A DNA stretch of 64,000 nt from a virus. The position numbers and the translations under genes are program-made. Below the pieces are notes generated by a model, which did no database searches, was not told the DNA's origin, and saw nothing but the letters and a program-made list of their open reading frames with translations. The stretch's first letter is position 1. Each line of letters starts with the position of its first letter. The DNA lies in the IMG/VR virus record IMGVR_UViG_3300029787_000005, positions 62,001 to 126,000 of that record. One strand, 5' to 3'. Of the stretch, positions 1 through 64,000 are shown one piece after another.

Positions 1-1
1 A

Positions 2-1018
2 ATAAGAGAGATCACAGATTATGTTTCAAACTCTACTGGTAAGTTTGTAACGGTCAATACTGCATTTTCATCTACACCAGATAGTACTTCTAAGTTTGAA
101 ATCACACCTACAGTTAGAATAAAAGGTGATGGTTCAAATGCAATTGCTAGAGCACTAATCAATACAAGCACAAATACAGTTGCAAACATTCAAGTATTGC
201 AACGAGGTTCTAAGTACACGTATGCTGATGTAACTATTGAAGCAAATAATATGGCTTCAGCAAATCTTGCAGTTGTTAGAGCAGTGATAGGTCCTTTTGG
301 TGGACACGCACATAATCCAGCATCAGAGTTGGATGGTAGATATGTTATTATATCTACAAACTTTGCTAACAATGAATCAACTAATATTCAAACAGATAAT
401 GACTTTAGAACAATAGGTCTAATTAAAGATCCGTTCTATGCAAATACAAGAATAACAATTGATGCTCCAACAGCTAACTTCCAAGTTGATGAAACAGTAA
501 CTGATTCTGGCACTGGAGCTACTGGTACATTAGTTGCATCTAACACTACAACAGTTAACTTAACTAATGCATCAGGTATTTTCTTATTGTCATCTAATGT
601 CACAGGAAGTATAACAGGAGCAACTGCAAACGTAACTGCTGTAAGAGTAAATGATTCAGACTCTGGTAGAGCCAACTATCACTACTTTCAACAAACAACT
701 AAATTTGAACACAACTTAGTATCTGGTTCTGTATTCACTGAAGATGAAGCTGTATCACAAGCTACCAGTGGAGCAAATGGAGTTGTATATCAAAGTAACA
801 CTACACACACTTCTTTGACAACAGTCCGCGGAGACTTTGAAGCAGCCAACAGCTATATAGTTACTGGAGGTACTTCATCGCAAACAGCTAGATTCAAGTC
901 TACAATACCTGGTGATCTTGTGAGAGGATCTGGAGAGGTATTATTTCTCAAGAATATAGAAGCTGTGTCGAGATCAAACACTTTAACCGAAACAGTCAAA
1001 CTCGTGTTAAAATTTTAG
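2..1018 (+). CDS. gp8: Baseplate wedge protein, gp8-like (5' end outside window)
   Basis: The reading frame is open from base 2, so the start lies upstream and about 338 residues are visible. A segment with GPFGGHAHNPASEL followed by TDNDFRTIGLIKDP resembles the conserved core of T4-type gp8, a wedge subunit that helps hold the baseplate together around the hub. The end (GEVLFLKNIEAVSRSNTLTE, then a short hydrophobic strand) also fits that family. In between are two Gly/Thr-rich beta modules (TGATGTL, TGSITGATANV) of the kind common in marine phage virion proteins. It lies 9 bases upstream of the DUF4815 gene in the same orientation. The alternative is another wedge protein; family assignment is from memory of motifs. 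Confidence 0.7.
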   Translation: MREITDYVSNSTGKFVTVNTAFSSTPDSTSKFEITPTVRIKGDGSNAIARALINTSTNTVANIQVLQRGSKYTYADVTIEANNMASANLAVVRAVIGPFGGHAHNPASELDGRYVIISTNFANNESTNIQTDNDFRTIGLIKDPFYANTRITIDAPTANFQVDETVTDSGTGATGTLVASNTTTVNLTNASGIFLLSSNVTGSITGATANVTAVRVNDSDSGRANYHYFQQTTKFEHNLVSGSVFTEDEAVSQATSGANGVVYQSNTTHTSLTTVRGDFEAANSYIVTGGTSSQTARFKSTIPGDLVRGSGEVLFLKNIEAVSRSNTLTETVKLVLKF

Positions 1019-1027
1019 AGGAACGAG

Positions 1028-4000
1028 ATGTCTAAAACCCTTGATACTAACTTAAACGTAAGTCCGTACTTTGACGACTACGATGTTGATTCACAACATC
1101 ACAGAGTATTGTTCAAACCTTCTGTTCCTATTCAGGCAAGAGAGTTAACACAACTTCAAAGTATACTACAGAACCAAATTGAAAAGTTTGGTGATGTTGT
1201 TGTTAAAGAAGGATCAATTGTTGAGGGTTGTTCCTTTAACATAAAAAACACAGAATATGTAAAACTACTTGATAGAGACACCGGCGCAGCATTGTATACT
1301 GTTTCTGAATTTGCTAATGGTTTCTTACAACACGAATCATCTAACTTAATTATGCAAACTATTGATTCATCAGCTGGTTTTGAAATAACAAACCCTGATT
1401 TGAATACATTGTACGGTAAATATGTCAATAGTGGTAACTCTAGTGGTACAGATAAACTTAGGTTTGTTGCTGGTGAAACATTAAAGTTCTATCCAGCTAA
1501 TGGACAGATATCAAATACATTTACTATCAATGACGGTGGATCGGCTTTTACTAATGGTGACACTCTTATCTTTACAGCTACTCGTGGTATTAACGCTAGT
1601 GCTAATGTAACAACAAACAGCACTGGTGGCATTACAGCAGTATCATTAATTAAAGCAGGACAAGATTTCAAAATCAATGATGTACCTGTCATTACATTCA
1701 GCACAGCTGGCGGTACTGGTGCTAATGTTACTTGTACAATTAACTCAACAGCTTCGTTTGAGATTGCTGGATTGGGATTTACAGTATCTGGTAACACAGA
1801 GTTTGATCCAGTTGGACAAACAAAACGTGTTAATGTCTCTGATGGTACGATATATCAAAAAGGTCATTTTGTTGAGGTAGACCAACAAGGTGTCAATGTA
1901 CTAAGATACAATTCAAATCCAAACAATATGTCAGTTGGATTCATTACTGCTGAAACTATTGTAAACAGTTCATCAAACACATCACTATTAGACAACTCTT
2001 CTGGTTTCAATAACGAGAATGCTCCTGGTGCAGATAGACTTAAATTAACACCAACGCTTATTAGTAAAACTAAAGCTGAAGGTGTAAGTTCTAATAACTT
2101 CTTAGCTCTTATTAAATTTGAAAATGGTGAACCAATCACACTCAAAGAAGAAACACAATTTTCAGAGCTAGGTGAGGAATTAGCTAAACGTACATTTGAA
2201 GAAAGTGGTGACTATGTTGTCAAACCATTCTCTTTCCACACAGAAGATGATACAGGTAATACAACATTTGATACTATTGTTATTGGTGCTGGTAAAGCAT
2301 TTGTCAAAGGATTTAGAAACGAAACTATTGGTGCTTCAAGAACACAAATAAGAAAAGGCACAACAACTGCTAATGTTGAAAATGCTACAATAAGTCAAAA
2401 CTATGGTAACTATATCATTGTTGATGAATACTTAGGTAGCTTTGATTTCAATACTGGTGCTGCAATCAAATTACTTGATACAGCTGGTAATAGAATATCA
2501 ACGTGTCCAGCAGGTTCTGCAGAGACAGTTCCATCTACAAACACTGCAACAGCTGTTTCAGCATCAGCTCCAACATATTCTGGTACCATCATTGGTAATG
2601 CAAGAGTAAGATCTGTTGTTTATCACGATGGTGTTGGTGGTAAAGAAGACGGAAAGTATAGGTTATATCTATTTGATATTGTAATGAACCAAGGTAAAAA
2701 CTTTGCAGACGTAAGAGCTGCTTCTTATTTTACCGGTGCAGATGCTGGTGTAGGTTTTGCTGATGTGGTATTAAACAACGGTAGAGCTGTACTCAATGAT
2801 ACAAACCTAAGAAAATTTGTAGTACCTACTGGTGTGAAAGGTATCAAAACTTTCAATCATAAGACATTAGCTGAGTCGTCATACACATATAGAACAATAT
2901 CAACTGGTACTGCTGCAACTAATGGTACCATAGTTATTACATTAACAGGTAACCAAGTCTTTGACTATACTGGTGGTTCAACTCTATCTACTGATCAAGA
3001 AAAAGATTTTGTTATTGTAGCTAACAATACATCTGCTCAGACAGCAACATTAACTGGAACTGTAACTACAACTACTTCTAATGTTGTTACTGGTAGTAGT
3101 ACTACATTTACTACTGACTTTCAAGTTGGTGATACAATAAGAGTTACTGGATCAGAAGATGAAGTTATCACAGGTATAACAAACTCTACACATTTAACAA
3201 CAAGAGCAGCTTTCTCAACTGCTGTTAGTGGTGCTGCATATAGACGATTATATGTTGCAGATAAAGTTATTCATTTGGATGATGTATCCGGAAACACAGG
3301 TTCAAATGTTACAATCAGTACAGACCAGAAGTCTGCTACTATCAATATGTCAAGAGGTTCAACTCTTGAGTCTACATTTGCTTTACATATAACTCATAAC
3401 ATTACAAAAAGACAATCAGCTCAGAAGAATAAACTTCTATCGGCTAATACTTATGTAAAAATTAACTGTGCAACCAACGCAGATACATCTGTAGGACCTT
3501 GGTGCTTAGGAGCTCCAGACGTTCTTAATCTACAAAAAGTATATGTTCAATATAATAACTTTACAAGTATTGAAGCTGCAGGTAATGATAAGACTGAACA
3601 CTTTGAGTTGTTACCAAACCAGAAAGATGGATTCTATGATCTATCTAAACTGAAACTAAGAACCGATACTCTTGGTGCACCTACGATTAACAGTACAGCA
3701 AGAATACTTGCAGTGTTCAATCACTTTGTAGAAAGTGGTAGTGGTTTTGGTTATGCTACTGTAGATAGTTATCCTGTTGATGATGACACAGCAACATTAC
3801 CAGCTGATAAGATGAGAACAGAACGTATTCCAATCTACACATCTCCACAGGATGGTCAATCAATTGATCTTAGAGATGCTGTAGACTTTAGACCATATGC
3901 TGCTAACACAGCCAATACAACTAATGCATTGACTGCTGGAGCTGCAACTACAAACCCAGCTAAAACAGTTTCATTTAGTGGTGAGCAATATCTAGCTGCT

Positions 4001-7000
4001 CCTGGTAAGTCAATGGCTGTTGACTACGAACATTACCTACCAAGGATTGATAAACTTATGATGGACACTCAAGGAGTGTTCAGTACAACTGAAGGTGCAT
4101 CAAATATAAGACCTGTACCTCCTCAAGACTCTGCAACAGCTATGACTGTTGGATTGATTACTGTACCTGTCTTTCCATCACTAGCAAGTCTACAAGCTGC
4201 TCGTTCAGGTCGACCAGACTATGCATATCAAATCTTGAGTAAACAGCAACGTAACTTCACAATGAAAGACATTGGTCAGATCAAAAATGAAGTTAGAAAG
4301 ATACAATACTACACATCTCTTAACTTACTAGAGAAACAAGCTATTGATCTTACTATTCCATCATCTGCAAATGCTTCATTAGAGAGATTCAAAAACGGAA
4401 TACTTGTTGATAACTTTGTTGATCAAACTGTAGCTGACATTGGAAACAGAGAATTCAAAGCTGGTTACGATAAAGTAAACTCTGTATTGACTTCAAGACA
4501 AAAGAATAATGTGATTGATATCACACCAAATGCATATTCCAATACAGTAAAAACTGGTGATCTAATCACTCTTACATATGATGCTGTAGCTGAATATGAT
4601 CAGAGGTCTGCTACAAGAACAAGAAACCTAGCTGAGTTGTTCTGGAATTATTCTGGTATTGTAAACGTATTTCCAAATTATGATAACTTTCACGACATCA
4701 GACATCCGCCTTCAAATGACTTTCATGTTGAGTTAGACTTAACACAAGGTACACGATCGTTGTTGAATAGTATACGAGACCTTGAAGCAATTCAAGAACC
4801 TCGTAGTGAAGTTATTGGTGATACATCAGCAACTAACTTTCTTGGAGCTACACAAAGTTCTGTAGTTAACCAAGTAAGAAGTCCTGTTCCTGGTGGTAGT
4901 GTTTCAAGAAATGATACAACTACAACAACAGTAAACAACTTTGAAACCATTAGAACTATCAGACGACAGCAAAGTGAAAACCAGTTTCAAACACAAGACA
5001 TTGTTAATACACAAACTGTTGGTGAGTTTGTAAGAGACATATCTTTCAATCCATTCATTAGAGAACAGTTGTTATATCTACATGCATTTGGATTAAAACC
5101 AAATACAAGACACTACATATACTTTGACTCTAAAGCAGTCAGTACTCAATGTCAACCAGCTACAGTAAATGTTGGTGATGCTATAAATGAGTCTAACTTT
5201 AGAACAACTGGTGCTGTAGGTGATGCAATAAGATCAAATGAATCTGGTGAGGTGTTTGCGGTATTTCATCTTCCAGCAGAAACATATCCAGTTGGTGAAA
5301 GACAAGTCAACGTTTCTGATCAAGCAACAGTTGCTGCTGCTTTTGATACTGGATCACAGGCTGGTGGGGTATTCAATGCATATAACTTTGGTATTGATAA
5401 GTCTAGCATACAATTGACAACAAGACAACTAGGTGTTACAAGATCAAGAGTTGTAACTGGTGAAACAGTTGAAACACAAGCTACTAGATCAAGAAGAACA
5501 GAAACAAATACAATTCCTGGTCCAGGTACATTTGTTGCTAATCCTCCTGCAGCTGCAGTTCCTCCTGCAATTATTACAACACCTCCTCCTACTGCAGCTC
5601 CAGAAGATGATGGAGATGGCGACGGTGATGGAGATCCTTTAGCACAAACATTTATAGTTAAGAATGTTAATACAACCACAGGTCAATTTATCACTAAGAT
5701 GGATATCTTCTTTGAAAGTAAAGATCCAGTACTTGGTGTGTTGTTACAGATAAGAACAGTTGAGAATGGTTTTCCATCATCTCACGTTATGCCTAATGGT
5801 GAAGTACATCTAAGGTCAGCTGATGTTAATGTAAGTACTGATGGAACAACAGCAACAACATTTACATTCCCCGCTCCAGTATTCTTGAGAAGTGGATTAG
5901 AGTATTGCTTTGTATTGAAACCTGATGCAAACAATCCAAACTACAACATCTATGTTAGAAAGACTGGTGATACAGATATCACTACAAATACTATAATAAA
6001 CCAAGATAACTTTGAAGGTCTTATGTTCTTATCTACAAACAACAGAGCATGGAGACCATATCAACAAGAAGATGTTAAGTTTACAATCTATAGAGCTGAG
6101 TTCAATGCATCTGATGGTAGTGTTGATTATCAGAATGCTGATCATGAATTCTTTACATTGGAAAGTGTCAATGGTACATTTGAACAAGGTGAGAGAGCAT
6201 TTGTATACAATAATGCAGCAAACATTACTGGTAATGTTGCATTTTCAACAACCAGCGAAACAGTTACTGGCACAGGTTCGACATTCACATCAGACCTTGC
6301 AGTAGGACAGTTTGTTGCTCTGACTAATGGTACATCTCACTCAGTTAGAGAGGTGACGGCAATAACAAACAACACCATACTAACTGTACGAGGATTTCCA
6401 GACTTTACGTCATCTCAAGCTGATGTTCAATTGACACCAACTGGTGAAATATTCTATTATGAAAGTACTAATCAGCTTAGAGAGATGCATCTAATCAAGT
6501 CTACTGCTGCTAATGCTACATTCAAATTTGCTAACACAAATAGTATTGTTGGTAGTGAATCTGGTGCAAATGCTACAATCACAGAAGTTGAAAATATTAA
6601 CATGACTGCATTTGATAACATGATATATCAAATCACACCAGCAGATACAGCATTAACTCAATTTCATCAATCAAATACTGCAACTGGACAAACTGCTAAT
6701 ACACAGTTTCCAATCAACAACAGAAATAGATTGACTGAAGTTGCTATAATTAAGAGTAGATCAAATGAGATAGTTGATGGAACAGGTAAGTCATTGAAAC
6801 ATACTTTCTTGTTTAACTCAGCTAAGTCCCATCTATCTCCTGTGCTTGATGATGGTATTAGTAATATACTAAGAGTTGAAAATATAATTAACAACAGTAA
6901 TACTAATGAGCACTTACCATTAACTGGTGATGCAACCGCTAAGTATCTTTCCAAATCTGTTACTTTGGATGAAGGATTAGATGCTGAAGACTTGAGAGTG

Positions 7001-7597
7001 TTTGTTACAGCTACCAAACCTGGTTCAGCTGATGTTGAAATATATGCAAGAATATCTAATGAGTTAGAAGTTGATGACTTTGAGGACAGACATTGGACAA
7101 GGTTACAGCTTGAAGGGTTCAATAAACAATCAGCTCCAGGTTCAATAGATGACTTTGCTGAGTATGAATATAGAATACCCGATACACCTCCATCAACATT
7201 GCTTGTTGGTAAAGGTCTTGCTGATAATGCAAATGCATTGATTGCAACAACTGATGATCAATCTAGTGCACTATCTGCAGGAGACTTGATAAAGATAGTT
7301 AACACAGATGCATCAATAGATTATCAAATTGAAACAGTAACTGCAGTTAACTCTACAGTTGTTACAGTTGGAAATGCAATCAGCTTTGATAACACACAAG
7401 CAGATATACTGAAGGTAGACACGCCTCAGACAGCGTTTAAAGACCCTCAGAACGAGTTCATTGCAACATACTACAATAGTAGTCAGAATAAATTTGATAC
7501 ATTCAAAAACTTTCAGATTAAGATTGTATTGAAGAGTGGTAATGCTGCATTAGCACCAAGGGTAAGGGACTTCAGAGCTCTGGCATTGAGTATTTAA
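1028..7597 (+). CDS. Giant DUF4815 baseplate/tail structural protein (2189 aa)
   Basis: The N-terminus (residues about 1-70: SPYFDDYDVDSQHH, VPIQARELTQLQSIL, GSIVEGC) matches the DUF4815 type found in baseplate-region proteins of marine T4-like phages. The rest is long and rich in Thr, Asn and Gly, as expected for beta-structured virion proteins. Two related modules with the pattern V-T-G-S/T-x-T-F-T-(T/S)-D-(F/L)-x-V-G occur near residues 678-740 and 1735-1800. Residues about 1505-1525 form a Pro/Ala hinge, followed at 1526-1537 by an acidic Asp-Gly alternation that could bind calcium; a beta-sandwich-like part then starts (DPLAQTFIV). GAACGAG precedes the ATG by a few bases. Role inferred: peripheral baseplate or fibre-attachment protein (gp10-like position). 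No enzymatic motif was seen. Confidence 0.75.
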   Translation: MSKTLDTNLNVSPYFDDYDVDSQHHRVLFKPSVPIQARELTQLQSILQNQIEKFGDVVVKEGSIVEGCSFNIKNTEYVKLLDRDTGAALYTVSEFANGFLQHESSNLIMQTIDSSAGFEITNPDLNTLYGKYVNSGNSSGTDKLRFVAGETLKFYPANGQISNTFTINDGGSAFTNGDTLIFTATRGINASANVTTNSTGGITAVSLIKAGQDFKINDVPVITFSTAGGTGANVTCTINSTASFEIAGLGFTVSGNTEFDPVGQTKRVNVSDGTIYQKGHFVEVDQQGVNVLRYNSNPNNMSVGFITAETIVNSSSNTSLLDNSSGFNNENAPGADRLKLTPTLISKTKAEGVSSNNFLALIKFENGEPITLKEETQFSELGEELAKRTFEESGDYVVKPFSFHTEDDTGNTTFDTIVIGAGKAFVKGFRNETIGASRTQIRKGTTTANVENATISQNYGNYIIVDEYLGSFDFNTGAAIKLLDTAGNRISTCPAGSAETVPSTNTATAVSASAPTYSGTIIGNARVRSVVYHDGVGGKEDGKYRLYLFDIVMNQGKNFADVRAASYFTGADAGVGFADVVLNNGRAVLNDTNLRKFVVPTGVKGIKTFNHKTLAESSYTYRTISTGTAATNGTIVITLTGNQVFDYTGGSTLSTDQEKDFVIVANNTSAQTATLTGTVTTTTSNVVTGSSTTFTTDFQVGDTIRVTGSEDEVITGITNSTHLTTRAAFSTAVSGAAYRRLYVADKVIHLDDVSGNTGSNVTISTDQKSATINMSRGSTLESTFALHITHNITKRQSAQKNKLLSANTYVKINCATNADTSVGPWCLGAPDVLNLQKVYVQYNNFTSIEAAGNDKTEHFELLPNQKDGFYDLSKLKLRTDTLGAPTINSTARILAVFNHFVESGSGFGYATVDSYPVDDDTATLPADKMRTERIPIYTSPQDGQSIDLRDAVDFRPYAANTANTTNALTAGAATTNPAKTVSFSGEQYLAAPGKSMAVDYEHYLPRIDKLMMDTQGVFSTTEGASNIRPVPPQDSATAMTVGLITVPVFPSLASLQAARSGRPDYAYQILSKQQRNFTMKDIGQIKNEVRKIQYYTSLNLLEKQAIDLTIPSSANASLERFKNGILVDNFVDQTVADIGNREFKAGYDKVNSVLTSRQKNNVIDITPNAYSNTVKTGDLITLTYDAVAEYDQRSATRTRNLAELFWNYSGIVNVFPNYDNFHDIRHPPSNDFHVELDLTQGTRSLLNSIRDLEAIQEPRSEVIGDTSATNFLGATQSSVVNQVRSPVPGGSVSRNDTTTTTVNNFETIRTIRRQQSENQFQTQDIVNTQTVGEFVRDISFNPFIREQLLYLHAFGLKPNTRHYIYFDSKAVSTQCQPATVNVGDAINESNFRTTGAVGDAIRSNESGEVFAVFHLPAETYPVGERQVNVSDQATVAAAFDTGSQAGGVFNAYNFGIDKSSIQLTTRQLGVTRSRVVTGETVETQATRSRRTETNTIPGPGTFVANPPAAAVPPAIITTPPPTAAPEDDGDGDGDGDPLAQTFIVKNVNTTTGQFITKMDIFFESKDPVLGVLLQIRTVENGFPSSHVMPNGEVHLRSADVNVSTDGTTATTFTFPAPVFLRSGLEYCFVLKPDANNPNYNIYVRKTGDTDITTNTIINQDNFEGLMFLSTNNRAWRPYQQEDVKFTIYRAEFNASDGSVDYQNADHEFFTLESVNGTFEQGERAFVYNNAANITGNVAFSTTSETVTGTGSTFTSDLAVGQFVALTNGTSHSVREVTAITNNTILTVRGFPDFTSSQADVQLTPTGEIFYYESTNQLREMHLIKSTAANATFKFANTNSIVGSESGANATITEVENINMTAFDNMIYQITPADTALTQFHQSNTATGQTANTQFPINNRNRLTEVAIIKSRSNEIVDGTGKSLKHTFLFNSAKSHLSPVLDDGISNILRVENIINNSNTNEHLPLTGDATAKYLSKSVTLDEGLDAEDLRVFVTATKPGSADVEIYARISNELEVDDFEDRHWTRLQLEGFNKQSAPGSIDDFAEYEYRIPDTPPSTLLVGKGLADNANALIATTDDQSSALSAGDLIKIVNTDASIDYQIETVTAVNSTVVTVGNAISFDNTQADILKVDTPQTAFKDPQNEFIATYYNSSQNKFDTFKNFQIKIVLKSGNAALAPRVRDFRALALSI

Positions 7598-7598
7598 C

Positions 7599-7814
7599 AT
7601 GTCAGATCAAATACGATATGAAACAGATAACGATTCTTTTGATCGGGATCCTAACTCCATGGCTCTTATAAATACAGATAGGAATGCCTACTCACTCTAT
7701 AAGAGTCGTAGGAAAGACGCGCTTGCAGCAAGACAACTACATAATGATGTAGAAGAACTCAAGTCTGATATTGGTGAGATCAAACGAATGATACAGAATT
7801 TAGCTAGAGGATAG
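7599..7814 (+). CDS. Small conserved-type structural-region protein, unknown function
   Basis: This is a 71-residue acidic/basic mixed protein starting one base after the DUF4815 stop. The C-terminal half (about residues 42-70: LAARQLHNDVEELKSDIGEI and onward) has heptad-like spacing of L, V, I and M and is a likely short coiled coil. Such a protein could act as an assembly or trimerisation factor for adjacent fibre proteins, but this is inference from position. No family is recognised. Confidence 0.75.
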   Translation: MSDQIRYETDNDSFDRDPNSMALINTDRNAYSLYKSRRKDALAARQLHNDVEELKSDIGEIKRMIQNLARG

Positions 7815-7815
7815 T

Positions 7816-8475
7816 ATGGCAAAAACATCTTACTTAGGAGCTAATATAGCAGTAGCTACTGATACGTTTAGAGAATGGGTTGAGAGAACTAACCAGCTCG
7901 TATATGATCAAGGAACTATTGTTATAACTGCTGGAGCAGTTGCTCTACCAAATTCAACTAACCATACTATAACATCAGGTAACGGTCATGTCAACGGTAT
8001 CTTTTCTGCAAATACATTAGTAGCAAAAGATAATATAAGAGGTGGTACAGTACAAACTGCTGCTGCCATGACTCTTGCATCTAATCTTCATGCATCTGCA
8101 AATATCACTCATGATATTGGTACACCAACAATGCAGTTTGGAAATGGATACTTTAAGAATGTATTAGCATCAGGAGATGTTGAAGCTAGTTATTCTTCTG
8201 ACATTGCTTTGAAAACTGATCTACAAAAAATGGAAAATGCAGTAGAGGTATGTAGAAACCTTAATGGCTATATGTTTAAATGGAAGACAGATGATCAAAA
8301 GAATGGTCAGACTGATCTAGGTGTTATTGCTCAAGAGATAGAAGCTGAATTACCATTTCTTGTATCAACAAATGGAAATGGAAACAAGGCTGTTAAATAC
8401 CAGTCGCTCATTCCTCTGTTAATAGAAGCTGTAAAAGAGCTTGACAAGAGAGTTGAAGAATTGGAGAAAGACTAA
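7816..8475 (+). CDS. Tail fibre protein with C-terminal S74-type intramolecular chaperone
   Basis: Residues 1-120 are low-complexity beta-type fibre sequence (repeated ANTLVAKDN, ASNLHASANI). From about residue 127 the sequence SSDIALKTDL begins a roughly 93-residue domain typical of Peptidase_S74/intramolecular chaperones of endosialidase-like tailspikes: the Ser-Asp pair (128/129) is the usual self-cleavage site, followed by GVIAQEIEAELP, the V-K-Y-Q-S-L-I-P-L segment and a terminal coiled coil (LIEAVKELDKRVEELEKD). In this family the chaperone trimerises the fibre and is then cleaved off. It starts one base after the previous stop and overlaps the next gene by 1 base (TAATG). Confidence 0.85.
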   Translation: MAKTSYLGANIAVATDTFREWVERTNQLVYDQGTIVITAGAVALPNSTNHTITSGNGHVNGIFSANTLVAKDNIRGGTVQTAAAMTLASNLHASANITHDIGTPTMQFGNGYFKNVLASGDVEASYSSDIALKTDLQKMENAVEVCRNLNGYMFKWKTDDQKNGQTDLGVIAQEIEAELPFLVSTNGNGNKAVKYQSLIPLLIEAVKELDKRVEELEKD

Positions 8476-8768
8476 TGCCATTAAAAGTTAACGGTGTTAC
8501 GATTGTTAACAGCACAGCCAATGTGCAAACATCTACACTGCCGGATACAGGCATATCAACAGGCAACTTTGGAAACACGACCTTTGCTGTCACGGCAAAT
8601 GTAACTAGTAGAGGACTTGTTAATGCTATAAGTGTAGCAGCCATTACAAAGACATCACGTAACTTTGAAGCTGCATCTAATAATGATTCCGAGTATGTTG
8701 TCTACGTTAGTACATCGACACCTTCTGGTGGCGCTAATGGAGATATCTGGTACCAGACATTTAGTTGA
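8475..8768 (+). CDS. Small fibre-associated structural protein
   Basis: This is a 97-residue protein rich in Thr, Asn, Ser and Val with no charge clusters. It ends in SGGANGDIWYQTFS; the G-x-x-G-D-(I/V)-W-Y ending is a common C-terminal signature of phage fibre/attachment modules. The ATG shares an A with the stop of the S74 fibre gene, so translation is probably coupled. It lies 14 bases upstream of the giant repeat-protein gene. Function is inferred from position and composition only. Confidence 0.7.
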   Translation: MPLKVNGVTIVNSTANVQTSTLPDTGISTGNFGNTTFAVTANVTSRGLVNAISVAAITKTSRNFEAASNNDSEYVVYVSTSTPSGGANGDIWYQTFS

Positions 8769-8782
8769 GGCATATATAAAGT

Positions 8783-11700
8783 ATGTCTTACTCTAATCGA
8801 CTTTACGCAAAAGAATATGCTGGAGGGGATCGAACCTTTGAGGTTTCGTATACTGGTACTGGTACCAGGACTCCTTACATCGTATACACGAATGCGTTCC
8901 ATGGATTCTATAATGGATTCGAGGGAGTCTATACTAATAGTAGGACATCAACTCTTGCATGGCAAACAAACTTTGCTGGAGCATACACAGCTTCATATGA
9001 AGGCTTTGTAAACTATAATTCAGACGATACAGATACTTACTCAAAAGCATATACATCATTAAAGAACTTTACTGGTCAATTAGGATACAGAAAAGACTAT
9101 TCAGCCACAGGTAATCAACCAGATAATATCTGGTCTACAATGAACATCTTGGCTAACTACAGTGGTACATATAGTACTGATATTGCATACAGCCGTGTTG
9201 TTGGTTATGTTGGCGATGGAAACTATGATGGTGCAGCATATACAGCTACATGGGTTGGAGAGCTAGCATACACACCAACATATAGTGGATTTGTTGGCTT
9301 TGCTTCATATACAAAAACATATGAAGGTTCAACAACATATACCAAAACATACACTAAGACATATGTTGGTAACACAATATACCAAGCTGAGTGGCAGAGA
9401 GACTACTTAAAAGCATATGGTGGTACAGCAACCTATACAAAAGCGTATACTGTTGATGTAAACTACGACAAAGATTATTCTGCTGGTGCATGGGTAGGAG
9501 CAGACAGTTTCGTAGTTTATAGTAAAGACTATGGTGGTGCAATAACATATCTTGATTCTACTGGTGCTGGTTTCACAGGGTTTGTTAACTACACCAAGGG
9601 TTATCAGGCTACACAATTCTATACAAAGACATATGTTGGTACAGTAGATTATAACAAAAACTATGTTGGTGCTGCTGATTACACTAAGGCATACACTGGC
9701 CGTGCTTCATACATGGCTGAAGAGAACTTCAATAAAAACTATACAAAAGCATATACAACAGTAGCTGACTTTACAAGAGTGTGGTCTGGTGGCTTGTCAT
9801 ATCTTGGTAACGTAAACTATGATGGACTAACATACACAGGCACATATGCTGGTGATACAAACTATCAAACTCTTGTATACTATGTTGGAACATCTGACTA
9901 TGTTGGTACATATGAAGGTCTGGCAGACAATTCATATCTTGGTTCTGCATTTGTTGGTGTATATGAAAAAGATTACATTGGTAACTATTTTAGAATATAC
10001 ACTAAGATCTGGCAAAAAGATTATGTAACAGATTACAACAAGAACTATGTAAAAACTTATACTAAAAGATATGAAAAGTTATATGTTGGTGATTACGTTG
10101 CTGCATATCGGACATCATATCACAAAGATTATGATAAAGTCTATTCTAAAATATGGACAAAAGCATACGAAGTTCCATATACCAAGATTTATTCTAAAGA
10201 TTGGGAAAAGACATATACCAAAATCTATACAAAAGTTTGGACAAAAGACTACCTTGAAGATTATGGCAAAGCATGGCTTGGCATATACAACAAAGATTAT
10301 ATCAAACTATACAACAAAGTATATTCCAAAGATTGGGTTAAAGATTACGGAAAAGCATATGTAGGTCCAGTCTACTATGGAGGATTTGCATCCGGTTCTC
10401 AAACAACTGCATACAATAAAGTTTGGCAGAAAGCATATACAGCTGATTATACAAAAGATTGGGAAAAGGCATATGTCAAATCCTACGAAGGTAGCTTTGA
10501 TGCAACATATACTAAAAACTGGTTAACAGATTATGCAGCAGACTATTCCAAAGACTGGGTTAAAGCATATGCTAAAGACTATGATAAAGTTTGGAATGCT
10601 ACTTACGAAAAAGATTATGGCGCCGACTATACCAAGATATGGACTAAGAACTATGATGAGTCTTGGGCCAAGGAATGGGAAAAAGATTACGGCAAGACAT
10701 ATACAAAAATCTGGACTAAGATTTGGCAGAAAGATTATGTTACAGATTATGAAAAAGACTATGGTAAGACATATACCACTGACTATCTAAAAGACTATGT
10801 TGCAACATACAACAAAGATTATGTTGCAAACTATGATCAAATATATCTTAAAAATTGGTCTAAAGACTATGCAGAAGACTATACTAAGATATGGGAAAAA
10901 GCATACGATGCAGCTTATACTAAGATATGGGTTGGAACGTATGAGAAAAACTGGGTCAAAGCATACGAGAAAAATTATGTCAAGGCTTACATAAAAGCAT
11001 ATGGTAAGACTTGGGAAAAAGACTATGTCACAGATTATGATAAAGTCTATACAAAAGCATACAACAAAGGTTATGTCAAAGCATACACTGCTGCATATAC
11101 TAAGATCTGGAATAGAGATTGGGTCAAAGCATATGCTAAGGTTTGGCTTGGTGAGTATACAAAAATTTGGGATAGAAATTGGGAAAAAGACTATTCCAAG
11201 GCATATGAAAAAGCATGGGTTGGTGTATACAGCAAAGACTATGTTACATCTTACCATGTTCCATATGATAACTTTGACACCACTGTTCTATTACTAAATG
11301 CTGAAATACCAAATGCAACTGATGGTGATGTAGAGTTTATTGATGCATCTGATCAAGGTAACCATGTTACAACTGTACACGGTAGTGCTGCTAAGAGTAC
11401 AGATCAAAAGAAATTTGGTTCTGCAGCTATAGAAGTTCCAAGCAGTGGTTCTAGTGGTCTAACAATTAACTTTGCAGATGATGACTTCAACTTTCAAAAT
11501 GAAGACTTTACAATTGAGTTTTGGTTAAGAGCTCCTGGTACAAACAATGCTACAATCTTAGAAGCATACGATCATTCTGACAATAGTGTCAAATGGGCTA
11601 TCAGAGGTAACGATGCATCTAGTCCTAGTGAGATAATATTCTACGAAGGAACAACTGCTAGAGTTACAGCAGATGACAATAGTCCTTGGTCATCTGATAC

Positions 11701-14700
11701 ATTTAATCATGTTGCAATTGTAAGAATAAGCAACGCAATCAAAGTATACATTAATGGTACAGCTGATGCAGCAACGTATACCTCAGCTGCTAACTTAACT
11801 GGAGCCACTAGATTAGTAATTGGTAACAGAAGACAATTAGATGCATCTGTTGGTGGTTTCATTGATGACCTTAGAATAGACAAAACCAATGGTAAGTATA
11901 CTGGTAACTTTAATGTTACTGATAATGAGACAGCTCAAGAACAAATAAATTCTGCCGATTGGACATCATTCCAAAAAGCATATGTTAAAACATACAGTGC
12001 AGACTATACTAAGATCTGGGCAAAGGATTATGATAAGACATACGAAGGTGTCTTTGATGCAAGTTATGAAAAAGCATATGATAAAGTATATACAAAGGTA
12101 TGGGAAAAAGATTACGTCACAGATTATACCAAGGTCTGGAATAAGAACTGGGAAAAGGCATACGATAAAGTATACACTAAAGCCTGGGTTGGAGCGTATA
12201 CTAAAATATATGTAGGTCCAGTTTACTATGGTGGTTTCGCATCAGGATCACAGACAACAAACTATACCAAAGTTTGGGAAGGTAGCTTTGATGCTGACTA
12301 TACTAAAATTTGGAACAAAGATTATGAAAAAGCATACGATAAAATCTATACCAAAAACTGGGTAAAAGCATACGATAAGACATACACTAAAGACTGGGTC
12401 AAGGCATATGCTAAGACATGGACTGGTGTATATACTAAGATATGGACAAAAGATTACGATAAAGTTTATACTAAAATTTGGAACAAAGACTATGTAAAAG
12501 ATTACGTCAATGTTTGGGTTGGTGAATGGGTCAAGAATTGGGTTAAAGATTACGAAGGTTCTTTTGATGCAACATACAACAAAGTTTGGGTGAAAGCATA
12601 TTCCAAAGACTATGATAAAGTATATGAAGGTTCTTTTGATGCCACATATGAGAAGGCATACTCTAAAGACTATGATAAGGTCTATGAGACAGATTGGAAC
12701 AAAGAGTATGTTGAAACATATGAAAAAGACTATACTAAGATATGGACTAAGAACTGGGTCAAGAATTATGATACTGAATACGAAAAGCAGTATGATAAAG
12801 ATTGGGTTAAGGCATACGAGAAAGATTATGTAGCTGCATATGACAAGAACTGGGATGCAGTCTACAACAAAGATTGGGTCAAAGCCTACGATAAGGTTTA
12901 TACTAAGTTATGGGCTAAAGACTATGAAGCTGCTTATACCAAGATTTGGGATAGAGCTTGGGTCAAGAGTTACGATAAAAACTGGGTCAAGACTTATACC
13001 AAAGACTGGAACAAAGTATATGTTAAGACGTATACTAAAAATTGGGTTAAAAATTACGAGACAGATTACTCAACTGATTACGGTAAGACATATACAAAAG
13101 CATATGAAGCTCACTATACAAGAGACTTCCTCAAGTTATGGCAAGGTGAGTATACTAAGAACTATGACAAAGACTACTTAAAAGACTATGTCAAAACGTA
13201 TACTAAAAACTGGGTCAAAGATTACGAGACTGACTATACTCAAGAGTATCAAGGTACTTACACCAAAGCCTATGAAGGTATCTTTGCAACATTTATCAAA
13301 TACTATCTCGGTGCTAAAAACTGGGAAGGTAATATAAACTACACCAAGAACTATACTGGTCTAAGGTATTATGGTAAGGCTTGGGGTACTGAGTATGCAA
13401 AAACTTGGACTGGTAACTATACTCACGCATACGAAAAAGATTATGTTAAGAACTATGATGCTGACTATACAAAAGATTGGACCGCAACATATACCAAGGC
13501 ATATGTTAAGAACTATGATAAAGTATACACCAAAGTATGGGCTAAAGATTGGACCAAGGCTTATGTTGATGGGTCTGGTGATACCTATACTAAGGTATGG
13601 TCAGCAGATTATGCTGCAGACTATACTAAGGCTTGGAACAAAGATTATGAAAAAGCATACGATAAAGTTTGGAACAAAGTATATACCAAGTCTTGGGAAA
13701 AGGGTTACGTTAAGAATTATGATAAAGAGTATGTTGCTAACTATACTGGATCGTATGGAGGTGCAGCAGCTTATCTAAAAGCATATGCTGGAACAACTGA
13801 TTACTCAGGTCCTGTTAACTATACTAAGACTTGGGAAGGACCATACATAGCCAGCTTTGCACCATCGTATACTGGTGATAGTGACTTTACACAAAGATAT
13901 ACTGGTGCACTAACAAGGAATGTTCCTTACGAAGGTACAACAAGTTTTGTAGGTCCTTCTGGTGGTCAGCTTGATTCTAACCTTGCTGGTCAACCTAAAC
14001 TTCATATTATGCAAGACAATACTTGGAAGAATGTCAAGCAATTGTTTGTACATGCATCTGGTCAGTGGAAGAAAGTCAAGTACTTAAATACTAAACAAGG
14101 TGATACTTGGAAGCTAGCATACATTGGTTACGATACAACTGATATCTTCTTAGATGAAGGTGAAGTTCTTACTAGCGATAGTGATGCAGGTTCAGCTCGA
14201 GGTCACGATCTTCATATGGGTAAGATCACTTACTATGTAAATGACTTCAACTTAAAATCATATCTTGAAGCTAAAGGTAAGACACCAGATACTGTTCCAC
14301 AATTAGTGAACATATTTGTTGGTGTAAAAGATGACTATACTAAGAACTTTGTATTTGGTTCTACAGCAAATAATATTCCTGCTGTAAACTTAAATATGGA
14401 TTCTGTTACAGCTAATGTTTCAGGAGATACACAAGCAGAGATCAAACACCTTGTACGCATTGTAAACTACACAACTGGATTCATCGTAGGTAAAGGTGGA
14501 GATGGTGGTGATGCAAATGGAAGCACAAGAGGTCTAGGCAGCCATGGTAGTGATGGTGGTCATGCTATTGAGTCTGGAGCCAATGTACATCTGTTTGTAG
14601 AAAACTATGGTACTATTGGTGGTGGCGGTGGTGGTGGAGGTGCATCTGGTATCTCTGATCCATACAGTAAAGAATCTGGTGTGTACACAACTACATATCT

Positions 14701-17700
14701 TGGTGACACATATCATGGTTCTGGAGTACTTACTGAGTATGGTGCTACGTGGAGTAAAACATATACAAAAGACTGGATTAAAAATTACGTTAAAGTATAT
14801 GTTGGCGACTACACTAAAGTATATGAAAAAGATTATTCTGCAGACTATGTTAAGGCATACGTTGGTGTATATAATAAAGACTGGGAAAAGGTATACGTTA
14901 AAGAATATGCAGCAGACTACACTAAAGTATATGCTAAGGATTGGGAAAAGACATATACTAAAGCATACGAAGGCTCATTTGATGCAACTTATACTAAGAC
15001 ATATACCAAGATATGGGAAGGTAATTATACCAAAACATATACTAAAAACTATGATAAAGTTTACACAAAAGTATGGGCCAAAGACTTCAGCACAGTATAT
15101 CAAGGTGAGTATACAAAAGTATGGTCTAAAGGATATGCAAGAGATTTTGAAGCAGCATTCAATGGTGGCGGTACAGACTATCTAAGAATCTTCTCAAAAG
15201 ATTACGCCAAAGGATATGAGGTTGTATACACCGGTGACTACACTAAAGTGTGGTCTACAGACTTCAGCGCTGACTATACTAAATCTTGGGAAAAGGCATA
15301 CGATAAAGAGTATGTTGGAGCATACACTAAAGATTATAATAAAGACTATGCAAAGGCTTGGGTTGGAGTATATAATAAAGATTGGGTCAAGGCTTATTCC
15401 AAAGATTATACTAAAGTGTGGACTGGGAACTATCTTAAAGACTATGCTAAGGTATGGGCAAAAGCATATGAAGGATCTTTTGATGGTACTTGGACTAAGG
15501 TTTGGACTAAAACATACACTAAGATCTGGCAAGGTGCATACGAGAAAGATTATCTCAAAGCATACCAGAAAGTATACAACAAACAATATGATGCAAGTTA
15601 TACTGAAGCATACCAGAAAGCATACACTGGACAATTGTATTGGATTGATGAAGACGTAGCATCTTATACTGGAGCTGCTGGAAATTTCACATCTGCTCGA
15701 GCATATGGAGATGGTGAAGTTAGCTTTATCAAAGACTTTAACAAAGAATATGTTTCTGGATTTACTGGCCAGACAGCTTACACTGCAGGAGTACCAGGAT
15801 CAAGAGGTGAGCTTGGATCATTCTCACAAGCAGAGAACTATGATGTTGATTATACTAAACTATATGCATCTCCATATACTAAAGCATACGATAAGATATA
15901 TGCTAAGGCTTGGGATTCATCTGCTGCTAACTATACAGTTAACTGGGAGAAGGCTTGGGTAGAAGATTGGGCTTCAAACTGGGCTGGATCTTTCCATGGT
16001 GGTCAGCAAGATGCAATGACACCAACAAACTTTATGAAGACTTATCTTCCAGACTCTGGTGTTGCTCTATATGCAAAAGAATATACAAATACAAGATTTG
16101 GTCGTACATATGGTGGATATGAATCTGCTGGATTCATTACATCAGTTGGATCATATGCAAAAGCATACACCAAAACATATACTAAGATATGGACTAAATC
16201 ATATACCAAGGCTTGGGAAAAAACATATACTAAAGTATACGAGAAAGATTACAACAAAGCATACGATGGTGCTGCATTTGCTAAAGAATGGACTAAGACA
16301 TATACCAAAACATATGATGGTACAATATATGGTGGCGTATATGAAAAAACATATCAAAAAGCATATGACAAAGTATGGCAAGGAAGTTATGTTGATGAGT
16401 GGGGTGGAGCATATGATAAAGAATATGAAGCAGATTATCTTGCAACATATGTTAAGACATACATTGGTATCTATACCAAGACATACGAGAGTGCAGACGA
16501 TGCATATGTAGGACCTACTTATGATGGTGCAACATATACTAAGAGTTGGGAAAAAGCATACTCTGTTGATTACTCAACTGATTGGGAAAAAGCATACACC
16601 AAGTCATACGACAAAGACTATGAAAAAGCATACGAAGCTGCTTATACAAAAGCATGGTCCAAAGACTATAATAAAGATTATGAAAAAGACTACGAAGGAA
16701 CTTTCTCTAAGAGTTATGTTAAGAACTACGATCGTGTATATGTTGGTGATTATACTAAGACTTACGATAAAGATTATTCCAAAGACTATGCTAAGGTATG
16801 GAACAGCTCTGCTGCAACATATACAAAAGTATATACTAAGAGTTATGACAAAACATACTCAAGTGATTGGACTAAGTCATATGAGAAGGATTATGTAAAA
16901 GATTACACTGGTGCATTTACCAAAGCGTATACTAAAACATATACAAAAGATTACTCAGCTGATTACGCTAAAGAATGGACAAAAGCATATACCAAAACAT
17001 ATGATAAAGATTACACTAAAGCGTATACAAAAATCTATACAAAAGATTATGTCAAAAACTACGATGCAGATTATGTTGGATCATACACTGCAACATTCTC
17101 AAGATCATACGATGCAGAATACGAAGGATCATATGATAAAGAGTATGAAAAAGCATGGACAAAAATATGGACTAAGGGTTTTGGTTCTACTACATACATT
17201 GGTGACTACTCAGCAACATATCTTGCTGACTTTACAAAACAATATCAAAAAGACTTTGGTAGCTCATACAGTAGAGACTATAATGCTGAATATGAAGCAT
17301 CATATACAGGAACATATGTTGCAACATATGTCAAGACATACTCAAAAGATTGGGTCAAGGCATATGAAGCAGACTACAACAAAGACTATACAGCAGATTA
17401 TGCTACAACATGGATAAAAGAATATCTTGGTAACTATAGCAGACCTGGTGGTGTGTATGGTGCATTCCTCAAAGAATACACAGATACATTTGTTAGAGTA
17501 TACAACACCAAAGGTTCATTCATTGGTACATATCTCAAAACATATACCAAGAACTATGATCAATTGTATCAAGGTGTTTATACAAAAGCATATCAAAAGG
17601 CATATGAAGGTACATTTAACCAAGACTATCTAGTAATATACAACAAAGATTATGCTAAGGCATATGTTGGACCAGTCTTCTACGGTGGTTTTGCTTCTGG

Positions 17701-18262
17701 CTCACAGACAACAACATACAACAAAGCATATACTAAAGGTTATGAGAAGAACTGGATTAAGACTTACACAGGTATCTTCACTAAAGATTATGAGAAGGCA
17801 TACACTGGTGACTATACTAAGTCTTGGACAAAAGACTATGTTAAGACATTTGAAGATACAGCATATTCAAGAGAAGTAAACATTGCATATCTTGGATTTG
17901 CAGAGACAACTGGTGTAGCTGGTTCTGGTGGAGCTGGTTGGAACATTGGTGAAGAAGGTACTACTGAAGCTGATCACAGTCATATGTTATTCCTACCACA
18001 AGAAGGTAATCTAATCAATGGTGGTAGTCGTGGTGTTCCTGATTGGGAATATGGTAACTCAAGAGCCATTGGTGGTAAAGGTGGAGACTTAGGTAATGTT
18101 GGTACCGGTGGTGGTGAAAGGTTCCTAAGAAAATCAAGACTTGGAAGATCTGGTGATGGTGGTAAACCTGGTGCAGCCATTAAAGGTTATGACTCTGATT
18201 ATGTTAACATGATCTACCAGGGTAATATATTAGGTGACCCCAACTACATGTTCCAAGGTTAA
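8783..18262 (+). CDS. Giant tetrapeptide-repeat tail fibre protein with LamG-like and glycine-rich tip domains
   Basis: This 3159-residue protein is mostly (aromatic)-x-Lys-x repeats: Tyr/Trp/Phe every fourth residue with Lys two residues before. Order: non-repeat start (1-30); loose then strict array (about 30-826); laminin-G/concanavalin-like domain (about 829-1045, with FTIEFWLRAP, FNHVAIVR, IKVYINGT, GGFIDDLRI); second array (about 1057-1715); start of a tip domain (about 1724-1956) ending in eight glycines (1946-1953); third array (about 1975-3030); and the rest of the tip (about 3041-3159, GSGGAGWNIGEEG, GGKGGDLGN, GGKPGAAIKGYDS). A 16-residue spacer, VGP-V-(Y/F)-YGGFASGSQTT, occurs at 527, 1144 and 2962. 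Role inferred: host-recognition fibre with a lectin-like domain and a receptor-binding tip. The frame is intact; a GAGG lies 12 bases upstream of the ATG. Confidence 0.85.
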   Translation: MSYSNRLYAKEYAGGDRTFEVSYTGTGTRTPYIVYTNAFHGFYNGFEGVYTNSRTSTLAWQTNFAGAYTASYEGFVNYNSDDTDTYSKAYTSLKNFTGQLGYRKDYSATGNQPDNIWSTMNILANYSGTYSTDIAYSRVVGYVGDGNYDGAAYTATWVGELAYTPTYSGFVGFASYTKTYEGSTTYTKTYTKTYVGNTIYQAEWQRDYLKAYGGTATYTKAYTVDVNYDKDYSAGAWVGADSFVVYSKDYGGAITYLDSTGAGFTGFVNYTKGYQATQFYTKTYVGTVDYNKNYVGAADYTKAYTGRASYMAEENFNKNYTKAYTTVADFTRVWSGGLSYLGNVNYDGLTYTGTYAGDTNYQTLVYYVGTSDYVGTYEGLADNSYLGSAFVGVYEKDYIGNYFRIYTKIWQKDYVTDYNKNYVKTYTKRYEKLYVGDYVAAYRTSYHKDYDKVYSKIWTKAYEVPYTKIYSKDWEKTYTKIYTKVWTKDYLEDYGKAWLGIYNKDYIKLYNKVYSKDWVKDYGKAYVGPVYYGGFASGSQTTAYNKVWQKAYTADYTKDWEKAYVKSYEGSFDATYTKNWLTDYAADYSKDWVKAYAKDYDKVWNATYEKDYGADYTKIWTKNYDESWAKEWEKDYGKTYTKIWTKIWQKDYVTDYEKDYGKTYTTDYLKDYVATYNKDYVANYDQIYLKNWSKDYAEDYTKIWEKAYDAAYTKIWVGTYEKNWVKAYEKNYVKAYIKAYGKTWEKDYVTDYDKVYTKAYNKGYVKAYTAAYTKIWNRDWVKAYAKVWLGEYTKIWDRNWEKDYSKAYEKAWVGVYSKDYVTSYHVPYDNFDTTVLLLNAEIPNATDGDVEFIDASDQGNHVTTVHGSAAKSTDQKKFGSAAIEVPSSGSSGLTINFADDDFNFQNEDFTIEFWLRAPGTNNATILEAYDHSDNSVKWAIRGNDASSPSEIIFYEGTTARVTADDNSPWSSDTFNHVAIVRISNAIKVYINGTADAATYTSAANLTGATRLVIGNRRQLDASVGGFIDDLRIDKTNGKYTGNFNVTDNETAQEQINSADWTSFQKAYVKTYSADYTKIWAKDYDKTYEGVFDASYEKAYDKVYTKVWEKDYVTDYTKVWNKNWEKAYDKVYTKAWVGAYTKIYVGPVYYGGFASGSQTTNYTKVWEGSFDADYTKIWNKDYEKAYDKIYTKNWVKAYDKTYTKDWVKAYAKTWTGVYTKIWTKDYDKVYTKIWNKDYVKDYVNVWVGEWVKNWVKDYEGSFDATYNKVWVKAYSKDYDKVYEGSFDATYEKAYSKDYDKVYETDWNKEYVETYEKDYTKIWTKNWVKNYDTEYEKQYDKDWVKAYEKDYVAAYDKNWDAVYNKDWVKAYDKVYTKLWAKDYEAAYTKIWDRAWVKSYDKNWVKTYTKDWNKVYVKTYTKNWVKNYETDYSTDYGKTYTKAYEAHYTRDFLKLWQGEYTKNYDKDYLKDYVKTYTKNWVKDYETDYTQEYQGTYTKAYEGIFATFIKYYLGAKNWEGNINYTKNYTGLRYYGKAWGTEYAKTWTGNYTHAYEKDYVKNYDADYTKDWTATYTKAYVKNYDKVYTKVWAKDWTKAYVDGSGDTYTKVWSADYAADYTKAWNKDYEKAYDKVWNKVYTKSWEKGYVKNYDKEYVANYTGSYGGAAAYLKAYAGTTDYSGPVNYTKTWEGPYIASFAPSYTGDSDFTQRYTGALTRNVPYEGTTSFVGPSGGQLDSNLAGQPKLHIMQDNTWKNVKQLFVHASGQWKKVKYLNTKQGDTWKLAYIGYDTTDIFLDEGEVLTSDSDAGSARGHDLHMGKITYYVNDFNLKSYLEAKGKTPDTVPQLVNIFVGVKDDYTKNFVFGSTANNIPAVNLNMDSVTANVSGDTQAEIKHLVRIVNYTTGFIVGKGGDGGDANGSTRGLGSHGSDGGHAIESGANVHLFVENYGTIGGGGGGGGASGISDPYSKESGVYTTTYLGDTYHGSGVLTEYGATWSKTYTKDWIKNYVKVYVGDYTKVYEKDYSADYVKAYVGVYNKDWEKVYVKEYAADYTKVYAKDWEKTYTKAYEGSFDATYTKTYTKIWEGNYTKTYTKNYDKVYTKVWAKDFSTVYQGEYTKVWSKGYARDFEAAFNGGGTDYLRIFSKDYAKGYEVVYTGDYTKVWSTDFSADYTKSWEKAYDKEYVGAYTKDYNKDYAKAWVGVYNKDWVKAYSKDYTKVWTGNYLKDYAKVWAKAYEGSFDGTWTKVWTKTYTKIWQGAYEKDYLKAYQKVYNKQYDASYTEAYQKAYTGQLYWIDEDVASYTGAAGNFTSARAYGDGEVSFIKDFNKEYVSGFTGQTAYTAGVPGSRGELGSFSQAENYDVDYTKLYASPYTKAYDKIYAKAWDSSAANYTVNWEKAWVEDWASNWAGSFHGGQQDAMTPTNFMKTYLPDSGVALYAKEYTNTRFGRTYGGYESAGFITSVGSYAKAYTKTYTKIWTKSYTKAWEKTYTKVYEKDYNKAYDGAAFAKEWTKTYTKTYDGTIYGGVYEKTYQKAYDKVWQGSYVDEWGGAYDKEYEADYLATYVKTYIGIYTKTYESADDAYVGPTYDGATYTKSWEKAYSVDYSTDWEKAYTKSYDKDYEKAYEAAYTKAWSKDYNKDYEKDYEGTFSKSYVKNYDRVYVGDYTKTYDKDYSKDYAKVWNSSAATYTKVYTKSYDKTYSSDWTKSYEKDYVKDYTGAFTKAYTKTYTKDYSADYAKEWTKAYTKTYDKDYTKAYTKIYTKDYVKNYDADYVGSYTATFSRSYDAEYEGSYDKEYEKAWTKIWTKGFGSTTYIGDYSATYLADFTKQYQKDFGSSYSRDYNAEYEASYTGTYVATYVKTYSKDWVKAYEADYNKDYTADYATTWIKEYLGNYSRPGGVYGAFLKEYTDTFVRVYNTKGSFIGTYLKTYTKNYDQLYQGVYTKAYQKAYEGTFNQDYLVIYNKDYAKAYVGPVFYGGFASGSQTTTYNKAYTKGYEKNWIKTYTGIFTKDYEKAYTGDYTKSWTKDYVKTFEDTAYSREVNIAYLGFAETTGVAGSGGAGWNIGEEGTTEADHSHMLFLPQEGNLINGGSRGVPDWEYGNSRAIGGKGGDLGNVGTGGGERFLRKSRLGRSGDGGKPGAAIKGYDSDYVNMIYQGNILGDPNYMFQG
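8870..11260 (+). repeat. Tetrapeptide-repeat array 1 (12-bp period)
   Basis: This region codes residues about 30-826 of the giant fibre. It begins as loose YTG/YTK/YVG units and becomes a strict four-residue period from about 9960 on (for example TKIW QKDY VTDY NKNY). The DNA period is 12 bases, but Tyr (TAT/TAC), Lys (AAA/AAG) and Thr codons vary, so long perfect DNA repeats are rare. It contains the first 16-residue spacer module at 10361-10408 and an EGSFDATY element at about 10486-10515. Confidence 0.95.
10361..10408 (+). repeat. 16-residue spacer module, copy 1
   Basis: It codes VGPVYYGGFASGSQTT, residues 527-542 of the first giant fibre. The module interrupts the four-residue register and is followed by an aromatic unit (AYNKVW). 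Confidence 0.9.
11261..11920 (+). other. LamG/concanavalin-like domain embedded between repeat arrays
   Basis: This stretch codes residues about 828-1046 of the giant fibre and is compositionally unlike the arrays around it: Asp/Asn/Thr-rich with few Lys-Tyr units. Signature segments are FTIEFWLRAP, an EAYDHSDNSVKWAI-type strand, FNHVAIVRI, IKVYINGTADAATY, RLVIGNRRQ and GGFIDDLRIDK, in the order expected for Laminin_G_3-type jelly-roll domains, which bind carbohydrate in many phage and bacterial surface proteins. Ligand unknown. Confidence 0.8.
11951..13930 (+). repeat. Tetrapeptide-repeat array 2
   Basis: This array codes residues about 1057-1715 of the giant fibre. The four-residue aromatic period is almost unbroken from about 11970 to 13270 and becomes looser (YTG, YEG units) towards the tip domain. 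It contains the second 16-residue spacer (12212-12259) and several EGSFDA(T/D)Y elements (about 12283, 12553, 12625). Confidence 0.95.
12212..12259 (+). repeat. 16-residue spacer module, copy 2
   Basis: It codes the same 16 residues at 1144-1159, within a 37-residue block (1133-1169) that is identical in amino acids to a block of the second giant protein. Confidence 0.9.
14705..17880 (+). repeat. Tetrapeptide-repeat array 3, inserted within the glycine-rich tip domain
   Basis: This array codes residues about 1975-3030 of the giant fibre, between the eight-glycine run of the tip (14618-14641) and the continuing tip sequence (from about 17915). Besides strict units it has two irregular patches without the period: about 15625-15850 (YWIDEDVASYTGAAG, GVPGSRGELGSF) and about 15985-16150 (FHGGQQDAMTPTNF). 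The third 16-residue spacer, with Phe for Tyr, is at 17666-17713. Confidence 0.95.
17666..17713 (+). repeat. 16-residue spacer module, copy 3
   Basis: It codes the module at residues 2962-2977 with one change (VGPVFYGG: Phe for Tyr). Confidence 0.9.
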
Positions 18263-18268
18263 GGTGTC

Positions 18269-21200
18269 ATGGGACGGCCCCTTAAAATTAAAACCTCTGG
18301 AGGTGGAACATGGATAGCTCTACAAGAGATACCAGATACAGAATTAACCCACATAGTCCATCAAGTTCTTACAGAGTTTGCATCTAGTACTTCTGGTACT
18401 GGAACACTTTCTGTTGGAACAGATACTGGAACAAGTATTGGTACATTTACAGATACCAATTCATCAACAAGTTCCACAACTACTGTTTATCAAAATTTAA
18501 CGTCCGTGTCAGAATCAAGTATGGTCCGCCCCGTGGAGTTCGGTTCAACTATTCAAGAGGCATCTGATGCAAACATTAATTCGTTCATCATTAGCACTGC
18601 TCTTTCTAATCTTGTGTCTAACGGAATTGGGTCTTATGTCCTGTCAACAACAAATCCTGACTCAGATAGATACACTGCTATAACACCAGCGCTAACTGAT
18701 AACACAACGAGTACTTCTACAAGTTATAATTTATACAGAAAAACATCTGTTGCAACTGCACCAGCTCAAGTAATACCATTAAAGGTTACTGGTAGTACAG
18801 TTAAACAGATGACTAATACAGAGATCAAAACTCTCACAGCAAGAGTAAGAAATAGAATCATTGACACAGGAATTGGTAAGTATGCTATTCAAGCAGCTGC
18901 ACCATCTACTGGTACATGGGTTGATCAAGGAACAATACTTGATACAAAGATCATTGATTCTGATAGCGATTCCTATTCAAGGACTTACTTAAAAACATAC
19001 ACTAAAGCATTTGCAAAGAATTATCTCAAGACATACACTGGAACATTTGTTGGACAGTATGTTGGTACATATGAGAAAGATTATCAAAAAGCATATACCA
19101 GTGCAATAAACTATGAGAAGATATACACTACAGTTTGGACTAAGTCATATAGTAAAGACTTTATTGGTGTGTATCAAGGTGTAGTCAACTTCAATAGAAC
19201 ATTTGAAGGTGACTTTGCAAAAGATTGGATCAAGTCTTACAGTAAAGCATACACTGGCTTTATACTATATGCAAAAGATTATGATCAAACATTCACAGGA
19301 AACTTTCATAAAGACTATCTCAAGGGATATGTTGGTGAGAGAAACTATCTAGCAGAGTATGCAAGAGATTGGAACAAAACATACACCAAGTTATATACTG
19401 GTGAATATCAAAAGACAGAAAACTTTGAAGTTAATTATGAAGGTGAAAGAGTTGTAAACTACAATGCAACCTTTGCTGCTTTCTACGAAGGTGAGATAAC
19501 TTCAGCTGCAACATATGTCAAAGCATATGTAAAAGATTTTGGAAATGATTATGCTGCTTCATTCTCAGCTGCTGCAAACTATTCTGGTACATTCAACAGA
19601 ACATACACGAAAGATTATGGTAGAGCATGGACTGTTGAGTTTTCAGGTCCTGGTGTATTCCAATCTGAATGGACTAAAAACTATACAGTAAACTATCAAA
19701 AGGCTTATGCAAAGCTCTGGACAAAAGATTGGGTAAAGCAATATATTGTTCAGTATGAAAAGTTATATGAAAAGAGTTGGTTGGAAGATTGGGTCAAGGC
19801 TTACGAGAAAGACTATGAAGCAGCATATGATAAAGATTGGATTAAAAACTGGGTCAAATCATATTCAAAAGATTGGAATAAAGATTATTCTGCTGACTAT
19901 CTAAAAGACTATGGTAAGACATATACTACTGATTACAACAAAGATTATATCACCAACTACGAGAAAACATATGTGAAGGCATACGTTGGTGTATACAATA
20001 AAGACTATATCAAAGCATACGAGAAAGATTGGGTTACAGACTATACTCACAATTGGGTCAAAGCATATCTAAAGGTATGGAACAAAGACTATGTCAAAGG
20101 TTATGAGATTGCATGGAACAAAGTATGGTTAGGTATCTATACTAAAGACTGGTCAAAAGACTATGAAAAAATATATGTAAAGAATTGGGTAAAATCATAT
20201 GATGCGGACTACGCAAAACAATGGCTTGGTGAGTATGAAAAAAATTATGTCAAGTCTTATGACAAAGATTATGTTAAGGCATACGATCGCATCTGGTCAC
20301 AAACGTACACAAAAATCTACGATGCAGCATACACAAAGATCTGGGCCAAGGACTGGGAAAAAGATTACGTAAAGATATATCAAAAGAACTACGTTAAAAC
20401 ATATAGTGCTGCATATGAAGGATCGTTTGATGAAAACTATAACAAAGATTATGTAGCTGCATATACAAAGATATGGAACAAGACTTATACTAAGATCTGG
20501 CAGAAAGACTATGTCACAGATTACACAAAGACATACACAACAGATTATAATAAAGACTATACAAAAATTTATGCTAAGGCTTGGGTTGGTGCATATACAA
20601 AAATATATGTTGGGCCTGTGTACTACGGTGGTTTTGCATCTGGATCTCAAACTACAAACTACACAAAAGTTTGGGAAGGTAGCTTTGGTGCCAACTATAC
20701 AAAGGTATGGGTAAAGACATATACCAAAGATTGGAACAAAGCATATACCAAGAACTGGATAAAAAACTATGATGCTGATTATGTAAAAGCATATGATAAG
20801 ATATACGAAAAGGCTTGGGTCAAGACTTATACTAAAGCATATGTTGGTGTTTACAATAAGGATTGGAACAAAGATTACGTTAAGGATTATTCCAAAAATT
20901 GGGTTAAAGCATATACTAAGAATTACGATAAAGTATATAACAAAGATTGGTCTAAAGATTGGAACGTTGATTACGTTGCAGTGTATCTAAAGAATTGGGT
21001 TAAGACATACGACAAAGATTATGTTAAAGCATATGAAGGTGCCTTTGATGCAACCTACACAAAGATATGGAATAAAGATTATCTAAAAGACTATGCTAAG
21101 TTGTGGGCTAAGGATTATGATAAAGAGTATGAAGGATCTTTTGATGCTGCATATGTTAAACAATATGCAAAGAACTGGGTAAAGGCTTATGAGGCTAGTT

Positions 21201-28295: not shown

Positions 28296-29130
28296 TACTC
28301 CTTATCACATGCTGACGTTCAGTCTTAATAATGTGTTCTTTCTGCTGACGTACAAGATGCATTGATGGATTATCTTTATGATCTTCTGCATTGAGATCAA
28401 CATACTTCTTACCCATACCATTGAGCAATCTAAACACATATGCTTCTCTACGATGGAATGGTTGTTTATCTTTTGCAAAGAACTCTGATCCTTGTTCAGC
28501 TCCAAAGAAGTATGAGTATGCCCAACCTCTTGGTAGAGTGTTGATTATATCTCTGTGGTAATGGTTTATATATTCATCATTGCCTCTGAATTTGAATGCA
28601 TATGTTTCTGGATCATGCATGAACTCTTTTGTAATAAAGTTCATAGAGTGACCATGCCACATCATAATAGAAGAATTAACTAATGCAGCAAACTCAAAGT
28701 CTGGATCAAACCCTGATTGTTTGAATGCTTGTGATTCCCAATCAATAGGTTTCCAATAACAATACAACATAGTAAGTTTATCTTTAACAGCAAAGTCACA
28801 CATTTGATCAAAGTCTCTTTGTATGACTGTATCAAGATCAAAGTATATGTTAAGCCCATCACCAGATATAGATTCATCAAACAGCATCATCTTGTTCCAC
28901 CAACCCCATAAGTTGTATTCATTAACATCTATGATATTAATGCCAGGGACTGCTATAGTTGTTTGATTTGTTAGTAAGTTAAAATTATATGGCTCACTAA
29001 AGTTTGCATCTATCTGAGCCTTTAATTGATATACGTGTTCATCTGTATAGTACTCACTAGGATCAAACTCCATTTGGTATGGAGTCTCAGTGTGTACAGT
29101 TTTGATGCAGTAAATATTAATGCGTGTCAT
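28282..29130 (-). CDS. Glycosyltransferase-like protein (GT-A, DxD) 3
   Basis: The 282-residue protein opens with TRINIYCIKTVHTETP, has EYNLWGWWNKMMLFDES and NIYFDLDTVIQRDFD (DxD), followed by an SSIMMWHGHSMNFI segment and a charged C-terminus. It shares the layout of the other two minus-strand glycosyltransferases but is longer at the N-terminus and C-terminus. The ATG at 29130 lies inside the upstream gene (14-base overlap), which implies coupled translation. Probable role: adding sugars to a phage or host surface molecule. Confidence 0.65.
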   Translation of the reverse strand: MTRINIYCIKTVHTETPYQMEFDPSEYYTDEHVYQLKAQIDANFSEPYNFNLLTNQTTIAVPGINIIDVNEYNLWGWWNKMMLFDESISGDGLNIYFDLDTVIQRDFDQMCDFAVKDKLTMLYCYWKPIDWESQAFKQSGFDPDFEFAALVNSSIMMWHGHSMNFITKEFMHDPETYAFKFRGNDEYINHYHRDIINTLPRGWAYSYFFGAEQGSEFFAKDKQPFHRREAYVFRLLNGMGKKYVDLNAEDHKDNPSMHLVRQQKEHIIKTERQHVIRSIEYY

Positions 29131-29530
29131 CTATCCACCTTCTTGTAATACTCAAGAATTCATCCACTTTTGTTACTCTCTCTTTATTATCTCTATTGAT
29201 AAGTGCTAGAGGTAACCAATCTTTACATGCTATCCAATCATGTATTGTATGATGGTCACTTATAGTTGACCAAGTCAACCATGTACCGACACCATGATTC
29301 TTCAACTCTCTAAAACATTTCTCTATTGTAAATGCTCTGAGAGTCTTATCAAATTCAAATGGTAGTCTACCAGACGCATGAAACTGTTGAGGGTCTAAGT
29401 ACGCCTGGTACGTATCTTTATAAGTTGCAACATAATAATACTTATACTTCTTATTATTATATAATAATCTTATTGGGTTAAGCTCATCACCTTTTGGCTT
29501 CTCGAAGAATGTTGGCACTAACTTCTTCAT
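29117..29530 (-). CDS. Unknown protein of the minus-strand cassette
   Basis: This 137-residue protein begins at an ATG overlapping the radical SAM stop by one base (TAATG). It is rich in aromatic residues (KYKYYYVATYKDTYQAYL, GVGTWLTWSTISDHHTIHDW). The His-His-x-x-His spacing near the middle is suggestive of metal binding but does not match a family I recognise. Its place between the radical SAM gene and three glycosyltransferases suggests a role in the same pathway. Confidence 0.6.
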   Translation of the reverse strand: MKKLVPTFFEKPKGDELNPIRLLYNNKKYKYYYVATYKDTYQAYLDPQQFHASGRLPFEFDKTLRAFTIEKCFRELKNHGVGTWLTWSTISDHHTIHDWIACKDWLPLALINRDNKERVTKVDEFLSITRRWIDDTH

Positions 29531-30459
29531 TAGTAGCCTCCTTCGTTTGCAACGATATGTGCGGGAAGGGGCGCCAGTCTAAAGTCTTCCGTAATTCTTC
29601 CTCTGCGAGTTTGGTCCATGAATGGGTAAAGCCTAGCGTCCATATGACTATCCCAATCCGCAATTTTAATCCATATACCGCTTCGATGTAACGCTCTTCC
29701 AATTGAATCCGGGTTAAGGGGGAACATAAAGGTGTCCGGTTCAACATGTTGGCCATAGATTGGTTTCTCCTTCCATGAGTTGATATAGTCCACTGTTAGA
29801 CTATAATGATCTGCACACATCTGAATCATGTCATCCATGCTCCAGTTGTCTACACTCTCTAATAAATACCTACCATGCTGGCCAACGTTTTTGAAGCGTA
29901 TCATTGCGTGGTCGATATTCTTTTGTTTAAATAAATGAAGAAGTCTACTTGGTGCATCATCATTTATTCCTTTACATAATATAGTGCCTGTGTCAACAAT
30001 AAATTTACAAGCCTTGATATTCTCAAGAGCCATTATCTTTTGTTTAGCACATCTAAGTTCATCAATAGCTTCATACCAATCATCATTATCCACACCGTTC
30101 AATGACAAATAAACATGCGACAGCTTAGCCTCTCGCAAGCTACGAGTATACCTAATACTAGCCAATTTCAGTCCATTAGTCAACAGGGTACATCTATGCC
30201 CTGCCTTTCTGATCCTGACTATAATATCAGTTAGATCATTTCTCATGGTTGGCTCAGCACCCATGATTCTGATCATAGTTCTTTTTGGGAATCTACTGAT
30301 TGTATTTATAAGACGATCAATGTCCATGTCAGGAATATCTCTATTTGGTATGTAACAATTTTGACATGTCATATTACATTGATGAGTCACATCAGCTGTG
30401 ACATCAGTGAAATGATTATCTTCTGGATCTAGTTCATAGTAACCTGGTAAGGTGGTCAT
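29530..30459 (-). CDS. Radical SAM enzyme
   Basis: The 309-residue protein has VTHQCNMTCQNCYIPN with Cys28, Cys32 and Cys35 in the CxxxCxxC order that holds the [4Fe-4S] cluster of radical SAM enzymes, then IRIMGAEPTMRNDL (the GGEP-type SAM-binding motif with Ala for Gly) and CTLLTNGLKL, as in MoaA-like members. The C-terminal part (about 230-309) has no extra Cys cluster, so a SPASM domain is absent. GAGGAAG precedes the ATG. The substrate is unknown; neighbouring glycosyltransferases and a dioxygenase suggest sugar or small-molecule modification. Confidence 0.85.
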   Translation of the reverse strand: MTTLPGYYELDPEDNHFTDVTADVTHQCNMTCQNCYIPNRDIPDMDIDRLINTISRFPKRTMIRIMGAEPTMRNDLTDIIVRIRKAGHRCTLLTNGLKLASIRYTRSLREAKLSHVYLSLNGVDNDDWYEAIDELRCAKQKIMALENIKACKFIVDTGTILCKGINDDAPSRLLHLFKQKNIDHAMIRFKNVGQHGRYLLESVDNWSMDDMIQMCADHYSLTVDYINSWKEKPIYGQHVEPDTFMFPLNPDSIGRALHRSGIWIKIADWDSHMDARLYPFMDQTRRGRITEDFRLAPLPAHIVANEGGY

Positions 30460-31024
30460 ATGCTTCCTCTGTGTACTCGAAGTTTGCTAGGATAGCAACT
30501 CTTACATCATTCGATTCATGAAACGATGCATGAGGATGACTTGGATTAATAAACCAAATCTCTCCTATGTTCATAAAATATTTTTTTTGATTTTTATTCC
30601 AAAGGTCTTCACCTCGCTTACCTGTCTGTGCTTTTATTGTAACTGGATCACTTAAAGGACATATAATATTATATGTGTTGGGTGGATCCATATGGTAGTC
30701 CAAATGTTGACCTGGATCTAACATAGCATATCTTTTATTGTTTATATCAATATTTTGAACAGGTAAACTTATCTCATCTGAATGGATTTGATTATAAAAA
30801 TCAGCAAGTTGATAAACGCTTTCACCAGTACTAACACCAACAACAGCATTTTGATGTCTATGTTCTGCAGTCTGCTCACCGGTCAAATTACTTGGATCAT
30901 CCGCTAAAGAATGGTATATAAATAAATTGTGTACAGTAATTTCTGGGGTTAGTTGCCCCACTTTGATAGCTGGAGGCAGCTTTCGGTTACGACCATGAAG
31001 TCGTAATTCGTCAATTTTACTCAT
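30434..31024 (-). CDS. Aspartyl/asparaginyl hydroxylase-like 2OG-Fe(II) protein
   Basis: The 196-residue protein has LDPGQHLDYHMDPPNTYNII (His111-x-Asp113) and, later, GEIWFINPSHPHASFHESNDVRVAIL (distal His163 or His165, Arg175), the iron and 2-oxoglutarate-binding arrangement of this cupin superfamily. It is the first gene of the minus-strand cassette and overlaps the radical SAM gene by 26 bases. The substrate is unknown: protein side chains and small molecules are both possible. Confidence 0.7.
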   Translation of the reverse strand: MSKIDELRLHGRNRKLPPAIKVGQLTPEITVHNLFIYHSLADDPSNLTGEQTAEHRHQNAVVGVSTGESVYQLADFYNQIHSDEISLPVQNIDINNKRYAMLDPGQHLDYHMDPPNTYNIICPLSDPVTIKAQTGKRGEDLWNKNQKKYFMNIGEIWFINPSHPHASFHESNDVRVAILANFEYTEEAYDHLTRLL

Positions 31025-31082
31025 AATATGACCACATCATTGTTATTATAAATATATTTAGCTAAGTTAATAGGAGCACATA
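31025..31082. promoter_or_regulatory. Divergent promoter region between accessory cassette and structural genes
   Basis: This 58-base gap separates two divergent transcription units. On the plus strand TATAAATA (31047-31054) is a perfect T4-type late promoter. On the minus strand TATAAT (complement of 31045-31050) is a possible -10 box and GCTAAATA (complement of 31055-31062) a variant late box. A perfect 12-base palindrome, TAAATATATTTA, spans 31049-31060, so the opposing signals share bases. Confidence 0.6.
31047..31054 (+). promoter_or_regulatory. T4-type late promoter (TATAAATA)
   Basis: The octamer lies 28 bases before the ATG of the first gene of the fibre/neck operon. Late promoters of T4-like phages are read by host RNA polymerase carrying gp55, which this phage encodes. 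Confidence 0.75.
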
Positions 31083-31418
31083 ATGGCGACAAAGGCAAAC
31101 ATTGTAATAGATCAAGGGGCATCATTCTCCACAGATATTGATATTACAGACGCAGCTGGCGCCCGAGTAGACTTATCTAATTATACAGCAAACTCTCAGC
31201 TACGTAAACACTTTTCTTCAACAAATGCAACTGCTACTTTTACTTGTACTACTGGTGGTACAAATGGTACAGTTACTATGGTACTCACACATGCAGTAAC
31301 AGCCAATATAACAGAAGGAAGATATGTTTACGATCTATCATTACACAACACATCTGCTAACACAAAGTTGAGAGCTGTAGAAGGAATTGTAACTGTCACA
31401 CCAAGGGTAACAGCATAA
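31083..31418 (+). CDS. Small virion structural protein (immunoglobulin-like type)
   Basis: The 111-residue protein begins MATKANIVIDQGASFSTDID and continues with alternating Val/Ile/Thr/Asn strands, including NYTANSQLRKHF and YVYDLSLHN, a composition typical of small beta-sandwich virion proteins found at this place in marine T4-like phages. AATAGGAG before the ATG is a good ribosome site. It overlaps the next gene by one base (TAATG). A role as tail or fibre accessory is inferred. Confidence 0.7.
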   Translation: MATKANIVIDQGASFSTDIDITDAAGARVDLSNYTANSQLRKHFSSTNATATFTCTTGGTNGTVTMVLTHAVTANITEGRYVYDLSLHNTSANTKLRAVEGIVTVTPRVTA

Positions 31419-31612
31419 TGGTAAAAATGCTAAGAAATGATTTAGATACATTAACAATTTATGGTAATCCAATAGTAGGATCTGCCAACAAGCTATCTGC
31501 TTGTGAAGATGTTTCAGAACAAACATTAGCCAATGGAGCTATACTTGTATACAGTTCTAATGACAAGAAGTATATACTCCAAGCAGATTCAAATGATGGT
31601 GGTGAGTTCTAG
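31418..31612 (+). CDS. Small fibre-module protein
   Basis: This 64-residue protein has a C-terminal pattern NGAILVYSSNDKKYILQ ending in NDGGEF. The same design (N-G-x-x-L-x-Y ... G-G-x-F) recurs in the next gene, so the two are probably paralogous short fibre modules. Stop and next start are fused as TAGTG. Confidence 0.65.
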   Translation: MVKMLRNDLDTLTIYGNPIVGSANKLSACEDVSEQTLANGAILVYSSNDKKYILQADSNDGGEF

Positions 31613-31887
31613 TGGGACTCAGCATTCAGCTACCTGGTAATACCAAACCAACACCACTACATGCTAATGGTACAGCTTTAGCAAATGTGGCATCTGGTAC
31701 TATCCATTTAGCTAATACAACAGGAACAATAAAGTTAAAGATGCCAACTAAGCTAGCAAGAAGAGTTGGAGATTTTGCTGATGTAAATAGTAGTAGTGTG
31801 AGTAACGGACAAGTACTAAGATACATATCTGCTAATGATACATTCATTACAACAGATAGAAACGATGTGGACGGAGGTAGTTTCTAG
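31612..31887 (+). CDS. Small fibre-module protein, GTG start
   Basis: The 91-residue product starts at GTG fused to the upstream stop (TAGTG). The N-terminus is Ala/Asn/Thr-rich and the end (SNGQVLRYISANDTFIT ... DGGSF) parallels the preceding protein. The G-Q-x-L-x-Y unit is common in phage fibre shafts. No other function is visible. Confidence 0.65.
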   Translation: MGLSIQLPGNTKPTPLHANGTALANVASGTIHLANTTGTIKLKMPTKLARRVGDFADVNSSSVSNGQVLRYISANDTFITTDRNDVDGGSF

Positions 31888-32513
31888 TGGCCATACAAAT
31901 AAAAAGAAGTGCTAATACGGCAACACCAACTAGTTTGGAAGTTGGTGAATTAGCATGGTCAAGTAATAGTGAAGTTATATTTGTTGGTAATGGAAGTGCA
32001 GTAGTTGCAGTAGCTGGTAAAAGAGTACCAGGAACATTGACAGCTAACCAAGCTATTGTTGTTGATGCAAATAGTTTTCTAGATGAAATAAAAACTGGTG
32101 GACTAACTCTTACTACATCAGGTACATCTAACACAAAGGTTGTAGGTATTGTTGCTAATGTTGAAGTTGCCAACACAACTACTCTTGCAACATCACAAGC
32201 TCTAAAAAATTATGTCGATGAAAATGCTGTCACAGGAGGATCAACACAACTCAATGGTTTAACAGATGTCACCATAACAGATAGAGCTCAAAGTGATTTT
32301 ATGATGGCTTCTAACACAACTCATGTTAGAAATGTAACAACAGCTGGAGGTGTTACTGCAACTGCAAATGATACAATAGTAACATTCAACTGTGTTAATG
32401 CTTCTTCAGATTTTCTTGTTGGAGCAAACTTAACAGTCACAACAGCATTGAAAGATGGTAGTGGCAATAGATTACAAATTTTATACGCCAATGGCGACGC
32501 AGCCTGGGGGTAA
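31887..32513 (+). CDS. Tail fibre-like protein, GTG start
   Basis: The 208-residue product starts VAIQIKRSANTATPTSLEVGELAWS, the opening seen in many phage fibre or hyaluronidase-like shaft proteins (x-x-I-Q-I-(K/R)-R-S ... L-x-x-G-E-L-A). The remainder is repetitive Thr/Val/Asn beta sequence, and the end (NRLQILYANGDAAWG) again shows the L-x-Y ... W signature. GTG is fused to the upstream stop (TAGTG). It lies 3 bases before gp13. Confidence 0.7.
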   Translation: MAIQIKRSANTATPTSLEVGELAWSSNSEVIFVGNGSAVVAVAGKRVPGTLTANQAIVVDANSFLDEIKTGGLTLTTSGTSNTKVVGIVANVEVANTTTLATSQALKNYVDENAVTGGSTQLNGLTDVTITDRAQSDFMMASNTTHVRNVTTAGGVTATANDTIVTFNCVNASSDFLVGANLTVTTALKDGSGNRLQILYANGDAAWG

Positions 32514-32516
32514 CAA

Positions 32517-33257
32517 ATGGCCGTACCAAGTAGTAGAAGTGCATTCAAAGAACTGTGTCTCAGACGATTGGGTAAACCAGTCATTGAGATTAATGTTGAT
32601 GACGATCAAGTAGAAGATCGTATTGATCAAGCACTAGCATATTATCAAGACTATCATTTTGATGGTGTTGAAAAAACATTTTTAAAACATGTTGTCACAC
32701 AGACAGACATTGACAACCAATATATTGATATACCCAATACTACTATTGGTGTCATTAATATATTTGACATTGGTGATGCAACCAGTACCAATAACTTATT
32801 CAACATTAGATATCAAATTGCGTTGAATGACTTGTATGATCTATCAAGATATGATCTTGTTCCTTTCTACATGAACTTTATGAACATAAGAATGATTGAA
32901 GAGATATTAGTTGGTAAACAACCAATAAGATATAACAGACATGTAAACAAACTCCACATTGATATGGATTGGGAAAAGTTAAATGTAGGTGACTTCATTG
33001 TAGCTCATGTATACAATAAGGTTGATGGTGATACATACACAGACCTTTGGGGTGATAGATGGTTAGCTGAGTATACAACATGCTTAATAAAGTATCAATG
33101 GGGTTCAAATCTATCTAAGTTTACAGGTATGCAACTCCCTGGAGGTGTACAATTCAATGGAGCAGATATACTCTCACAGGCACAAATTGAAAAAGATAAA
33201 TTAGAACAGGAGATGCTTTCATCATACTCCTTACCAGTACACGATATGACAGGTTAA
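32517..33257 (+). CDS. gp13: Neck protein gp13
   Basis: The 246-residue protein opens MAVPSSRSAFKELCLRRLG, then VIEINVDDDQVEDRIDQAL, a conserved opening of gp13 in marine T4-like phages; T4 gp13 is 309 residues. With gp14 it forms the collar that closes the filled head and receives the tail. The gene is followed two bases later by gp14, as in other T4-like genomes. Confidence 0.85.
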   Translation: MAVPSSRSAFKELCLRRLGKPVIEINVDDDQVEDRIDQALAYYQDYHFDGVEKTFLKHVVTQTDIDNQYIDIPNTTIGVINIFDIGDATSTNNLFNIRYQIALNDLYDLSRYDLVPFYMNFMNIRMIEEILVGKQPIRYNRHVNKLHIDMDWEKLNVGDFIVAHVYNKVDGDTYTDLWGDRWLAEYTTCLIKYQWGSNLSKFTGMQLPGGVQFNGADILSQAQIEKDKLEQEMLSSYSLPVHDMTG

Positions 33258-33258
33258 G

Positions 33259-34029
33259 ATGGTAGGTACAACAAGCCTTTATTTCAATAAGTTTGAACAC
33301 TTTGGTGAACAAAACTTAATAGCTGATCTGGTTATTGAATCCATTGCAATATATGGAATCGATGTTGGATACCTATGTAAGAAGTTTACGTCAGAAGGAT
33401 ACGATCAACTATACACAGAAGAAGACTTGGCTTTATTTGATAATGTAACAGATGTTGCAATGTATGTTAGAAATGTTGATGGCTTTGAAGGAGAAGGTGA
33501 CTTCTTATCTAAGTTTGGTTTAGAGATAAGAGACTCAATGACATTATCTGTTGCCAGAAGATCATTTGAAAGTGAAGTAGAAGCTACACAAAACATATCA
33601 AGACCAAGAGAAGGTGACTTGATATTCTTCCCATTGAACCAAAAATTATATGAGATCAAGTTTGTAGAACACGAACCAGTATTCTATCAAATGGGTACCT
33701 TACAATTTTACGATTGTAGAGTTGAGTTGTTTGAATATTCTAATGAAAGAATGAACACAGGCATACCTGAGATTGATGAGTTAGAAACTAAATTCTCTCT
33801 TGACATCTATGAAGAAGTACAGATGTTGGCTGAGGATGGAGAAGCATTATTCACTGAAGATGGTTATAGACTTCTATCAGAAGAAGAGTCTGCAGAAGAT
33901 GCTAGTGCAGATGATGATAGAGATTATGATACAATTACGGATGCAGAAAATGTATTCTTGGAGTCGGAAGCTGATAGCATAATAGATTTCAGTGATGCTG
34001 ATCCATTTAGTGAGGGTGGTAGGTTTTAA
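33259..34029 (+). CDS. gp14: Neck protein gp14
   Basis: At 256 residues it has the same length as T4 gp14. The start (GTTSLYFNKFEHFGEQNLIADL) and the SVARRSF and PREGDLIFFPLNQKLYEI segments fit this family. The C-terminal 60 residues are strongly acidic (EESAEDASADDDRDYD), probably flexible. It sits between gp13 and gp15 and shares one base with the gp15 start (TAATG). Confidence 0.85.
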   Translation: MVGTTSLYFNKFEHFGEQNLIADLVIESIAIYGIDVGYLCKKFTSEGYDQLYTEEDLALFDNVTDVAMYVRNVDGFEGEGDFLSKFGLEIRDSMTLSVARRSFESEVEATQNISRPREGDLIFFPLNQKLYEIKFVEHEPVFYQMGTLQFYDCRVELFEYSNERMNTGIPEIDELETKFSLDIYEEVQMLAEDGEALFTEDGYRLLSEEESAEDASADDDRDYDTITDAENVFLESEADSIIDFSDADPFSEGGRF

Positions 34030-34925
34030 TGTTTGGACATACTTTCTATCATGGTACGCTACGTAAATATATTATCATCTTTGGTACTCTATTCAATGAG
34101 ATAGTTATTAACAGAACAGATAATAATGGCAATCGTGTTCAGGATATCAAAGTTCCATTAGCATATGGTCCTCGTGATAAAACAATTGCAAGACTAGAAC
34201 AAGATCCTGATTTAGATAGAGAAGCAGCAATAGTTCTTCCTCGTATGTCATTTGAAATGATTGGAATGTCATATGCAACAGAGCGTAAGTTAAACACTGT
34301 ACGTAGAAATGTTGCAATACATGATAGTAATAATAATTCTAATCTAAGAACAATGTATAACCCTGTTCCATATGATATCAATATTGAGTTGAATATATTC
34401 AGTAGATATGCTGAAGACTCAACAAAAATACTTGAACAGATAATGCCATTCTTTACACCAGAGTTTACTGTTACAGCTGAGTTGATTCCAGAGATGGATT
34501 GGAAGATTGATATTCCAGTTGTCCTAGAAGCTGTAACTATATCAGATACTTATGAAGCAGACTTTCAACAAAGACGAGCTTTGATACACACTCTTACATT
34601 TACAGTTAAAGGACAATTGTTTGGTCCTGTGAGTAAGACTGGTGTCATTAGGAAAGCTAATACAATGTTTTATGTTGACACAACAACTAAGTTTGCTAAT
34701 GTACATCCATCTAACACAGTAGTGAAGACTATTTCAACAGGCCTTTCAAATGGTACTCAATTTACACTTCACTCTCGCCAAACAATCACACCAGGCTTAC
34801 TGGCTAATGGTTCACCAACAACAAATGCATCATTAACAGTAGCCGCTTCATCGATAAAGTCAACTGATGATTATGATTATATAACTAACTTTGAGGAGTT
34901 CTTCGATGGTGATGGAACAGGATAG
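34029..34925 (+). CDS. gp15: Tail terminator / sheath stabiliser gp15
   Basis: The 298-residue protein (T4 gp15: 272) has HTFYHGTLRKYIIIFGTLFN, LPRMSFEMIGMSYATERKLN, PYDINIELNIFSRYAEDSTK and an ILEQIMPFFTPEFTVTAELI segment, all typical of gp15, which caps the tail and joins it to the neck. The order gp13-gp14-gp15-gp16-gp17-gp18 supports it. The last 20 bases overlap gp16. Confidence 0.85.
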   Translation: MFGHTFYHGTLRKYIIIFGTLFNEIVINRTDNNGNRVQDIKVPLAYGPRDKTIARLEQDPDLDREAAIVLPRMSFEMIGMSYATERKLNTVRRNVAIHDSNNNSNLRTMYNPVPYDINIELNIFSRYAEDSTKILEQIMPFFTPEFTVTAELIPEMDWKIDIPVVLEAVTISDTYEADFQQRRALIHTLTFTVKGQLFGPVSKTGVIRKANTMFYVDTTTKFANVHPSNTVVKTISTGLSNGTQFTLHSRQTITPGLLANGSPTTNASLTVAASSIKSTDDYDYITNFEEFFDGDGTG

Positions 34926-35379
34926 ACCTTTCAATGCTCATGCTGATCCTATTGCTAATGCTTTGGACATCAGTCCTAACACTGCCCCTTTGTCACTACA
35001 CTCATCTAAAGATGCACCCACCAATGTACCGGCCAGAGGAACTGAAGCGACAGAAAAAGATATAGAGTATGCTAGAGAAAATCTTTATCATCTAGCTGAA
35101 AGAGGCAGGGATGCATTAGATGGTATACTTGATCTTGCCAATCAATCTCAACATCCTAGAGCATATGAGGTTGTAGGTCAACTGATAAAAACACTAACTG
35201 ATACAAACGAAAAAATTGTAGATTTGCAAGCAAAGGCAAAAGATATTTTGTCTGATCCTAAAGGTAAAGATGGACCTGACAAAGTAACAAATAATTTATT
35301 TGTTGGAACTAATGCAGACCTTACTAAACTATTAGGCGGTAATGCAAGGAGTCAATTGTTAGATGAACCTAAAAAATGA
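34906..35379 (+). CDS. gp16: Small terminase subunit gp16
   Basis: The ATG at 34906 has GAGGAG seven bases upstream and is preferred over an upstream TTG (34891) and a downstream ATG (34912); this gives 157 residues against 164 in T4. The helical core (ARENLYHLAERGRDALDGIL, YEVVGQLIKTLTDTNEKIVD) fits small terminases, which form rings that present DNA to the packaging motor. Unusually, the large subunit gene does not follow directly: two other genes lie in between. Confidence 0.8.
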   Translation: MVMEQDRPFNAHADPIANALDISPNTAPLSLHSSKDAPTNVPARGTEATEKDIEYARENLYHLAERGRDALDGILDLANQSQHPRAYEVVGQLIKTLTDTNEKIVDLQAKAKDILSDPKGKDGPDKVTNNLFVGTNADLTKLLGGNARSQLLDEPKK

Positions 35380-36403
35380 GTACATTTGGCATAGCGGTGA
35401 TCCGGACTACGCTGGTAAAAGTTATATAATAAACGAAAAAGGCTTTCACTGGATGCAAAGGTTTGAAAAAACCAAGATGACATTCAGAGAGGCTTGCTTC
35501 GATGCAGCGCTGAGACTAAGAGAAAGAACAAATAAAAGATTAGTGTTGCCAGTCAGTGGTGGCTGTGATAGTGCAATCATTGCATATGTTTTTGATAAGC
35601 TAAACATTGAACACGTAAAGATCAATCAAGTATATCAATTCAGACATAAAATATTGAATCATGAAGAAATACACAATCTAACTCACAACATGCCTTTTAC
35701 TTGTGACTATGTTCAAAATGTAGATGTTGTCAAATTTGTCAAGTCAGATTACTATCAAAATACATTTCAAGATATGTTTCCTTGTCCAGCATATGCTGTA
35801 TCTGAAACAGAGTTAATAAATCATGAAATGATTGACCCAAAGAATGACTTCATTGTATGGGGTACTGGTGTACCTGTGATAAACAGATACGTTGAGAACT
35901 GGCCAATACAATGTTATGAACAAGGACTAAGAAGATTTAGAAGATTAGGATGCTCTGTAGTTGGAGTAGAGGATACTGAGTTCTTTGAGGACAATCCAAT
36001 AATCAATGCTGCATGGTGGGATGATCCAATGAAAGAGCAATTGGATATGTGGTTTGAGAGTGGAATATACAATCACTCTTGGGATAAGATACTCAAAGCA
36101 ATATACTTTGTCAAATGGTTTCCAGAATTAGATAGATGGATGTTGCCAAAGAAGAGCTCGCAAGAAGCATGGATATGGTTTGATAGAGAAGTACTTGACC
36201 ATGGTACTAATCATTACTTGAATATGGGTACTGGAGAGACATACTTCTCTAGTCCATATAGAACATTCAACTCTTGCAAGACAGATGATATCTATGATAT
36301 TGTCAATAATGATCGATCTATAAAAACTATAAATAACTTAAAAGGACAAATCTATTCCTATAAAGACTGGGCGGTAGAGGGTGATGATAGTAAATGGCAA
36401 TAG
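35363..36403 (+). CDS. PP-loop ATPase superfamily protein inserted between terminase genes
   Basis: The 346-residue protein has RLVLPVSGGCDSAIIAYVFD: the SGGxDS P-loop of N-type ATP pyrophosphatases (asparagine synthetase, NAD synthetase, tRNA thiolation and QueC relatives), which activate a substrate by adenylation. A later FIVWGTGVPVINRY segment is where such enzymes bind the activated substrate. I see no CxxC zinc motif of the QueC or TtcA kind. The start lies within gp16 (17-base overlap). The function is unknown; the genomic place splits gp16 from gp17. Confidence 0.7.
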   Translation: MNLKNEYIWHSGDPDYAGKSYIINEKGFHWMQRFEKTKMTFREACFDAALRLRERTNKRLVLPVSGGCDSAIIAYVFDKLNIEHVKINQVYQFRHKILNHEEIHNLTHNMPFTCDYVQNVDVVKFVKSDYYQNTFQDMFPCPAYAVSETELINHEMIDPKNDFIVWGTGVPVINRYVENWPIQCYEQGLRRFRRLGCSVVGVEDTEFFEDNPIINAAWWDDPMKEQLDMWFESGIYNHSWDKILKAIYFVKWFPELDRWMLPKKSSQEAWIWFDREVLDHGTNHYLNMGTGETYFSSPYRTFNSCKTDDIYDIVNNDRSIKTINNLKGQIYSYKDWAVEGDDSKWQ

Positions 36404-36457
36404 TATCTGTCCGGGCCACATAGTTTATTATACACCAAAATAAGGATAAGTCAACGG

Positions 36458-36886
36458 ATGTTTGAATATAATTTTAAATTAGTTAAAGTAGTTGATGGTG
36501 ATACCGTTGACATTGATATTGATCTGGGCTTTGGTGTGTGGTTGAGAAACCAACGTATCAGAATAATGGGAATTGATACACCAGAATCAAGAACATCTGA
36601 TCCAGTAGAGAAAAAGTATGGTATGTTAGCAAAAGATCAAGTAGTTAGGTATCTTGCTAATAGTATAAAGTTCAGATCATTCAAGGATGAAAAAGGAAAG
36701 TTTGGTAGAATATTAGGTGACTTTGAAGTGTTCCATCCTACATCAAACAAATGGATGATGATGGCAGAAGCTATGATCATGGAAAACTACGGTGTTAAGT
36801 ATCATGGACAATCAAAAGATATGATAGTATCTGAACATCTTAACAACAGAACAAAGTTGAAAGAGCGTGGAATTATCCCCGAATGA
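36458..36886 (+). CDS. Staphylococcal-nuclease-like (SNc) protein
   Basis: The 142-residue protein has KVVDGDTVDIDIDLGFGVWL, RIRIMGIDTPESRTSDP and GRILGDF, the order of the catalytic Asp/Thr, Arg and Glu region in thermonuclease-type OB-fold nucleases. No signal peptide is seen, so it would act in the cytoplasm. AAGGAT precedes the ATG after a 54-base gap. It overlaps the terminase gene by 20 bases, so they are co-translated. It may assist DNA processing near packaging or degrade host DNA; this is inference. Confidence 0.8.
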   Translation: MFEYNFKLVKVVDGDTVDIDIDLGFGVWLRNQRIRIMGIDTPESRTSDPVEKKYGMLAKDQVVRYLANSIKFRSFKDEKGKFGRILGDFEVFHPTSNKWMMMAEAMIMENYGVKYHGQSKDMIVSEHLNNRTKLKERGIIPE

Positions 36887-38519
36887 AATCTATCTAGGTA
36901 ATCCCAGACTCAAAAAAGCTGGAGTTAAACTAGATTATACAGAAGAGCAAATCAATGAGCTTGTAAGATGCTCAAAGGATATTGAATACTTTTGTCGTAC
37001 ATATATGAAGATTGTCAACATCGATGAAGGTGTTGTTCCTCTTGATCTATATGATTTCCAATTAGACATAATGAAATCTGTGGTTCATAATCGTTTCTCT
37101 ATATGTAAGATGCCTCGACAGTCTGGTAAGACAACAACAATGGTTGCTGTTATACTTTGGTTTATATTATTCAACGAATCATTCAACTGCGCTATTCTGG
37201 CCAACAAAGCTAGTACTGCTCGAGAGATATTGAGTAGATTGCAAATGGCATATGAATGGTTACCTCATTGGTTACAACAAGGACTAGTTGAATGGAACAA
37301 GGGTAGTCTTGAGTTAGAGAATGGTAGTAAAGTTCTTGCAAGCTCAACATCATCATCTGCCATACGAGGTGGTTCATTTTCATTAGTGTATCTTGATGAG
37401 TTTGCATTCGTAGATTCTCAGCTACAAGAAGAGTTTTTTGCATCAGTTTATCCTACCATTTCATCTGGTAGAACATCAAGAGTTATGATTACATCTACAC
37501 CAAAAGGTATGAACTTGTTCTACAAGTTATGGGTAGATGCTGAAGAAGGAAGAAATGAATACGTTCCTATCCAAGTTCATTGGTCTGCTGTACCAGGTAG
37601 AGATGAAGAGTGGAAAGAACAAACTATCAAGAACACTAGTGAAGAACAATTCAGACAAGAGTTTGAATGTGATTTTATAGGTTCATCCAATACACTTATC
37701 AATCCTAGTAAGCTAGCAGCACTGACGTTCCATGAACCAATATCACAAAATGAAAATATGAAAATATGGAAAGAGAATGAAAGAGGACATGTATATGCTA
37801 TTAGTGTTGATACTTCAAGAGGTATAGGTAATGACTATAGTGCTTTTACTGTTGTCGATTGTACTACTGTACCTTACGAAATTGTTTGTACGTATAGATC
37901 CAATGTTATTGCTCCTATGCTATATCCTAATATTATTTATGACGCTGCACGTAAGTATAACGATGCTATCGTACTTGTCGAGATTAATGATATAGGACAA
38001 CAAGTTGCTGACATACTACATCATGAGTTAGAGTACGAAGGTATATTGACAGCTGAGTGGAAAGGTAGAGCTGGTCAATTATTGACAGCTGGCTTTGGTG
38101 GTAAGGCTCAACAATTAGGTGTCAGAACAACTAAACAATTGAAAAGAGTTGGTTGCGCAGGTTTAAAAACTATTATTGAAAATGATCGTTTAAAGATCAA
38201 TGATTTTGAAATCCTCAAAGAGTTGACAGCATTTGTTGTGAGAGGTCAAAGCTATGCAGCTGAAGAAGGATACAATGATGATCTGGTAATGTCATTGGTA
38301 TTGTTTGCTTGGTTAACAGGTCAAGAATACTTTAAAGAAATGACTGACATAGATATAAGAAAGAACTTACTTCTAGCAAATGAAAAAGCTATAGAAGAAG
38401 AAATGTTACCATTTGGATTCTTCCAAGATGGTATAAATGATCCAGAAGATGATATGCAAAAATATAAGTCGGACGATTGGATAACAACCACGCCTTATGA
38501 GATCGAAGGATCGTGGTGA
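36867..38519 (+). CDS. gp17: Large terminase subunit gp17 (packaging ATPase-nuclease), GTG start
   Basis: The 550-residue protein (T4: 610) has Walker A KMPRQSGKTT (residues 83-90), Walker B LVYLDEF (Asp177, Glu178) followed by a TSTPKG coupling motif, and a C-terminal RNase H-type nuclease start SVDTSRGIGNDYSAF (Asp315). It pumps DNA into the prohead and cuts concatemers. The GTG start is forced: no in-frame ATG exists before conserved sequence, and it overlaps the nuclease-like gene by 20 bases. Confidence 0.95.
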   Translation: MELSPNEIYLGNPRLKKAGVKLDYTEEQINELVRCSKDIEYFCRTYMKIVNIDEGVVPLDLYDFQLDIMKSVVHNRFSICKMPRQSGKTTTMVAVILWFILFNESFNCAILANKASTAREILSRLQMAYEWLPHWLQQGLVEWNKGSLELENGSKVLASSTSSSAIRGGSFSLVYLDEFAFVDSQLQEEFFASVYPTISSGRTSRVMITSTPKGMNLFYKLWVDAEEGRNEYVPIQVHWSAVPGRDEEWKEQTIKNTSEEQFRQEFECDFIGSSNTLINPSKLAALTFHEPISQNENMKIWKENERGHVYAISVDTSRGIGNDYSAFTVVDCTTVPYEIVCTYRSNVIAPMLYPNIIYDAARKYNDAIVLVEINDIGQQVADILHHELEYEGILTAEWKGRAGQLLTAGFGGKAQQLGVRTTKQLKRVGCAGLKTIIENDRLKINDFEILKELTAFVVRGQSYAAEEGYNDDLVMSLVLFAWLTGQEYFKEMTDIDIRKNLLLANEKAIEEEMLPFGFFQDGINDPEDDMQKYKSDDWITTTPYEIEGSW

Positions 38520-38531
38520 AAGCCGCTTTTT

Positions 38532-38539
38532 TATAAATA
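38532..38539 (+). promoter_or_regulatory. T4-type late promoter (TATAAATA)
   Basis: The octamer lies 50 bases before the tail sheath ATG in the gap after gp17. GAAGGAG at about 38574-38580 serves as ribosome site. Confidence 0.8.
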
Positions 38540-38589
38540 ATGACATGCAAATCAAGCATTTCAAAACCTTAATGAAGGAGAATTAAGCC

Positions 38590-40794
38590 ATGGCATTCCA
38601 AGTAAGTCCTGGTGTAAATGTTTCAGAAATTGACTTAACAACTATTGTACCTGCTGTTTCAACAACAGAAGGTGCATTTGCTGGTTCCCTAAAGTGGGGT
38701 CCTGCAGAAGTTGCAACTCTTATTTCATCTGAAGAAGAGTTGGTATCTAGGTTTCATAAACCAGACGGTACGTCTTTTGAATCATTTTTCACTGCTGCCA
38801 ACTTCCTCGCGTATGGGAACGCATTATACGTAAGCCGAGCTGTAGCAGCTACGGCATTGAATGCAACTGTGTTACAAAACCCTGCTACTGCAGTTAACTC
38901 AAGTAACACATCACATACTATCATGATAAAAAATAGAGAACATTATGACAATGATGTTACAGTTCCAGCTGATAGTTCTTTCATAGCAAAGTATCCTGGT
39001 TCTCTTGGTAACTCATTAAAGATATCTATTTGTGATAGCTCTGGTGCATTCGAATCAACAGTTTCTAATAACGTATCTGGTATATCTAACGTAGCATTAA
39101 ATGTTGCAGTTGGTAACACTAGCGTTATAATTACTGCCGCTGATGTTAAAACAAGTTTCACACAAACATCTAACGTGACTGTTGCAGAGTACTTACTCGC
39201 ACAGAACACAGTATCAAATGTTGCTTCTAGCTTTGCAGTTGGAGACATCATTCGTTTAGGTAACTCTTCTATTGGAGTTCAAGAATTAGAAGTTGCTACT
39301 ATTGGGTCTACATCTACTTCTGGTGCATTGCACGAAAACAACAACGACACAATCTTTTCAGCAACAGCTACCTTAACATTGAAGTCTAAGTTTACATTAT
39401 CAACTGCCTTTTCACTAGACTTAACAACACAATCTGTTACACGTAAGTGGCAATATCATAATAACTTTGATAAAGCTCCTGGTACAACATTGTGGACAAA
39501 CAATGTTGCTAATAACTCTGATGCATCTGATGAGCTTCATATTATTGTTGCAGACGAAGATGGAGACATCACTGGAGTCAAAGGACAAATAATAGAAAAA
39601 TTTGCTGGACTATCTCGTGCAACTGATGCAAAAGATGAGTCTGGTGAATCAATTTACTACTATAATGTAATTGATAACCAATCACAATGGGTACTTAACG
39701 GTGGTAAGAAAGTTCGAGCAGGATCTGAGACACAAAACTCTACAGCTGATTATTCTAACACTGCTGTAAATATGTCTAACTCTGCTGTTACTAATACTGT
39801 TCCTTTCACAAGATCATTTACAATTGGTCGTGATGGTGGTACAGCAAATGTAACATCTTTCCAAATTGCTGGTGACTCAGATAGTGGTGAAGCAAACATA
39901 GCAATTGGTCAATTATCTAATGCTATTGATGTATTCAAGAATGCAGAAGATATTGACATATCAATTGTAATGCAAGGTAAAGCTAGAGGTGGTACTCACG
40001 ATCATCAATGGGGTAACTATATTATTGATAACATTGCAGAGGCAAGAAAAGACTGTGTTGTAACAGTATCTCCTCCTAAGTCTGATGTTATTAATAACTT
40101 TGGTAACGAGTCTGCTAATACAGTTGACTTTAGAAATGCTCTAACATCATCCTCATATGGTATCATGGATGGTGGATTCAAGTATCAATATGATAGATAC
40201 AATGACGTATACCGATATGTTCCATACAACGGAGACGTTGCTGGACTAATGGTTAGAACAGATACAACTAGAGACCCATGGTACTCTCCAGCTGGATTCA
40301 ATAGAGGCATCATTAAGAATGTTGTTAAGAATTCTTACAATGCTGACAAAGCTGATAGAGATGTACTGTACAAGAATGGTATTAATCCAATTACTACATT
40401 CCCAGGTCAAGGAACTATCTTGTTTGGCGACAAGACGCTGTTAGATAAGCCTAGTGCGTTTGATAGAATTAATGTTCGAAGATTGTTCATTGTTCTTGAA
40501 AAAGCAATAGCTACAGCAGCTAAATTCACCTTGTTTGAATTCAACGACGAATTCACAAGAGCTCAGTTCAGAAATCTAGTCGAGCCTTTCCTACGGGATG
40601 TTCAAGGTCGACGTGGTATTTTTGACTTTAAGGTTGTTTGTGACGAAACAAATAACACTGGCGAGGTGATTGATAGAAACGAGTTTGTTGGTGACATATA
40701 CATCAAGCCAGCTCGATCAATTAACTTCATACAGTTAAACTTTGTTGCGGTCAGAACCAACGTTGAGTTCAGTGAAATCGTTGGACAATTCTAA
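38590..40794 (+). CDS. gp18: Tail sheath protein gp18
   Basis: The 734-residue protein (T4: 659) begins FQVSPGVNVSEIDLTTIVPA and TEGAFAGSLKWGPA, the classic N-terminus of contractile sheath subunits. Near the end are FTLFEFNDEFTRAQFRNLVE, FLRDVQGRRGIFDFKVVCDE and a final strand with FVAVRTNVEF, the conserved inner domain that forms the interwoven sheath mesh. The middle (about 100-330) is variable Ser/Thr/Asn-rich outer sequence. It has its own late promoter, as expected for a very abundant virion protein. Confidence 0.95.
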   Translation: MAFQVSPGVNVSEIDLTTIVPAVSTTEGAFAGSLKWGPAEVATLISSEEELVSRFHKPDGTSFESFFTAANFLAYGNALYVSRAVAATALNATVLQNPATAVNSSNTSHTIMIKNREHYDNDVTVPADSSFIAKYPGSLGNSLKISICDSSGAFESTVSNNVSGISNVALNVAVGNTSVIITAADVKTSFTQTSNVTVAEYLLAQNTVSNVASSFAVGDIIRLGNSSIGVQELEVATIGSTSTSGALHENNNDTIFSATATLTLKSKFTLSTAFSLDLTTQSVTRKWQYHNNFDKAPGTTLWTNNVANNSDASDELHIIVADEDGDITGVKGQIIEKFAGLSRATDAKDESGESIYYYNVIDNQSQWVLNGGKKVRAGSETQNSTADYSNTAVNMSNSAVTNTVPFTRSFTIGRDGGTANVTSFQIAGDSDSGEANIAIGQLSNAIDVFKNAEDIDISIVMQGKARGGTHDHQWGNYIIDNIAEARKDCVVTVSPPKSDVINNFGNESANTVDFRNALTSSSYGIMDGGFKYQYDRYNDVYRYVPYNGDVAGLMVRTDTTRDPWYSPAGFNRGIIKNVVKNSYNADKADRDVLYKNGINPITTFPGQGTILFGDKTLLDKPSAFDRINVRRLFIVLEKAIATAAKFTLFEFNDEFTRAQFRNLVEPFLRDVQGRRGIFDFKVVCDETNNTGEVIDRNEFVGDIYIKPARSINFIQLNFVAVRTNVEFSEIVGQF

Positions 40795-40802
40795 GCTAAA
40801 TA
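40795..40802 (+). promoter_or_regulatory. Possible variant late promoter (GCTAAATA)
   Basis: It lies 23 bases before the tail tube ATG, straddling the end of gp18. It matches TATAAATA at six of eight positions. GGAATAGGAG follows as ribosome site. Confidence 0.4.
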
Positions 40803-40825
40803 GATATAAGGAATAGGAGAGTTCA

Positions 40826-41377
40826 ATGGCCTTTAATATAAACGAAATCAGATCACAGCTAGCACTAGGTGGTGCACGCCCTGCTCTGTTTCAGGTTATC
40901 ATGAACAACCCAGTCAATCCGGCTGGGGACGCGAAGCTGCCATTTATGGCTAGAGCAGCACAGATTCCTGCATCAACAATTGGAACAATCGAAGTGGGAT
41001 ACTTCGGTAGAAAGATCAAGATTGCTGGTGACAGAACATTCGCAGAGTGGACTATTACGGTAGTTAATGATGAGGACTTCCTCATCAGAAACGCAATGGA
41101 AGAGTGGATGCAAAACATCAACACTCATCTTGGTAACGTAAGGTCTTTTGGAACTTCGGCTCCAGCTCTATACAAAGAAAATGCCCAGGTTATCCAATAT
41201 GCAAAAGTTGGTACACCGTTGCGCCAATATACCTTCAATGGTATGTGGCCAATTGAAGTCAGCTCAATTGACTTAGATTGGAACACAACAGATGCTATAG
41301 AAGAATTCAGTGTGACCTTCCAGTATGACTGGTGGGAAGTTGACGGAGGAACAACGGGTAACGCTGGCGGCAATTAG
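40826..41377 (+). CDS. gp19: Tail tube protein gp19
   Basis: The 183-residue protein (T4: 163) has ARPALFQVIMNNPVNPAGDA, ARAAQIPASTIGTIEVGYFG and DRTFAEWTITVVNDEDFLIR, then EFSVTFQYDWWEV near the end, the conserved layout of gp19 hexamer subunits. It directly follows the sheath gene, as in T4. It is well preceded by AATAGGAG. Confidence 0.93.
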   Translation: MAFNINEIRSQLALGGARPALFQVIMNNPVNPAGDAKLPFMARAAQIPASTIGTIEVGYFGRKIKIAGDRTFAEWTITVVNDEDFLIRNAMEEWMQNINTHLGNVRSFGTSAPALYKENAQVIQYAKVGTPLRQYTFNGMWPIEVSSIDLDWNTTDAIEEFSVTFQYDWWEVDGGTTGNAGGN

Positions 41378-41418
41378 ATGAATAATCTAACTACATAATG
41401 TGAAAGTGATATAATTAC

Positions 41419-42987
41419 ATGGCTACCCTTTTTGGTTTTGAAATAAAAAGAAGGGCGGACGATCAGGCAACTGCTTCGTTCGCTCCTCTTGCTTTGGATG
41501 ATGGTGCACATCAAGTCTCTACTGGAGGCATGTATGGCACATACGTTGATCTCGAAGGAGCAACACGCACCGAAGCAGAAATGATAACAAGATATCGTCG
41601 AATGTCTATGCAGCCTGAGTGCGACATGGCTATCGATGATATCATTCATGAGTTTATAGTATATGATGAACATCAAAGACTAGTAGAGATTAACCTAGAT
41701 CACGTTAAAGGTATAGGTGCATCTACTAAGAAAGTCATTCAAGAAGAGTTTGAATACATTCTTGATCTATTAGAGTTCAATGAAAAAGGCTATGAAGTAG
41801 CTAGACACTGGTATATTGATGGACGTATGTTCTATCATGTTATCATTGATCCAGAGAACGTAGCTGATGGTATTCAAGAACTTAGATATATTGATCCTCG
41901 TAAGATCAAAAAGATTAGAGAAAACAAAAAAGAACGTATACCTGGTACACAAGTTCAAGTAGAACGTACCAGAAGTGAGTTCTTTTTATATAACAACAAA
42001 GGATTTGTTGGATATCCTGGAGGCACTCCTTCATCTGCTGGTCAAGACCAAGGTGTTAAGATTGCCAAGGATGCTATTCTCCATTGCACTTCTGGTGTGA
42101 TGAGTGAAGATAACAGATTAGTTTTATCTCATTTACATAAGGCTATCAAGCCTCTCAACCAACTTCGTATATTAGAAGACGCAACGGTCATCTACCGGAT
42201 AGCTAGAGCTCCTGAAAGGCGTATATTCTATATTGATGTTGGTAATCTACCCAAGATGAAAGCAGAGCAATACCTAAGAGATATGATGGTCAAGCATAAG
42301 AACAGATTGATCTATGATGCAGCCACTGGTGAGATCAGAGACGATCGTAAGTTTATGACAATGCTTGAGGACTATTGGCTCCCACGACGAGAAGGTGGTC
42401 GAGGTACAGAGATTACCACACTACCGGGCGGTCAAAATCTTGGTGAGATGGATGATGTTATATACTTCCAAAAGAAGATGTATAAGTCTCTCAATGTTCC
42501 TGTCAGTCGCTTAGAGCCTGAAACAGGAATGACGTTGGGTCGCGCAACAGAGATCAATCGCGATGAAGTTAAGTTTCAAAAGTTTATACAAAGATTGCGC
42601 ATGCGCTTTGCAATGCTATTTGATGGTGCATTAGAAAAGCAATTGGTACTAAAAGGTCACATGACACCAGAAGAGTATCAAGATATAAGACGTAACATCA
42701 AGTATGACTTCAAACAAGATAACTACTTTACTGAACTCAAGGAGAATGAAATCATCACAGAAAGAGTCAATACATTGAATAGTATCGACCCGTATGTTGG
42801 TAAGTATTTCTCACAAGAATGGGTAAAACGTAATGTACTTAGAATGTCCGATGACGAAATTGCCACATTGGAAGATCAAATGAAGGACGAGAATGACGCA
42901 AATACAGAAATGGATGCGGCGTTAGCGGATCCTGACATGGGGACTAACAATATTGACGGGCAAAATGGTCCCCCTAGTGACGGATAA
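41419..42987 (+). CDS. gp20: Portal protein gp20
   Basis: At 522 residues it almost equals T4 gp20 (524). It has ITRYRRMSMQPECDMAIDDI, RHWYIDGRMFYHVIIDPENV, DATVIYRIARAPERRIFYID, LEDYWLPRREGGRGTEITTL and SRLEPETGMTLGRATEINRD, all strongly conserved in T4-type portals and in marine g20 diversity studies. The twelve-fold portal starts prohead assembly and passes DNA. The ATG has no clear Shine-Dalgarno sequence. The last 100 residues are acidic. Confidence 0.97.
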   Translation: MATLFGFEIKRRADDQATASFAPLALDDGAHQVSTGGMYGTYVDLEGATRTEAEMITRYRRMSMQPECDMAIDDIIHEFIVYDEHQRLVEINLDHVKGIGASTKKVIQEEFEYILDLLEFNEKGYEVARHWYIDGRMFYHVIIDPENVADGIQELRYIDPRKIKKIRENKKERIPGTQVQVERTRSEFFLYNNKGFVGYPGGTPSSAGQDQGVKIAKDAILHCTSGVMSEDNRLVLSHLHKAIKPLNQLRILEDATVIYRIARAPERRIFYIDVGNLPKMKAEQYLRDMMVKHKNRLIYDAATGEIRDDRKFMTMLEDYWLPRREGGRGTEITTLPGGQNLGEMDDVIYFQKKMYKSLNVPVSRLEPETGMTLGRATEINRDEVKFQKFIQRLRMRFAMLFDGALEKQLVLKGHMTPEEYQDIRRNIKYDFKQDNYFTELKENEIITERVNTLNSIDPYVGKYFSQEWVKRNVLRMSDDEIATLEDQMKDENDANTEMDAALADPDMGTNNIDGQNGPPSDG

Positions 42988-42988
42988 A

Positions 42989-42996
42989 TATAAATA
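42989..42996 (+). promoter_or_regulatory. T4-type late promoter (TATAAATA)
   Basis: It lies 15 bases before the ATG of the gp67-like gene; a second overlapping ATAAATA starts at 42984. Transcription from here would cover the prohead core and protease genes. Confidence 0.75.
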
Positions 42997-43011
42997 ATTG
43001 GAGATATAATA

Positions 43012-43335
43012 ATGGCTGAACCTGAGGTGGAAACACCAGGACAAGAATTGAATGATATGATAAAGGCCGCAAACAAAGGAGAACCAACTGCTTTTGCAGA
43101 TTACTTCTCTGGAGCAATGGTCGATAGGGTTAATGATAAAGTTGACCAGATACGGCAAGTTGTTGCGGACAAACTGGCTGGATTAGATCCATCAAGTACT
43201 CCTGCTATGGAGCTTGGACCAGAAGAACAAGAAGGTGAAGTAGAGGCATCAGCCGAAGACGATACAACTGAAGAAGAGGAAGAACAGTCAGATGAAGAGA
43301 TTGAAACAGCTGACGGAACAACCGAAGAAGATTGA
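43012..43335 (+). CDS. gp67: Prohead core protein, gp67-like
   Basis: This is a 107-residue protein with a folded-looking start (ELNDMIKAANKGEPTAFADY) and an extremely acidic C-terminal third (EEQEGEVEASAEDDTTEEEE). Its place between gp20 and gp21 and its acidity match T4 gp67, an internal scaffold core protein that is cut by the prohead protease. TTGGAG precedes the ATG. Assigned mainly by synteny and composition. Confidence 0.65.
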   Translation: MAEPEVETPGQELNDMIKAANKGEPTAFADYFSGAMVDRVNDKVDQIRQVVADKLAGLDPSSTPAMELGPEEQEGEVEASAEDDTTEEEEEQSDEEIETADGTTEED

Positions 43336-43888
43336 TATCGTTCCTACTCCTGGACAGGACAAAGGAATGAATGTCAGTTACAAAAATCCCGGTGTACCTG
43401 GTGAGCGAGACTTTAAAGACAAGCACGTCATTGCCAAGACGGATTACCCTGTTCCTGAAAAGAATGCTGGAGACAAAGACGAACTTTTCTCTGGTGGTAA
43501 ACGTACTAAAAAGAAACGCATTGCAGACCAAGAAAACGAAACTAATTCACAAATGTATGAAGCTGCTGCTAATAAGAAAGCAGAAGAGATCGTACAGTCT
43601 ATGAAAAAGAATAAGTCAGACTTTGTTAGCCGATATGGTAAAGATGCAGAGTCAGTCATGTATGCAACAGCTAACAAAATGTCTCAAGAAGACTTTGATC
43701 CTGAACAGGATGGAATGTGGTTGTTGGATGATGATTCAGAAGTTAAGATAGAAGCTGATGAAATGGCTAAAATAGAAGAAGTATTTGATAGCCTATCTGA
43801 TGAACATCAAGAACAGTTTGAAAATCTATTTCTACAAAACAGAGAAACCAACTCTGCATTATTGAATTGGGTTAGGAGTGTAGCGTGA
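43292..43888 (+). CDS. Prohead core-region protein, gp68-like position
   Basis: The 198-residue protein starts within the gp67-like gene (44-base overlap). It is charged and Lys/Glu-rich, with SRYGKDAESVMYATANKMSQ and an acidic end (LSDEHQEQFENLFLQN). It occupies the place of T4 gp68, but I cannot confirm homology. A later ATG at 43368 is an alternative start. Its stop overlaps the next gene by 4 bases (GTGA). Confidence 0.6.
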   Translation: MKRLKQLTEQPKKIDIVPTPGQDKGMNVSYKNPGVPGERDFKDKHVIAKTDYPVPEKNAGDKDELFSGGKRTKKKRIADQENETNSQMYEAAANKKAEEIVQSMKKNKSDFVSRYGKDAESVMYATANKMSQEDFDPEQDGMWLLDDDSEVKIEADEMAKIEEVFDSLSDEHQEQFENLFLQNRETNSALLNWVRSVA

Positions 43889-44151
43889 TAAAGGTAATTG
43901 CTAATACAGCCGTATTGGATGCTGATCATGATCAACAATCTTACCGCTATGTTAGGATTGTTAACACGCATGCTACATCAGTTGCCAACGTAGAGATTGG
44001 AACAACAAACAGTAATGTTGTTAAGACAATCAACTTAGATGGTGGCGAGTCAATTAATCTTGATCTTGGTGCAACTGGATTGTATGTTTCATTGCACACT
44101 AATGTCGCAACGTGTTACATCACTCCGATAGCTGGAGGAAGCTCAGAATGA
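43885..44151 (+). CDS. Small beta-type structural protein, GTG start
   Basis: The 88-residue protein starts at GTG overlapping the upstream stop (GTGATAA). It is rich in Val, Asn, Thr and Ile (RYVRIVNTHATSVANVEIG, GGESINLDLGATGLYVSL), consistent with a small beta-sandwich that might decorate capsid or tail. GGAG lies 10 bases before the start. It ends overlapping gp21 by 4 bases. Confidence 0.65.
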   Translation: MIKVIANTAVLDADHDQQSYRYVRIVNTHATSVANVEIGTTNSNVVKTINLDGGESINLDLGATGLYVSLHTNVATCYITPIAGGSSE

Positions 44152-44804
44152 AGCTAGTAACAGAACTGATTGAGTCTGTTGATGTTAGAGTCCAGATCGA
44201 TGAAGAGACAAAACAAAAAAGTCATTTCATTGAAGGTGTATTCCTGCAAGCAGAAATGAAGAACCGTAATGGTAGAATGTATCCTATGTCTACAATGTCA
44301 AAGGAAGTCAACCGTTACAATGAAGAATATATTAAAAAGAATAGAGCATTTGGGGAGCTTGGTCATCCTAATGGACCAACTATAAACTTGGAAAGAGCAT
44401 CCCATATGATTAAAGATTTGCGCCAAGAAGGTAACAACTATATTGGTAAAGCAAAAATTTTAGATACCCCGTATGGTAATATTGTCAAAAACTTAATTGA
44501 CGAAGGTGCTCAATTGGGAGTTTCAAGCCGCGGTATGGGTACTCTAAGAGAGAAGGCAGGATGTCAAGTAGTACAAGATGACTTTATGCTTTCTACGGCT
44601 GCAGATATTGTGGCTGATCCCTCAGCACCTCAAGCATTTGTTAATGGAGTGATGGAAGGGGTCGATTGGGTATATGACGCTGCATCTGGACATTTCAACG
44701 CAATGAAAGTTGTAGAAGAAACGAAAGATTTAGGACGGAAGTCGAGTAAGGAACTTCAAGAATCAGCGCTAAGACTATTCGATAAATACCTAAAATCGCT
44801 ATAA
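44148..44804 (+). CDS. gp21: Prohead protease gp21
   Basis: The ATG at 44148 overlaps the upstream stop (ATGA) and has GGAGG nine bases before it; 218 residues against 212 in T4. It has GVFLQAEMKNRNGRMYP, AFGELGHPNGPTINLERASH with the catalytic His73, and QLGVSSRGMGTL with Ser126/Ser127, the His/Ser arrangement of S77/herpes-type assembly proteases. It cleaves scaffold, core and capsid proteins during maturation. The late EGVDWVYDAASG is also typical. Confidence 0.93.
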   Translation: MKLVTELIESVDVRVQIDEETKQKSHFIEGVFLQAEMKNRNGRMYPMSTMSKEVNRYNEEYIKKNRAFGELGHPNGPTINLERASHMIKDLRQEGNNYIGKAKILDTPYGNIVKNLIDEGAQLGVSSRGMGTLREKAGCQVVQDDFMLSTAADIVADPSAPQAFVNGVMEGVDWVYDAASGHFNAMKVVEETKDLGRKSSKELQESALRLFDKYLKSL

Positions 44805-44817
44805 AAAACAGTAAAAT

Positions 44818-44825
44818 TATAAATA
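44818..44825 (+). promoter_or_regulatory. T4-type late promoter (TATAAATA)
   Basis: It lies in the 50-base gap between gp21 and gp22, 29 bases before the scaffold ATG. It would drive scaffold and major capsid genes, which then end at the terminator at 47379-47406. Confidence 0.8.
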
Positions 44826-44854
44826 AGTTTAATGACAAACTATAGGAGTCAATA

Positions 44855-45973
44855 ATGGCAAGAGAAGAAGCTCAGGATCAGATTGAGGATTTAGAATCCT
44901 TAACTGACGAAGAAGAAATTCTTGAAGCCGCTGACGACGATGAAGAACAAGAAGAAGAGCTTGTTGAATTCCAGGCTTCTGGTGAGGACTCTAGTGTGGC
45001 CGACCCAATCGATACTGGTTCTTCACGTAGGAAAGCGGATAAATCAAACGCTATGCCAATGCCTAAGTTAGGTAAAACTGGCGTAATACAAAACGTAGTA
45101 GATATGTTTTCAAAGATGACACCAGGCCAAGCCTCTAAGGCTTACAAAGGCTTGATGGATTCTTCTGGAAACAAAGCATCTATTACAGCAAAGGGCAATG
45201 CAGCTGCCCCTGTTAAACTTCATACAATGGCAAACATCAAAGTCAAAGAAGACTTAGAACTGCTATTCAAAGACAAAGAGAGTCTCACAGAGGAATTCTT
45301 TGATCAAGCATCTACAATCTTTGAAGCAGCTTTGAATGCTAAAGCTACACTAGTAGAAGAAGCATTGAAGGAAGCCTATGACAAGAAGTTGGCAGAAGCT
45401 ACAGCTCAACACGAAACAGATCTTGAAAACAAGTTAGACGAATACTTAGAGTACGTTGCTGAAACTTGGATGAAAGAGAACGAGATCGCCATTGAATCAG
45501 CTCTTAAAGTAGAAATGGCTGAAAATTTCATGAATGGCGTCAAGGACCTGTTCAAAGAATCTTACATTGAGATTCCTGAAGACAAGGTTGACCATGTTTC
45601 TAATATGGAATCTGAAGTTGAAGAACTAAAGAAGAAGTTGGACGAAGCAATCAACCAAGAGATTGACCTCAAGAAGGTCATGAAAGATCAACACGCAGCT
45701 ATCCTTTTCAATGAGAAGAGTAGAGGCATGACCCTTAAACAACAAGATGAGTTTAAGGATCTAGTTGAAGGCCTAGACTATGATAGTGAAGAAGACTTCA
45801 CATCGAAGCTCGACACTATTCTTGAAACATACTTTAACAAGAAACCAGCCGCAACAGAAACTGAAATCAATGAAGAATTAGTTGAAGTTGAGAACGAAGA
45901 TAAGCCTACGGGAATCTCTGACGGGAACATGGCTGCTTATGCTCAGGCTATTTCAAGAACCCTTACAAAATAA
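44855..45973 (+). CDS. gp22: Prohead scaffold protein gp22
   Basis: The 372-residue protein is longer than T4 gp22 (269) because of a long acidic N-terminus (about residues 5-50, runs of Glu/Asp). The central and C-terminal parts are helical with coiled-coil character (VSNMESEVEELKKKLDEAIN; KVMKDQHAAILFNEKSRGMT). It sits between protease and capsid genes as in T4, forms the core around which the prohead assembles and is later degraded. TATAGGAG precedes the ATG. Confidence 0.9.
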   Translation: MAREEAQDQIEDLESLTDEEEILEAADDDEEQEEELVEFQASGEDSSVADPIDTGSSRRKADKSNAMPMPKLGKTGVIQNVVDMFSKMTPGQASKAYKGLMDSSGNKASITAKGNAAAPVKLHTMANIKVKEDLELLFKDKESLTEEFFDQASTIFEAALNAKATLVEEALKEAYDKKLAEATAQHETDLENKLDEYLEYVAETWMKENEIAIESALKVEMAENFMNGVKDLFKESYIEIPEDKVDHVSNMESEVEELKKKLDEAINQEIDLKKVMKDQHAAILFNEKSRGMTLKQQDEFKDLVEGLDYDSEEDFTSKLDTILETYFNKKPAATETEINEELVEVENEDKPTGISDGNMAAYAQAISRTLTK

Positions 45974-45995
45974 ATCTTAACATACGGAGAAATAA

Positions 45996-47357
45996 ATGTT
46001 AAACGAAGATTTATTGCAGAAATGGCAGCCCATTATTGAGCACCCCGACTTAGACAAAATTGGGGATGTTCATAAGCGGAACGTCACAGCTGTAATGCTA
46101 GAGAATACAGAAACTGCTCTTCGTGAGTCAGCTTCTTTTAACCCACAATCGTTGCTTGAAGCAGCCCCAACAAACGCAATGGGTGCTTCGTCTTCAACAG
46201 CTGGCGATGGTAACATTGATATCTACGACCCAGTTCTAATCAGCTTGGTTCGTCGTGCAATGCCAAACTTGGTAGCATATGACATCATGGGTGTTCAGCC
46301 TATGACTGGTCCTACTGGTTTGATCTTTGCAATGAGATCACGTTACACTAACCAGACTGGCGATGAGACATTCTACAACGAAGTTAACACTGGCCATTCC
46401 TTGGACAAAGATAGCTCCACAAACACAAACGTTGGTGGTGCTACTCAGAACCTTGGTACATTCGTAGGTAACGGTTACTTAAACAGTTCTGCTTCTAACA
46501 TTGAACTGTACAACTATGCTGCTGGTATGACAACAGCTCAAGCAGAGCGCTTGGGTGATGGTTCCGCCAACGCTTTCCCAGAGATGGCATTCAGCATTGA
46601 GAAGATTGCTGTGACTGCAAAGTCCAGAGCTCTCAAAGCAGAATACACAATGGAATTGGCACAGGACTTAAAAGCAATCCACGGATTGGATGCTGAGTCC
46701 GAGCTAGCAAACATTCTTTCGACTGAAATCTTGGCTGAAATCAACCGAGAAATGATTCGAACAGTTAATGTTATTGCTAAAGTTGGTGCCCAAGATGACA
46801 CAACCACAGCAGGTAAATTTGACTTAGACACCGACTCTAACGGTCGTTGGATGGTTGAAAAGTTCAAAGGTCTGATGTTCCAGATCGAACGAGAAGCTAA
46901 CAGTATTGCGAAAGGTACTCGTAGAGGGAAAGGCAACATGCTGATCTGCTCTTCAGATGTTGCTTCCGCACTACAAATGGCTGGTGTATTAGATTACACT
47001 CCAGCTCTTAACTCTAACAATTTGCAAGTAGATGACACAGGCAACACTTTTGCTGGTGTACTAAACGGACGAATTCGAGTATACATTGATCCTTATACAA
47101 CTGGTAACTATATGACTATCGGTTATAAAGGCTCTAGTGCATTTGATGCCGGTCTATTCTACTGCCCATATGTTCCATTACAAATGGTTCGTGCGGTTGG
47201 GGAAGATACTTTCCAACCTAAAATCGGCTTCAAGACTCGTTACGGCGTGATCGAGAATCCGTTTGCACGAGGTACATCAGCTCTAGCAGCTGCTGGTACA
47301 CTTTCTGCAGACTCTAATGAGTACTACAGAAAGATCCTTGTAGACAACATTATGTAA
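45996..47357 (+). CDS. gp23: Major capsid protein gp23
   Basis: The 453-residue protein (T4: 521) has FNPQSLLEAAPTNAMG, where the prohead protease would cut after Leu-Leu-Glu55, then YDPVLISLVRRAMPNLVAYD, GVQPMTGPTGLIFAMRSRYT, and a RGKGNMLICSSDVASAL segment, all highly conserved in T4-type capsid proteins of marine phages. HK97-type fold. The shorter length implies a reduced insertion domain. No separate gp24 vertex gene follows. ACGGAG precedes the ATG. Confidence 0.97.
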   Translation: MLNEDLLQKWQPIIEHPDLDKIGDVHKRNVTAVMLENTETALRESASFNPQSLLEAAPTNAMGASSSTAGDGNIDIYDPVLISLVRRAMPNLVAYDIMGVQPMTGPTGLIFAMRSRYTNQTGDETFYNEVNTGHSLDKDSSTNTNVGGATQNLGTFVGNGYLNSSASNIELYNYAAGMTTAQAERLGDGSANAFPEMAFSIEKIAVTAKSRALKAEYTMELAQDLKAIHGLDAESELANILSTEILAEINREMIRTVNVIAKVGAQDDTTTAGKFDLDTDSNGRWMVEKFKGLMFQIEREANSIAKGTRRGKGNMLICSSDVASALQMAGVLDYTPALNSNNLQVDDTGNTFAGVLNGRIRVYIDPYTTGNYMTIGYKGSSAFDAGLFYCPYVPLQMVRAVGEDTFQPKIGFKTRYGVIENPFARGTSALAAAGTLSADSNEYYRKILVDNIM

Positions 47358-47378
47358 TTTAGGTTACATAACCAACTT

Positions 47379-47406
47379 AGAGGAGGCTTCGGCCTCCTCT
47401 TTTTTT
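47379..47406 (+). terminator. Rho-independent terminator after gp23 (UUCG tetraloop)
   Basis: A 7-bp GC-rich stem AGGAGGC/GCCTCCT (47381-47387 with 47392-47398), extended by G-C and A-T pairs at the base, closes a TTCG loop with C-G closing pair, followed by at least seven T. This is an exceptionally stable terminator form and marks the end of the head operon. Confidence 0.93.
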
Positions 47407-47407
47407 G

Positions 47408-47415
47408 TATAAATA
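47408..47415 (+). promoter_or_regulatory. T4-type late promoter (TATAAATA) right after the terminator
   Basis: The octamer begins two bases after the terminator T-run and ends five bases before an ATG (47421), so the transcript start is expected almost at the start codon. Confidence 0.75.
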
Positions 47416-47420
47416 GACAT

Positions 47421-47660
47421 ATGATAGTTAAACAACAAGTACTGGTTAACGTCAGATATTGGATGCCAGACTACAATAACATCCTTCAAGAATTTATCTG
47501 GGGCACTGAAGACATTGTACCAGAATATCCCAGAGTGCATAAATTTTTGATATATTGGCATCATAACATTGATGCTGTAATCAATGAGGTATTGGTTGCA
47601 GATTCAAACACAAGAGAGTATAGGAGCATCGATTGGCTACTCAAGTCGCAGGAGCACTAA
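47421..47660 (+). CDS. Small conserved-type protein between gp23 and gp3-like gene
   Basis: The 79-residue protein starts VKQQVLVNVRYWMPDYNNIL after the first two residues and includes FIWGTEDIVPEYPRVHKFLI; both look like well-conserved packed segments. I do not know the function. No ribosome site is visible, and the late promoter is so close that the mRNA may be leaderless. It overlaps the next gene by 28 bases. Confidence 0.65.
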   Translation: MIVKQQVLVNVRYWMPDYNNILQEFIWGTEDIVPEYPRVHKFLIYWHHNIDAVINEVLVADSNTREYRSIDWLLKSQEH

Positions 47661-48220
47661 GGGATCAGCCTGATAACACTCAGTTTCTATCACCACTGGG
47701 TTTCAACTTTTCCATTAAGAAGCTACCAAATACAAACTACTTTGTGCAAGCAGTAAATGTACCTACAGTACAAATGGGTGATGCAGTATTACCAACACCT
47801 TTTGTTAACATTCCAACAATTGGTGATCGTATGGCATTTGCTGAGTTCCAGCTTTCTTTTAAAGTTGATGAGGATATGAAAAACTATATTGAATTGTTTG
47901 ATTGGATGGTTCAATTAGGATTCCCAGAAGACTTTGCTCAATCTAAAAACATATATGAAAAGCAAAGAAGCGTTGACTTTTTAGCAGATGGGCCGTATAG
48001 TGATGCTACAGTAACTATTTTGAACAGTGCTATGCAGCCTAATGTAGAAGTACAATTTGAAGACTGTTATCCAACAGCACTGTCTGATTTACAATTTTCA
48101 ACCACGGCACCTTCAGTTGATTACATAGAGTGCCAAGCAACATTTAGATATAAACTGTTCAGGATTCTAAGACTGAGCTCATCTGGGACTACGGATACAC
48201 AATCTACTAATTTTGCATAG
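47633..48220 (+). CDS. gp3: Tail-tube-fold protein, probable tail completion protein gp3
   Basis: The 195-residue protein (T4 gp3: 176) has LGFNFSIKKLPNTNYFVQAV, PTVQMGDAVLPTPFVNIPTI, a FAEFQLSFKVDEDMKNYIEL segment and FEDCYPTALSDLQF, the layout of tail-tube-type subunits related to gp19. Its place between gp23 and uvsY is where marine T4-like phages carry gene 3, whose product caps the tube. The start is TTG at 47633 with AGGAG seven bases upstream. The alternative is a second tube or hub protein. Confidence 0.55.
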   Translation: MATQVAGALRDQPDNTQFLSPLGFNFSIKKLPNTNYFVQAVNVPTVQMGDAVLPTPFVNIPTIGDRMAFAEFQLSFKVDEDMKNYIELFDWMVQLGFPEDFAQSKNIYEKQRSVDFLADGPYSDATVTILNSAMQPNVEVQFEDCYPTALSDLQFSTTAPSVDYIECQATFRYKLFRILRLSSSGTTDTQSTNFA

Positions 48221-48228
48221 GATTTATA

Positions 48229-49236
48229 ATGAGTTATATTGAACCGAAGTGCGTCGAAGGCGCCTTCTCTGAAGACCTATTGCTCGACATCAAAAGAAAA
48301 TATTGCACATGGTTCCAACATGGTTGGAAGTCTCATAATCGTAACACATTTGAATACGGTCATGGTCAACACAACATTGTCAAGCAGCCAAAACACTTCC
48401 AGTGGGATATGTTACTATCACCAGACATAGAAACAAACCATCCAATAATGTTAGATACATTTGACGTTCTTCAAGATGTTATAGGTAAGAGAGCATTGTA
48501 TAGAACATATACAAAGACATATCATTATGGACAAGATGCATATCCACATACAGATAAACAAGCAAGAGATGGAGACGTAGTTCAATCACATCCTGGATTT
48601 GAAACTGCTATTCTTTATATGACAAAGGATTGGGATCCTAAGTACTATGGTATGACTCTATTGTATGACGATAGTCAAGATGTAGAAGTTGCCATGTTGC
48701 CAAAGTATAATAGATTGTTTATCTTTGATAGTGCTCAGCTACATTCAACATCACCTCTATCAAGAATAACTCCTTTTGAGAAAACCATTATGGTATTCAA
48801 CACTGCTCCAAAAGGATATGGTGATGAAGGTGTTAAGTATTTGTATGACAATACAACTAAAGTTCAACACACAGGAAGACCATTCTTTCATCACCTATGG
48901 AATGTCTATATGTACTTAGAACAGTTAGGTGCAGAGAAACCAGTATGTATGGCTGGGCTATGGCATAGTGTGTACGGTGATGTGTATAAGAAACATGATG
49001 TCAATATGTTCACACCAAAGATAGTTGAGAAGCATATTGGTAAAGAAGCAGAACGTCTTATCAAAACATATGGTGATATGGCTGGTGGAATATCTCCACG
49101 ATTTGTCAATGTCATCAATAGTGGTGATAAGAGACTAATGATGATTGAGTTGGCTAATCTTGTTGACCAGAACTTCAATGGACAGTATAATGAAAGATGT
49201 CAGAAGTTAGTGGTAGCAATCGATGAACTTAAATGA
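48229..49236 (+). CDS. Fusion of 2OG-Fe(II) oxygenase and DUF6817/HD-like domain
   Basis: The 335-residue protein has two parts. Residues about 1-195 contain AYPHTDKQA (His107-x-Asp109), a Gly-rich double strand and FDSAQLHSTSPLSR (distal His172), as in prolyl-hydroxylase-like 2-oxoglutarate dioxygenases. Residues about 212-335 contain HTGRPFFHHLWNVYMYLEQL and VCMAGLWHSVYGDVY, resembling DUF6817, an HD-like metal-binding helical domain. I know of no defined substrate. It overlaps uvsY by 14 bases and sits in the recombination/late block. Confidence 0.65.
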   Translation: MSYIEPKCVEGAFSEDLLLDIKRKYCTWFQHGWKSHNRNTFEYGHGQHNIVKQPKHFQWDMLLSPDIETNHPIMLDTFDVLQDVIGKRALYRTYTKTYHYGQDAYPHTDKQARDGDVVQSHPGFETAILYMTKDWDPKYYGMTLLYDDSQDVEVAMLPKYNRLFIFDSAQLHSTSPLSRITPFEKTIMVFNTAPKGYGDEGVKYLYDNTTKVQHTGRPFFHHLWNVYMYLEQLGAEKPVCMAGLWHSVYGDVYKKHDVNMFTPKIVEKHIGKEAERLIKTYGDMAGGISPRFVNVINSGDKRLMMIELANLVDQNFNGQYNERCQKLVVAIDELK

Positions 49237-49657
49237 TTATTATGATCACTGGGCAAAAGATTCTAAGATAGATAGAACTGAGCTTGGTGAAGAGTCTATA
49301 CGTATACCTCAACTCCATCACAAATACTATAGGTATTTTGCTGAAGAGAGATTGAAGTTAACTAAACTTCAAGAGGAATATAAGAGTCTCAAGAAAGATA
49401 AACATGATTACTATTCTGGTGTAATGGCAGAAGAGGATCTTGTTGAACGTGGTTGGGAACCTAACCCTCTACGTATTCTAAAAACAGATGTTCCAATGTA
49501 TATTGAGTCTGATAAACACATAACAAATCATAACTTAAAAATAGCATATGCAAAAGAAAAGGTAGAGTTCTTAGAGTCAATAATAAGATCATTGAATGTA
49601 AGAGGATACCAGATAAAGACTGCTGTTGATTGGGAAAAGTTTAAAGTCGGTCTATGA
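49223..49657 (+). CDS. uvsY: Recombination mediator UvsY
   Basis: The 144-residue protein (T4: 137) has LHHKYYRYFAEERLKLTKLQ followed by a basic EEYKSLKKDKHDYYSG, the helix and DNA-binding region of UvsY, and the KEKVEFLESIIRSLNVRGYQ segment near the end that fits the family. UvsY helps load the UvsX recombinase on single-stranded DNA. It overlaps uvsW by 4 bases (ATGA), as in other marine T4-like phages. Confidence 0.88.
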   Translation: MNLNDYYDHWAKDSKIDRTELGEESIRIPQLHHKYYRYFAEERLKLTKLQEEYKSLKKDKHDYYSGVMAEEDLVERGWEPNPLRILKTDVPMYIESDKHITNHNLKIAYAKEKVEFLESIIRSLNVRGYQIKTAVDWEKFKVGL

Positions 49658-51087
49658 TAGAAATAGTATACAAAGATGACGTACACCTCCAAGTAAAATG
49701 TGATTCTTCTGTAGCTCAAGAGCTAACAGACTTCTTTACGTTTGATGTACCCGGTGCAAAGTTTATGCCAGCTGTACGCAATAGAGTATGGGATGGTAAG
49801 ATAAGATTGTTCAATTCTGTAACAAGAACAGTGTACACAGGATTGAAAGATTATATTGTTGACTTTTGTGGTGTGCGAGGATATAATTGTATAGTGGACG
49901 AAAGATTAGTCGCCACAACCCCTTTCACAATTGATGATGTAGATGACTTGGCTAAGACATTGAAACTAAGTATGGAACCAAGAAACTATCAGAAGAATGC
50001 TGTAGCTCATGCTATAACAAACAAGAGAGCTATGATGGTATCTCCTACTGCTTCTGGTAAGTCTATGATCATCTATATGATTGCAAGATACTATCCTATG
50101 AAGAAGTTAATCATTGTACCTACAACAGGTCTTGTTGCACAGCTTGCATCAGACTTTCATGAGTATGGATACACAGATGACATACATATGATTACAGCTG
50201 GTGCTAGTAAAGATATTGATACAGAGATTACTATAACAACATGGCAGTCAATATACAAGCTACCAAGAAAATGGTTTGAGCAATTCCAAGTTGTTATTGG
50301 TGATGAAGCTCACTTATTCAAAGCCAAGTCATTGACTACAATAATGTCTAAGCTAGTTAACTGTCCATACAAGTTTGGATTCACAGGTACACTAGATGAC
50401 TCACAGACACATAAGTTAGTATTAGAAGGATTGTTTGGTCCAGTTGAAAAGGTAGTATCAACATCTGAATTGATAGAACAAAAGCATTTAGCTGAGTTAA
50501 AGATAAATATATGTATCCTAGACCATAGTAGTGAGAACAAGGCAAAAATGGCTAGGGCGTCTTACAGAGATGAAGTTAACTATATTATAGCAAGTAAAGC
50601 TCGTAATGACTTTCTAATTGAGTTGTGTAAGGAGCTGAAAGGTAATACACTCTTGCTATATGCACTAGTTGAAAAGCATGGAAAAGTGTTATATGACATG
50701 GCTCAAGAATTGGATAAACCAACATTCTTTATCCATGGTGGCGTTTCTGGGGAGGAAAGAAATGAAGTTAGAGCAATTGTGGAGAAAGAAGAACGAGCAG
50801 TCATCATTGCATCGTATGGTACATTTAGTACTGGTGTTAACATTCGTAGGCTTAATAACATCGTGTTCGCTAGCCCCTCAAAAAGTAAAATTCGGGTATT
50901 GCAATCAATTGGTAGAGGCTTGCGGAAAGACCCAGATAATATGGGAACTAGACTTTACGACATCGTCGACAATCTTTCCAAAGGAAAGTGGGTTAACTAT
51001 ACCGCCAGGCATTACTCGGATAGAGTAAAGCTGTACAATGATGAACAATTTCCATATAAAGTATACACGTATACATTAAAGGAGTAG
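49654..51087 (+). CDS. uvsW: RNA-DNA/DNA helicase UvsW
   Basis: The 477-residue protein has an N-terminal UvsW-type DNA-binding part (1-100), Walker A SPTASGKS (130-137), DEAH box IGDEAHLF (Asp217-His220), GFTGTLDDSQTHKL (motif III) and C-terminal IIASYGTFSTGVNIRRLNNI plus QSIGRGLRKD (motifs V and VI), the full superfamily 2 set. UvsW unwinds R-loops and branched DNA and moves the phage from origin- to recombination-dependent replication. Confidence 0.93.
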   Translation: MIEIVYKDDVHLQVKCDSSVAQELTDFFTFDVPGAKFMPAVRNRVWDGKIRLFNSVTRTVYTGLKDYIVDFCGVRGYNCIVDERLVATTPFTIDDVDDLAKTLKLSMEPRNYQKNAVAHAITNKRAMMVSPTASGKSMIIYMIARYYPMKKLIIVPTTGLVAQLASDFHEYGYTDDIHMITAGASKDIDTEITITTWQSIYKLPRKWFEQFQVVIGDEAHLFKAKSLTTIMSKLVNCPYKFGFTGTLDDSQTHKLVLEGLFGPVEKVVSTSELIEQKHLAELKINICILDHSSENKAKMARASYRDEVNYIIASKARNDFLIELCKELKGNTLLLYALVEKHGKVLYDMAQELDKPTFFIHGGVSGEERNEVRAIVEKEERAVIIASYGTFSTGVNIRRLNNIVFASPSKSKIRVLQSIGRGLRKDPDNMGTRLYDIVDNLSKGKWVNYTARHYSDRVKLYNDEQFPYKVYTYTLKE

Positions 51088-51089
51088 TT

Positions 51090-51473
51090 ATGCCAGCAGG
51101 GTATTATGGCTTAGTAAAGCTAATGAATGGTGAAGAGCTCTTAACAAGAGTGGTTGAAGATGATGGAGAGTATCTTCTATTTGAAGATCCTGTCATTATG
51201 TACAGATCTATCTCACCTAATGGAATGACATGGATCCAATGTTCGCATTGGTTACTATTCAACAAGACAAATCTAATCACAGTTCATAAGTCTAAGGTCA
51301 TTGCAATTGCAGATGATCTACACGAAAATATTATCAGTAATTATGAAAGATTTTTGAAAGAAGGATATACAGAGATGGATGCACAGAATGAAGATATTGC
51401 GGAGCAACGCAAGAGAACCAAACGAATGGTTGAAGCTCTAGGCGTTGGTGATGCCAACACTACTTATCACTGA
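51090..51473 (+). CDS. Sm/LSm-like small protein
   Basis: The 127-residue protein starts GYYGLVKLMNGEELLTRVVE, then a strand-turn-strand region and TNLITVHKSKVIAIADDL, a pattern reminiscent of the short five-strand barrel of LSm/Hfq-like proteins (x-V-x-L-x-N-G-x-x-L-x-x-x-V). The C-terminal third is helical and charged (DIAEQRKRTKRMVEALG). If correct it might bind RNA or be a protein-interaction module. It lies between uvsW and gp55, overlapping the latter by one base. Family call tentative. Confidence 0.6.
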   Translation: MPAGYYGLVKLMNGEELLTRVVEDDGEYLLFEDPVIMYRSISPNGMTWIQCSHWLLFNKTNLITVHKSKVIAIADDLHENIISNYERFLKEGYTEMDAQNEDIAEQRKRTKRMVEALGVGDANTTYH

Positions 51474-52009
51474 TGGCTAAGCCTAAGAAGGCACACTATG
51501 TCGATAACAAGCAATTGTATGCTGTTATGGTCGAGTACAAAAAAGCTGTCAACGAATCAGAAGAAAGTGGAGATATCAAACCACAGATACCAAACTATGT
51601 TGGACGATGTCTCTTGCAGATTGCTAATAGGTTAGCAACAAAACCAAACTTTGCTAACTATACATTCAAAGATGATATGATTAGTGATGGTATTGAGAAC
51701 TGTGTGAGTTATATTCATAACTTTGATCCAGAGAAGTCTAATAATCCCTTTGCATACTTCACACAAATTATATACTATGCATTCTTGAGAAGGATACAAA
51801 AGGAAAAGAAGCAGCTATACATTAAGCATAAGTCATTAGAGCAGTCTGTACTGTTTAACTCATTAGTTGAGGGTGATGATATGGGTATAGGTAACAATGT
51901 TGAAATTGGTAGTGACTATATGAATGACTTTGTTAAAAACTTTGAAGCTAAAGAAGTAAAGACAAAGGAAAAACGTAAGCAAGCCAAAGGTGTTGAGAAA
52001 TATTTTTAA
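51473..52009 (+). CDS. gp55: Late transcription sigma factor gp55
   Basis: The 178-residue protein (T4: 185) has DDMISDGIENCVSYIHNFDP and FAYFTQIIYYAFLRRIQKEK, matching sigma-70 region 2 that binds the core enzyme and melts the TATAAATA late promoters present in this window. The end (KRKQAKGVEKYF) is basic followed by a short hydrophobic tip, as expected for the sliding-clamp-binding tail of gp55. No region 4 is present, consistent with late promoters lacking -35 boxes. Confidence 0.93.
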   Translation: MAKPKKAHYVDNKQLYAVMVEYKKAVNESEESGDIKPQIPNYVGRCLLQIANRLATKPNFANYTFKDDMISDGIENCVSYIHNFDPEKSNNPFAYFTQIIYYAFLRRIQKEKKQLYIKHKSLEQSVLFNSLVEGDDMGIGNNVEIGSDYMNDFVKNFEAKEVKTKEKRKQAKGVEKYF

Positions 52010-53071
52010 ATGAAAATTGCATTATTGACGGACCTTCATTTTGGAGCTCGCAATGACAATCAAAAGGTTGCAGCATTCCAGAAGAAGTTCTTTGACGAAG
52101 TATTCTTTCCTTACATAGATGAGAATAACATACAAGAGATAGTTAACTTGGGTGATACGTTTGATAGACGAAAGTTTATATCTTACACATCACTCAAGAT
52201 TGCTAAAGAGATGTTGTTTCAGCCATTGTATGAGCGTAACATTAAGATGTATACTATTGTAGGTAACCATGATATCACCTATAAGAATACATTAGATGTG
52301 AATAGTATCAATCTATTGCTTGATGGCTATGATAACATTATTGAGTATAGTCAACCTACAGAGATCAATATTGATGGTCTTGATATACTATTGGTTCCAT
52401 GGATTTGTAAAGATAATGAAGAGAAGACTTGGGAGATGGTTGAGAAGACTAAAGCACAGGTTTGCTTTGGACATCTTGAGCTCACTGGCTTTCAAATGTA
52501 TAGAGGTATGCCTAACTATGAAGGATGCAATCCAAAAGCATTTGAGAAGTTTGACCAGGTCTATAGTGGACACTTTCACCATAGAAGTACATCTGGTAAT
52601 GTAACTTATCTTGGAACAGCATATGAGATGACATGGTCATGTTATGATGACATAAAAGGATTTCATATCTATGATACTGATACAAGAGAGTTGACTTTCA
52701 TACCAAATAGTAGTATACTATTTAATAAGATCTGGTATGATGATACCAATATGACATACGAGGATCTAAATGAGATTACACATAATGGCTTGGAAAACTC
52801 TTACATCAAACTGATTATTAAAGAAAAGAATAATCCGGTGATGTTTGATACGTTGATCTCTTCGTTAGAAGATTACAATCCAATCCATCTACAAGTTGTG
52901 GATGATCATTTGAATCTTGACTTAGATGATGATGCTGATATTATCGATGAAGCTGAGGATACAATGACTATACTTGATGGGTATATTGAAGGGTTGGATC
53001 TAAAGCACAACAAGAAAGAATTGAAGAATCTTATGCATGGACTATATAGTGAAGCCTTGGCGGTTGAATGA
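52010..53071 (+). CDS. gp47: Recombination endonuclease subunit gp47 (SbcD/Mre11-like)
   Basis: The 353-residue protein (T4: 339) has ALLTDLHFGARNDNQ, NLGDTFDRRKF, TIVGNHDITY and YSGHFHHRST, the phosphodiesterase motifs of Mre11-type nucleases with metal-binding Asp/His residues. It forms a complex with gp46 and resects DNA ends for recombination. The gp46 gene overlaps it by 4 bases (ATGA). Confidence 0.95.
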   Translation: MKIALLTDLHFGARNDNQKVAAFQKKFFDEVFFPYIDENNIQEIVNLGDTFDRRKFISYTSLKIAKEMLFQPLYERNIKMYTIVGNHDITYKNTLDVNSINLLLDGYDNIIEYSQPTEINIDGLDILLVPWICKDNEEKTWEMVEKTKAQVCFGHLELTGFQMYRGMPNYEGCNPKAFEKFDQVYSGHFHHRSTSGNVTYLGTAYEMTWSCYDDIKGFHIYDTDTRELTFIPNSSILFNKIWYDDTNMTYEDLNEITHNGLENSYIKLIIKEKNNPVMFDTLISSLEDYNPIHLQVVDDHLNLDLDDDADIIDEAEDTMTILDGYIEGLDLKHNKKELKNLMHGLYSEALAVE

Positions 53072-54783
53072 TTGAGTTTAAATGTGTGCGTTGGAAGAAC
53101 TTTGTTTCTTATGGGGATGCGCAGACTGAAGTAGTCTTTAACACTAATAAAGCTACTCTAGTCATTGGGGATAATGGAGCTGGTAAGTCGACTATGATCG
53201 ATGCTATTTGCTATGCATTGTATGGTAAGGCTTTTCGTAATGTTGCAACTACACAATTAATTAACTCGGTCAATACTAATCACATGGAGGTAGAGTGTGA
53301 GTTTAGGATTGGTAAGCAGGAATATCGTATTGCTCGTGGTCTTAAGCCGAGGTATTTTGAAGTGTGGCAAAATGGTAAGCTGCTCAATCAAGATGCTAAT
53401 GCAAGAGACTATCAAGAAGTTCTTGAGAAGCAAATCCTAAAAGTAACATACAAGTCATTCAAACAGATAGTTGTTCTTGGTTCAAGTAACTTCGTTCCAT
53501 TCATGCAAATGAATACTAAAGATAGGAAGGAAGTTATTGAAGACCTATTGGACATTGGTATCTTTTCTGTGATGTCTTCCATACTAAAGGACAAGGTATC
53601 AAGACACAGAGAAGAGCTCCAAAAAATTGAGTATGAAAAAAGCCTGGTTGAAACTCGTATATCCTTACTCCACGAGAACATTGAGAGTCTAAGACAAGCA
53701 CAATCTGATGACATTGCAAGAAAGAAAAAATCTATCGAGGCTGCAAACAAAGACATCTCTCTTTTGAAGTTTACCGTTGAAGAAATCCAAGGAACTATAA
53801 GCGAGTTTGAACAACGTAAATCTGATGAAGATAAAGTAAATAAAGAAAAGAAAGAAGGAGAAAAGATTCTTGACAGACTTATCAATAAGCAAGATCGTCA
53901 TAGGCACACCATTGACTTCTTTCATAACAAAGATGAATGTCCAACTTGTCAGCAAGAGATTAATCCAGAGTTCAAAGAAGGACGCATTGCAGAGGAAGAA
54001 GAGGCATTTCTTGAACTCGGCAACGGAATGGATGAACTCAGAAAAGTTATAACAGATAAAGAAGAACGGCTTGGAGAGATCAATAAAATACAATTAGAGA
54101 TTAATGCATTGCAACATCAAGTTATTGATAAGCAATCTTTGATCAATAGTAAGACAATGTTGATTAATGAACTACAAGAACAAGTTACACAGGTTGCAGA
54201 TAATGATAAACTAATCAAAGCTAAGGAAGCTGAGATAACAGAAGAAGATGTTAATCTACAGAACTTACATACAGAAACATCTGATGCAATACTAAAGAAG
54301 AATGTTATGGATGTAGGTACAAAGCTATTGAGAGATACTGGAATTAAGAGTCGTATCATTAAGCAGTATATACCAATTATAAATAAGCTCATCAATAAAT
54401 ATCTTGCAGCCATGGATTTCTTTGTACAGTTTGAACTGGACGAGAACTTCAATGAGACTATCAAGTCACGGTACCGTGATGAATTTAGTTATGCCTCCTT
54501 TAGTGAAGGAGAAAAGATGCGTATTGATCTATCTCTTCTATTTGCTTGGCGGGCTATTGCTAAGCTAAAAAACAGTGCAAATACTAATCTGTTGATAATG
54601 GATGAGGTGTTTGATAGTAGTCTGGATACAACAGGTACAGATGAGTTCATGAAGATAATTATGGAAATTGTATCTGATACCAACGTATTCATTATTAGTC
54701 ATAAAACAGATCAACTAGTTGATAAATTTACAAACGTAATAAGATTTGAGAAACATAAAAACTTTAGTAGGATGGTAGCATAA
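53068..54783 (+). CDS. gp46: Recombination endonuclease subunit gp46 (SbcC/Rad50-like ATPase)
   Basis: The 571-residue protein (T4: 560) has Walker A GDNGAGKST (34-42), a long coiled coil from about 180 to 420 broken by the zinc-hook CPTC (Cys291-Cys294), and C-terminal SFSEGEKMRIDLSLLFAW signature and LLIMDEVFDSSLD Walker B. It powers the gp47 nuclease. Confidence 0.96.
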   Translation: MIEFKCVRWKNFVSYGDAQTEVVFNTNKATLVIGDNGAGKSTMIDAICYALYGKAFRNVATTQLINSVNTNHMEVECEFRIGKQEYRIARGLKPRYFEVWQNGKLLNQDANARDYQEVLEKQILKVTYKSFKQIVVLGSSNFVPFMQMNTKDRKEVIEDLLDIGIFSVMSSILKDKVSRHREELQKIEYEKSLVETRISLLHENIESLRQAQSDDIARKKKSIEAANKDISLLKFTVEEIQGTISEFEQRKSDEDKVNKEKKEGEKILDRLINKQDRHRHTIDFFHNKDECPTCQQEINPEFKEGRIAEEEEAFLELGNGMDELRKVITDKEERLGEINKIQLEINALQHQVIDKQSLINSKTMLINELQEQVTQVADNDKLIKAKEAEITEEDVNLQNLHTETSDAILKKNVMDVGTKLLRDTGIKSRIIKQYIPIINKLINKYLAAMDFFVQFELDENFNETIKSRYRDEFSYASFSEGEKMRIDLSLLFAWRAIAKLKNSANTNLLIMDEVFDSSLDTTGTDEFMKIIMEIVSDTNVFIISHKTDQLVDKFTNVIRFEKHKNFSRMVA

Positions 54784-54950
54784 TGGCAGCTGGTAAAGAC
54801 CCTGGAAACGCACACTTTTGGTTGAGTATGATTAAGAGTGGAGTGAGAATAGTAGGATGTTTAATATTATGTAATGGTTTGTTTCTGTTTGCAGGAGGGT
54901 TCTTGTTACTTGCAGAGGTGATAGGTATAGCTGAGGAACTGGTAGATTGA
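54783..54950 (+). CDS. Small membrane protein, 55 aa
   Basis: The ATG shares its A with the gp46 stop (TAATG). The product starts MAAGKDPGNAHFWLSMIKSG and then has a hydrophobic stretch of about 27 residues (about 22-48: VRIVGCLILCNGLFLFAGGF and on), ending EELVD. It is a likely single-pass membrane protein. Similar small proteins beginning G-K-D-P-G-N-A-H occur, to my recollection, beside gp46 in marine T4-like phages. The TTG start of the next gene overlaps its last four bases. Function unknown. Confidence 0.75.
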   Translation: MAAGKDPGNAHFWLSMIKSGVRIVGCLILCNGLFLFAGGFLLLAEVIGIAEELVD

Positions 54951-55372
54951 TAACAGGAATAACAGCATCATCATTTGACTTGTTACATGCAGGTCATATC
55001 TTAATGTTGAGAGAAGCAAAGACACAGTGTGATCATTTGATATGTGCATTACAAGTAGATCCAACAAAAGATAGACCAGAGAAGAATAAACCTATACAAA
55101 CGTATATGGAAAGGTACATTCAACTGGAAGCAGTAAAGTATGTTGATGAGATTATACCATATGAAACTGAGGAAGAGCTTCTAGCTCTTCTTCGTCATCT
55201 TCCTGTTGATATAAGAGTCATTGGTGAGGACTATAAAGACAAAGAGTTTACAGGAAAAGATGATGTGCCTGTATACTATAATAAAAGACAACATGAGTTT
55301 AGTACTTCAGGGTTAAGAGATAGAATAAAATTGTCAGGCCGTGAGACATTTAGCCAGGAATGGAGATTGTAA
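54947..55372 (+). CDS. HIGH-motif nucleotidyltransferase (cytidylyltransferase-like), TTG start
   Basis: The 141-residue protein opens ITGITASSFDLLHAGHILML; HAGH is the HxGH nucleotide-binding motif of cytidylyltransferase-like enzymes such as glycerol-3-phosphate cytidylyltransferase. The late FSTSGLRDRI fits the RTxGIST-like end motif in reduced form. The next ATG would cut away the HAGH motif, so the TTG at 54947 (fused with the upstream stop as TTGA) must be the start. The product could be a CDP- or ADP-activated sugar or alcohol; substrate unknown. Confidence 0.78.
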   Translation: MITGITASSFDLLHAGHILMLREAKTQCDHLICALQVDPTKDRPEKNKPIQTYMERYIQLEAVKYVDEIIPYETEEELLALLRHLPVDIRVIGEDYKDKEFTGKDDVPVYYNKRQHEFSTSGLRDRIKLSGRETFSQEWRL

Positions 55373-55977
55373 TGGCTGAGTTAACTTTTAATACTAAGTC
55401 ATCAGATAAAGGCGTTCCATTTTGGTATGCCTACAAGCCAATGATCCATGATAAAGATGGAACGTTGGATTTGGATATCAAACATGACTTTCTAAATGAT
55501 ACAGAACTAGAGAAGTTTGACTTTAACAACCCTCAAGTTGATGCACCTAACTTATCTGCATCAATGGTGAAGCTCATGAGGAAGCTAGGTGGATATGGTC
55601 TTGCAGCTAATCAAGTAGGCTTGCCATTGAGAATGTTTGTAATAGAAGGAGAACCAGCATATGCTGTATTCAATCCAAGGATAACATACTATGGAGATGA
55701 AGAGATTCTATTGGAAGAAGGGTGTCTTTCATATCCAGGTTTAAGTTTAAAAATTAGACGGCCAAGATTTATGAGAGCCAGGTTCCAAGATCCATATGGT
55801 GACTTTGTTACCAAACAGTTTGATGGAATTACATCAAGAGTATTCCAACATGAATATGATCACACAGAAGGTGTTGACTTTACACAAAAAGTAAGTAAAA
55901 TGAAGTTGCAAATGGCTAAGAAGAAATGGACAAAGAAATATGGCAGAACGAAGCTCAGCTTACCAAGTAGCCTATAG
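55372..55977 (+). CDS. def: Peptide deformylase
   Basis: The ATG at 55372 shares its A with the upstream stop and has a GGAG seven bases before it; 201 residues. It contains GGYGLAANQVG (motif 1, 73-83), EEGCLSYPG (motif 2, Cys118) and FQHEYDHTEG (motif 3, His160, Glu161, His164), so all metal ligands and the catalytic Glu are present. The enzyme removes the formyl group from new proteins; phage copies are thought to keep host or organelle-like translation products maturing during infection. It overlaps the QueE-like gene by 38 bases. Confidence 0.95.
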   Translation: MAELTFNTKSSDKGVPFWYAYKPMIHDKDGTLDLDIKHDFLNDTELEKFDFNNPQVDAPNLSASMVKLMRKLGGYGLAANQVGLPLRMFVIEGEPAYAVFNPRITYYGDEEILLEEGCLSYPGLSLKIRRPRFMRARFQDPYGDFVTKQFDGITSRVFQHEYDHTEGVDFTQKVSKMKLQMAKKKWTKKYGRTKLSLPSSL

Positions 55978-56857
55978 TGAAATCTTTCACTCTATTCAAG
56001 GTGAAGGAAAGTATACTGGTGTTCCTACTGCATGGTTTAGATTCTTTCTATGTAACTTACAATGCGATGGGTTCATGCAGAAAGATCCAACTAATCCAGA
56101 TACATATGAACTACCATACTTAAATATTGATCCACAAGAGTTTGAGACTTTAGAAGACCTTCCTGTCTTCAATAAAGGTTGTGATAGTTCTTACTCCTGG
56201 AGTAAAAAGTATAAGCATCTACAACGTAAAGGTACCCCAGATGAAATTGTACAACGTCTTACTGAGATGATGATATCGCCAAGTAATCCAAAAGGAAGAT
56301 TTCAACATCCTAATGGTGTATGGCAACATATGTGCTTTACTGGAGGCGAGCCTCTTATGAAGCATGCACAGAAAGCTGTACCAGATATCCTTAGAGCATT
56401 TAAGGACGATGAATATAACATGCCTGAGAGTGTTACATTCGAGACTAATGGTACACAAGAGTTGACTCCTGCTTTTATAGACTTCTTTACCAACAGAGGT
56501 TTATTTGATCAAGAGTTATTTTTCTCAGTAAGTCCTAAGTTAGAAACTGTATCTGGTGAGAAGAGAGATAAAGCTATCAAGCCTGATACTCTCAAGAGTT
56601 ATAGAATGCTATCTAAGCATGGCCAGTTAAAGTTTGTTCTTGGGGCTGAGGAACGACAATGGGAGGAGATGGAAGATGTTCTATCTGATCTTAGGAGTGT
56701 TGGTATTGATTATCCTGTCTGGATTATGCCTGTTGGGGCGCTTGCTGAGCAGCAAGAAGAAACTGCTGGAGAAGTGGCTCAAAAGGCATTCAAGAGAGGG
56801 TACAACGTAAGTGCTAGAGTGCACTGTTATTTGTGGGGGAATTTGATAGGTGTTTGA
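55940..56857 (+). CDS. queE: QueE-like 7-carboxy-7-deazaguanine synthase (radical SAM)
   Basis: The 305-residue protein opens with EIFHSIQGEGKYTGVPTAWF, the family's start, then FFLCNLQC (Cys38, Cys42), and CFTGGEPLM and VTFETNGTQELTP, as in QueE. The third cluster Cys is not at the usual CxxC place: the candidate is Cys81 in FNKGCDSSYSW after an insertion of about 38 residues. QueE converts carboxytetrahydropterin to carboxy-deazaguanine on the way to preQ0. QueD-like and FolE genes follow nearby. It overlaps the next gene by 8 bases. Confidence 0.85.
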   Translation: MAERSSAYQVAYSEIFHSIQGEGKYTGVPTAWFRFFLCNLQCDGFMQKDPTNPDTYELPYLNIDPQEFETLEDLPVFNKGCDSSYSWSKKYKHLQRKGTPDEIVQRLTEMMISPSNPKGRFQHPNGVWQHMCFTGGEPLMKHAQKAVPDILRAFKDDEYNMPESVTFETNGTQELTPAFIDFFTNRGLFDQELFFSVSPKLETVSGEKRDKAIKPDTLKSYRMLSKHGQLKFVLGAEERQWEEMEDVLSDLRSVGIDYPVWIMPVGALAEQQEETAGEVAQKAFKRGYNVSARVHCYLWGNLIGV

Positions 56858-57440
56858 GACAGTATCATGTACCAAAGTGTTACATACAGAAATTGGTAAA
56901 GAGCTTAACAATCGAAAGATTAGTGAGCTTTGTATGGCTTGGCAACATAAGAAGATTGATGAGAGTCCTAATGCAACAGGATATGAAGACTCTAGGATAC
57001 CAGATGATCCTGAGATAACAAGACTCACTGATAAAGTTATGTCTGTTGTTCATTCAAATATTGATGATAGATATTATCTTGCTGAGATTTGGGCACACAT
57101 TCTTGTAGAGAATCAATCTACTATGATTCATAGTCATCGTAACGAAAGAGACACCAAGAATTTATTTTTATCTTGGGTTTACTATCCACTGTTGCCTGAT
57201 AAGAAGTATGGTGGTAAACTAAGATTCCAAATGGTAAGTCATATGCAGATGAACAATCATGAGATTACTCCACAGGTTGGTCATCTTGTTATATTTCCAT
57301 CATGGTTGAATCACTATACAACTCCAAACACGTCTGAGGATGTTCGTATATCAATTAGTGGTAACCTAAAGATACAAGAAGAGGATTACCAAAAGGTTTG
57401 GCGTGATAGAACTTCTGGAATACATGACTTTTATAGTTAG
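56850..57440 (+). CDS. 2OG-Fe(II) oxygenase (2OG-FeII_Oxy_5-like), GTG start
   Basis: The 196-residue protein has STMIHSHRNERDTKNLFLSW and then VYYPLLPDK, a glycine strand, and QVGHLVIFPSWLNHYTTPNT with distal His155 and DVRISISGNL with Arg166. This is the layout of putative 2OG oxygenases common in marine phages, where the first motif is His-x-His (94/96) rather than His-x-Asp. GTG start overlaps the queE stop. Target unknown. Confidence 0.75.
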   Translation: MFETVSCTKVLHTEIGKELNNRKISELCMAWQHKKIDESPNATGYEDSRIPDDPEITRLTDKVMSVVHSNIDDRYYLAEIWAHILVENQSTMIHSHRNERDTKNLFLSWVYYPLLPDKKYGGKLRFQMVSHMQMNNHEITPQVGHLVIFPSWLNHYTTPNTSEDVRISISGNLKIQEEDYQKVWRDRTSGIHDFYS

Positions 57441-57449
57441 GGAACAACA

Positions 57450-57923
57450 ATGGCAAAATATGTTAGTACAAAGACCTATACGCATCTAGGACCTGTTGCA
57501 TATAGACAATGGAGAGCTGACTCTCACTGCAATCTAATCCATGGATATGCATTATCATTCCACTTTGAGTTTGAATGTGATACATTAGATGCACGCAATT
57601 GGTGTATGGACTTTGGTGGCTTGAAGCCTCTCAAAGCAAACCTAGAAGATTGGTTTGATCATACATTACTTGTTGCAGAAGATGATCCTGATAGAGAACA
57701 TCTATTGAAACTTGGTGAGCTTGGACTTGCTAAGATTACTGAAGTAGCAAAGACTGGATGTGAAGGTATTGCAGACTTCTTGTATGAGTATATCAACACA
57801 ATTATGTTACCAGACTACGGTGAAGGTGATCGTGTTTGGTGTAGTAAAGTAGAAGTCAGAGAAACAGCTAGCAATATGGCTATGAGGATTGGTCATAGAG
57901 CAGATGGAGAGTTTGATGAATAG
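57450..57923 (+). CDS. queD: QueD/6-pyruvoyl-tetrahydropterin synthase-like protein
   Basis: The 157-residue protein has YRQWRADSHCNLIHGYALSF: the Cys-x-x-x-His-Gly segment of the T-fold PTPS/QueD family. The usual third zinc His (HGH) is replaced by Tyr (HGY). NWCMDFGGLKPLKANLEDWF and DHTLLV give the family's next two blocks, and VWCSKVEVRETASNMA the terminal Glu motif. QueD makes carboxytetrahydropterin from the FolE product. It lies between a dioxygenase and a small helical protein. Confidence 0.85.
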   Translation: MAKYVSTKTYTHLGPVAYRQWRADSHCNLIHGYALSFHFEFECDTLDARNWCMDFGGLKPLKANLEDWFDHTLLVAEDDPDREHLLKLGELGLAKITEVAKTGCEGIADFLYEYINTIMLPDYGEGDRVWCSKVEVRETASNMAMRIGHRADGEFDE

Positions 57924-58110
57924 TTTTCTCATTGCCTTAGAGGCTAGGTACAAAGCTGAAATGGCTGCTGCTAAAGCTAACATTGAAGTGTATCTATCTA
58001 ACCCTACAGGTATAGGTGAGCATCCAGATCTAGTAGAAGCAATAGACTCACAGATAGCTATTCTTGCAGAGGCTGAAGATAAACTTGACTCTTTAAAACA
58101 TTTCAAATGA
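57916..58110 (+). CDS. Small helical protein, unknown function
   Basis: The ATG at 57916 has GGAGA about five bases before it and is preferred over 57904 or an upstream TTG; 64 residues, starting MNSFLIALEARYKAEMAAAK. The centre has LSNPTGIGEHPDLVEAIDSQ; the rest is helical with Ala/Glu/Lys spacing of a coiled coil. It overlaps both neighbours (8 and 4 bases). No known family; small proteins with a GIGEHP motif occur, as I recall, in related phages. Confidence 0.7.
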   Translation: MNSFLIALEARYKAEMAAAKANIEVYLSNPTGIGEHPDLVEAIDSQIAILAEAEDKLDSLKHFK

Positions 58111-58580
58111 TAAACTATACATACAAACAATTCAGTAATGATGTTGAAAAGCTAAGTCAAACTATAGTTTGTATGGAGGAAGTATCAACTCCTCATCTCA
58201 GATGGCAACCAAACACAGTTGTATCTATTGCTAGAGGTGGTTTAGTTCCTGGAGTATATCTATCACATAGTCTTAATATAAAGAATGTTCCTATTGTATG
58301 GCAGACAAGAGATGGATGTACTAAAGAACCTATACCTGATACTCTTCTGAGTAAAGGTTGCCAGCTACTGATTGTAGATGATATAAATGATTCCGGTGAA
58401 ACTTTTCACCAGATAATGGATGATATAAAAAGGAGGTATCAACACGGAGAAGCAGAGTTAAAACAGAACATAAAGACTGCGACACTATGGTCGAGGTCCG
58501 TATCAAACTTTCACGTTGACTTTACAATAAGAAAGATTGATACTGACGAATGGATAATATTCCCTTGGGAAAAAGGATAG
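58107..58580 (+). CDS. Phosphoribosyltransferase-type protein
   Basis: The 157-residue protein has VVSIARGGLVPGVYLSHSLN and CQLLIVDDINDSGETFHQIM: the second is the PRPP-binding motif (hydrophobic strand, Asp-Asp, DSGxT) of type I phosphoribosyltransferases, the first their N-terminal R-G-G-x-x-P loop. It most resembles xanthine/hypoxanthine-type enzymes and might salvage a base related to the deazaguanine genes nearby; that link is inference. It overlaps the upstream gene by 4 bases. Confidence 0.82.
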   Translation: MINYTYKQFSNDVEKLSQTIVCMEEVSTPHLRWQPNTVVSIARGGLVPGVYLSHSLNIKNVPIVWQTRDGCTKEPIPDTLLSKGCQLLIVDDINDSGETFHQIMDDIKRRYQHGEAELKQNIKTATLWSRSVSNFHVDFTIRKIDTDEWIIFPWEKG

Positions 58581-58583
58581 CGA

Positions 58584-59276
58584 ATGTCACACCCAGATTA
58601 TAAATCTGACCCTGAACTGGGTCTAAAAGTAAAAGAACATCTAGAACGTATGGGTCTTGAGACACCTATGACTAAACTAGTCAATGCGGACATGTCTGTA
58701 AAGATAAAAAATATTGAAGAACATATGCGCCAGGTACTAATGGTTCTTGGCTTGGATCTTACAGATGATTCTTTAATGGATACACCTAGTCGTGTAGCTA
58801 AAATGTATGTAAGAGAAATCTTTTGGGGACTGGATTACAAACAGTTTCCTAAATGTACTACAATTACAAATAAGTTTGGTACTAAAAATTCACCAGGATC
58901 GTTTGTAATTGAACGTAATGTTAATGTACAGTCTAACTGTGAGCATCACCTTGTTGTGATTGATGGTAAGGCTTGTGTAGCATATATTCCAAGAGAGAAA
59001 GTTCTTGGACTATCTAAGTTGAATCGTATTGTAGAGTTCTTTGCAAAGAGGCCTCAGGTACAAGAACGATTGACTGAGCAGATTGCATCAACAATATCTT
59101 TTATTACTGGTACGCCAGATGTTGCAGTCTATCTTGATGCAGTACACTATTGTGTTAAGAGTAGAGGTATACAAGATCAAGGATCTAGTACTTCAACCTT
59201 AGCTGTGCATGGTGTGTTTGCTGAATATGAATCTGACATACGGAGAGAGTTTCTTAATCTTGTACGTATGCAGTAA
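58584..59276 (+). CDS. folE: GTP cyclohydrolase I (FolE)
   Basis: The 230-residue protein has TPSRVAKMYVREIFWGLDYK, VQSNCEHHLVVIDGKACVAY with Cys119 and His122 region, a VLGLSKLNRIVEFFAKRPQV segment, and the second zinc Cys190 in AVHYCVKSRGIQDQGSSTST. All are hallmarks of type I FolE. It makes dihydroneopterin triphosphate from GTP, the first step to preQ0 as well as folate. With QueD- and QueE-like genes it supports a deazaguanine pathway. Confidence 0.95.
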   Translation: MSHPDYKSDPELGLKVKEHLERMGLETPMTKLVNADMSVKIKNIEEHMRQVLMVLGLDLTDDSLMDTPSRVAKMYVREIFWGLDYKQFPKCTTITNKFGTKNSPGSFVIERNVNVQSNCEHHLVVIDGKACVAYIPREKVLGLSKLNRIVEFFAKRPQVQERLTEQIASTISFITGTPDVAVYLDAVHYCVKSRGIQDQGSSTSTLAVHGVFAEYESDIRREFLNLVRMQ

Positions 59277-59302
59277 ACTAAACCGAGAAGCGGATAATAA
59301 AA

Positions 59303-59749
59303 ATGAATGTGTATTTTACGAAATGGTCTTGTAATGGAGCCTCTGCATACAAGATTGGTATCTCTAAATGGGGTAAAGACAAACTTATTGAAGAAAGATT
59401 TGGTGATAGATTTGGTACCAAGTCTCAATATGACATGTTTGAAAAAGAAGTACTTGCATGCGTAGAGTTCTCTAGTGAGACATACTCTCTAGCTCGAGCA
59501 GCAGCTCTTGGAATGGAACATGCCTTTCACAGCCTCTGTCCTAAAGATTTCAGATTAGAAGAACATTTTGGTCTTGAAGATGGCATCCTTGATGGTATGG
59601 GTGGCATTAGTGAGTTCTTTCTTCTACCTAATGATGTGTCTGAAGAGTTAGTTCTTAGGACTTTTTCATCTGCCTATGAAAACAAATGGAAGTTGGAAAA
59701 CAAACTGAAATCATATAGAGGTAGTGCAACAACGGAGATGACTATATGA
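59303..59749 (+). CDS. T5orf172/GIY-YIG-like protein
   Basis: The 148-residue protein has NVYFTKWSCNGASAYKIGIS followed by a conserved-looking Arg (EERFGDRFG), then ALGMEHAFHSLC and a GISEFFLLP segment. This order (Y-K-I-G, Arg, Glu-x-x-x-His, (S/E)-x-F) is that of T5orf172/MUG113-type members of the GIY-YIG nuclease superfamily. Catalytic completeness cannot be judged by eye. It overlaps the next gene by 4 bases. Confidence 0.5.
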   Translation: MNVYFTKWSCNGASAYKIGISKWGKDKLIEERFGDRFGTKSQYDMFEKEVLACVEFSSETYSLARAAALGMEHAFHSLCPKDFRLEEHFGLEDGILDGMGGISEFFLLPNDVSEELVLRTFSSAYENKWKLENKLKSYRGSATTEMTI

Positions 59750-60072
59750 GCCACACTGCTTTAATTAATAAAGGTTGGCCTGGTTTGTTACGACAGGAAC
59801 TGACAACCTATGAAATGTATTCTGGAACAGTATCTAAGAAGACTGTTACAAGAGTATTTGATCACACTGGTAGATATTATGATAGTAACAATGAGTTCTC
59901 TTTTCACCAAGAAGGTACTACTTGGTCTAGTTCATTACAGAATACTATGTTACTAGATCCAAAGTCAAGAGAGCATCTTGTAGAGTCTGATTTTACTGGT
60001 GTAGCAATTGAATCTAAAATTTATGATGGGGATGGGAGTGAAGAGAATGAGTACGAAGAAGAGCAGCAGTAA
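59746..60072 (+). CDS. Unknown small protein
   Basis: The 108-residue protein has no recognised motif; it has a polar middle (DHTGRYYDSNNEFSFHQEGT) and a strongly acidic end (DGDGSEENEYEEEQQ). It overlaps the upstream gene by 4 bases (ATGA) and the next by 26. Its coding status rests on these overlaps and on typical codon use. Confidence 0.65.
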   Translation: MSHTALINKGWPGLLRQELTTYEMYSGTVSKKTVTRVFDHTGRYYDSNNEFSFHQEGTTWSSSLQNTMLLDPKSREHLVESDFTGVAIESKIYDGDGSEENEYEEEQQ

Positions 60073-60754
60073 ATACGATGCTGAAACAAATGAGTTCAAA
60101 ACTTATGTAGTTAACCCTGACGTGTTTGTAGAAACTGGTACTGGTCCTGAACAATCAGTACCATATCCACCTAATGGTCCAGAGATATCATTACCATATG
60201 GTGCACCAGATATGATAGTATCACCAACAGTCAGTGGTACTATTGATGCTATATCTGATGCATACAATATTGCTGGTGCAGATAATATAACATTTACAGC
60301 TGGTGATAGTATATCATTTGGTGATGATATGAGGGTTCATTATACTCCTGCATCAGAAGAAAACTTGACAAAGACTGAGAAGTTTAGAATGTATCCAAGT
60401 AAGTGGATCTTTGTTACATTCCAAAGAGAAGGTATACATTGTTGGCCTGGAGCCAAGGATCTACCTGGGGTTGAGTTCTTAGCTAATCCTCATAGGCATT
60501 TGTTTAAGTTTAGGGTCGAGGTTCAAGTCTTTCATGATGATCGTGAGATAGAATTTATCCTGTTCAAAAGAGAACTTGAAAAACTCTATGGTGATGGTAT
60601 TCTTGAATTAGATTACAAAAGTTGTGAGATGATTGCTGATGAGTTGGCTAAATACATCAAAGATCATTATCCAGGCCGCTTCATGAAGATTGAAGTATCT
60701 GAAGATGGTGAGAATGGTGCAGTTGGTTATTATGAAGGTTTGATTAAAATATGA
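60047..60754 (+). CDS. PTPS/QueD-like T-fold protein, second copy type
   Basis: The ATG at 60047 (MSTKKSSSKYDAETNEFKTY) is preferred to an upstream ATG at 60008; 235 residues. The N-terminal half is polar and Gly/Pro-rich. From about residue 115 it has SKWIFVTFQREGIHCWPGAK, then FLANPHRHLFKFRVEVQV, an EFILFKRELEK segment and FMKIEVSEDGENGAV. This resembles the T-fold layout: Cys, then His-x-His strand, and a final Glu motif. If right, it is a divergent relative of QueD. It overlaps the next gene by 4 bases. Confidence 0.5.
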   Translation: MSTKKSSSKYDAETNEFKTYVVNPDVFVETGTGPEQSVPYPPNGPEISLPYGAPDMIVSPTVSGTIDAISDAYNIAGADNITFTAGDSISFGDDMRVHYTPASEENLTKTEKFRMYPSKWIFVTFQREGIHCWPGAKDLPGVEFLANPHRHLFKFRVEVQVFHDDREIEFILFKRELEKLYGDGILELDYKSCEMIADELAKYIKDHYPGRFMKIEVSEDGENGAVGYYEGLIKI

Positions 60755-61581
60755 TTGATTTCTGTCACATTACTCCTACAGCCTTTATAGATGATATTTT
60801 CTCTAAAGAAGAGCAGAGAATACATCTGGTATTGGCTCATCTTATTGAAGAAGACTCAGAGTATCGCAATCAATATAATTTTCTAGCAGCTAATGATCAT
60901 GAGATCATTATGGATAACAGTGCATTTGAAATGTACAAACGTAAGCAGCCTATGTATCCTACAGAGAAGTTGATACAGATGGCTATAGCATGTCAAGCAA
61001 GTTATGTTGTCATGTCTGACTATCCTGGTGAGGATTGGTTAAAGACTGTTCATGCTGCTGAGAAAATGATACCTCAGCTGAAAGAAGCTAAGTTAGGTAC
61101 ATTCTATTGTCCACAGTCTCTACCAGGAGATGTGGATGGATTGGTTGATTCATTTAAGTGGGGTCTGAGTAATCCAGATATTGACTATATTGCATTCTCT
61201 ATACTCAATATACCTTTGGCATATGGATGTGAATCTAACAATCCAATACAAAAATATCTATCACGACTACACTTCATGAATAGACTTGAGGATGAAGGTC
61301 TATTGCCAGGTCTTCTTGGTAAGAAAGTACACTTTCTTGGTATGACTGAAGGTCCTAATGAGATTAGTCTTATGAGAGGATTTACTGACTTTATTGATAC
61401 ATGGGATAGCTCAGCAGCTGTGTGGGCTGGATTGAATGGTATAAAGTTTGACAATAGTCCTACTGGATTATTTCAAGGTAAGTTTGCAAAAGAAGTTGAC
61501 TTTGACTATAAAGTAGGGGATAATTTAAGACTAGCTAAAGAAAATATCAATTACATTGAGGAGCTATGCTATGCAGCCTGA
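60751..61581 (+). CDS. DpdA/tRNA-guanine-transglycosylase-like protein
   Basis: The 276-residue protein has IIMDNSAFEMYKRKQ, SYVVMSDYPGEDWLKTVHAA, LGTFYCPQSLPGD, DYIAFSILNIPLAYG and VHFLGMTEGPNEISL: an (IM)-D-N-(S/G)-A-(F/Y)-E strand, a later Asp and alternating strands and helices, as in the TIM-barrel DpdA/TGT-like proteins of phages that exchange guanine for 7-deazaguanine bases in DNA. The neighbouring FolE, QueD and QueE genes fit. I cannot confirm catalytic residues without alignment. It overlaps the next gene by 11 bases. Confidence 0.6.
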   Translation: MIDFCHITPTAFIDDIFSKEEQRIHLVLAHLIEEDSEYRNQYNFLAANDHEIIMDNSAFEMYKRKQPMYPTEKLIQMAIACQASYVVMSDYPGEDWLKTVHAAEKMIPQLKEAKLGTFYCPQSLPGDVDGLVDSFKWGLSNPDIDYIAFSILNIPLAYGCESNNPIQKYLSRLHFMNRLEDEGLLPGLLGKKVHFLGMTEGPNEISLMRGFTDFIDTWDSSAAVWAGLNGIKFDNSPTGLFQGKFAKEVDFDYKVGDNLRLAKENINYIEELCYAA

Positions 61582-61918
61582 TCTATTTGGTGATAACATT
61601 ATCAATCATCCAGGTATAAAGCGTAAGCCACAACTCAAACATCATGAAGATGCATTCTTGCAACAGGCATTAGAATATATTGTTGGAACCTATAAAGGTC
61701 ATTACGTTGGTAATGGAGAACTGCAGACTACTGATGTCTGGGAAACACTTGGCAATGCTGATAGTACTTGTCGTGATACTGCTATAAAGTATCTAATGAG
61801 ATATGGCAAGAAAGGTGGCAACAATACAACTGATCTATTGAAAGCCATTCATTACATTTGTCTAATGCATAATTTTACAGAAAGAAAGAGGATAAAGAAT
61901 CATGTTACATCTGTGTAG
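61571..61918 (+). CDS. DUF3310-like protein
   Basis: The ATG at 61571 has GAGGA eight bases upstream; 115 residues. The segment WETLGNADSTCRDTAIKYLM followed by RYGKKGGNNTTDLLKAIHYI matches the D-x-x-K-Y-x-x-R ... D-L-x-K-A-x-x-Y pattern of DUF3310, common in phage nucleotide-metabolism regions; biochemical role unknown. It overlaps the neighbouring genes by 11 and 17 bases. Confidence 0.65.
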   Translation: MQPDLFGDNIINHPGIKRKPQLKHHEDAFLQQALEYIVGTYKGHYVGNGELQTTDVWETLGNADSTCRDTAIKYLMRYGKKGGNNTTDLLKAIHYICLMHNFTERKRIKNHVTSV

Positions 61919-62405
61919 TGAAGATTCAGAATCCAGTCTTAGTGAGTACACTAGTGACCAGGTACAACCTAACGCTGTAGACTTGCGTTTGGATAAGATA
62001 TTTAAGTTGGGTAATAAAGACTTTGTTATCGATGAGAACAGTAAAGAACACAGAGGTAGCGATCAGCTGGCTCCAGATCAAGATGGTTGGTTTAAGTTAG
62101 ATGTGGGTACCTATGAGATCATTATGGAAGGTATCATTACTATTGGACCAAATGAAGCAGGCTTTGTTATTACTAGGTCTACACTTAACAGGAATGGTTT
62201 GTTTATTACTAGCGGGCTGTATGATTCTGGTTACAGTGGGGTTATGGCTGGTGCTTTGCATGTTAATGGCGGTCCTGCTTACATTAAAAGAGGTACCAGA
62301 GTTGGTCAGTTCTTACTATTCAAAGCAGAGTCTCTAAATCAATACGCTGGAAGTTATGGCAGCGGTTCTCTCCATGACGTTCAATATGAGGGTACAGTTA
62401 ATTAA
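61902..62405 (+). CDS. dcd: dCTP deaminase/dUTPase-family protein
   Basis: The 167-residue protein has QVQPNAVDLRLDKIFKLGNK, FVITRSTLNRNGLFITSGLY, DSGYSGVMAGALHVNGGPAY and RGTRVGQFLLFKAES, the motif order of the dCTP deaminase/dUTPase trimer family (S/T-L-x-R loop, then Y/D-x-G-Y-x-G). Such enzymes balance dUTP and dTTP for phage DNA synthesis. The family cannot be split into deaminase or dUTPase by eye. It starts within the DUF3310-like gene. Confidence 0.82.
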   Translation: MLHLCSEDSESSLSEYTSDQVQPNAVDLRLDKIFKLGNKDFVIDENSKEHRGSDQLAPDQDGWFKLDVGTYEIIMEGIITIGPNEAGFVITRSTLNRNGLFITSGLYDSGYSGVMAGALHVNGGPAYIKRGTRVGQFLLFKAESLNQYAGSYGSGSLHDVQYEGTVN

Positions 62406-63352
62406 TGGAGATAAAAATTGAAATAGAAGACCTACGTAAGAGAAAGCTCTTTGTAGCAACTCCTATGTATGGTGGTATGTGTGCTGGAATGTATACAAGG
62501 TCTACAAATGATCTTAGTGCACTCTGTATGCATTATGGTATAGAACTAAAGTATTATTACTTGTTTAACGAATCTTTGATCACTAGAGCAAGAAACTATT
62601 GCTGCGATGAGTTTATGCGTTCTGATTGTACTCATATGCTTTTTATCGATGCAGATATTGGTTTTGAAGCAAATGATGTTATTTCTATGATGGCTCTTAT
62701 GGATCCAGAAGACGAAAGGACAGATGAATATGACATTCTTTGCTCGCCTTATCCCAAAAAATGTATTGCGTGGGAGAAGATCAAGTCGGCCGTGGATCAG
62801 GGACATGCTGATGAAGACCCTAATATTCTTGATAATTTTGTCGGCGACTATGTATTTAATCCTGTTCCTGGTACTACCGAGATTAGTTTAGATGAACCTG
62901 CTCCTGTGCTAGAAGGTGGCACTGGTTTCATGATGTTTACAAAGAGAGCATTACAAACATTCAAGGATGCATACTGGGATGATAGTGAGCTGTCTCCTGG
63001 TGGGTTTAGATATAAACCAGATCATATTCGTACTGAACACTTTGATGGTTCAAGAGAAATTATGATGTACTTCCAAGCTCTTATTGATCCAGAGTCAAGA
63101 CGTTATCTATCTGAAGACTATATGTTTTGTCAGTGGGCTATCAAGGCTGGATTGAAGATATGGTTATGTCCTTGGGTTAAACTAAGTCATGTTGGTAGCT
63201 TTGTCTATGGAGGTAGCTTGCAAGCTCTTGCATCTATTGGAGCATCTGCTACTGCTGATAAGAATCAGCTTGGTAAGAAGATACAGTCACCGGTTGCAGA
63301 GTTAGAAAAGAAACAGAAAAAGGCTAAGGAGGCAAATGAGAGAGTTAAGTAA
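62405..63352 (+). CDS. Glycosyltransferase-like protein (DxD)
   Basis: The 315-residue protein begins RKLFVATPMYGGMCAGMYTR after a short polar start, has NESLITRARNYCCDEFMRSD, MLFIDADIGFEANDV (DxD), a GGTGFMMFTKRALQTF segment and YLSEDYMFCQWAIKAGLKIW, the layout of GT-A enzymes with late acidic catalytic motif (S-E-D-Y-x-F). The C-terminal 40 residues are basic and helical (KKQKKAKEANERVK). Its start shares one base with the previous stop. Target unknown, possibly modified DNA bases or surface sugars. Confidence 0.75.
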   Translation: MEIKIEIEDLRKRKLFVATPMYGGMCAGMYTRSTNDLSALCMHYGIELKYYYLFNESLITRARNYCCDEFMRSDCTHMLFIDADIGFEANDVISMMALMDPEDERTDEYDILCSPYPKKCIAWEKIKSAVDQGHADEDPNILDNFVGDYVFNPVPGTTEISLDEPAPVLEGGTGFMMFTKRALQTFKDAYWDDSELSPGGFRYKPDHIRTEHFDGSREIMMYFQALIDPESRRYLSEDYMFCQWAIKAGLKIWLCPWVKLSHVGSFVYGGSLQALASIGASATADKNQLGKKIQSPVAELEKKQKKAKEANERVK

Positions 63353-64000
63353 TGCGTGATTGGAAAAGAGGAAAAGAACCAGATAGGTATAACAATGATG
63401 TAGATTGGGATATTATGAAGGCCCTCAAAGCTCTTGGTCTAAGATTGATTAAGGACAATAGTATTGAGAGAGGGCCTTTGAAGACTATATCCAATGAAAG
63501 AATACTTGCAGACAAAATGTTTGCATTTAATCAGACTACATCACATCAAGAGAACCTAGTACACTCATTAGGTAGATTCTTGCCATCTGAATCTGACCAG
63601 TATCCAACTGACACAATACAACACTTAGAAAAACATATGGAAGGTCCTCAAACAAGAAACTTATTGAGGATCAATGGTTGGTTGATACAACCAAAGACTG
63701 CTGAGGATTTAGTCACAGATCAAGATGAGCCTGTTGAGATAAAATACTTGATTGGTAAACAAGGATTCAGACATGATGGATCTTGTATTGATATCACAGC
63801 AGAAGAAGGTGGTGCAATCTATATTGGAGACAGTCATACTATGGCTGTTGGCATGCCATTAGAAGAGTCGTGGACTTATAAAGCTCATTACAATTGTGAG
63901 TTGACTAAAGACATGAGATATGTTAATATGGGTATGCCAGGATATGGTATTGACTCATACTATAGAATACTAAAGAGATGGATTAAACAAGTCAATCCAG
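63352..64000 (+). CDS. SGNH/GDSL-like hydrolase-type protein (3' end outside window)
   Basis: The ATG at 63352 shares its A with the upstream stop and has AAGGAGG about 20 bases upstream. The frame stays open to the end: 216 codons visible. Residues 1-130 are polar and have no known motif. GAIYIGDSHTMAVGMP (Gly159-Asp-Ser161-His-Thr) matches block I of SGNH/GDSL esterases with the nucleophile Ser, and VNMGMPGYGIDSYYRI resembles the Gly block. Blocks III and V (Asn, Asp-x-x-His) would lie further on. Substrate unknown; these enzymes often act on acyl or acetyl groups of surface sugars. Confidence 0.7.
   Translation, partial: MRDWKRGKEPDRYNNDVDWDIMKALKALGLRLIKDNSIERGPLKTISNERILADKMFAFNQTTSHQENLVHSLGRFLPSESDQYPTDTIQHLEKHMEGPQTRNLLRINGWLIQPKTAEDLVTDQDEPVEIKYLIGKQGFRHDGSCIDITAEEGGAIYIGDSHTMAVGMPLEESWTYKAHYNCELTKDMRYVNMGMPGYGIDSYYRILKRWIKQVNP

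What the first reader, a model, noticed from the sequence alone, without database searches (positions are those of the whole stretch)
12179..12289. 37 identical residues in two genes, with 17 of 37 codons changed silently
Residues 1133-1169 of the first giant protein and 770-806 of the second (20576-20686) are the same amino acids from KAWVGAYTK through to WEGSF. By codon count 17 of 37 codons differ, all synonymous. The block was duplicated or converted between genes long ago and has been kept by strong selection on protein sequence, or synonymous change is favoured to limit recombination between repeats.
Basis: seen in the sequence. Interest (0 to 1): 0.78.

Follow-up and report, generated by a model that had tools for sequence, protein, structure and literature searches.

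The report
Shared module in giant phage proteins
Two neighbouring giant tail-fibre-like genes of a T4-like virus carry the same 37-amino-acid stretch written with different silent letters, most likely because a short module repeated through both genes is now and then copied between its copies and then held fixed at the protein level while the silent letters drift at random.

Summary
The identity is far beyond chance (shuffled arrays share runs of 9-12 residues). The silent divergence is unremarkable: independent codon choice would give 18.8±2.9 differences, so silent sites are saturated. The core, YVGPVYYGGFASGSQTT, occurs four times in the window (three in gene 1, one in gene 2), interrupting arrays of four-residue aromatic-x-Lys-x units. 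Related viral contigs carry up to eight copies each, and copies within a virus resemble each other (core identity 0.86; shuffled labels 0.72). In relative G005, seven copies share nearly identical DNA at the core centre while flanks keep positional identity: concerted evolution by short-tract recombination. Core dN/dS is 0.013-0.018 between the window and two relatives, against 0.14-0.16 for whole genes. Selection for silent change to limit recombination is not supported: repeated DNA words exceed synonymous shuffles. In the window itself any transfer is too old to show in the DNA. Real, but mostly ordinary evolution in a protein family without a Pfam model.

The parts
8783..18262 (+). P1, 3159-aa giant protein: arrays of four-residue [YWF]-x-[K/G/A]-x units with embedded domains
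   Evidence: ORF; unit statistics
18269..22360 (+). P2, 1363-aa second array protein, directly downstream
   Evidence: ORF; unit statistics
12179..12289 (+). 37-aa block in P1 (residues 1133-1169)
20576..20686 (+). 37-aa block in P2 (residues 770-806), same amino acids, 17 silent codon differences
10358..10408 (+). core module copy, slot A (YVGPVYYGGFASGSQTT)
12209..12259 (+). core module copy, slot B, inside the P1 37-aa block
17663..17713 (+). core module copy, slot E (YVGPVFYGGFASGSQTT)
20606..20656 (+). core module copy, slot F, inside the P2 37-aa block
11474..11878 (+). LamG / concanavalin A-like lectin domain embedded in the first array of P1
   Evidence: Pfam PF13385, E 1.7e-17
14384..14659 (+). 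Gp38-like glycine-rich adhesin segment of P1
   Evidence: Pfam PF05268, E 1.4e-9; phrog_11439 positions 593-668
17906..18193 (+). C-terminal continuation of the Gp38-like segment, after about 1080 residues of second array
   Evidence: phrog_11439 positions 670-759, weak, E 0.0045

Best explanation
P1 and P2 are giant array proteins of a T4-like myovirus, probably tail-fibre or adhesin components. A short module (core about 17 residues, up to about 24 with its edges) recurs at fixed places in both proteins and breaks the four-residue register of the array. Now and then one copy overwrites another by short-tract ectopic recombination (gene conversion), so that copies within one virus come to share that virus's version. 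Between such events strong purifying selection holds the amino acids while silent sites drift. In this window the last exchange between the P1 and P2 copies is old enough that silent sites have reached random expectation while the protein is still identical. Shown: identity, saturation, the constraint, the within-virus resemblance, DNA-level homogenisation in one relative (G005). Inferred: that the same process made the window's pair, and that the module is a structural junction or binding element of a fibre.
For: 17 silent differences against 18.8±2.9 expected by independent codon choice; all six copy pairs saturated. Core dN/dS 0.013 and 0.018 against 0.141 and 0.162 for all codons. Core copies sit at matching positions in relatives (526, 1143 in P1 and 781 in P2 in both window and G001). 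Within-virus core identity 0.864 over 45 copies, shuffled labels mean 0.717, maximum 0.768 of 2000. Window vs G004, slots B and F: 8 non-synonymous sites group the two genes of one virus, 0 group the same slot of two viruses. G005: seven copies use the same codon at most core-centre positions, including GAG seven times; silent divergence in the core centre is 0.18 of random within G005, 0.57 between orthologous slots of G005 and G007, while flank amino-acid identity is 0.79-0.83 for orthologous slots and 0.36-0.45 for others. In the EGSF serine, TCA is shared by both G002 copies and AGY by the window and G001 copies, a slow marker fitting DNA descent. UvsY is in the same genome.
Against: In the window itself no synonymous site signal of exchange survives: window vs G004, B/F silent sites are 1 paralog, 1 ortholog, 3 cross, so the conversion there rests on analogy with relatives. 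In G007, silent divergence within the virus (0.62-0.67) is no lower than between viruses (0.51-0.65). The G005/G007 label-swap tests are weak (6 of 64 and 10 of 64 swaps as low). No RecA/UvsX homologue was found in the 128-kb record, which may be incomplete.
Confidence: 0.68

Rival explanations
1. Plain common descent without later exchange: the block was duplicated once when P2 and P1 arose from a shared ancestor, and it has simply been conserved.
For: P1 and P2 are alike over about 1280 aligned residues (42% identity, silent sites at 0.94 of random); the core is very constrained.
Against: Viruses differ from each other at the block, yet slots B and F within each virus agree: 24/24 in window, G001 and G004, 23/24 in G002, although window and G004 differ at five of the 24 positions in both slots. 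Single descent needs the same changes twice. G005 shows DNA-level homogenisation.
Confidence: 0.13
2. Concerted change at protein level only: no DNA exchange, but all copies face the same partner (each other, a chaperone, a receptor), so that the same amino-acid changes are selected in every copy.
For: In window, G001 and G004 the B/F pair is identical in protein with silent sites at or near random (0.98, 0.86, 1.05). Window vs G004: non-synonymous sites group by virus 8 to 0, silent sites do not.
Against: G005 copies share DNA, not only protein; shared serine codon class in G002 versus window/G001; silent saturation erases DNA evidence, so its absence in old pairs says little. Pooled silent divergence among G002 copies is about 0.76, the same as the window-G002 divergence of 0.75, as exchange soon after the split would give.
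Confidence: 0.14
3. Synonymous diversification is selected, to prevent recombination and deletion between repeats.
For: Half of the codons in the block differ while the protein does not.
Against: The differences equal random expectation. Real genes hold more repeated DNA words than synonymous shuffles: 9-mers 14063 vs 10760 (z 10.8), and vs 12071 (z 6.2) when neighbouring bases are kept. Identical 5-residue words within 40 aa have silent divergence 0.83 of random, not above 1.
Confidence: 0.04

Closest known systems
Giant hypothetical protein WJE88074.1 of Phage C48C1 (OQ984149.1, Kyanoviridae)
   Same: A protein of over 3000 residues with four-residue aromatic arrays interrupted by globular domains, lying just after tail-fibre genes and a tail assembly chaperone; matched by tblastn over 84% of P2 at 20.5% identity. 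Only record in the phage collection with a match.
   Different: Its units are mostly [YF]-[TASV]-[GR]-[NDT] rather than aromatic-x-Lys-x, and it lacks the VGP..GGF core module. Matches between low-complexity arrays are weak evidence of descent.
Gp38 tail-fibre adhesins of T4-like phages (Pfam PF05268)
   Same: P1 matches the glycine-rich adhesin over 92 residues above Pfam's cut-off (38.5 bits against 25).
   Different: P1 is over ten times longer; the array lies within the Gp38-like part, and the module is not part of Gp38.
Concerted evolution of repeated protein segments by gene conversion (general phenomenon)
   Same: Copies within one genome resemble each other more than copies in other genomes; DNA homogenisation seen in G005.
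   Different: The tract is very short (about 13-24 codons) and in the window so old that only the protein still shows it.

Membership tests
Concerted evolution by gene conversion | Copies within a genome more alike than copies between genomes | tested here: met
   0.864 within, 0.717 mean and 0.768 maximum for shuffled labels
Concerted evolution by gene conversion | Synonymous sites homogenised too (DNA exchange) | tested here: inconclusive
   Met in G005 (0.18 of random in the core centre) and partly in G002 (slots B-E 0.52); not visible in the window (0.98), where sites are saturated
Concerted evolution by gene conversion | Flanks keep positional orthology while the tract does not | tested here: met
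   G005/G007 flank aa identity 0.79-0.83 for orthologous slots vs 0.36-0.45 for others; core 0.95 for both
Gp38-type tail-fibre adhesin | Sequence match to the Gp38 profile above cut-off | tested here: met
   P1 segment, 38.5 bits, cut-off 25; covers only profile positions 38-120 of 218
Gp38-type tail-fibre adhesin | Sits at the tip of a long tail fibre and binds the receptor | not testable with these tools
   needs virion structure or binding assays
T4-like myovirus | Gp23 major capsid protein and contractile sheath | tested here: met
   Gp23 PF07068 E 1.9e-148; tail sheath phrog_23 E 3.8e-123
Selection against DNA repeats (synonymous diversification) | Fewer repeated DNA words than synonymous shuffles | tested here: not met
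   More, not fewer

The most novel reading that the evidence does not exclude
The module copies change in step at the protein level without DNA exchange, because all copies in a virus must fit one shared partner; amino-acid changes sweep through many copies in two genes by parallel selection on separate synonymous backgrounds.
Probability: 0.1. Interest if true: 0.75.

Novelty: new member of a known kind. Interest (0 to 1): 0.38.

Why it matters
It gives a clean natural case in which a repeated protein module in viral fibre-like genes is homogenised in very short tracts, with every stage from near-identical DNA (G005) to complete silent saturation (the window). It warns that protein-identical, silently different repeats need no special selection on codons. 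It also points to a family of giant four-residue-array proteins in T4-like phages that Pfam and PHROGs do not describe.

Tried and rejected
Rejected: chance identity; silent change under selection. A first per-copy codon count used a misplaced register for the P2 copy (part) and was redone correctly. tblastn of the 37-mer in the phage collection: no match. Related genomes in genome contigs: none. Solved structures: no sequence match for the array. Paper searches for the array words, for giant repeat proteins, for C48C1 and for concerted evolution in phage fibres gave nothing on this family; only open-licence papers are held. RecA (PF00154) and phrog_97 were not found in the 128-kb record. psbA (PF00124) was not found, so no sign of a cyanobacterial host from that gene.

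Full report
What was checked. The window is 62001-126000 of a 128,318-base virus record. It encodes a T4-like myovirus: Gp23 major capsid protein, tail sheath, terminase and baseplate wedge. The capsid protein is 70% identical to that of Stenotrophomonas phage DLP_6 and 65% to those of the Pelagibacter phage Mosig and Methylophilales phage Melnitz. The host is not known.

The two proteins. P1 (8783-18262) and P2 (18269-22360) consist largely of four-residue units: an aromatic residue (Y 69%, W 21%, F 10%), a variable residue, K in 64%, and a variable residue. P1 also holds a LamG-like domain and a Gp38-like adhesin segment. The same PHROG profile (phrog_11439) continues, weakly, at the P1 C-terminus after about 1080 residues of array, so the second array seems to sit inside the adhesin part. 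An S74 peptidase-type fibre protein lies just upstream. This makes a tail-fibre role likely, but it is inferred.

Is the identity more than chance? Yes. With the units of both genes shuffled, the longest shared run was 9-12 residues. Most of the block is a module, YVGPVYYGGFASGSQTT, that breaks the array register. It occurs at four places in the window: P1 slots A (526), B (1143), E (2961) and P2 slot F (781), numbered by open frame.

Is the silent divergence special? No. Given the codon use of the two genes, independent choice gives 18.8±2.9 differences over the 37 codons; 17 were seen. All six pairs of module copies show 8-11 differences with about 9 expected. Against synonymous shuffles the genes have more repeated DNA words, not fewer: z = 10.8 for 9-mers, and z = 6.2 when neighbouring bases are kept. 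Identical words close together are not more diversified than distant ones. So there is no sign that silent change is favoured.

Relatives. Scans of viral contigs gave 20 and then 17 loci, several from the same contigs or near-identical viruses. Whole array regions were taken from ten records. Orthologous genes: window vs G001 87-88% identical in protein with silent sites at 0.44-0.53 of random, window vs G002 about 71-76% and 0.75, window vs G004 56-58% and 0.83; P1 vs P2 within the window 42% and 0.94. The nearest relative, G001, has the same 37 residues in both genes. Its orthologous slots keep DNA memory (0.57 of random, against 0.92 for different slots), so no general exchange has happened since that split.

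Constraint. In the window-G001 comparison the core (68 codons) has 1 non-synonymous and 20 synonymous changes, dN/dS 0.013, against 0.141 for all 4560 codons; against G002 it is 0.018 and 0.162. The aromatic position of the array units is also strongly conserved, so the core is not alone in being constrained. Between G005 and G007 the core value is 0.052, mainly because one Ala/Glu difference is repeated across copies.

Change in step. Within-virus core identity is 0.864, against a shuffled-label mean of 0.717 and maximum of 0.768. Slots B and F agree at 24, 24, 23 and 24 of 24 positions in window, G001, G002 and G004, although window and G004 differ at five of those positions. For window vs G004, eight non-synonymous sites group the two genes of one virus and none the same slot of two viruses; silent sites show no preference. 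In G005 the DNA itself is homogenised: seven copies have identical codons at most core-centre positions, silent divergence there is 0.18 of random within G005, while flanks keep positional identity. Across viruses the silent divergence of copies within one virus runs from 0.47 (G005) over 0.73-0.76 (G006, G007, G002) to 0.90-0.98 (G001, G004, window). This series is what occasional short-tract exchange followed by silent drift would give. The label-swap tests on G005/G007 are weak and G007 alone shows no excess DNA likeness, so the DNA evidence rests mainly on G005 and to a lesser degree on G002.

What stays open. The function of the module, the fold of the array, and whether the window's own pair was made by exchange or by parallel selection.

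Noticed in passing
window 14384-18193: A Gp38-like adhesin segment of P1 appears to be split by about 1080 residues of four-residue array: phrog_11439 positions 593-668 match before it and 670-759 (weakly) after it.
   Followed up: partly
window 25170-26159, minus strand: A PstS-like phosphate-binding protein gene (PF12849, E 4.9e-42) in the phage, as in many marine T4-like phages.
   Followed up: no
window 29530-31024, minus strand: A radical SAM protein gene (PF04055, E 3.3e-15) next to a weak aspartyl/asparaginyl hydroxylase match, in a minus-strand cluster of mostly unnamed genes just after the array genes.
   Followed up: no
window 49250-49651: UvsY recombination mediator (PF11056, E 2.6e-33), although no RecA/UvsX match was found in the 128-kb record.
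   Followed up: partly
L071 (G001), about 5046-14452: In the nearest relative P1 reads as two overlapping open frames in different frames (1527 and 1673 residues); the fetched stretch holds 7 N bases, so an assembly error is possible.
   Followed up: no
L011 and L014: Longer blocks (about 60 residues or more around EGSFDGSFDANYTKIWVGP) are nearly identical between the two array genes of each virus.
   Followed up: partly
L026 2001-2160 of the C48C1 protein: The C48C1 giant protein holds a direct repeat of about 75 residues (KTRHRSYLYYSTDTSTNQQFFEPRVDDM...) within its array.
   Followed up: no
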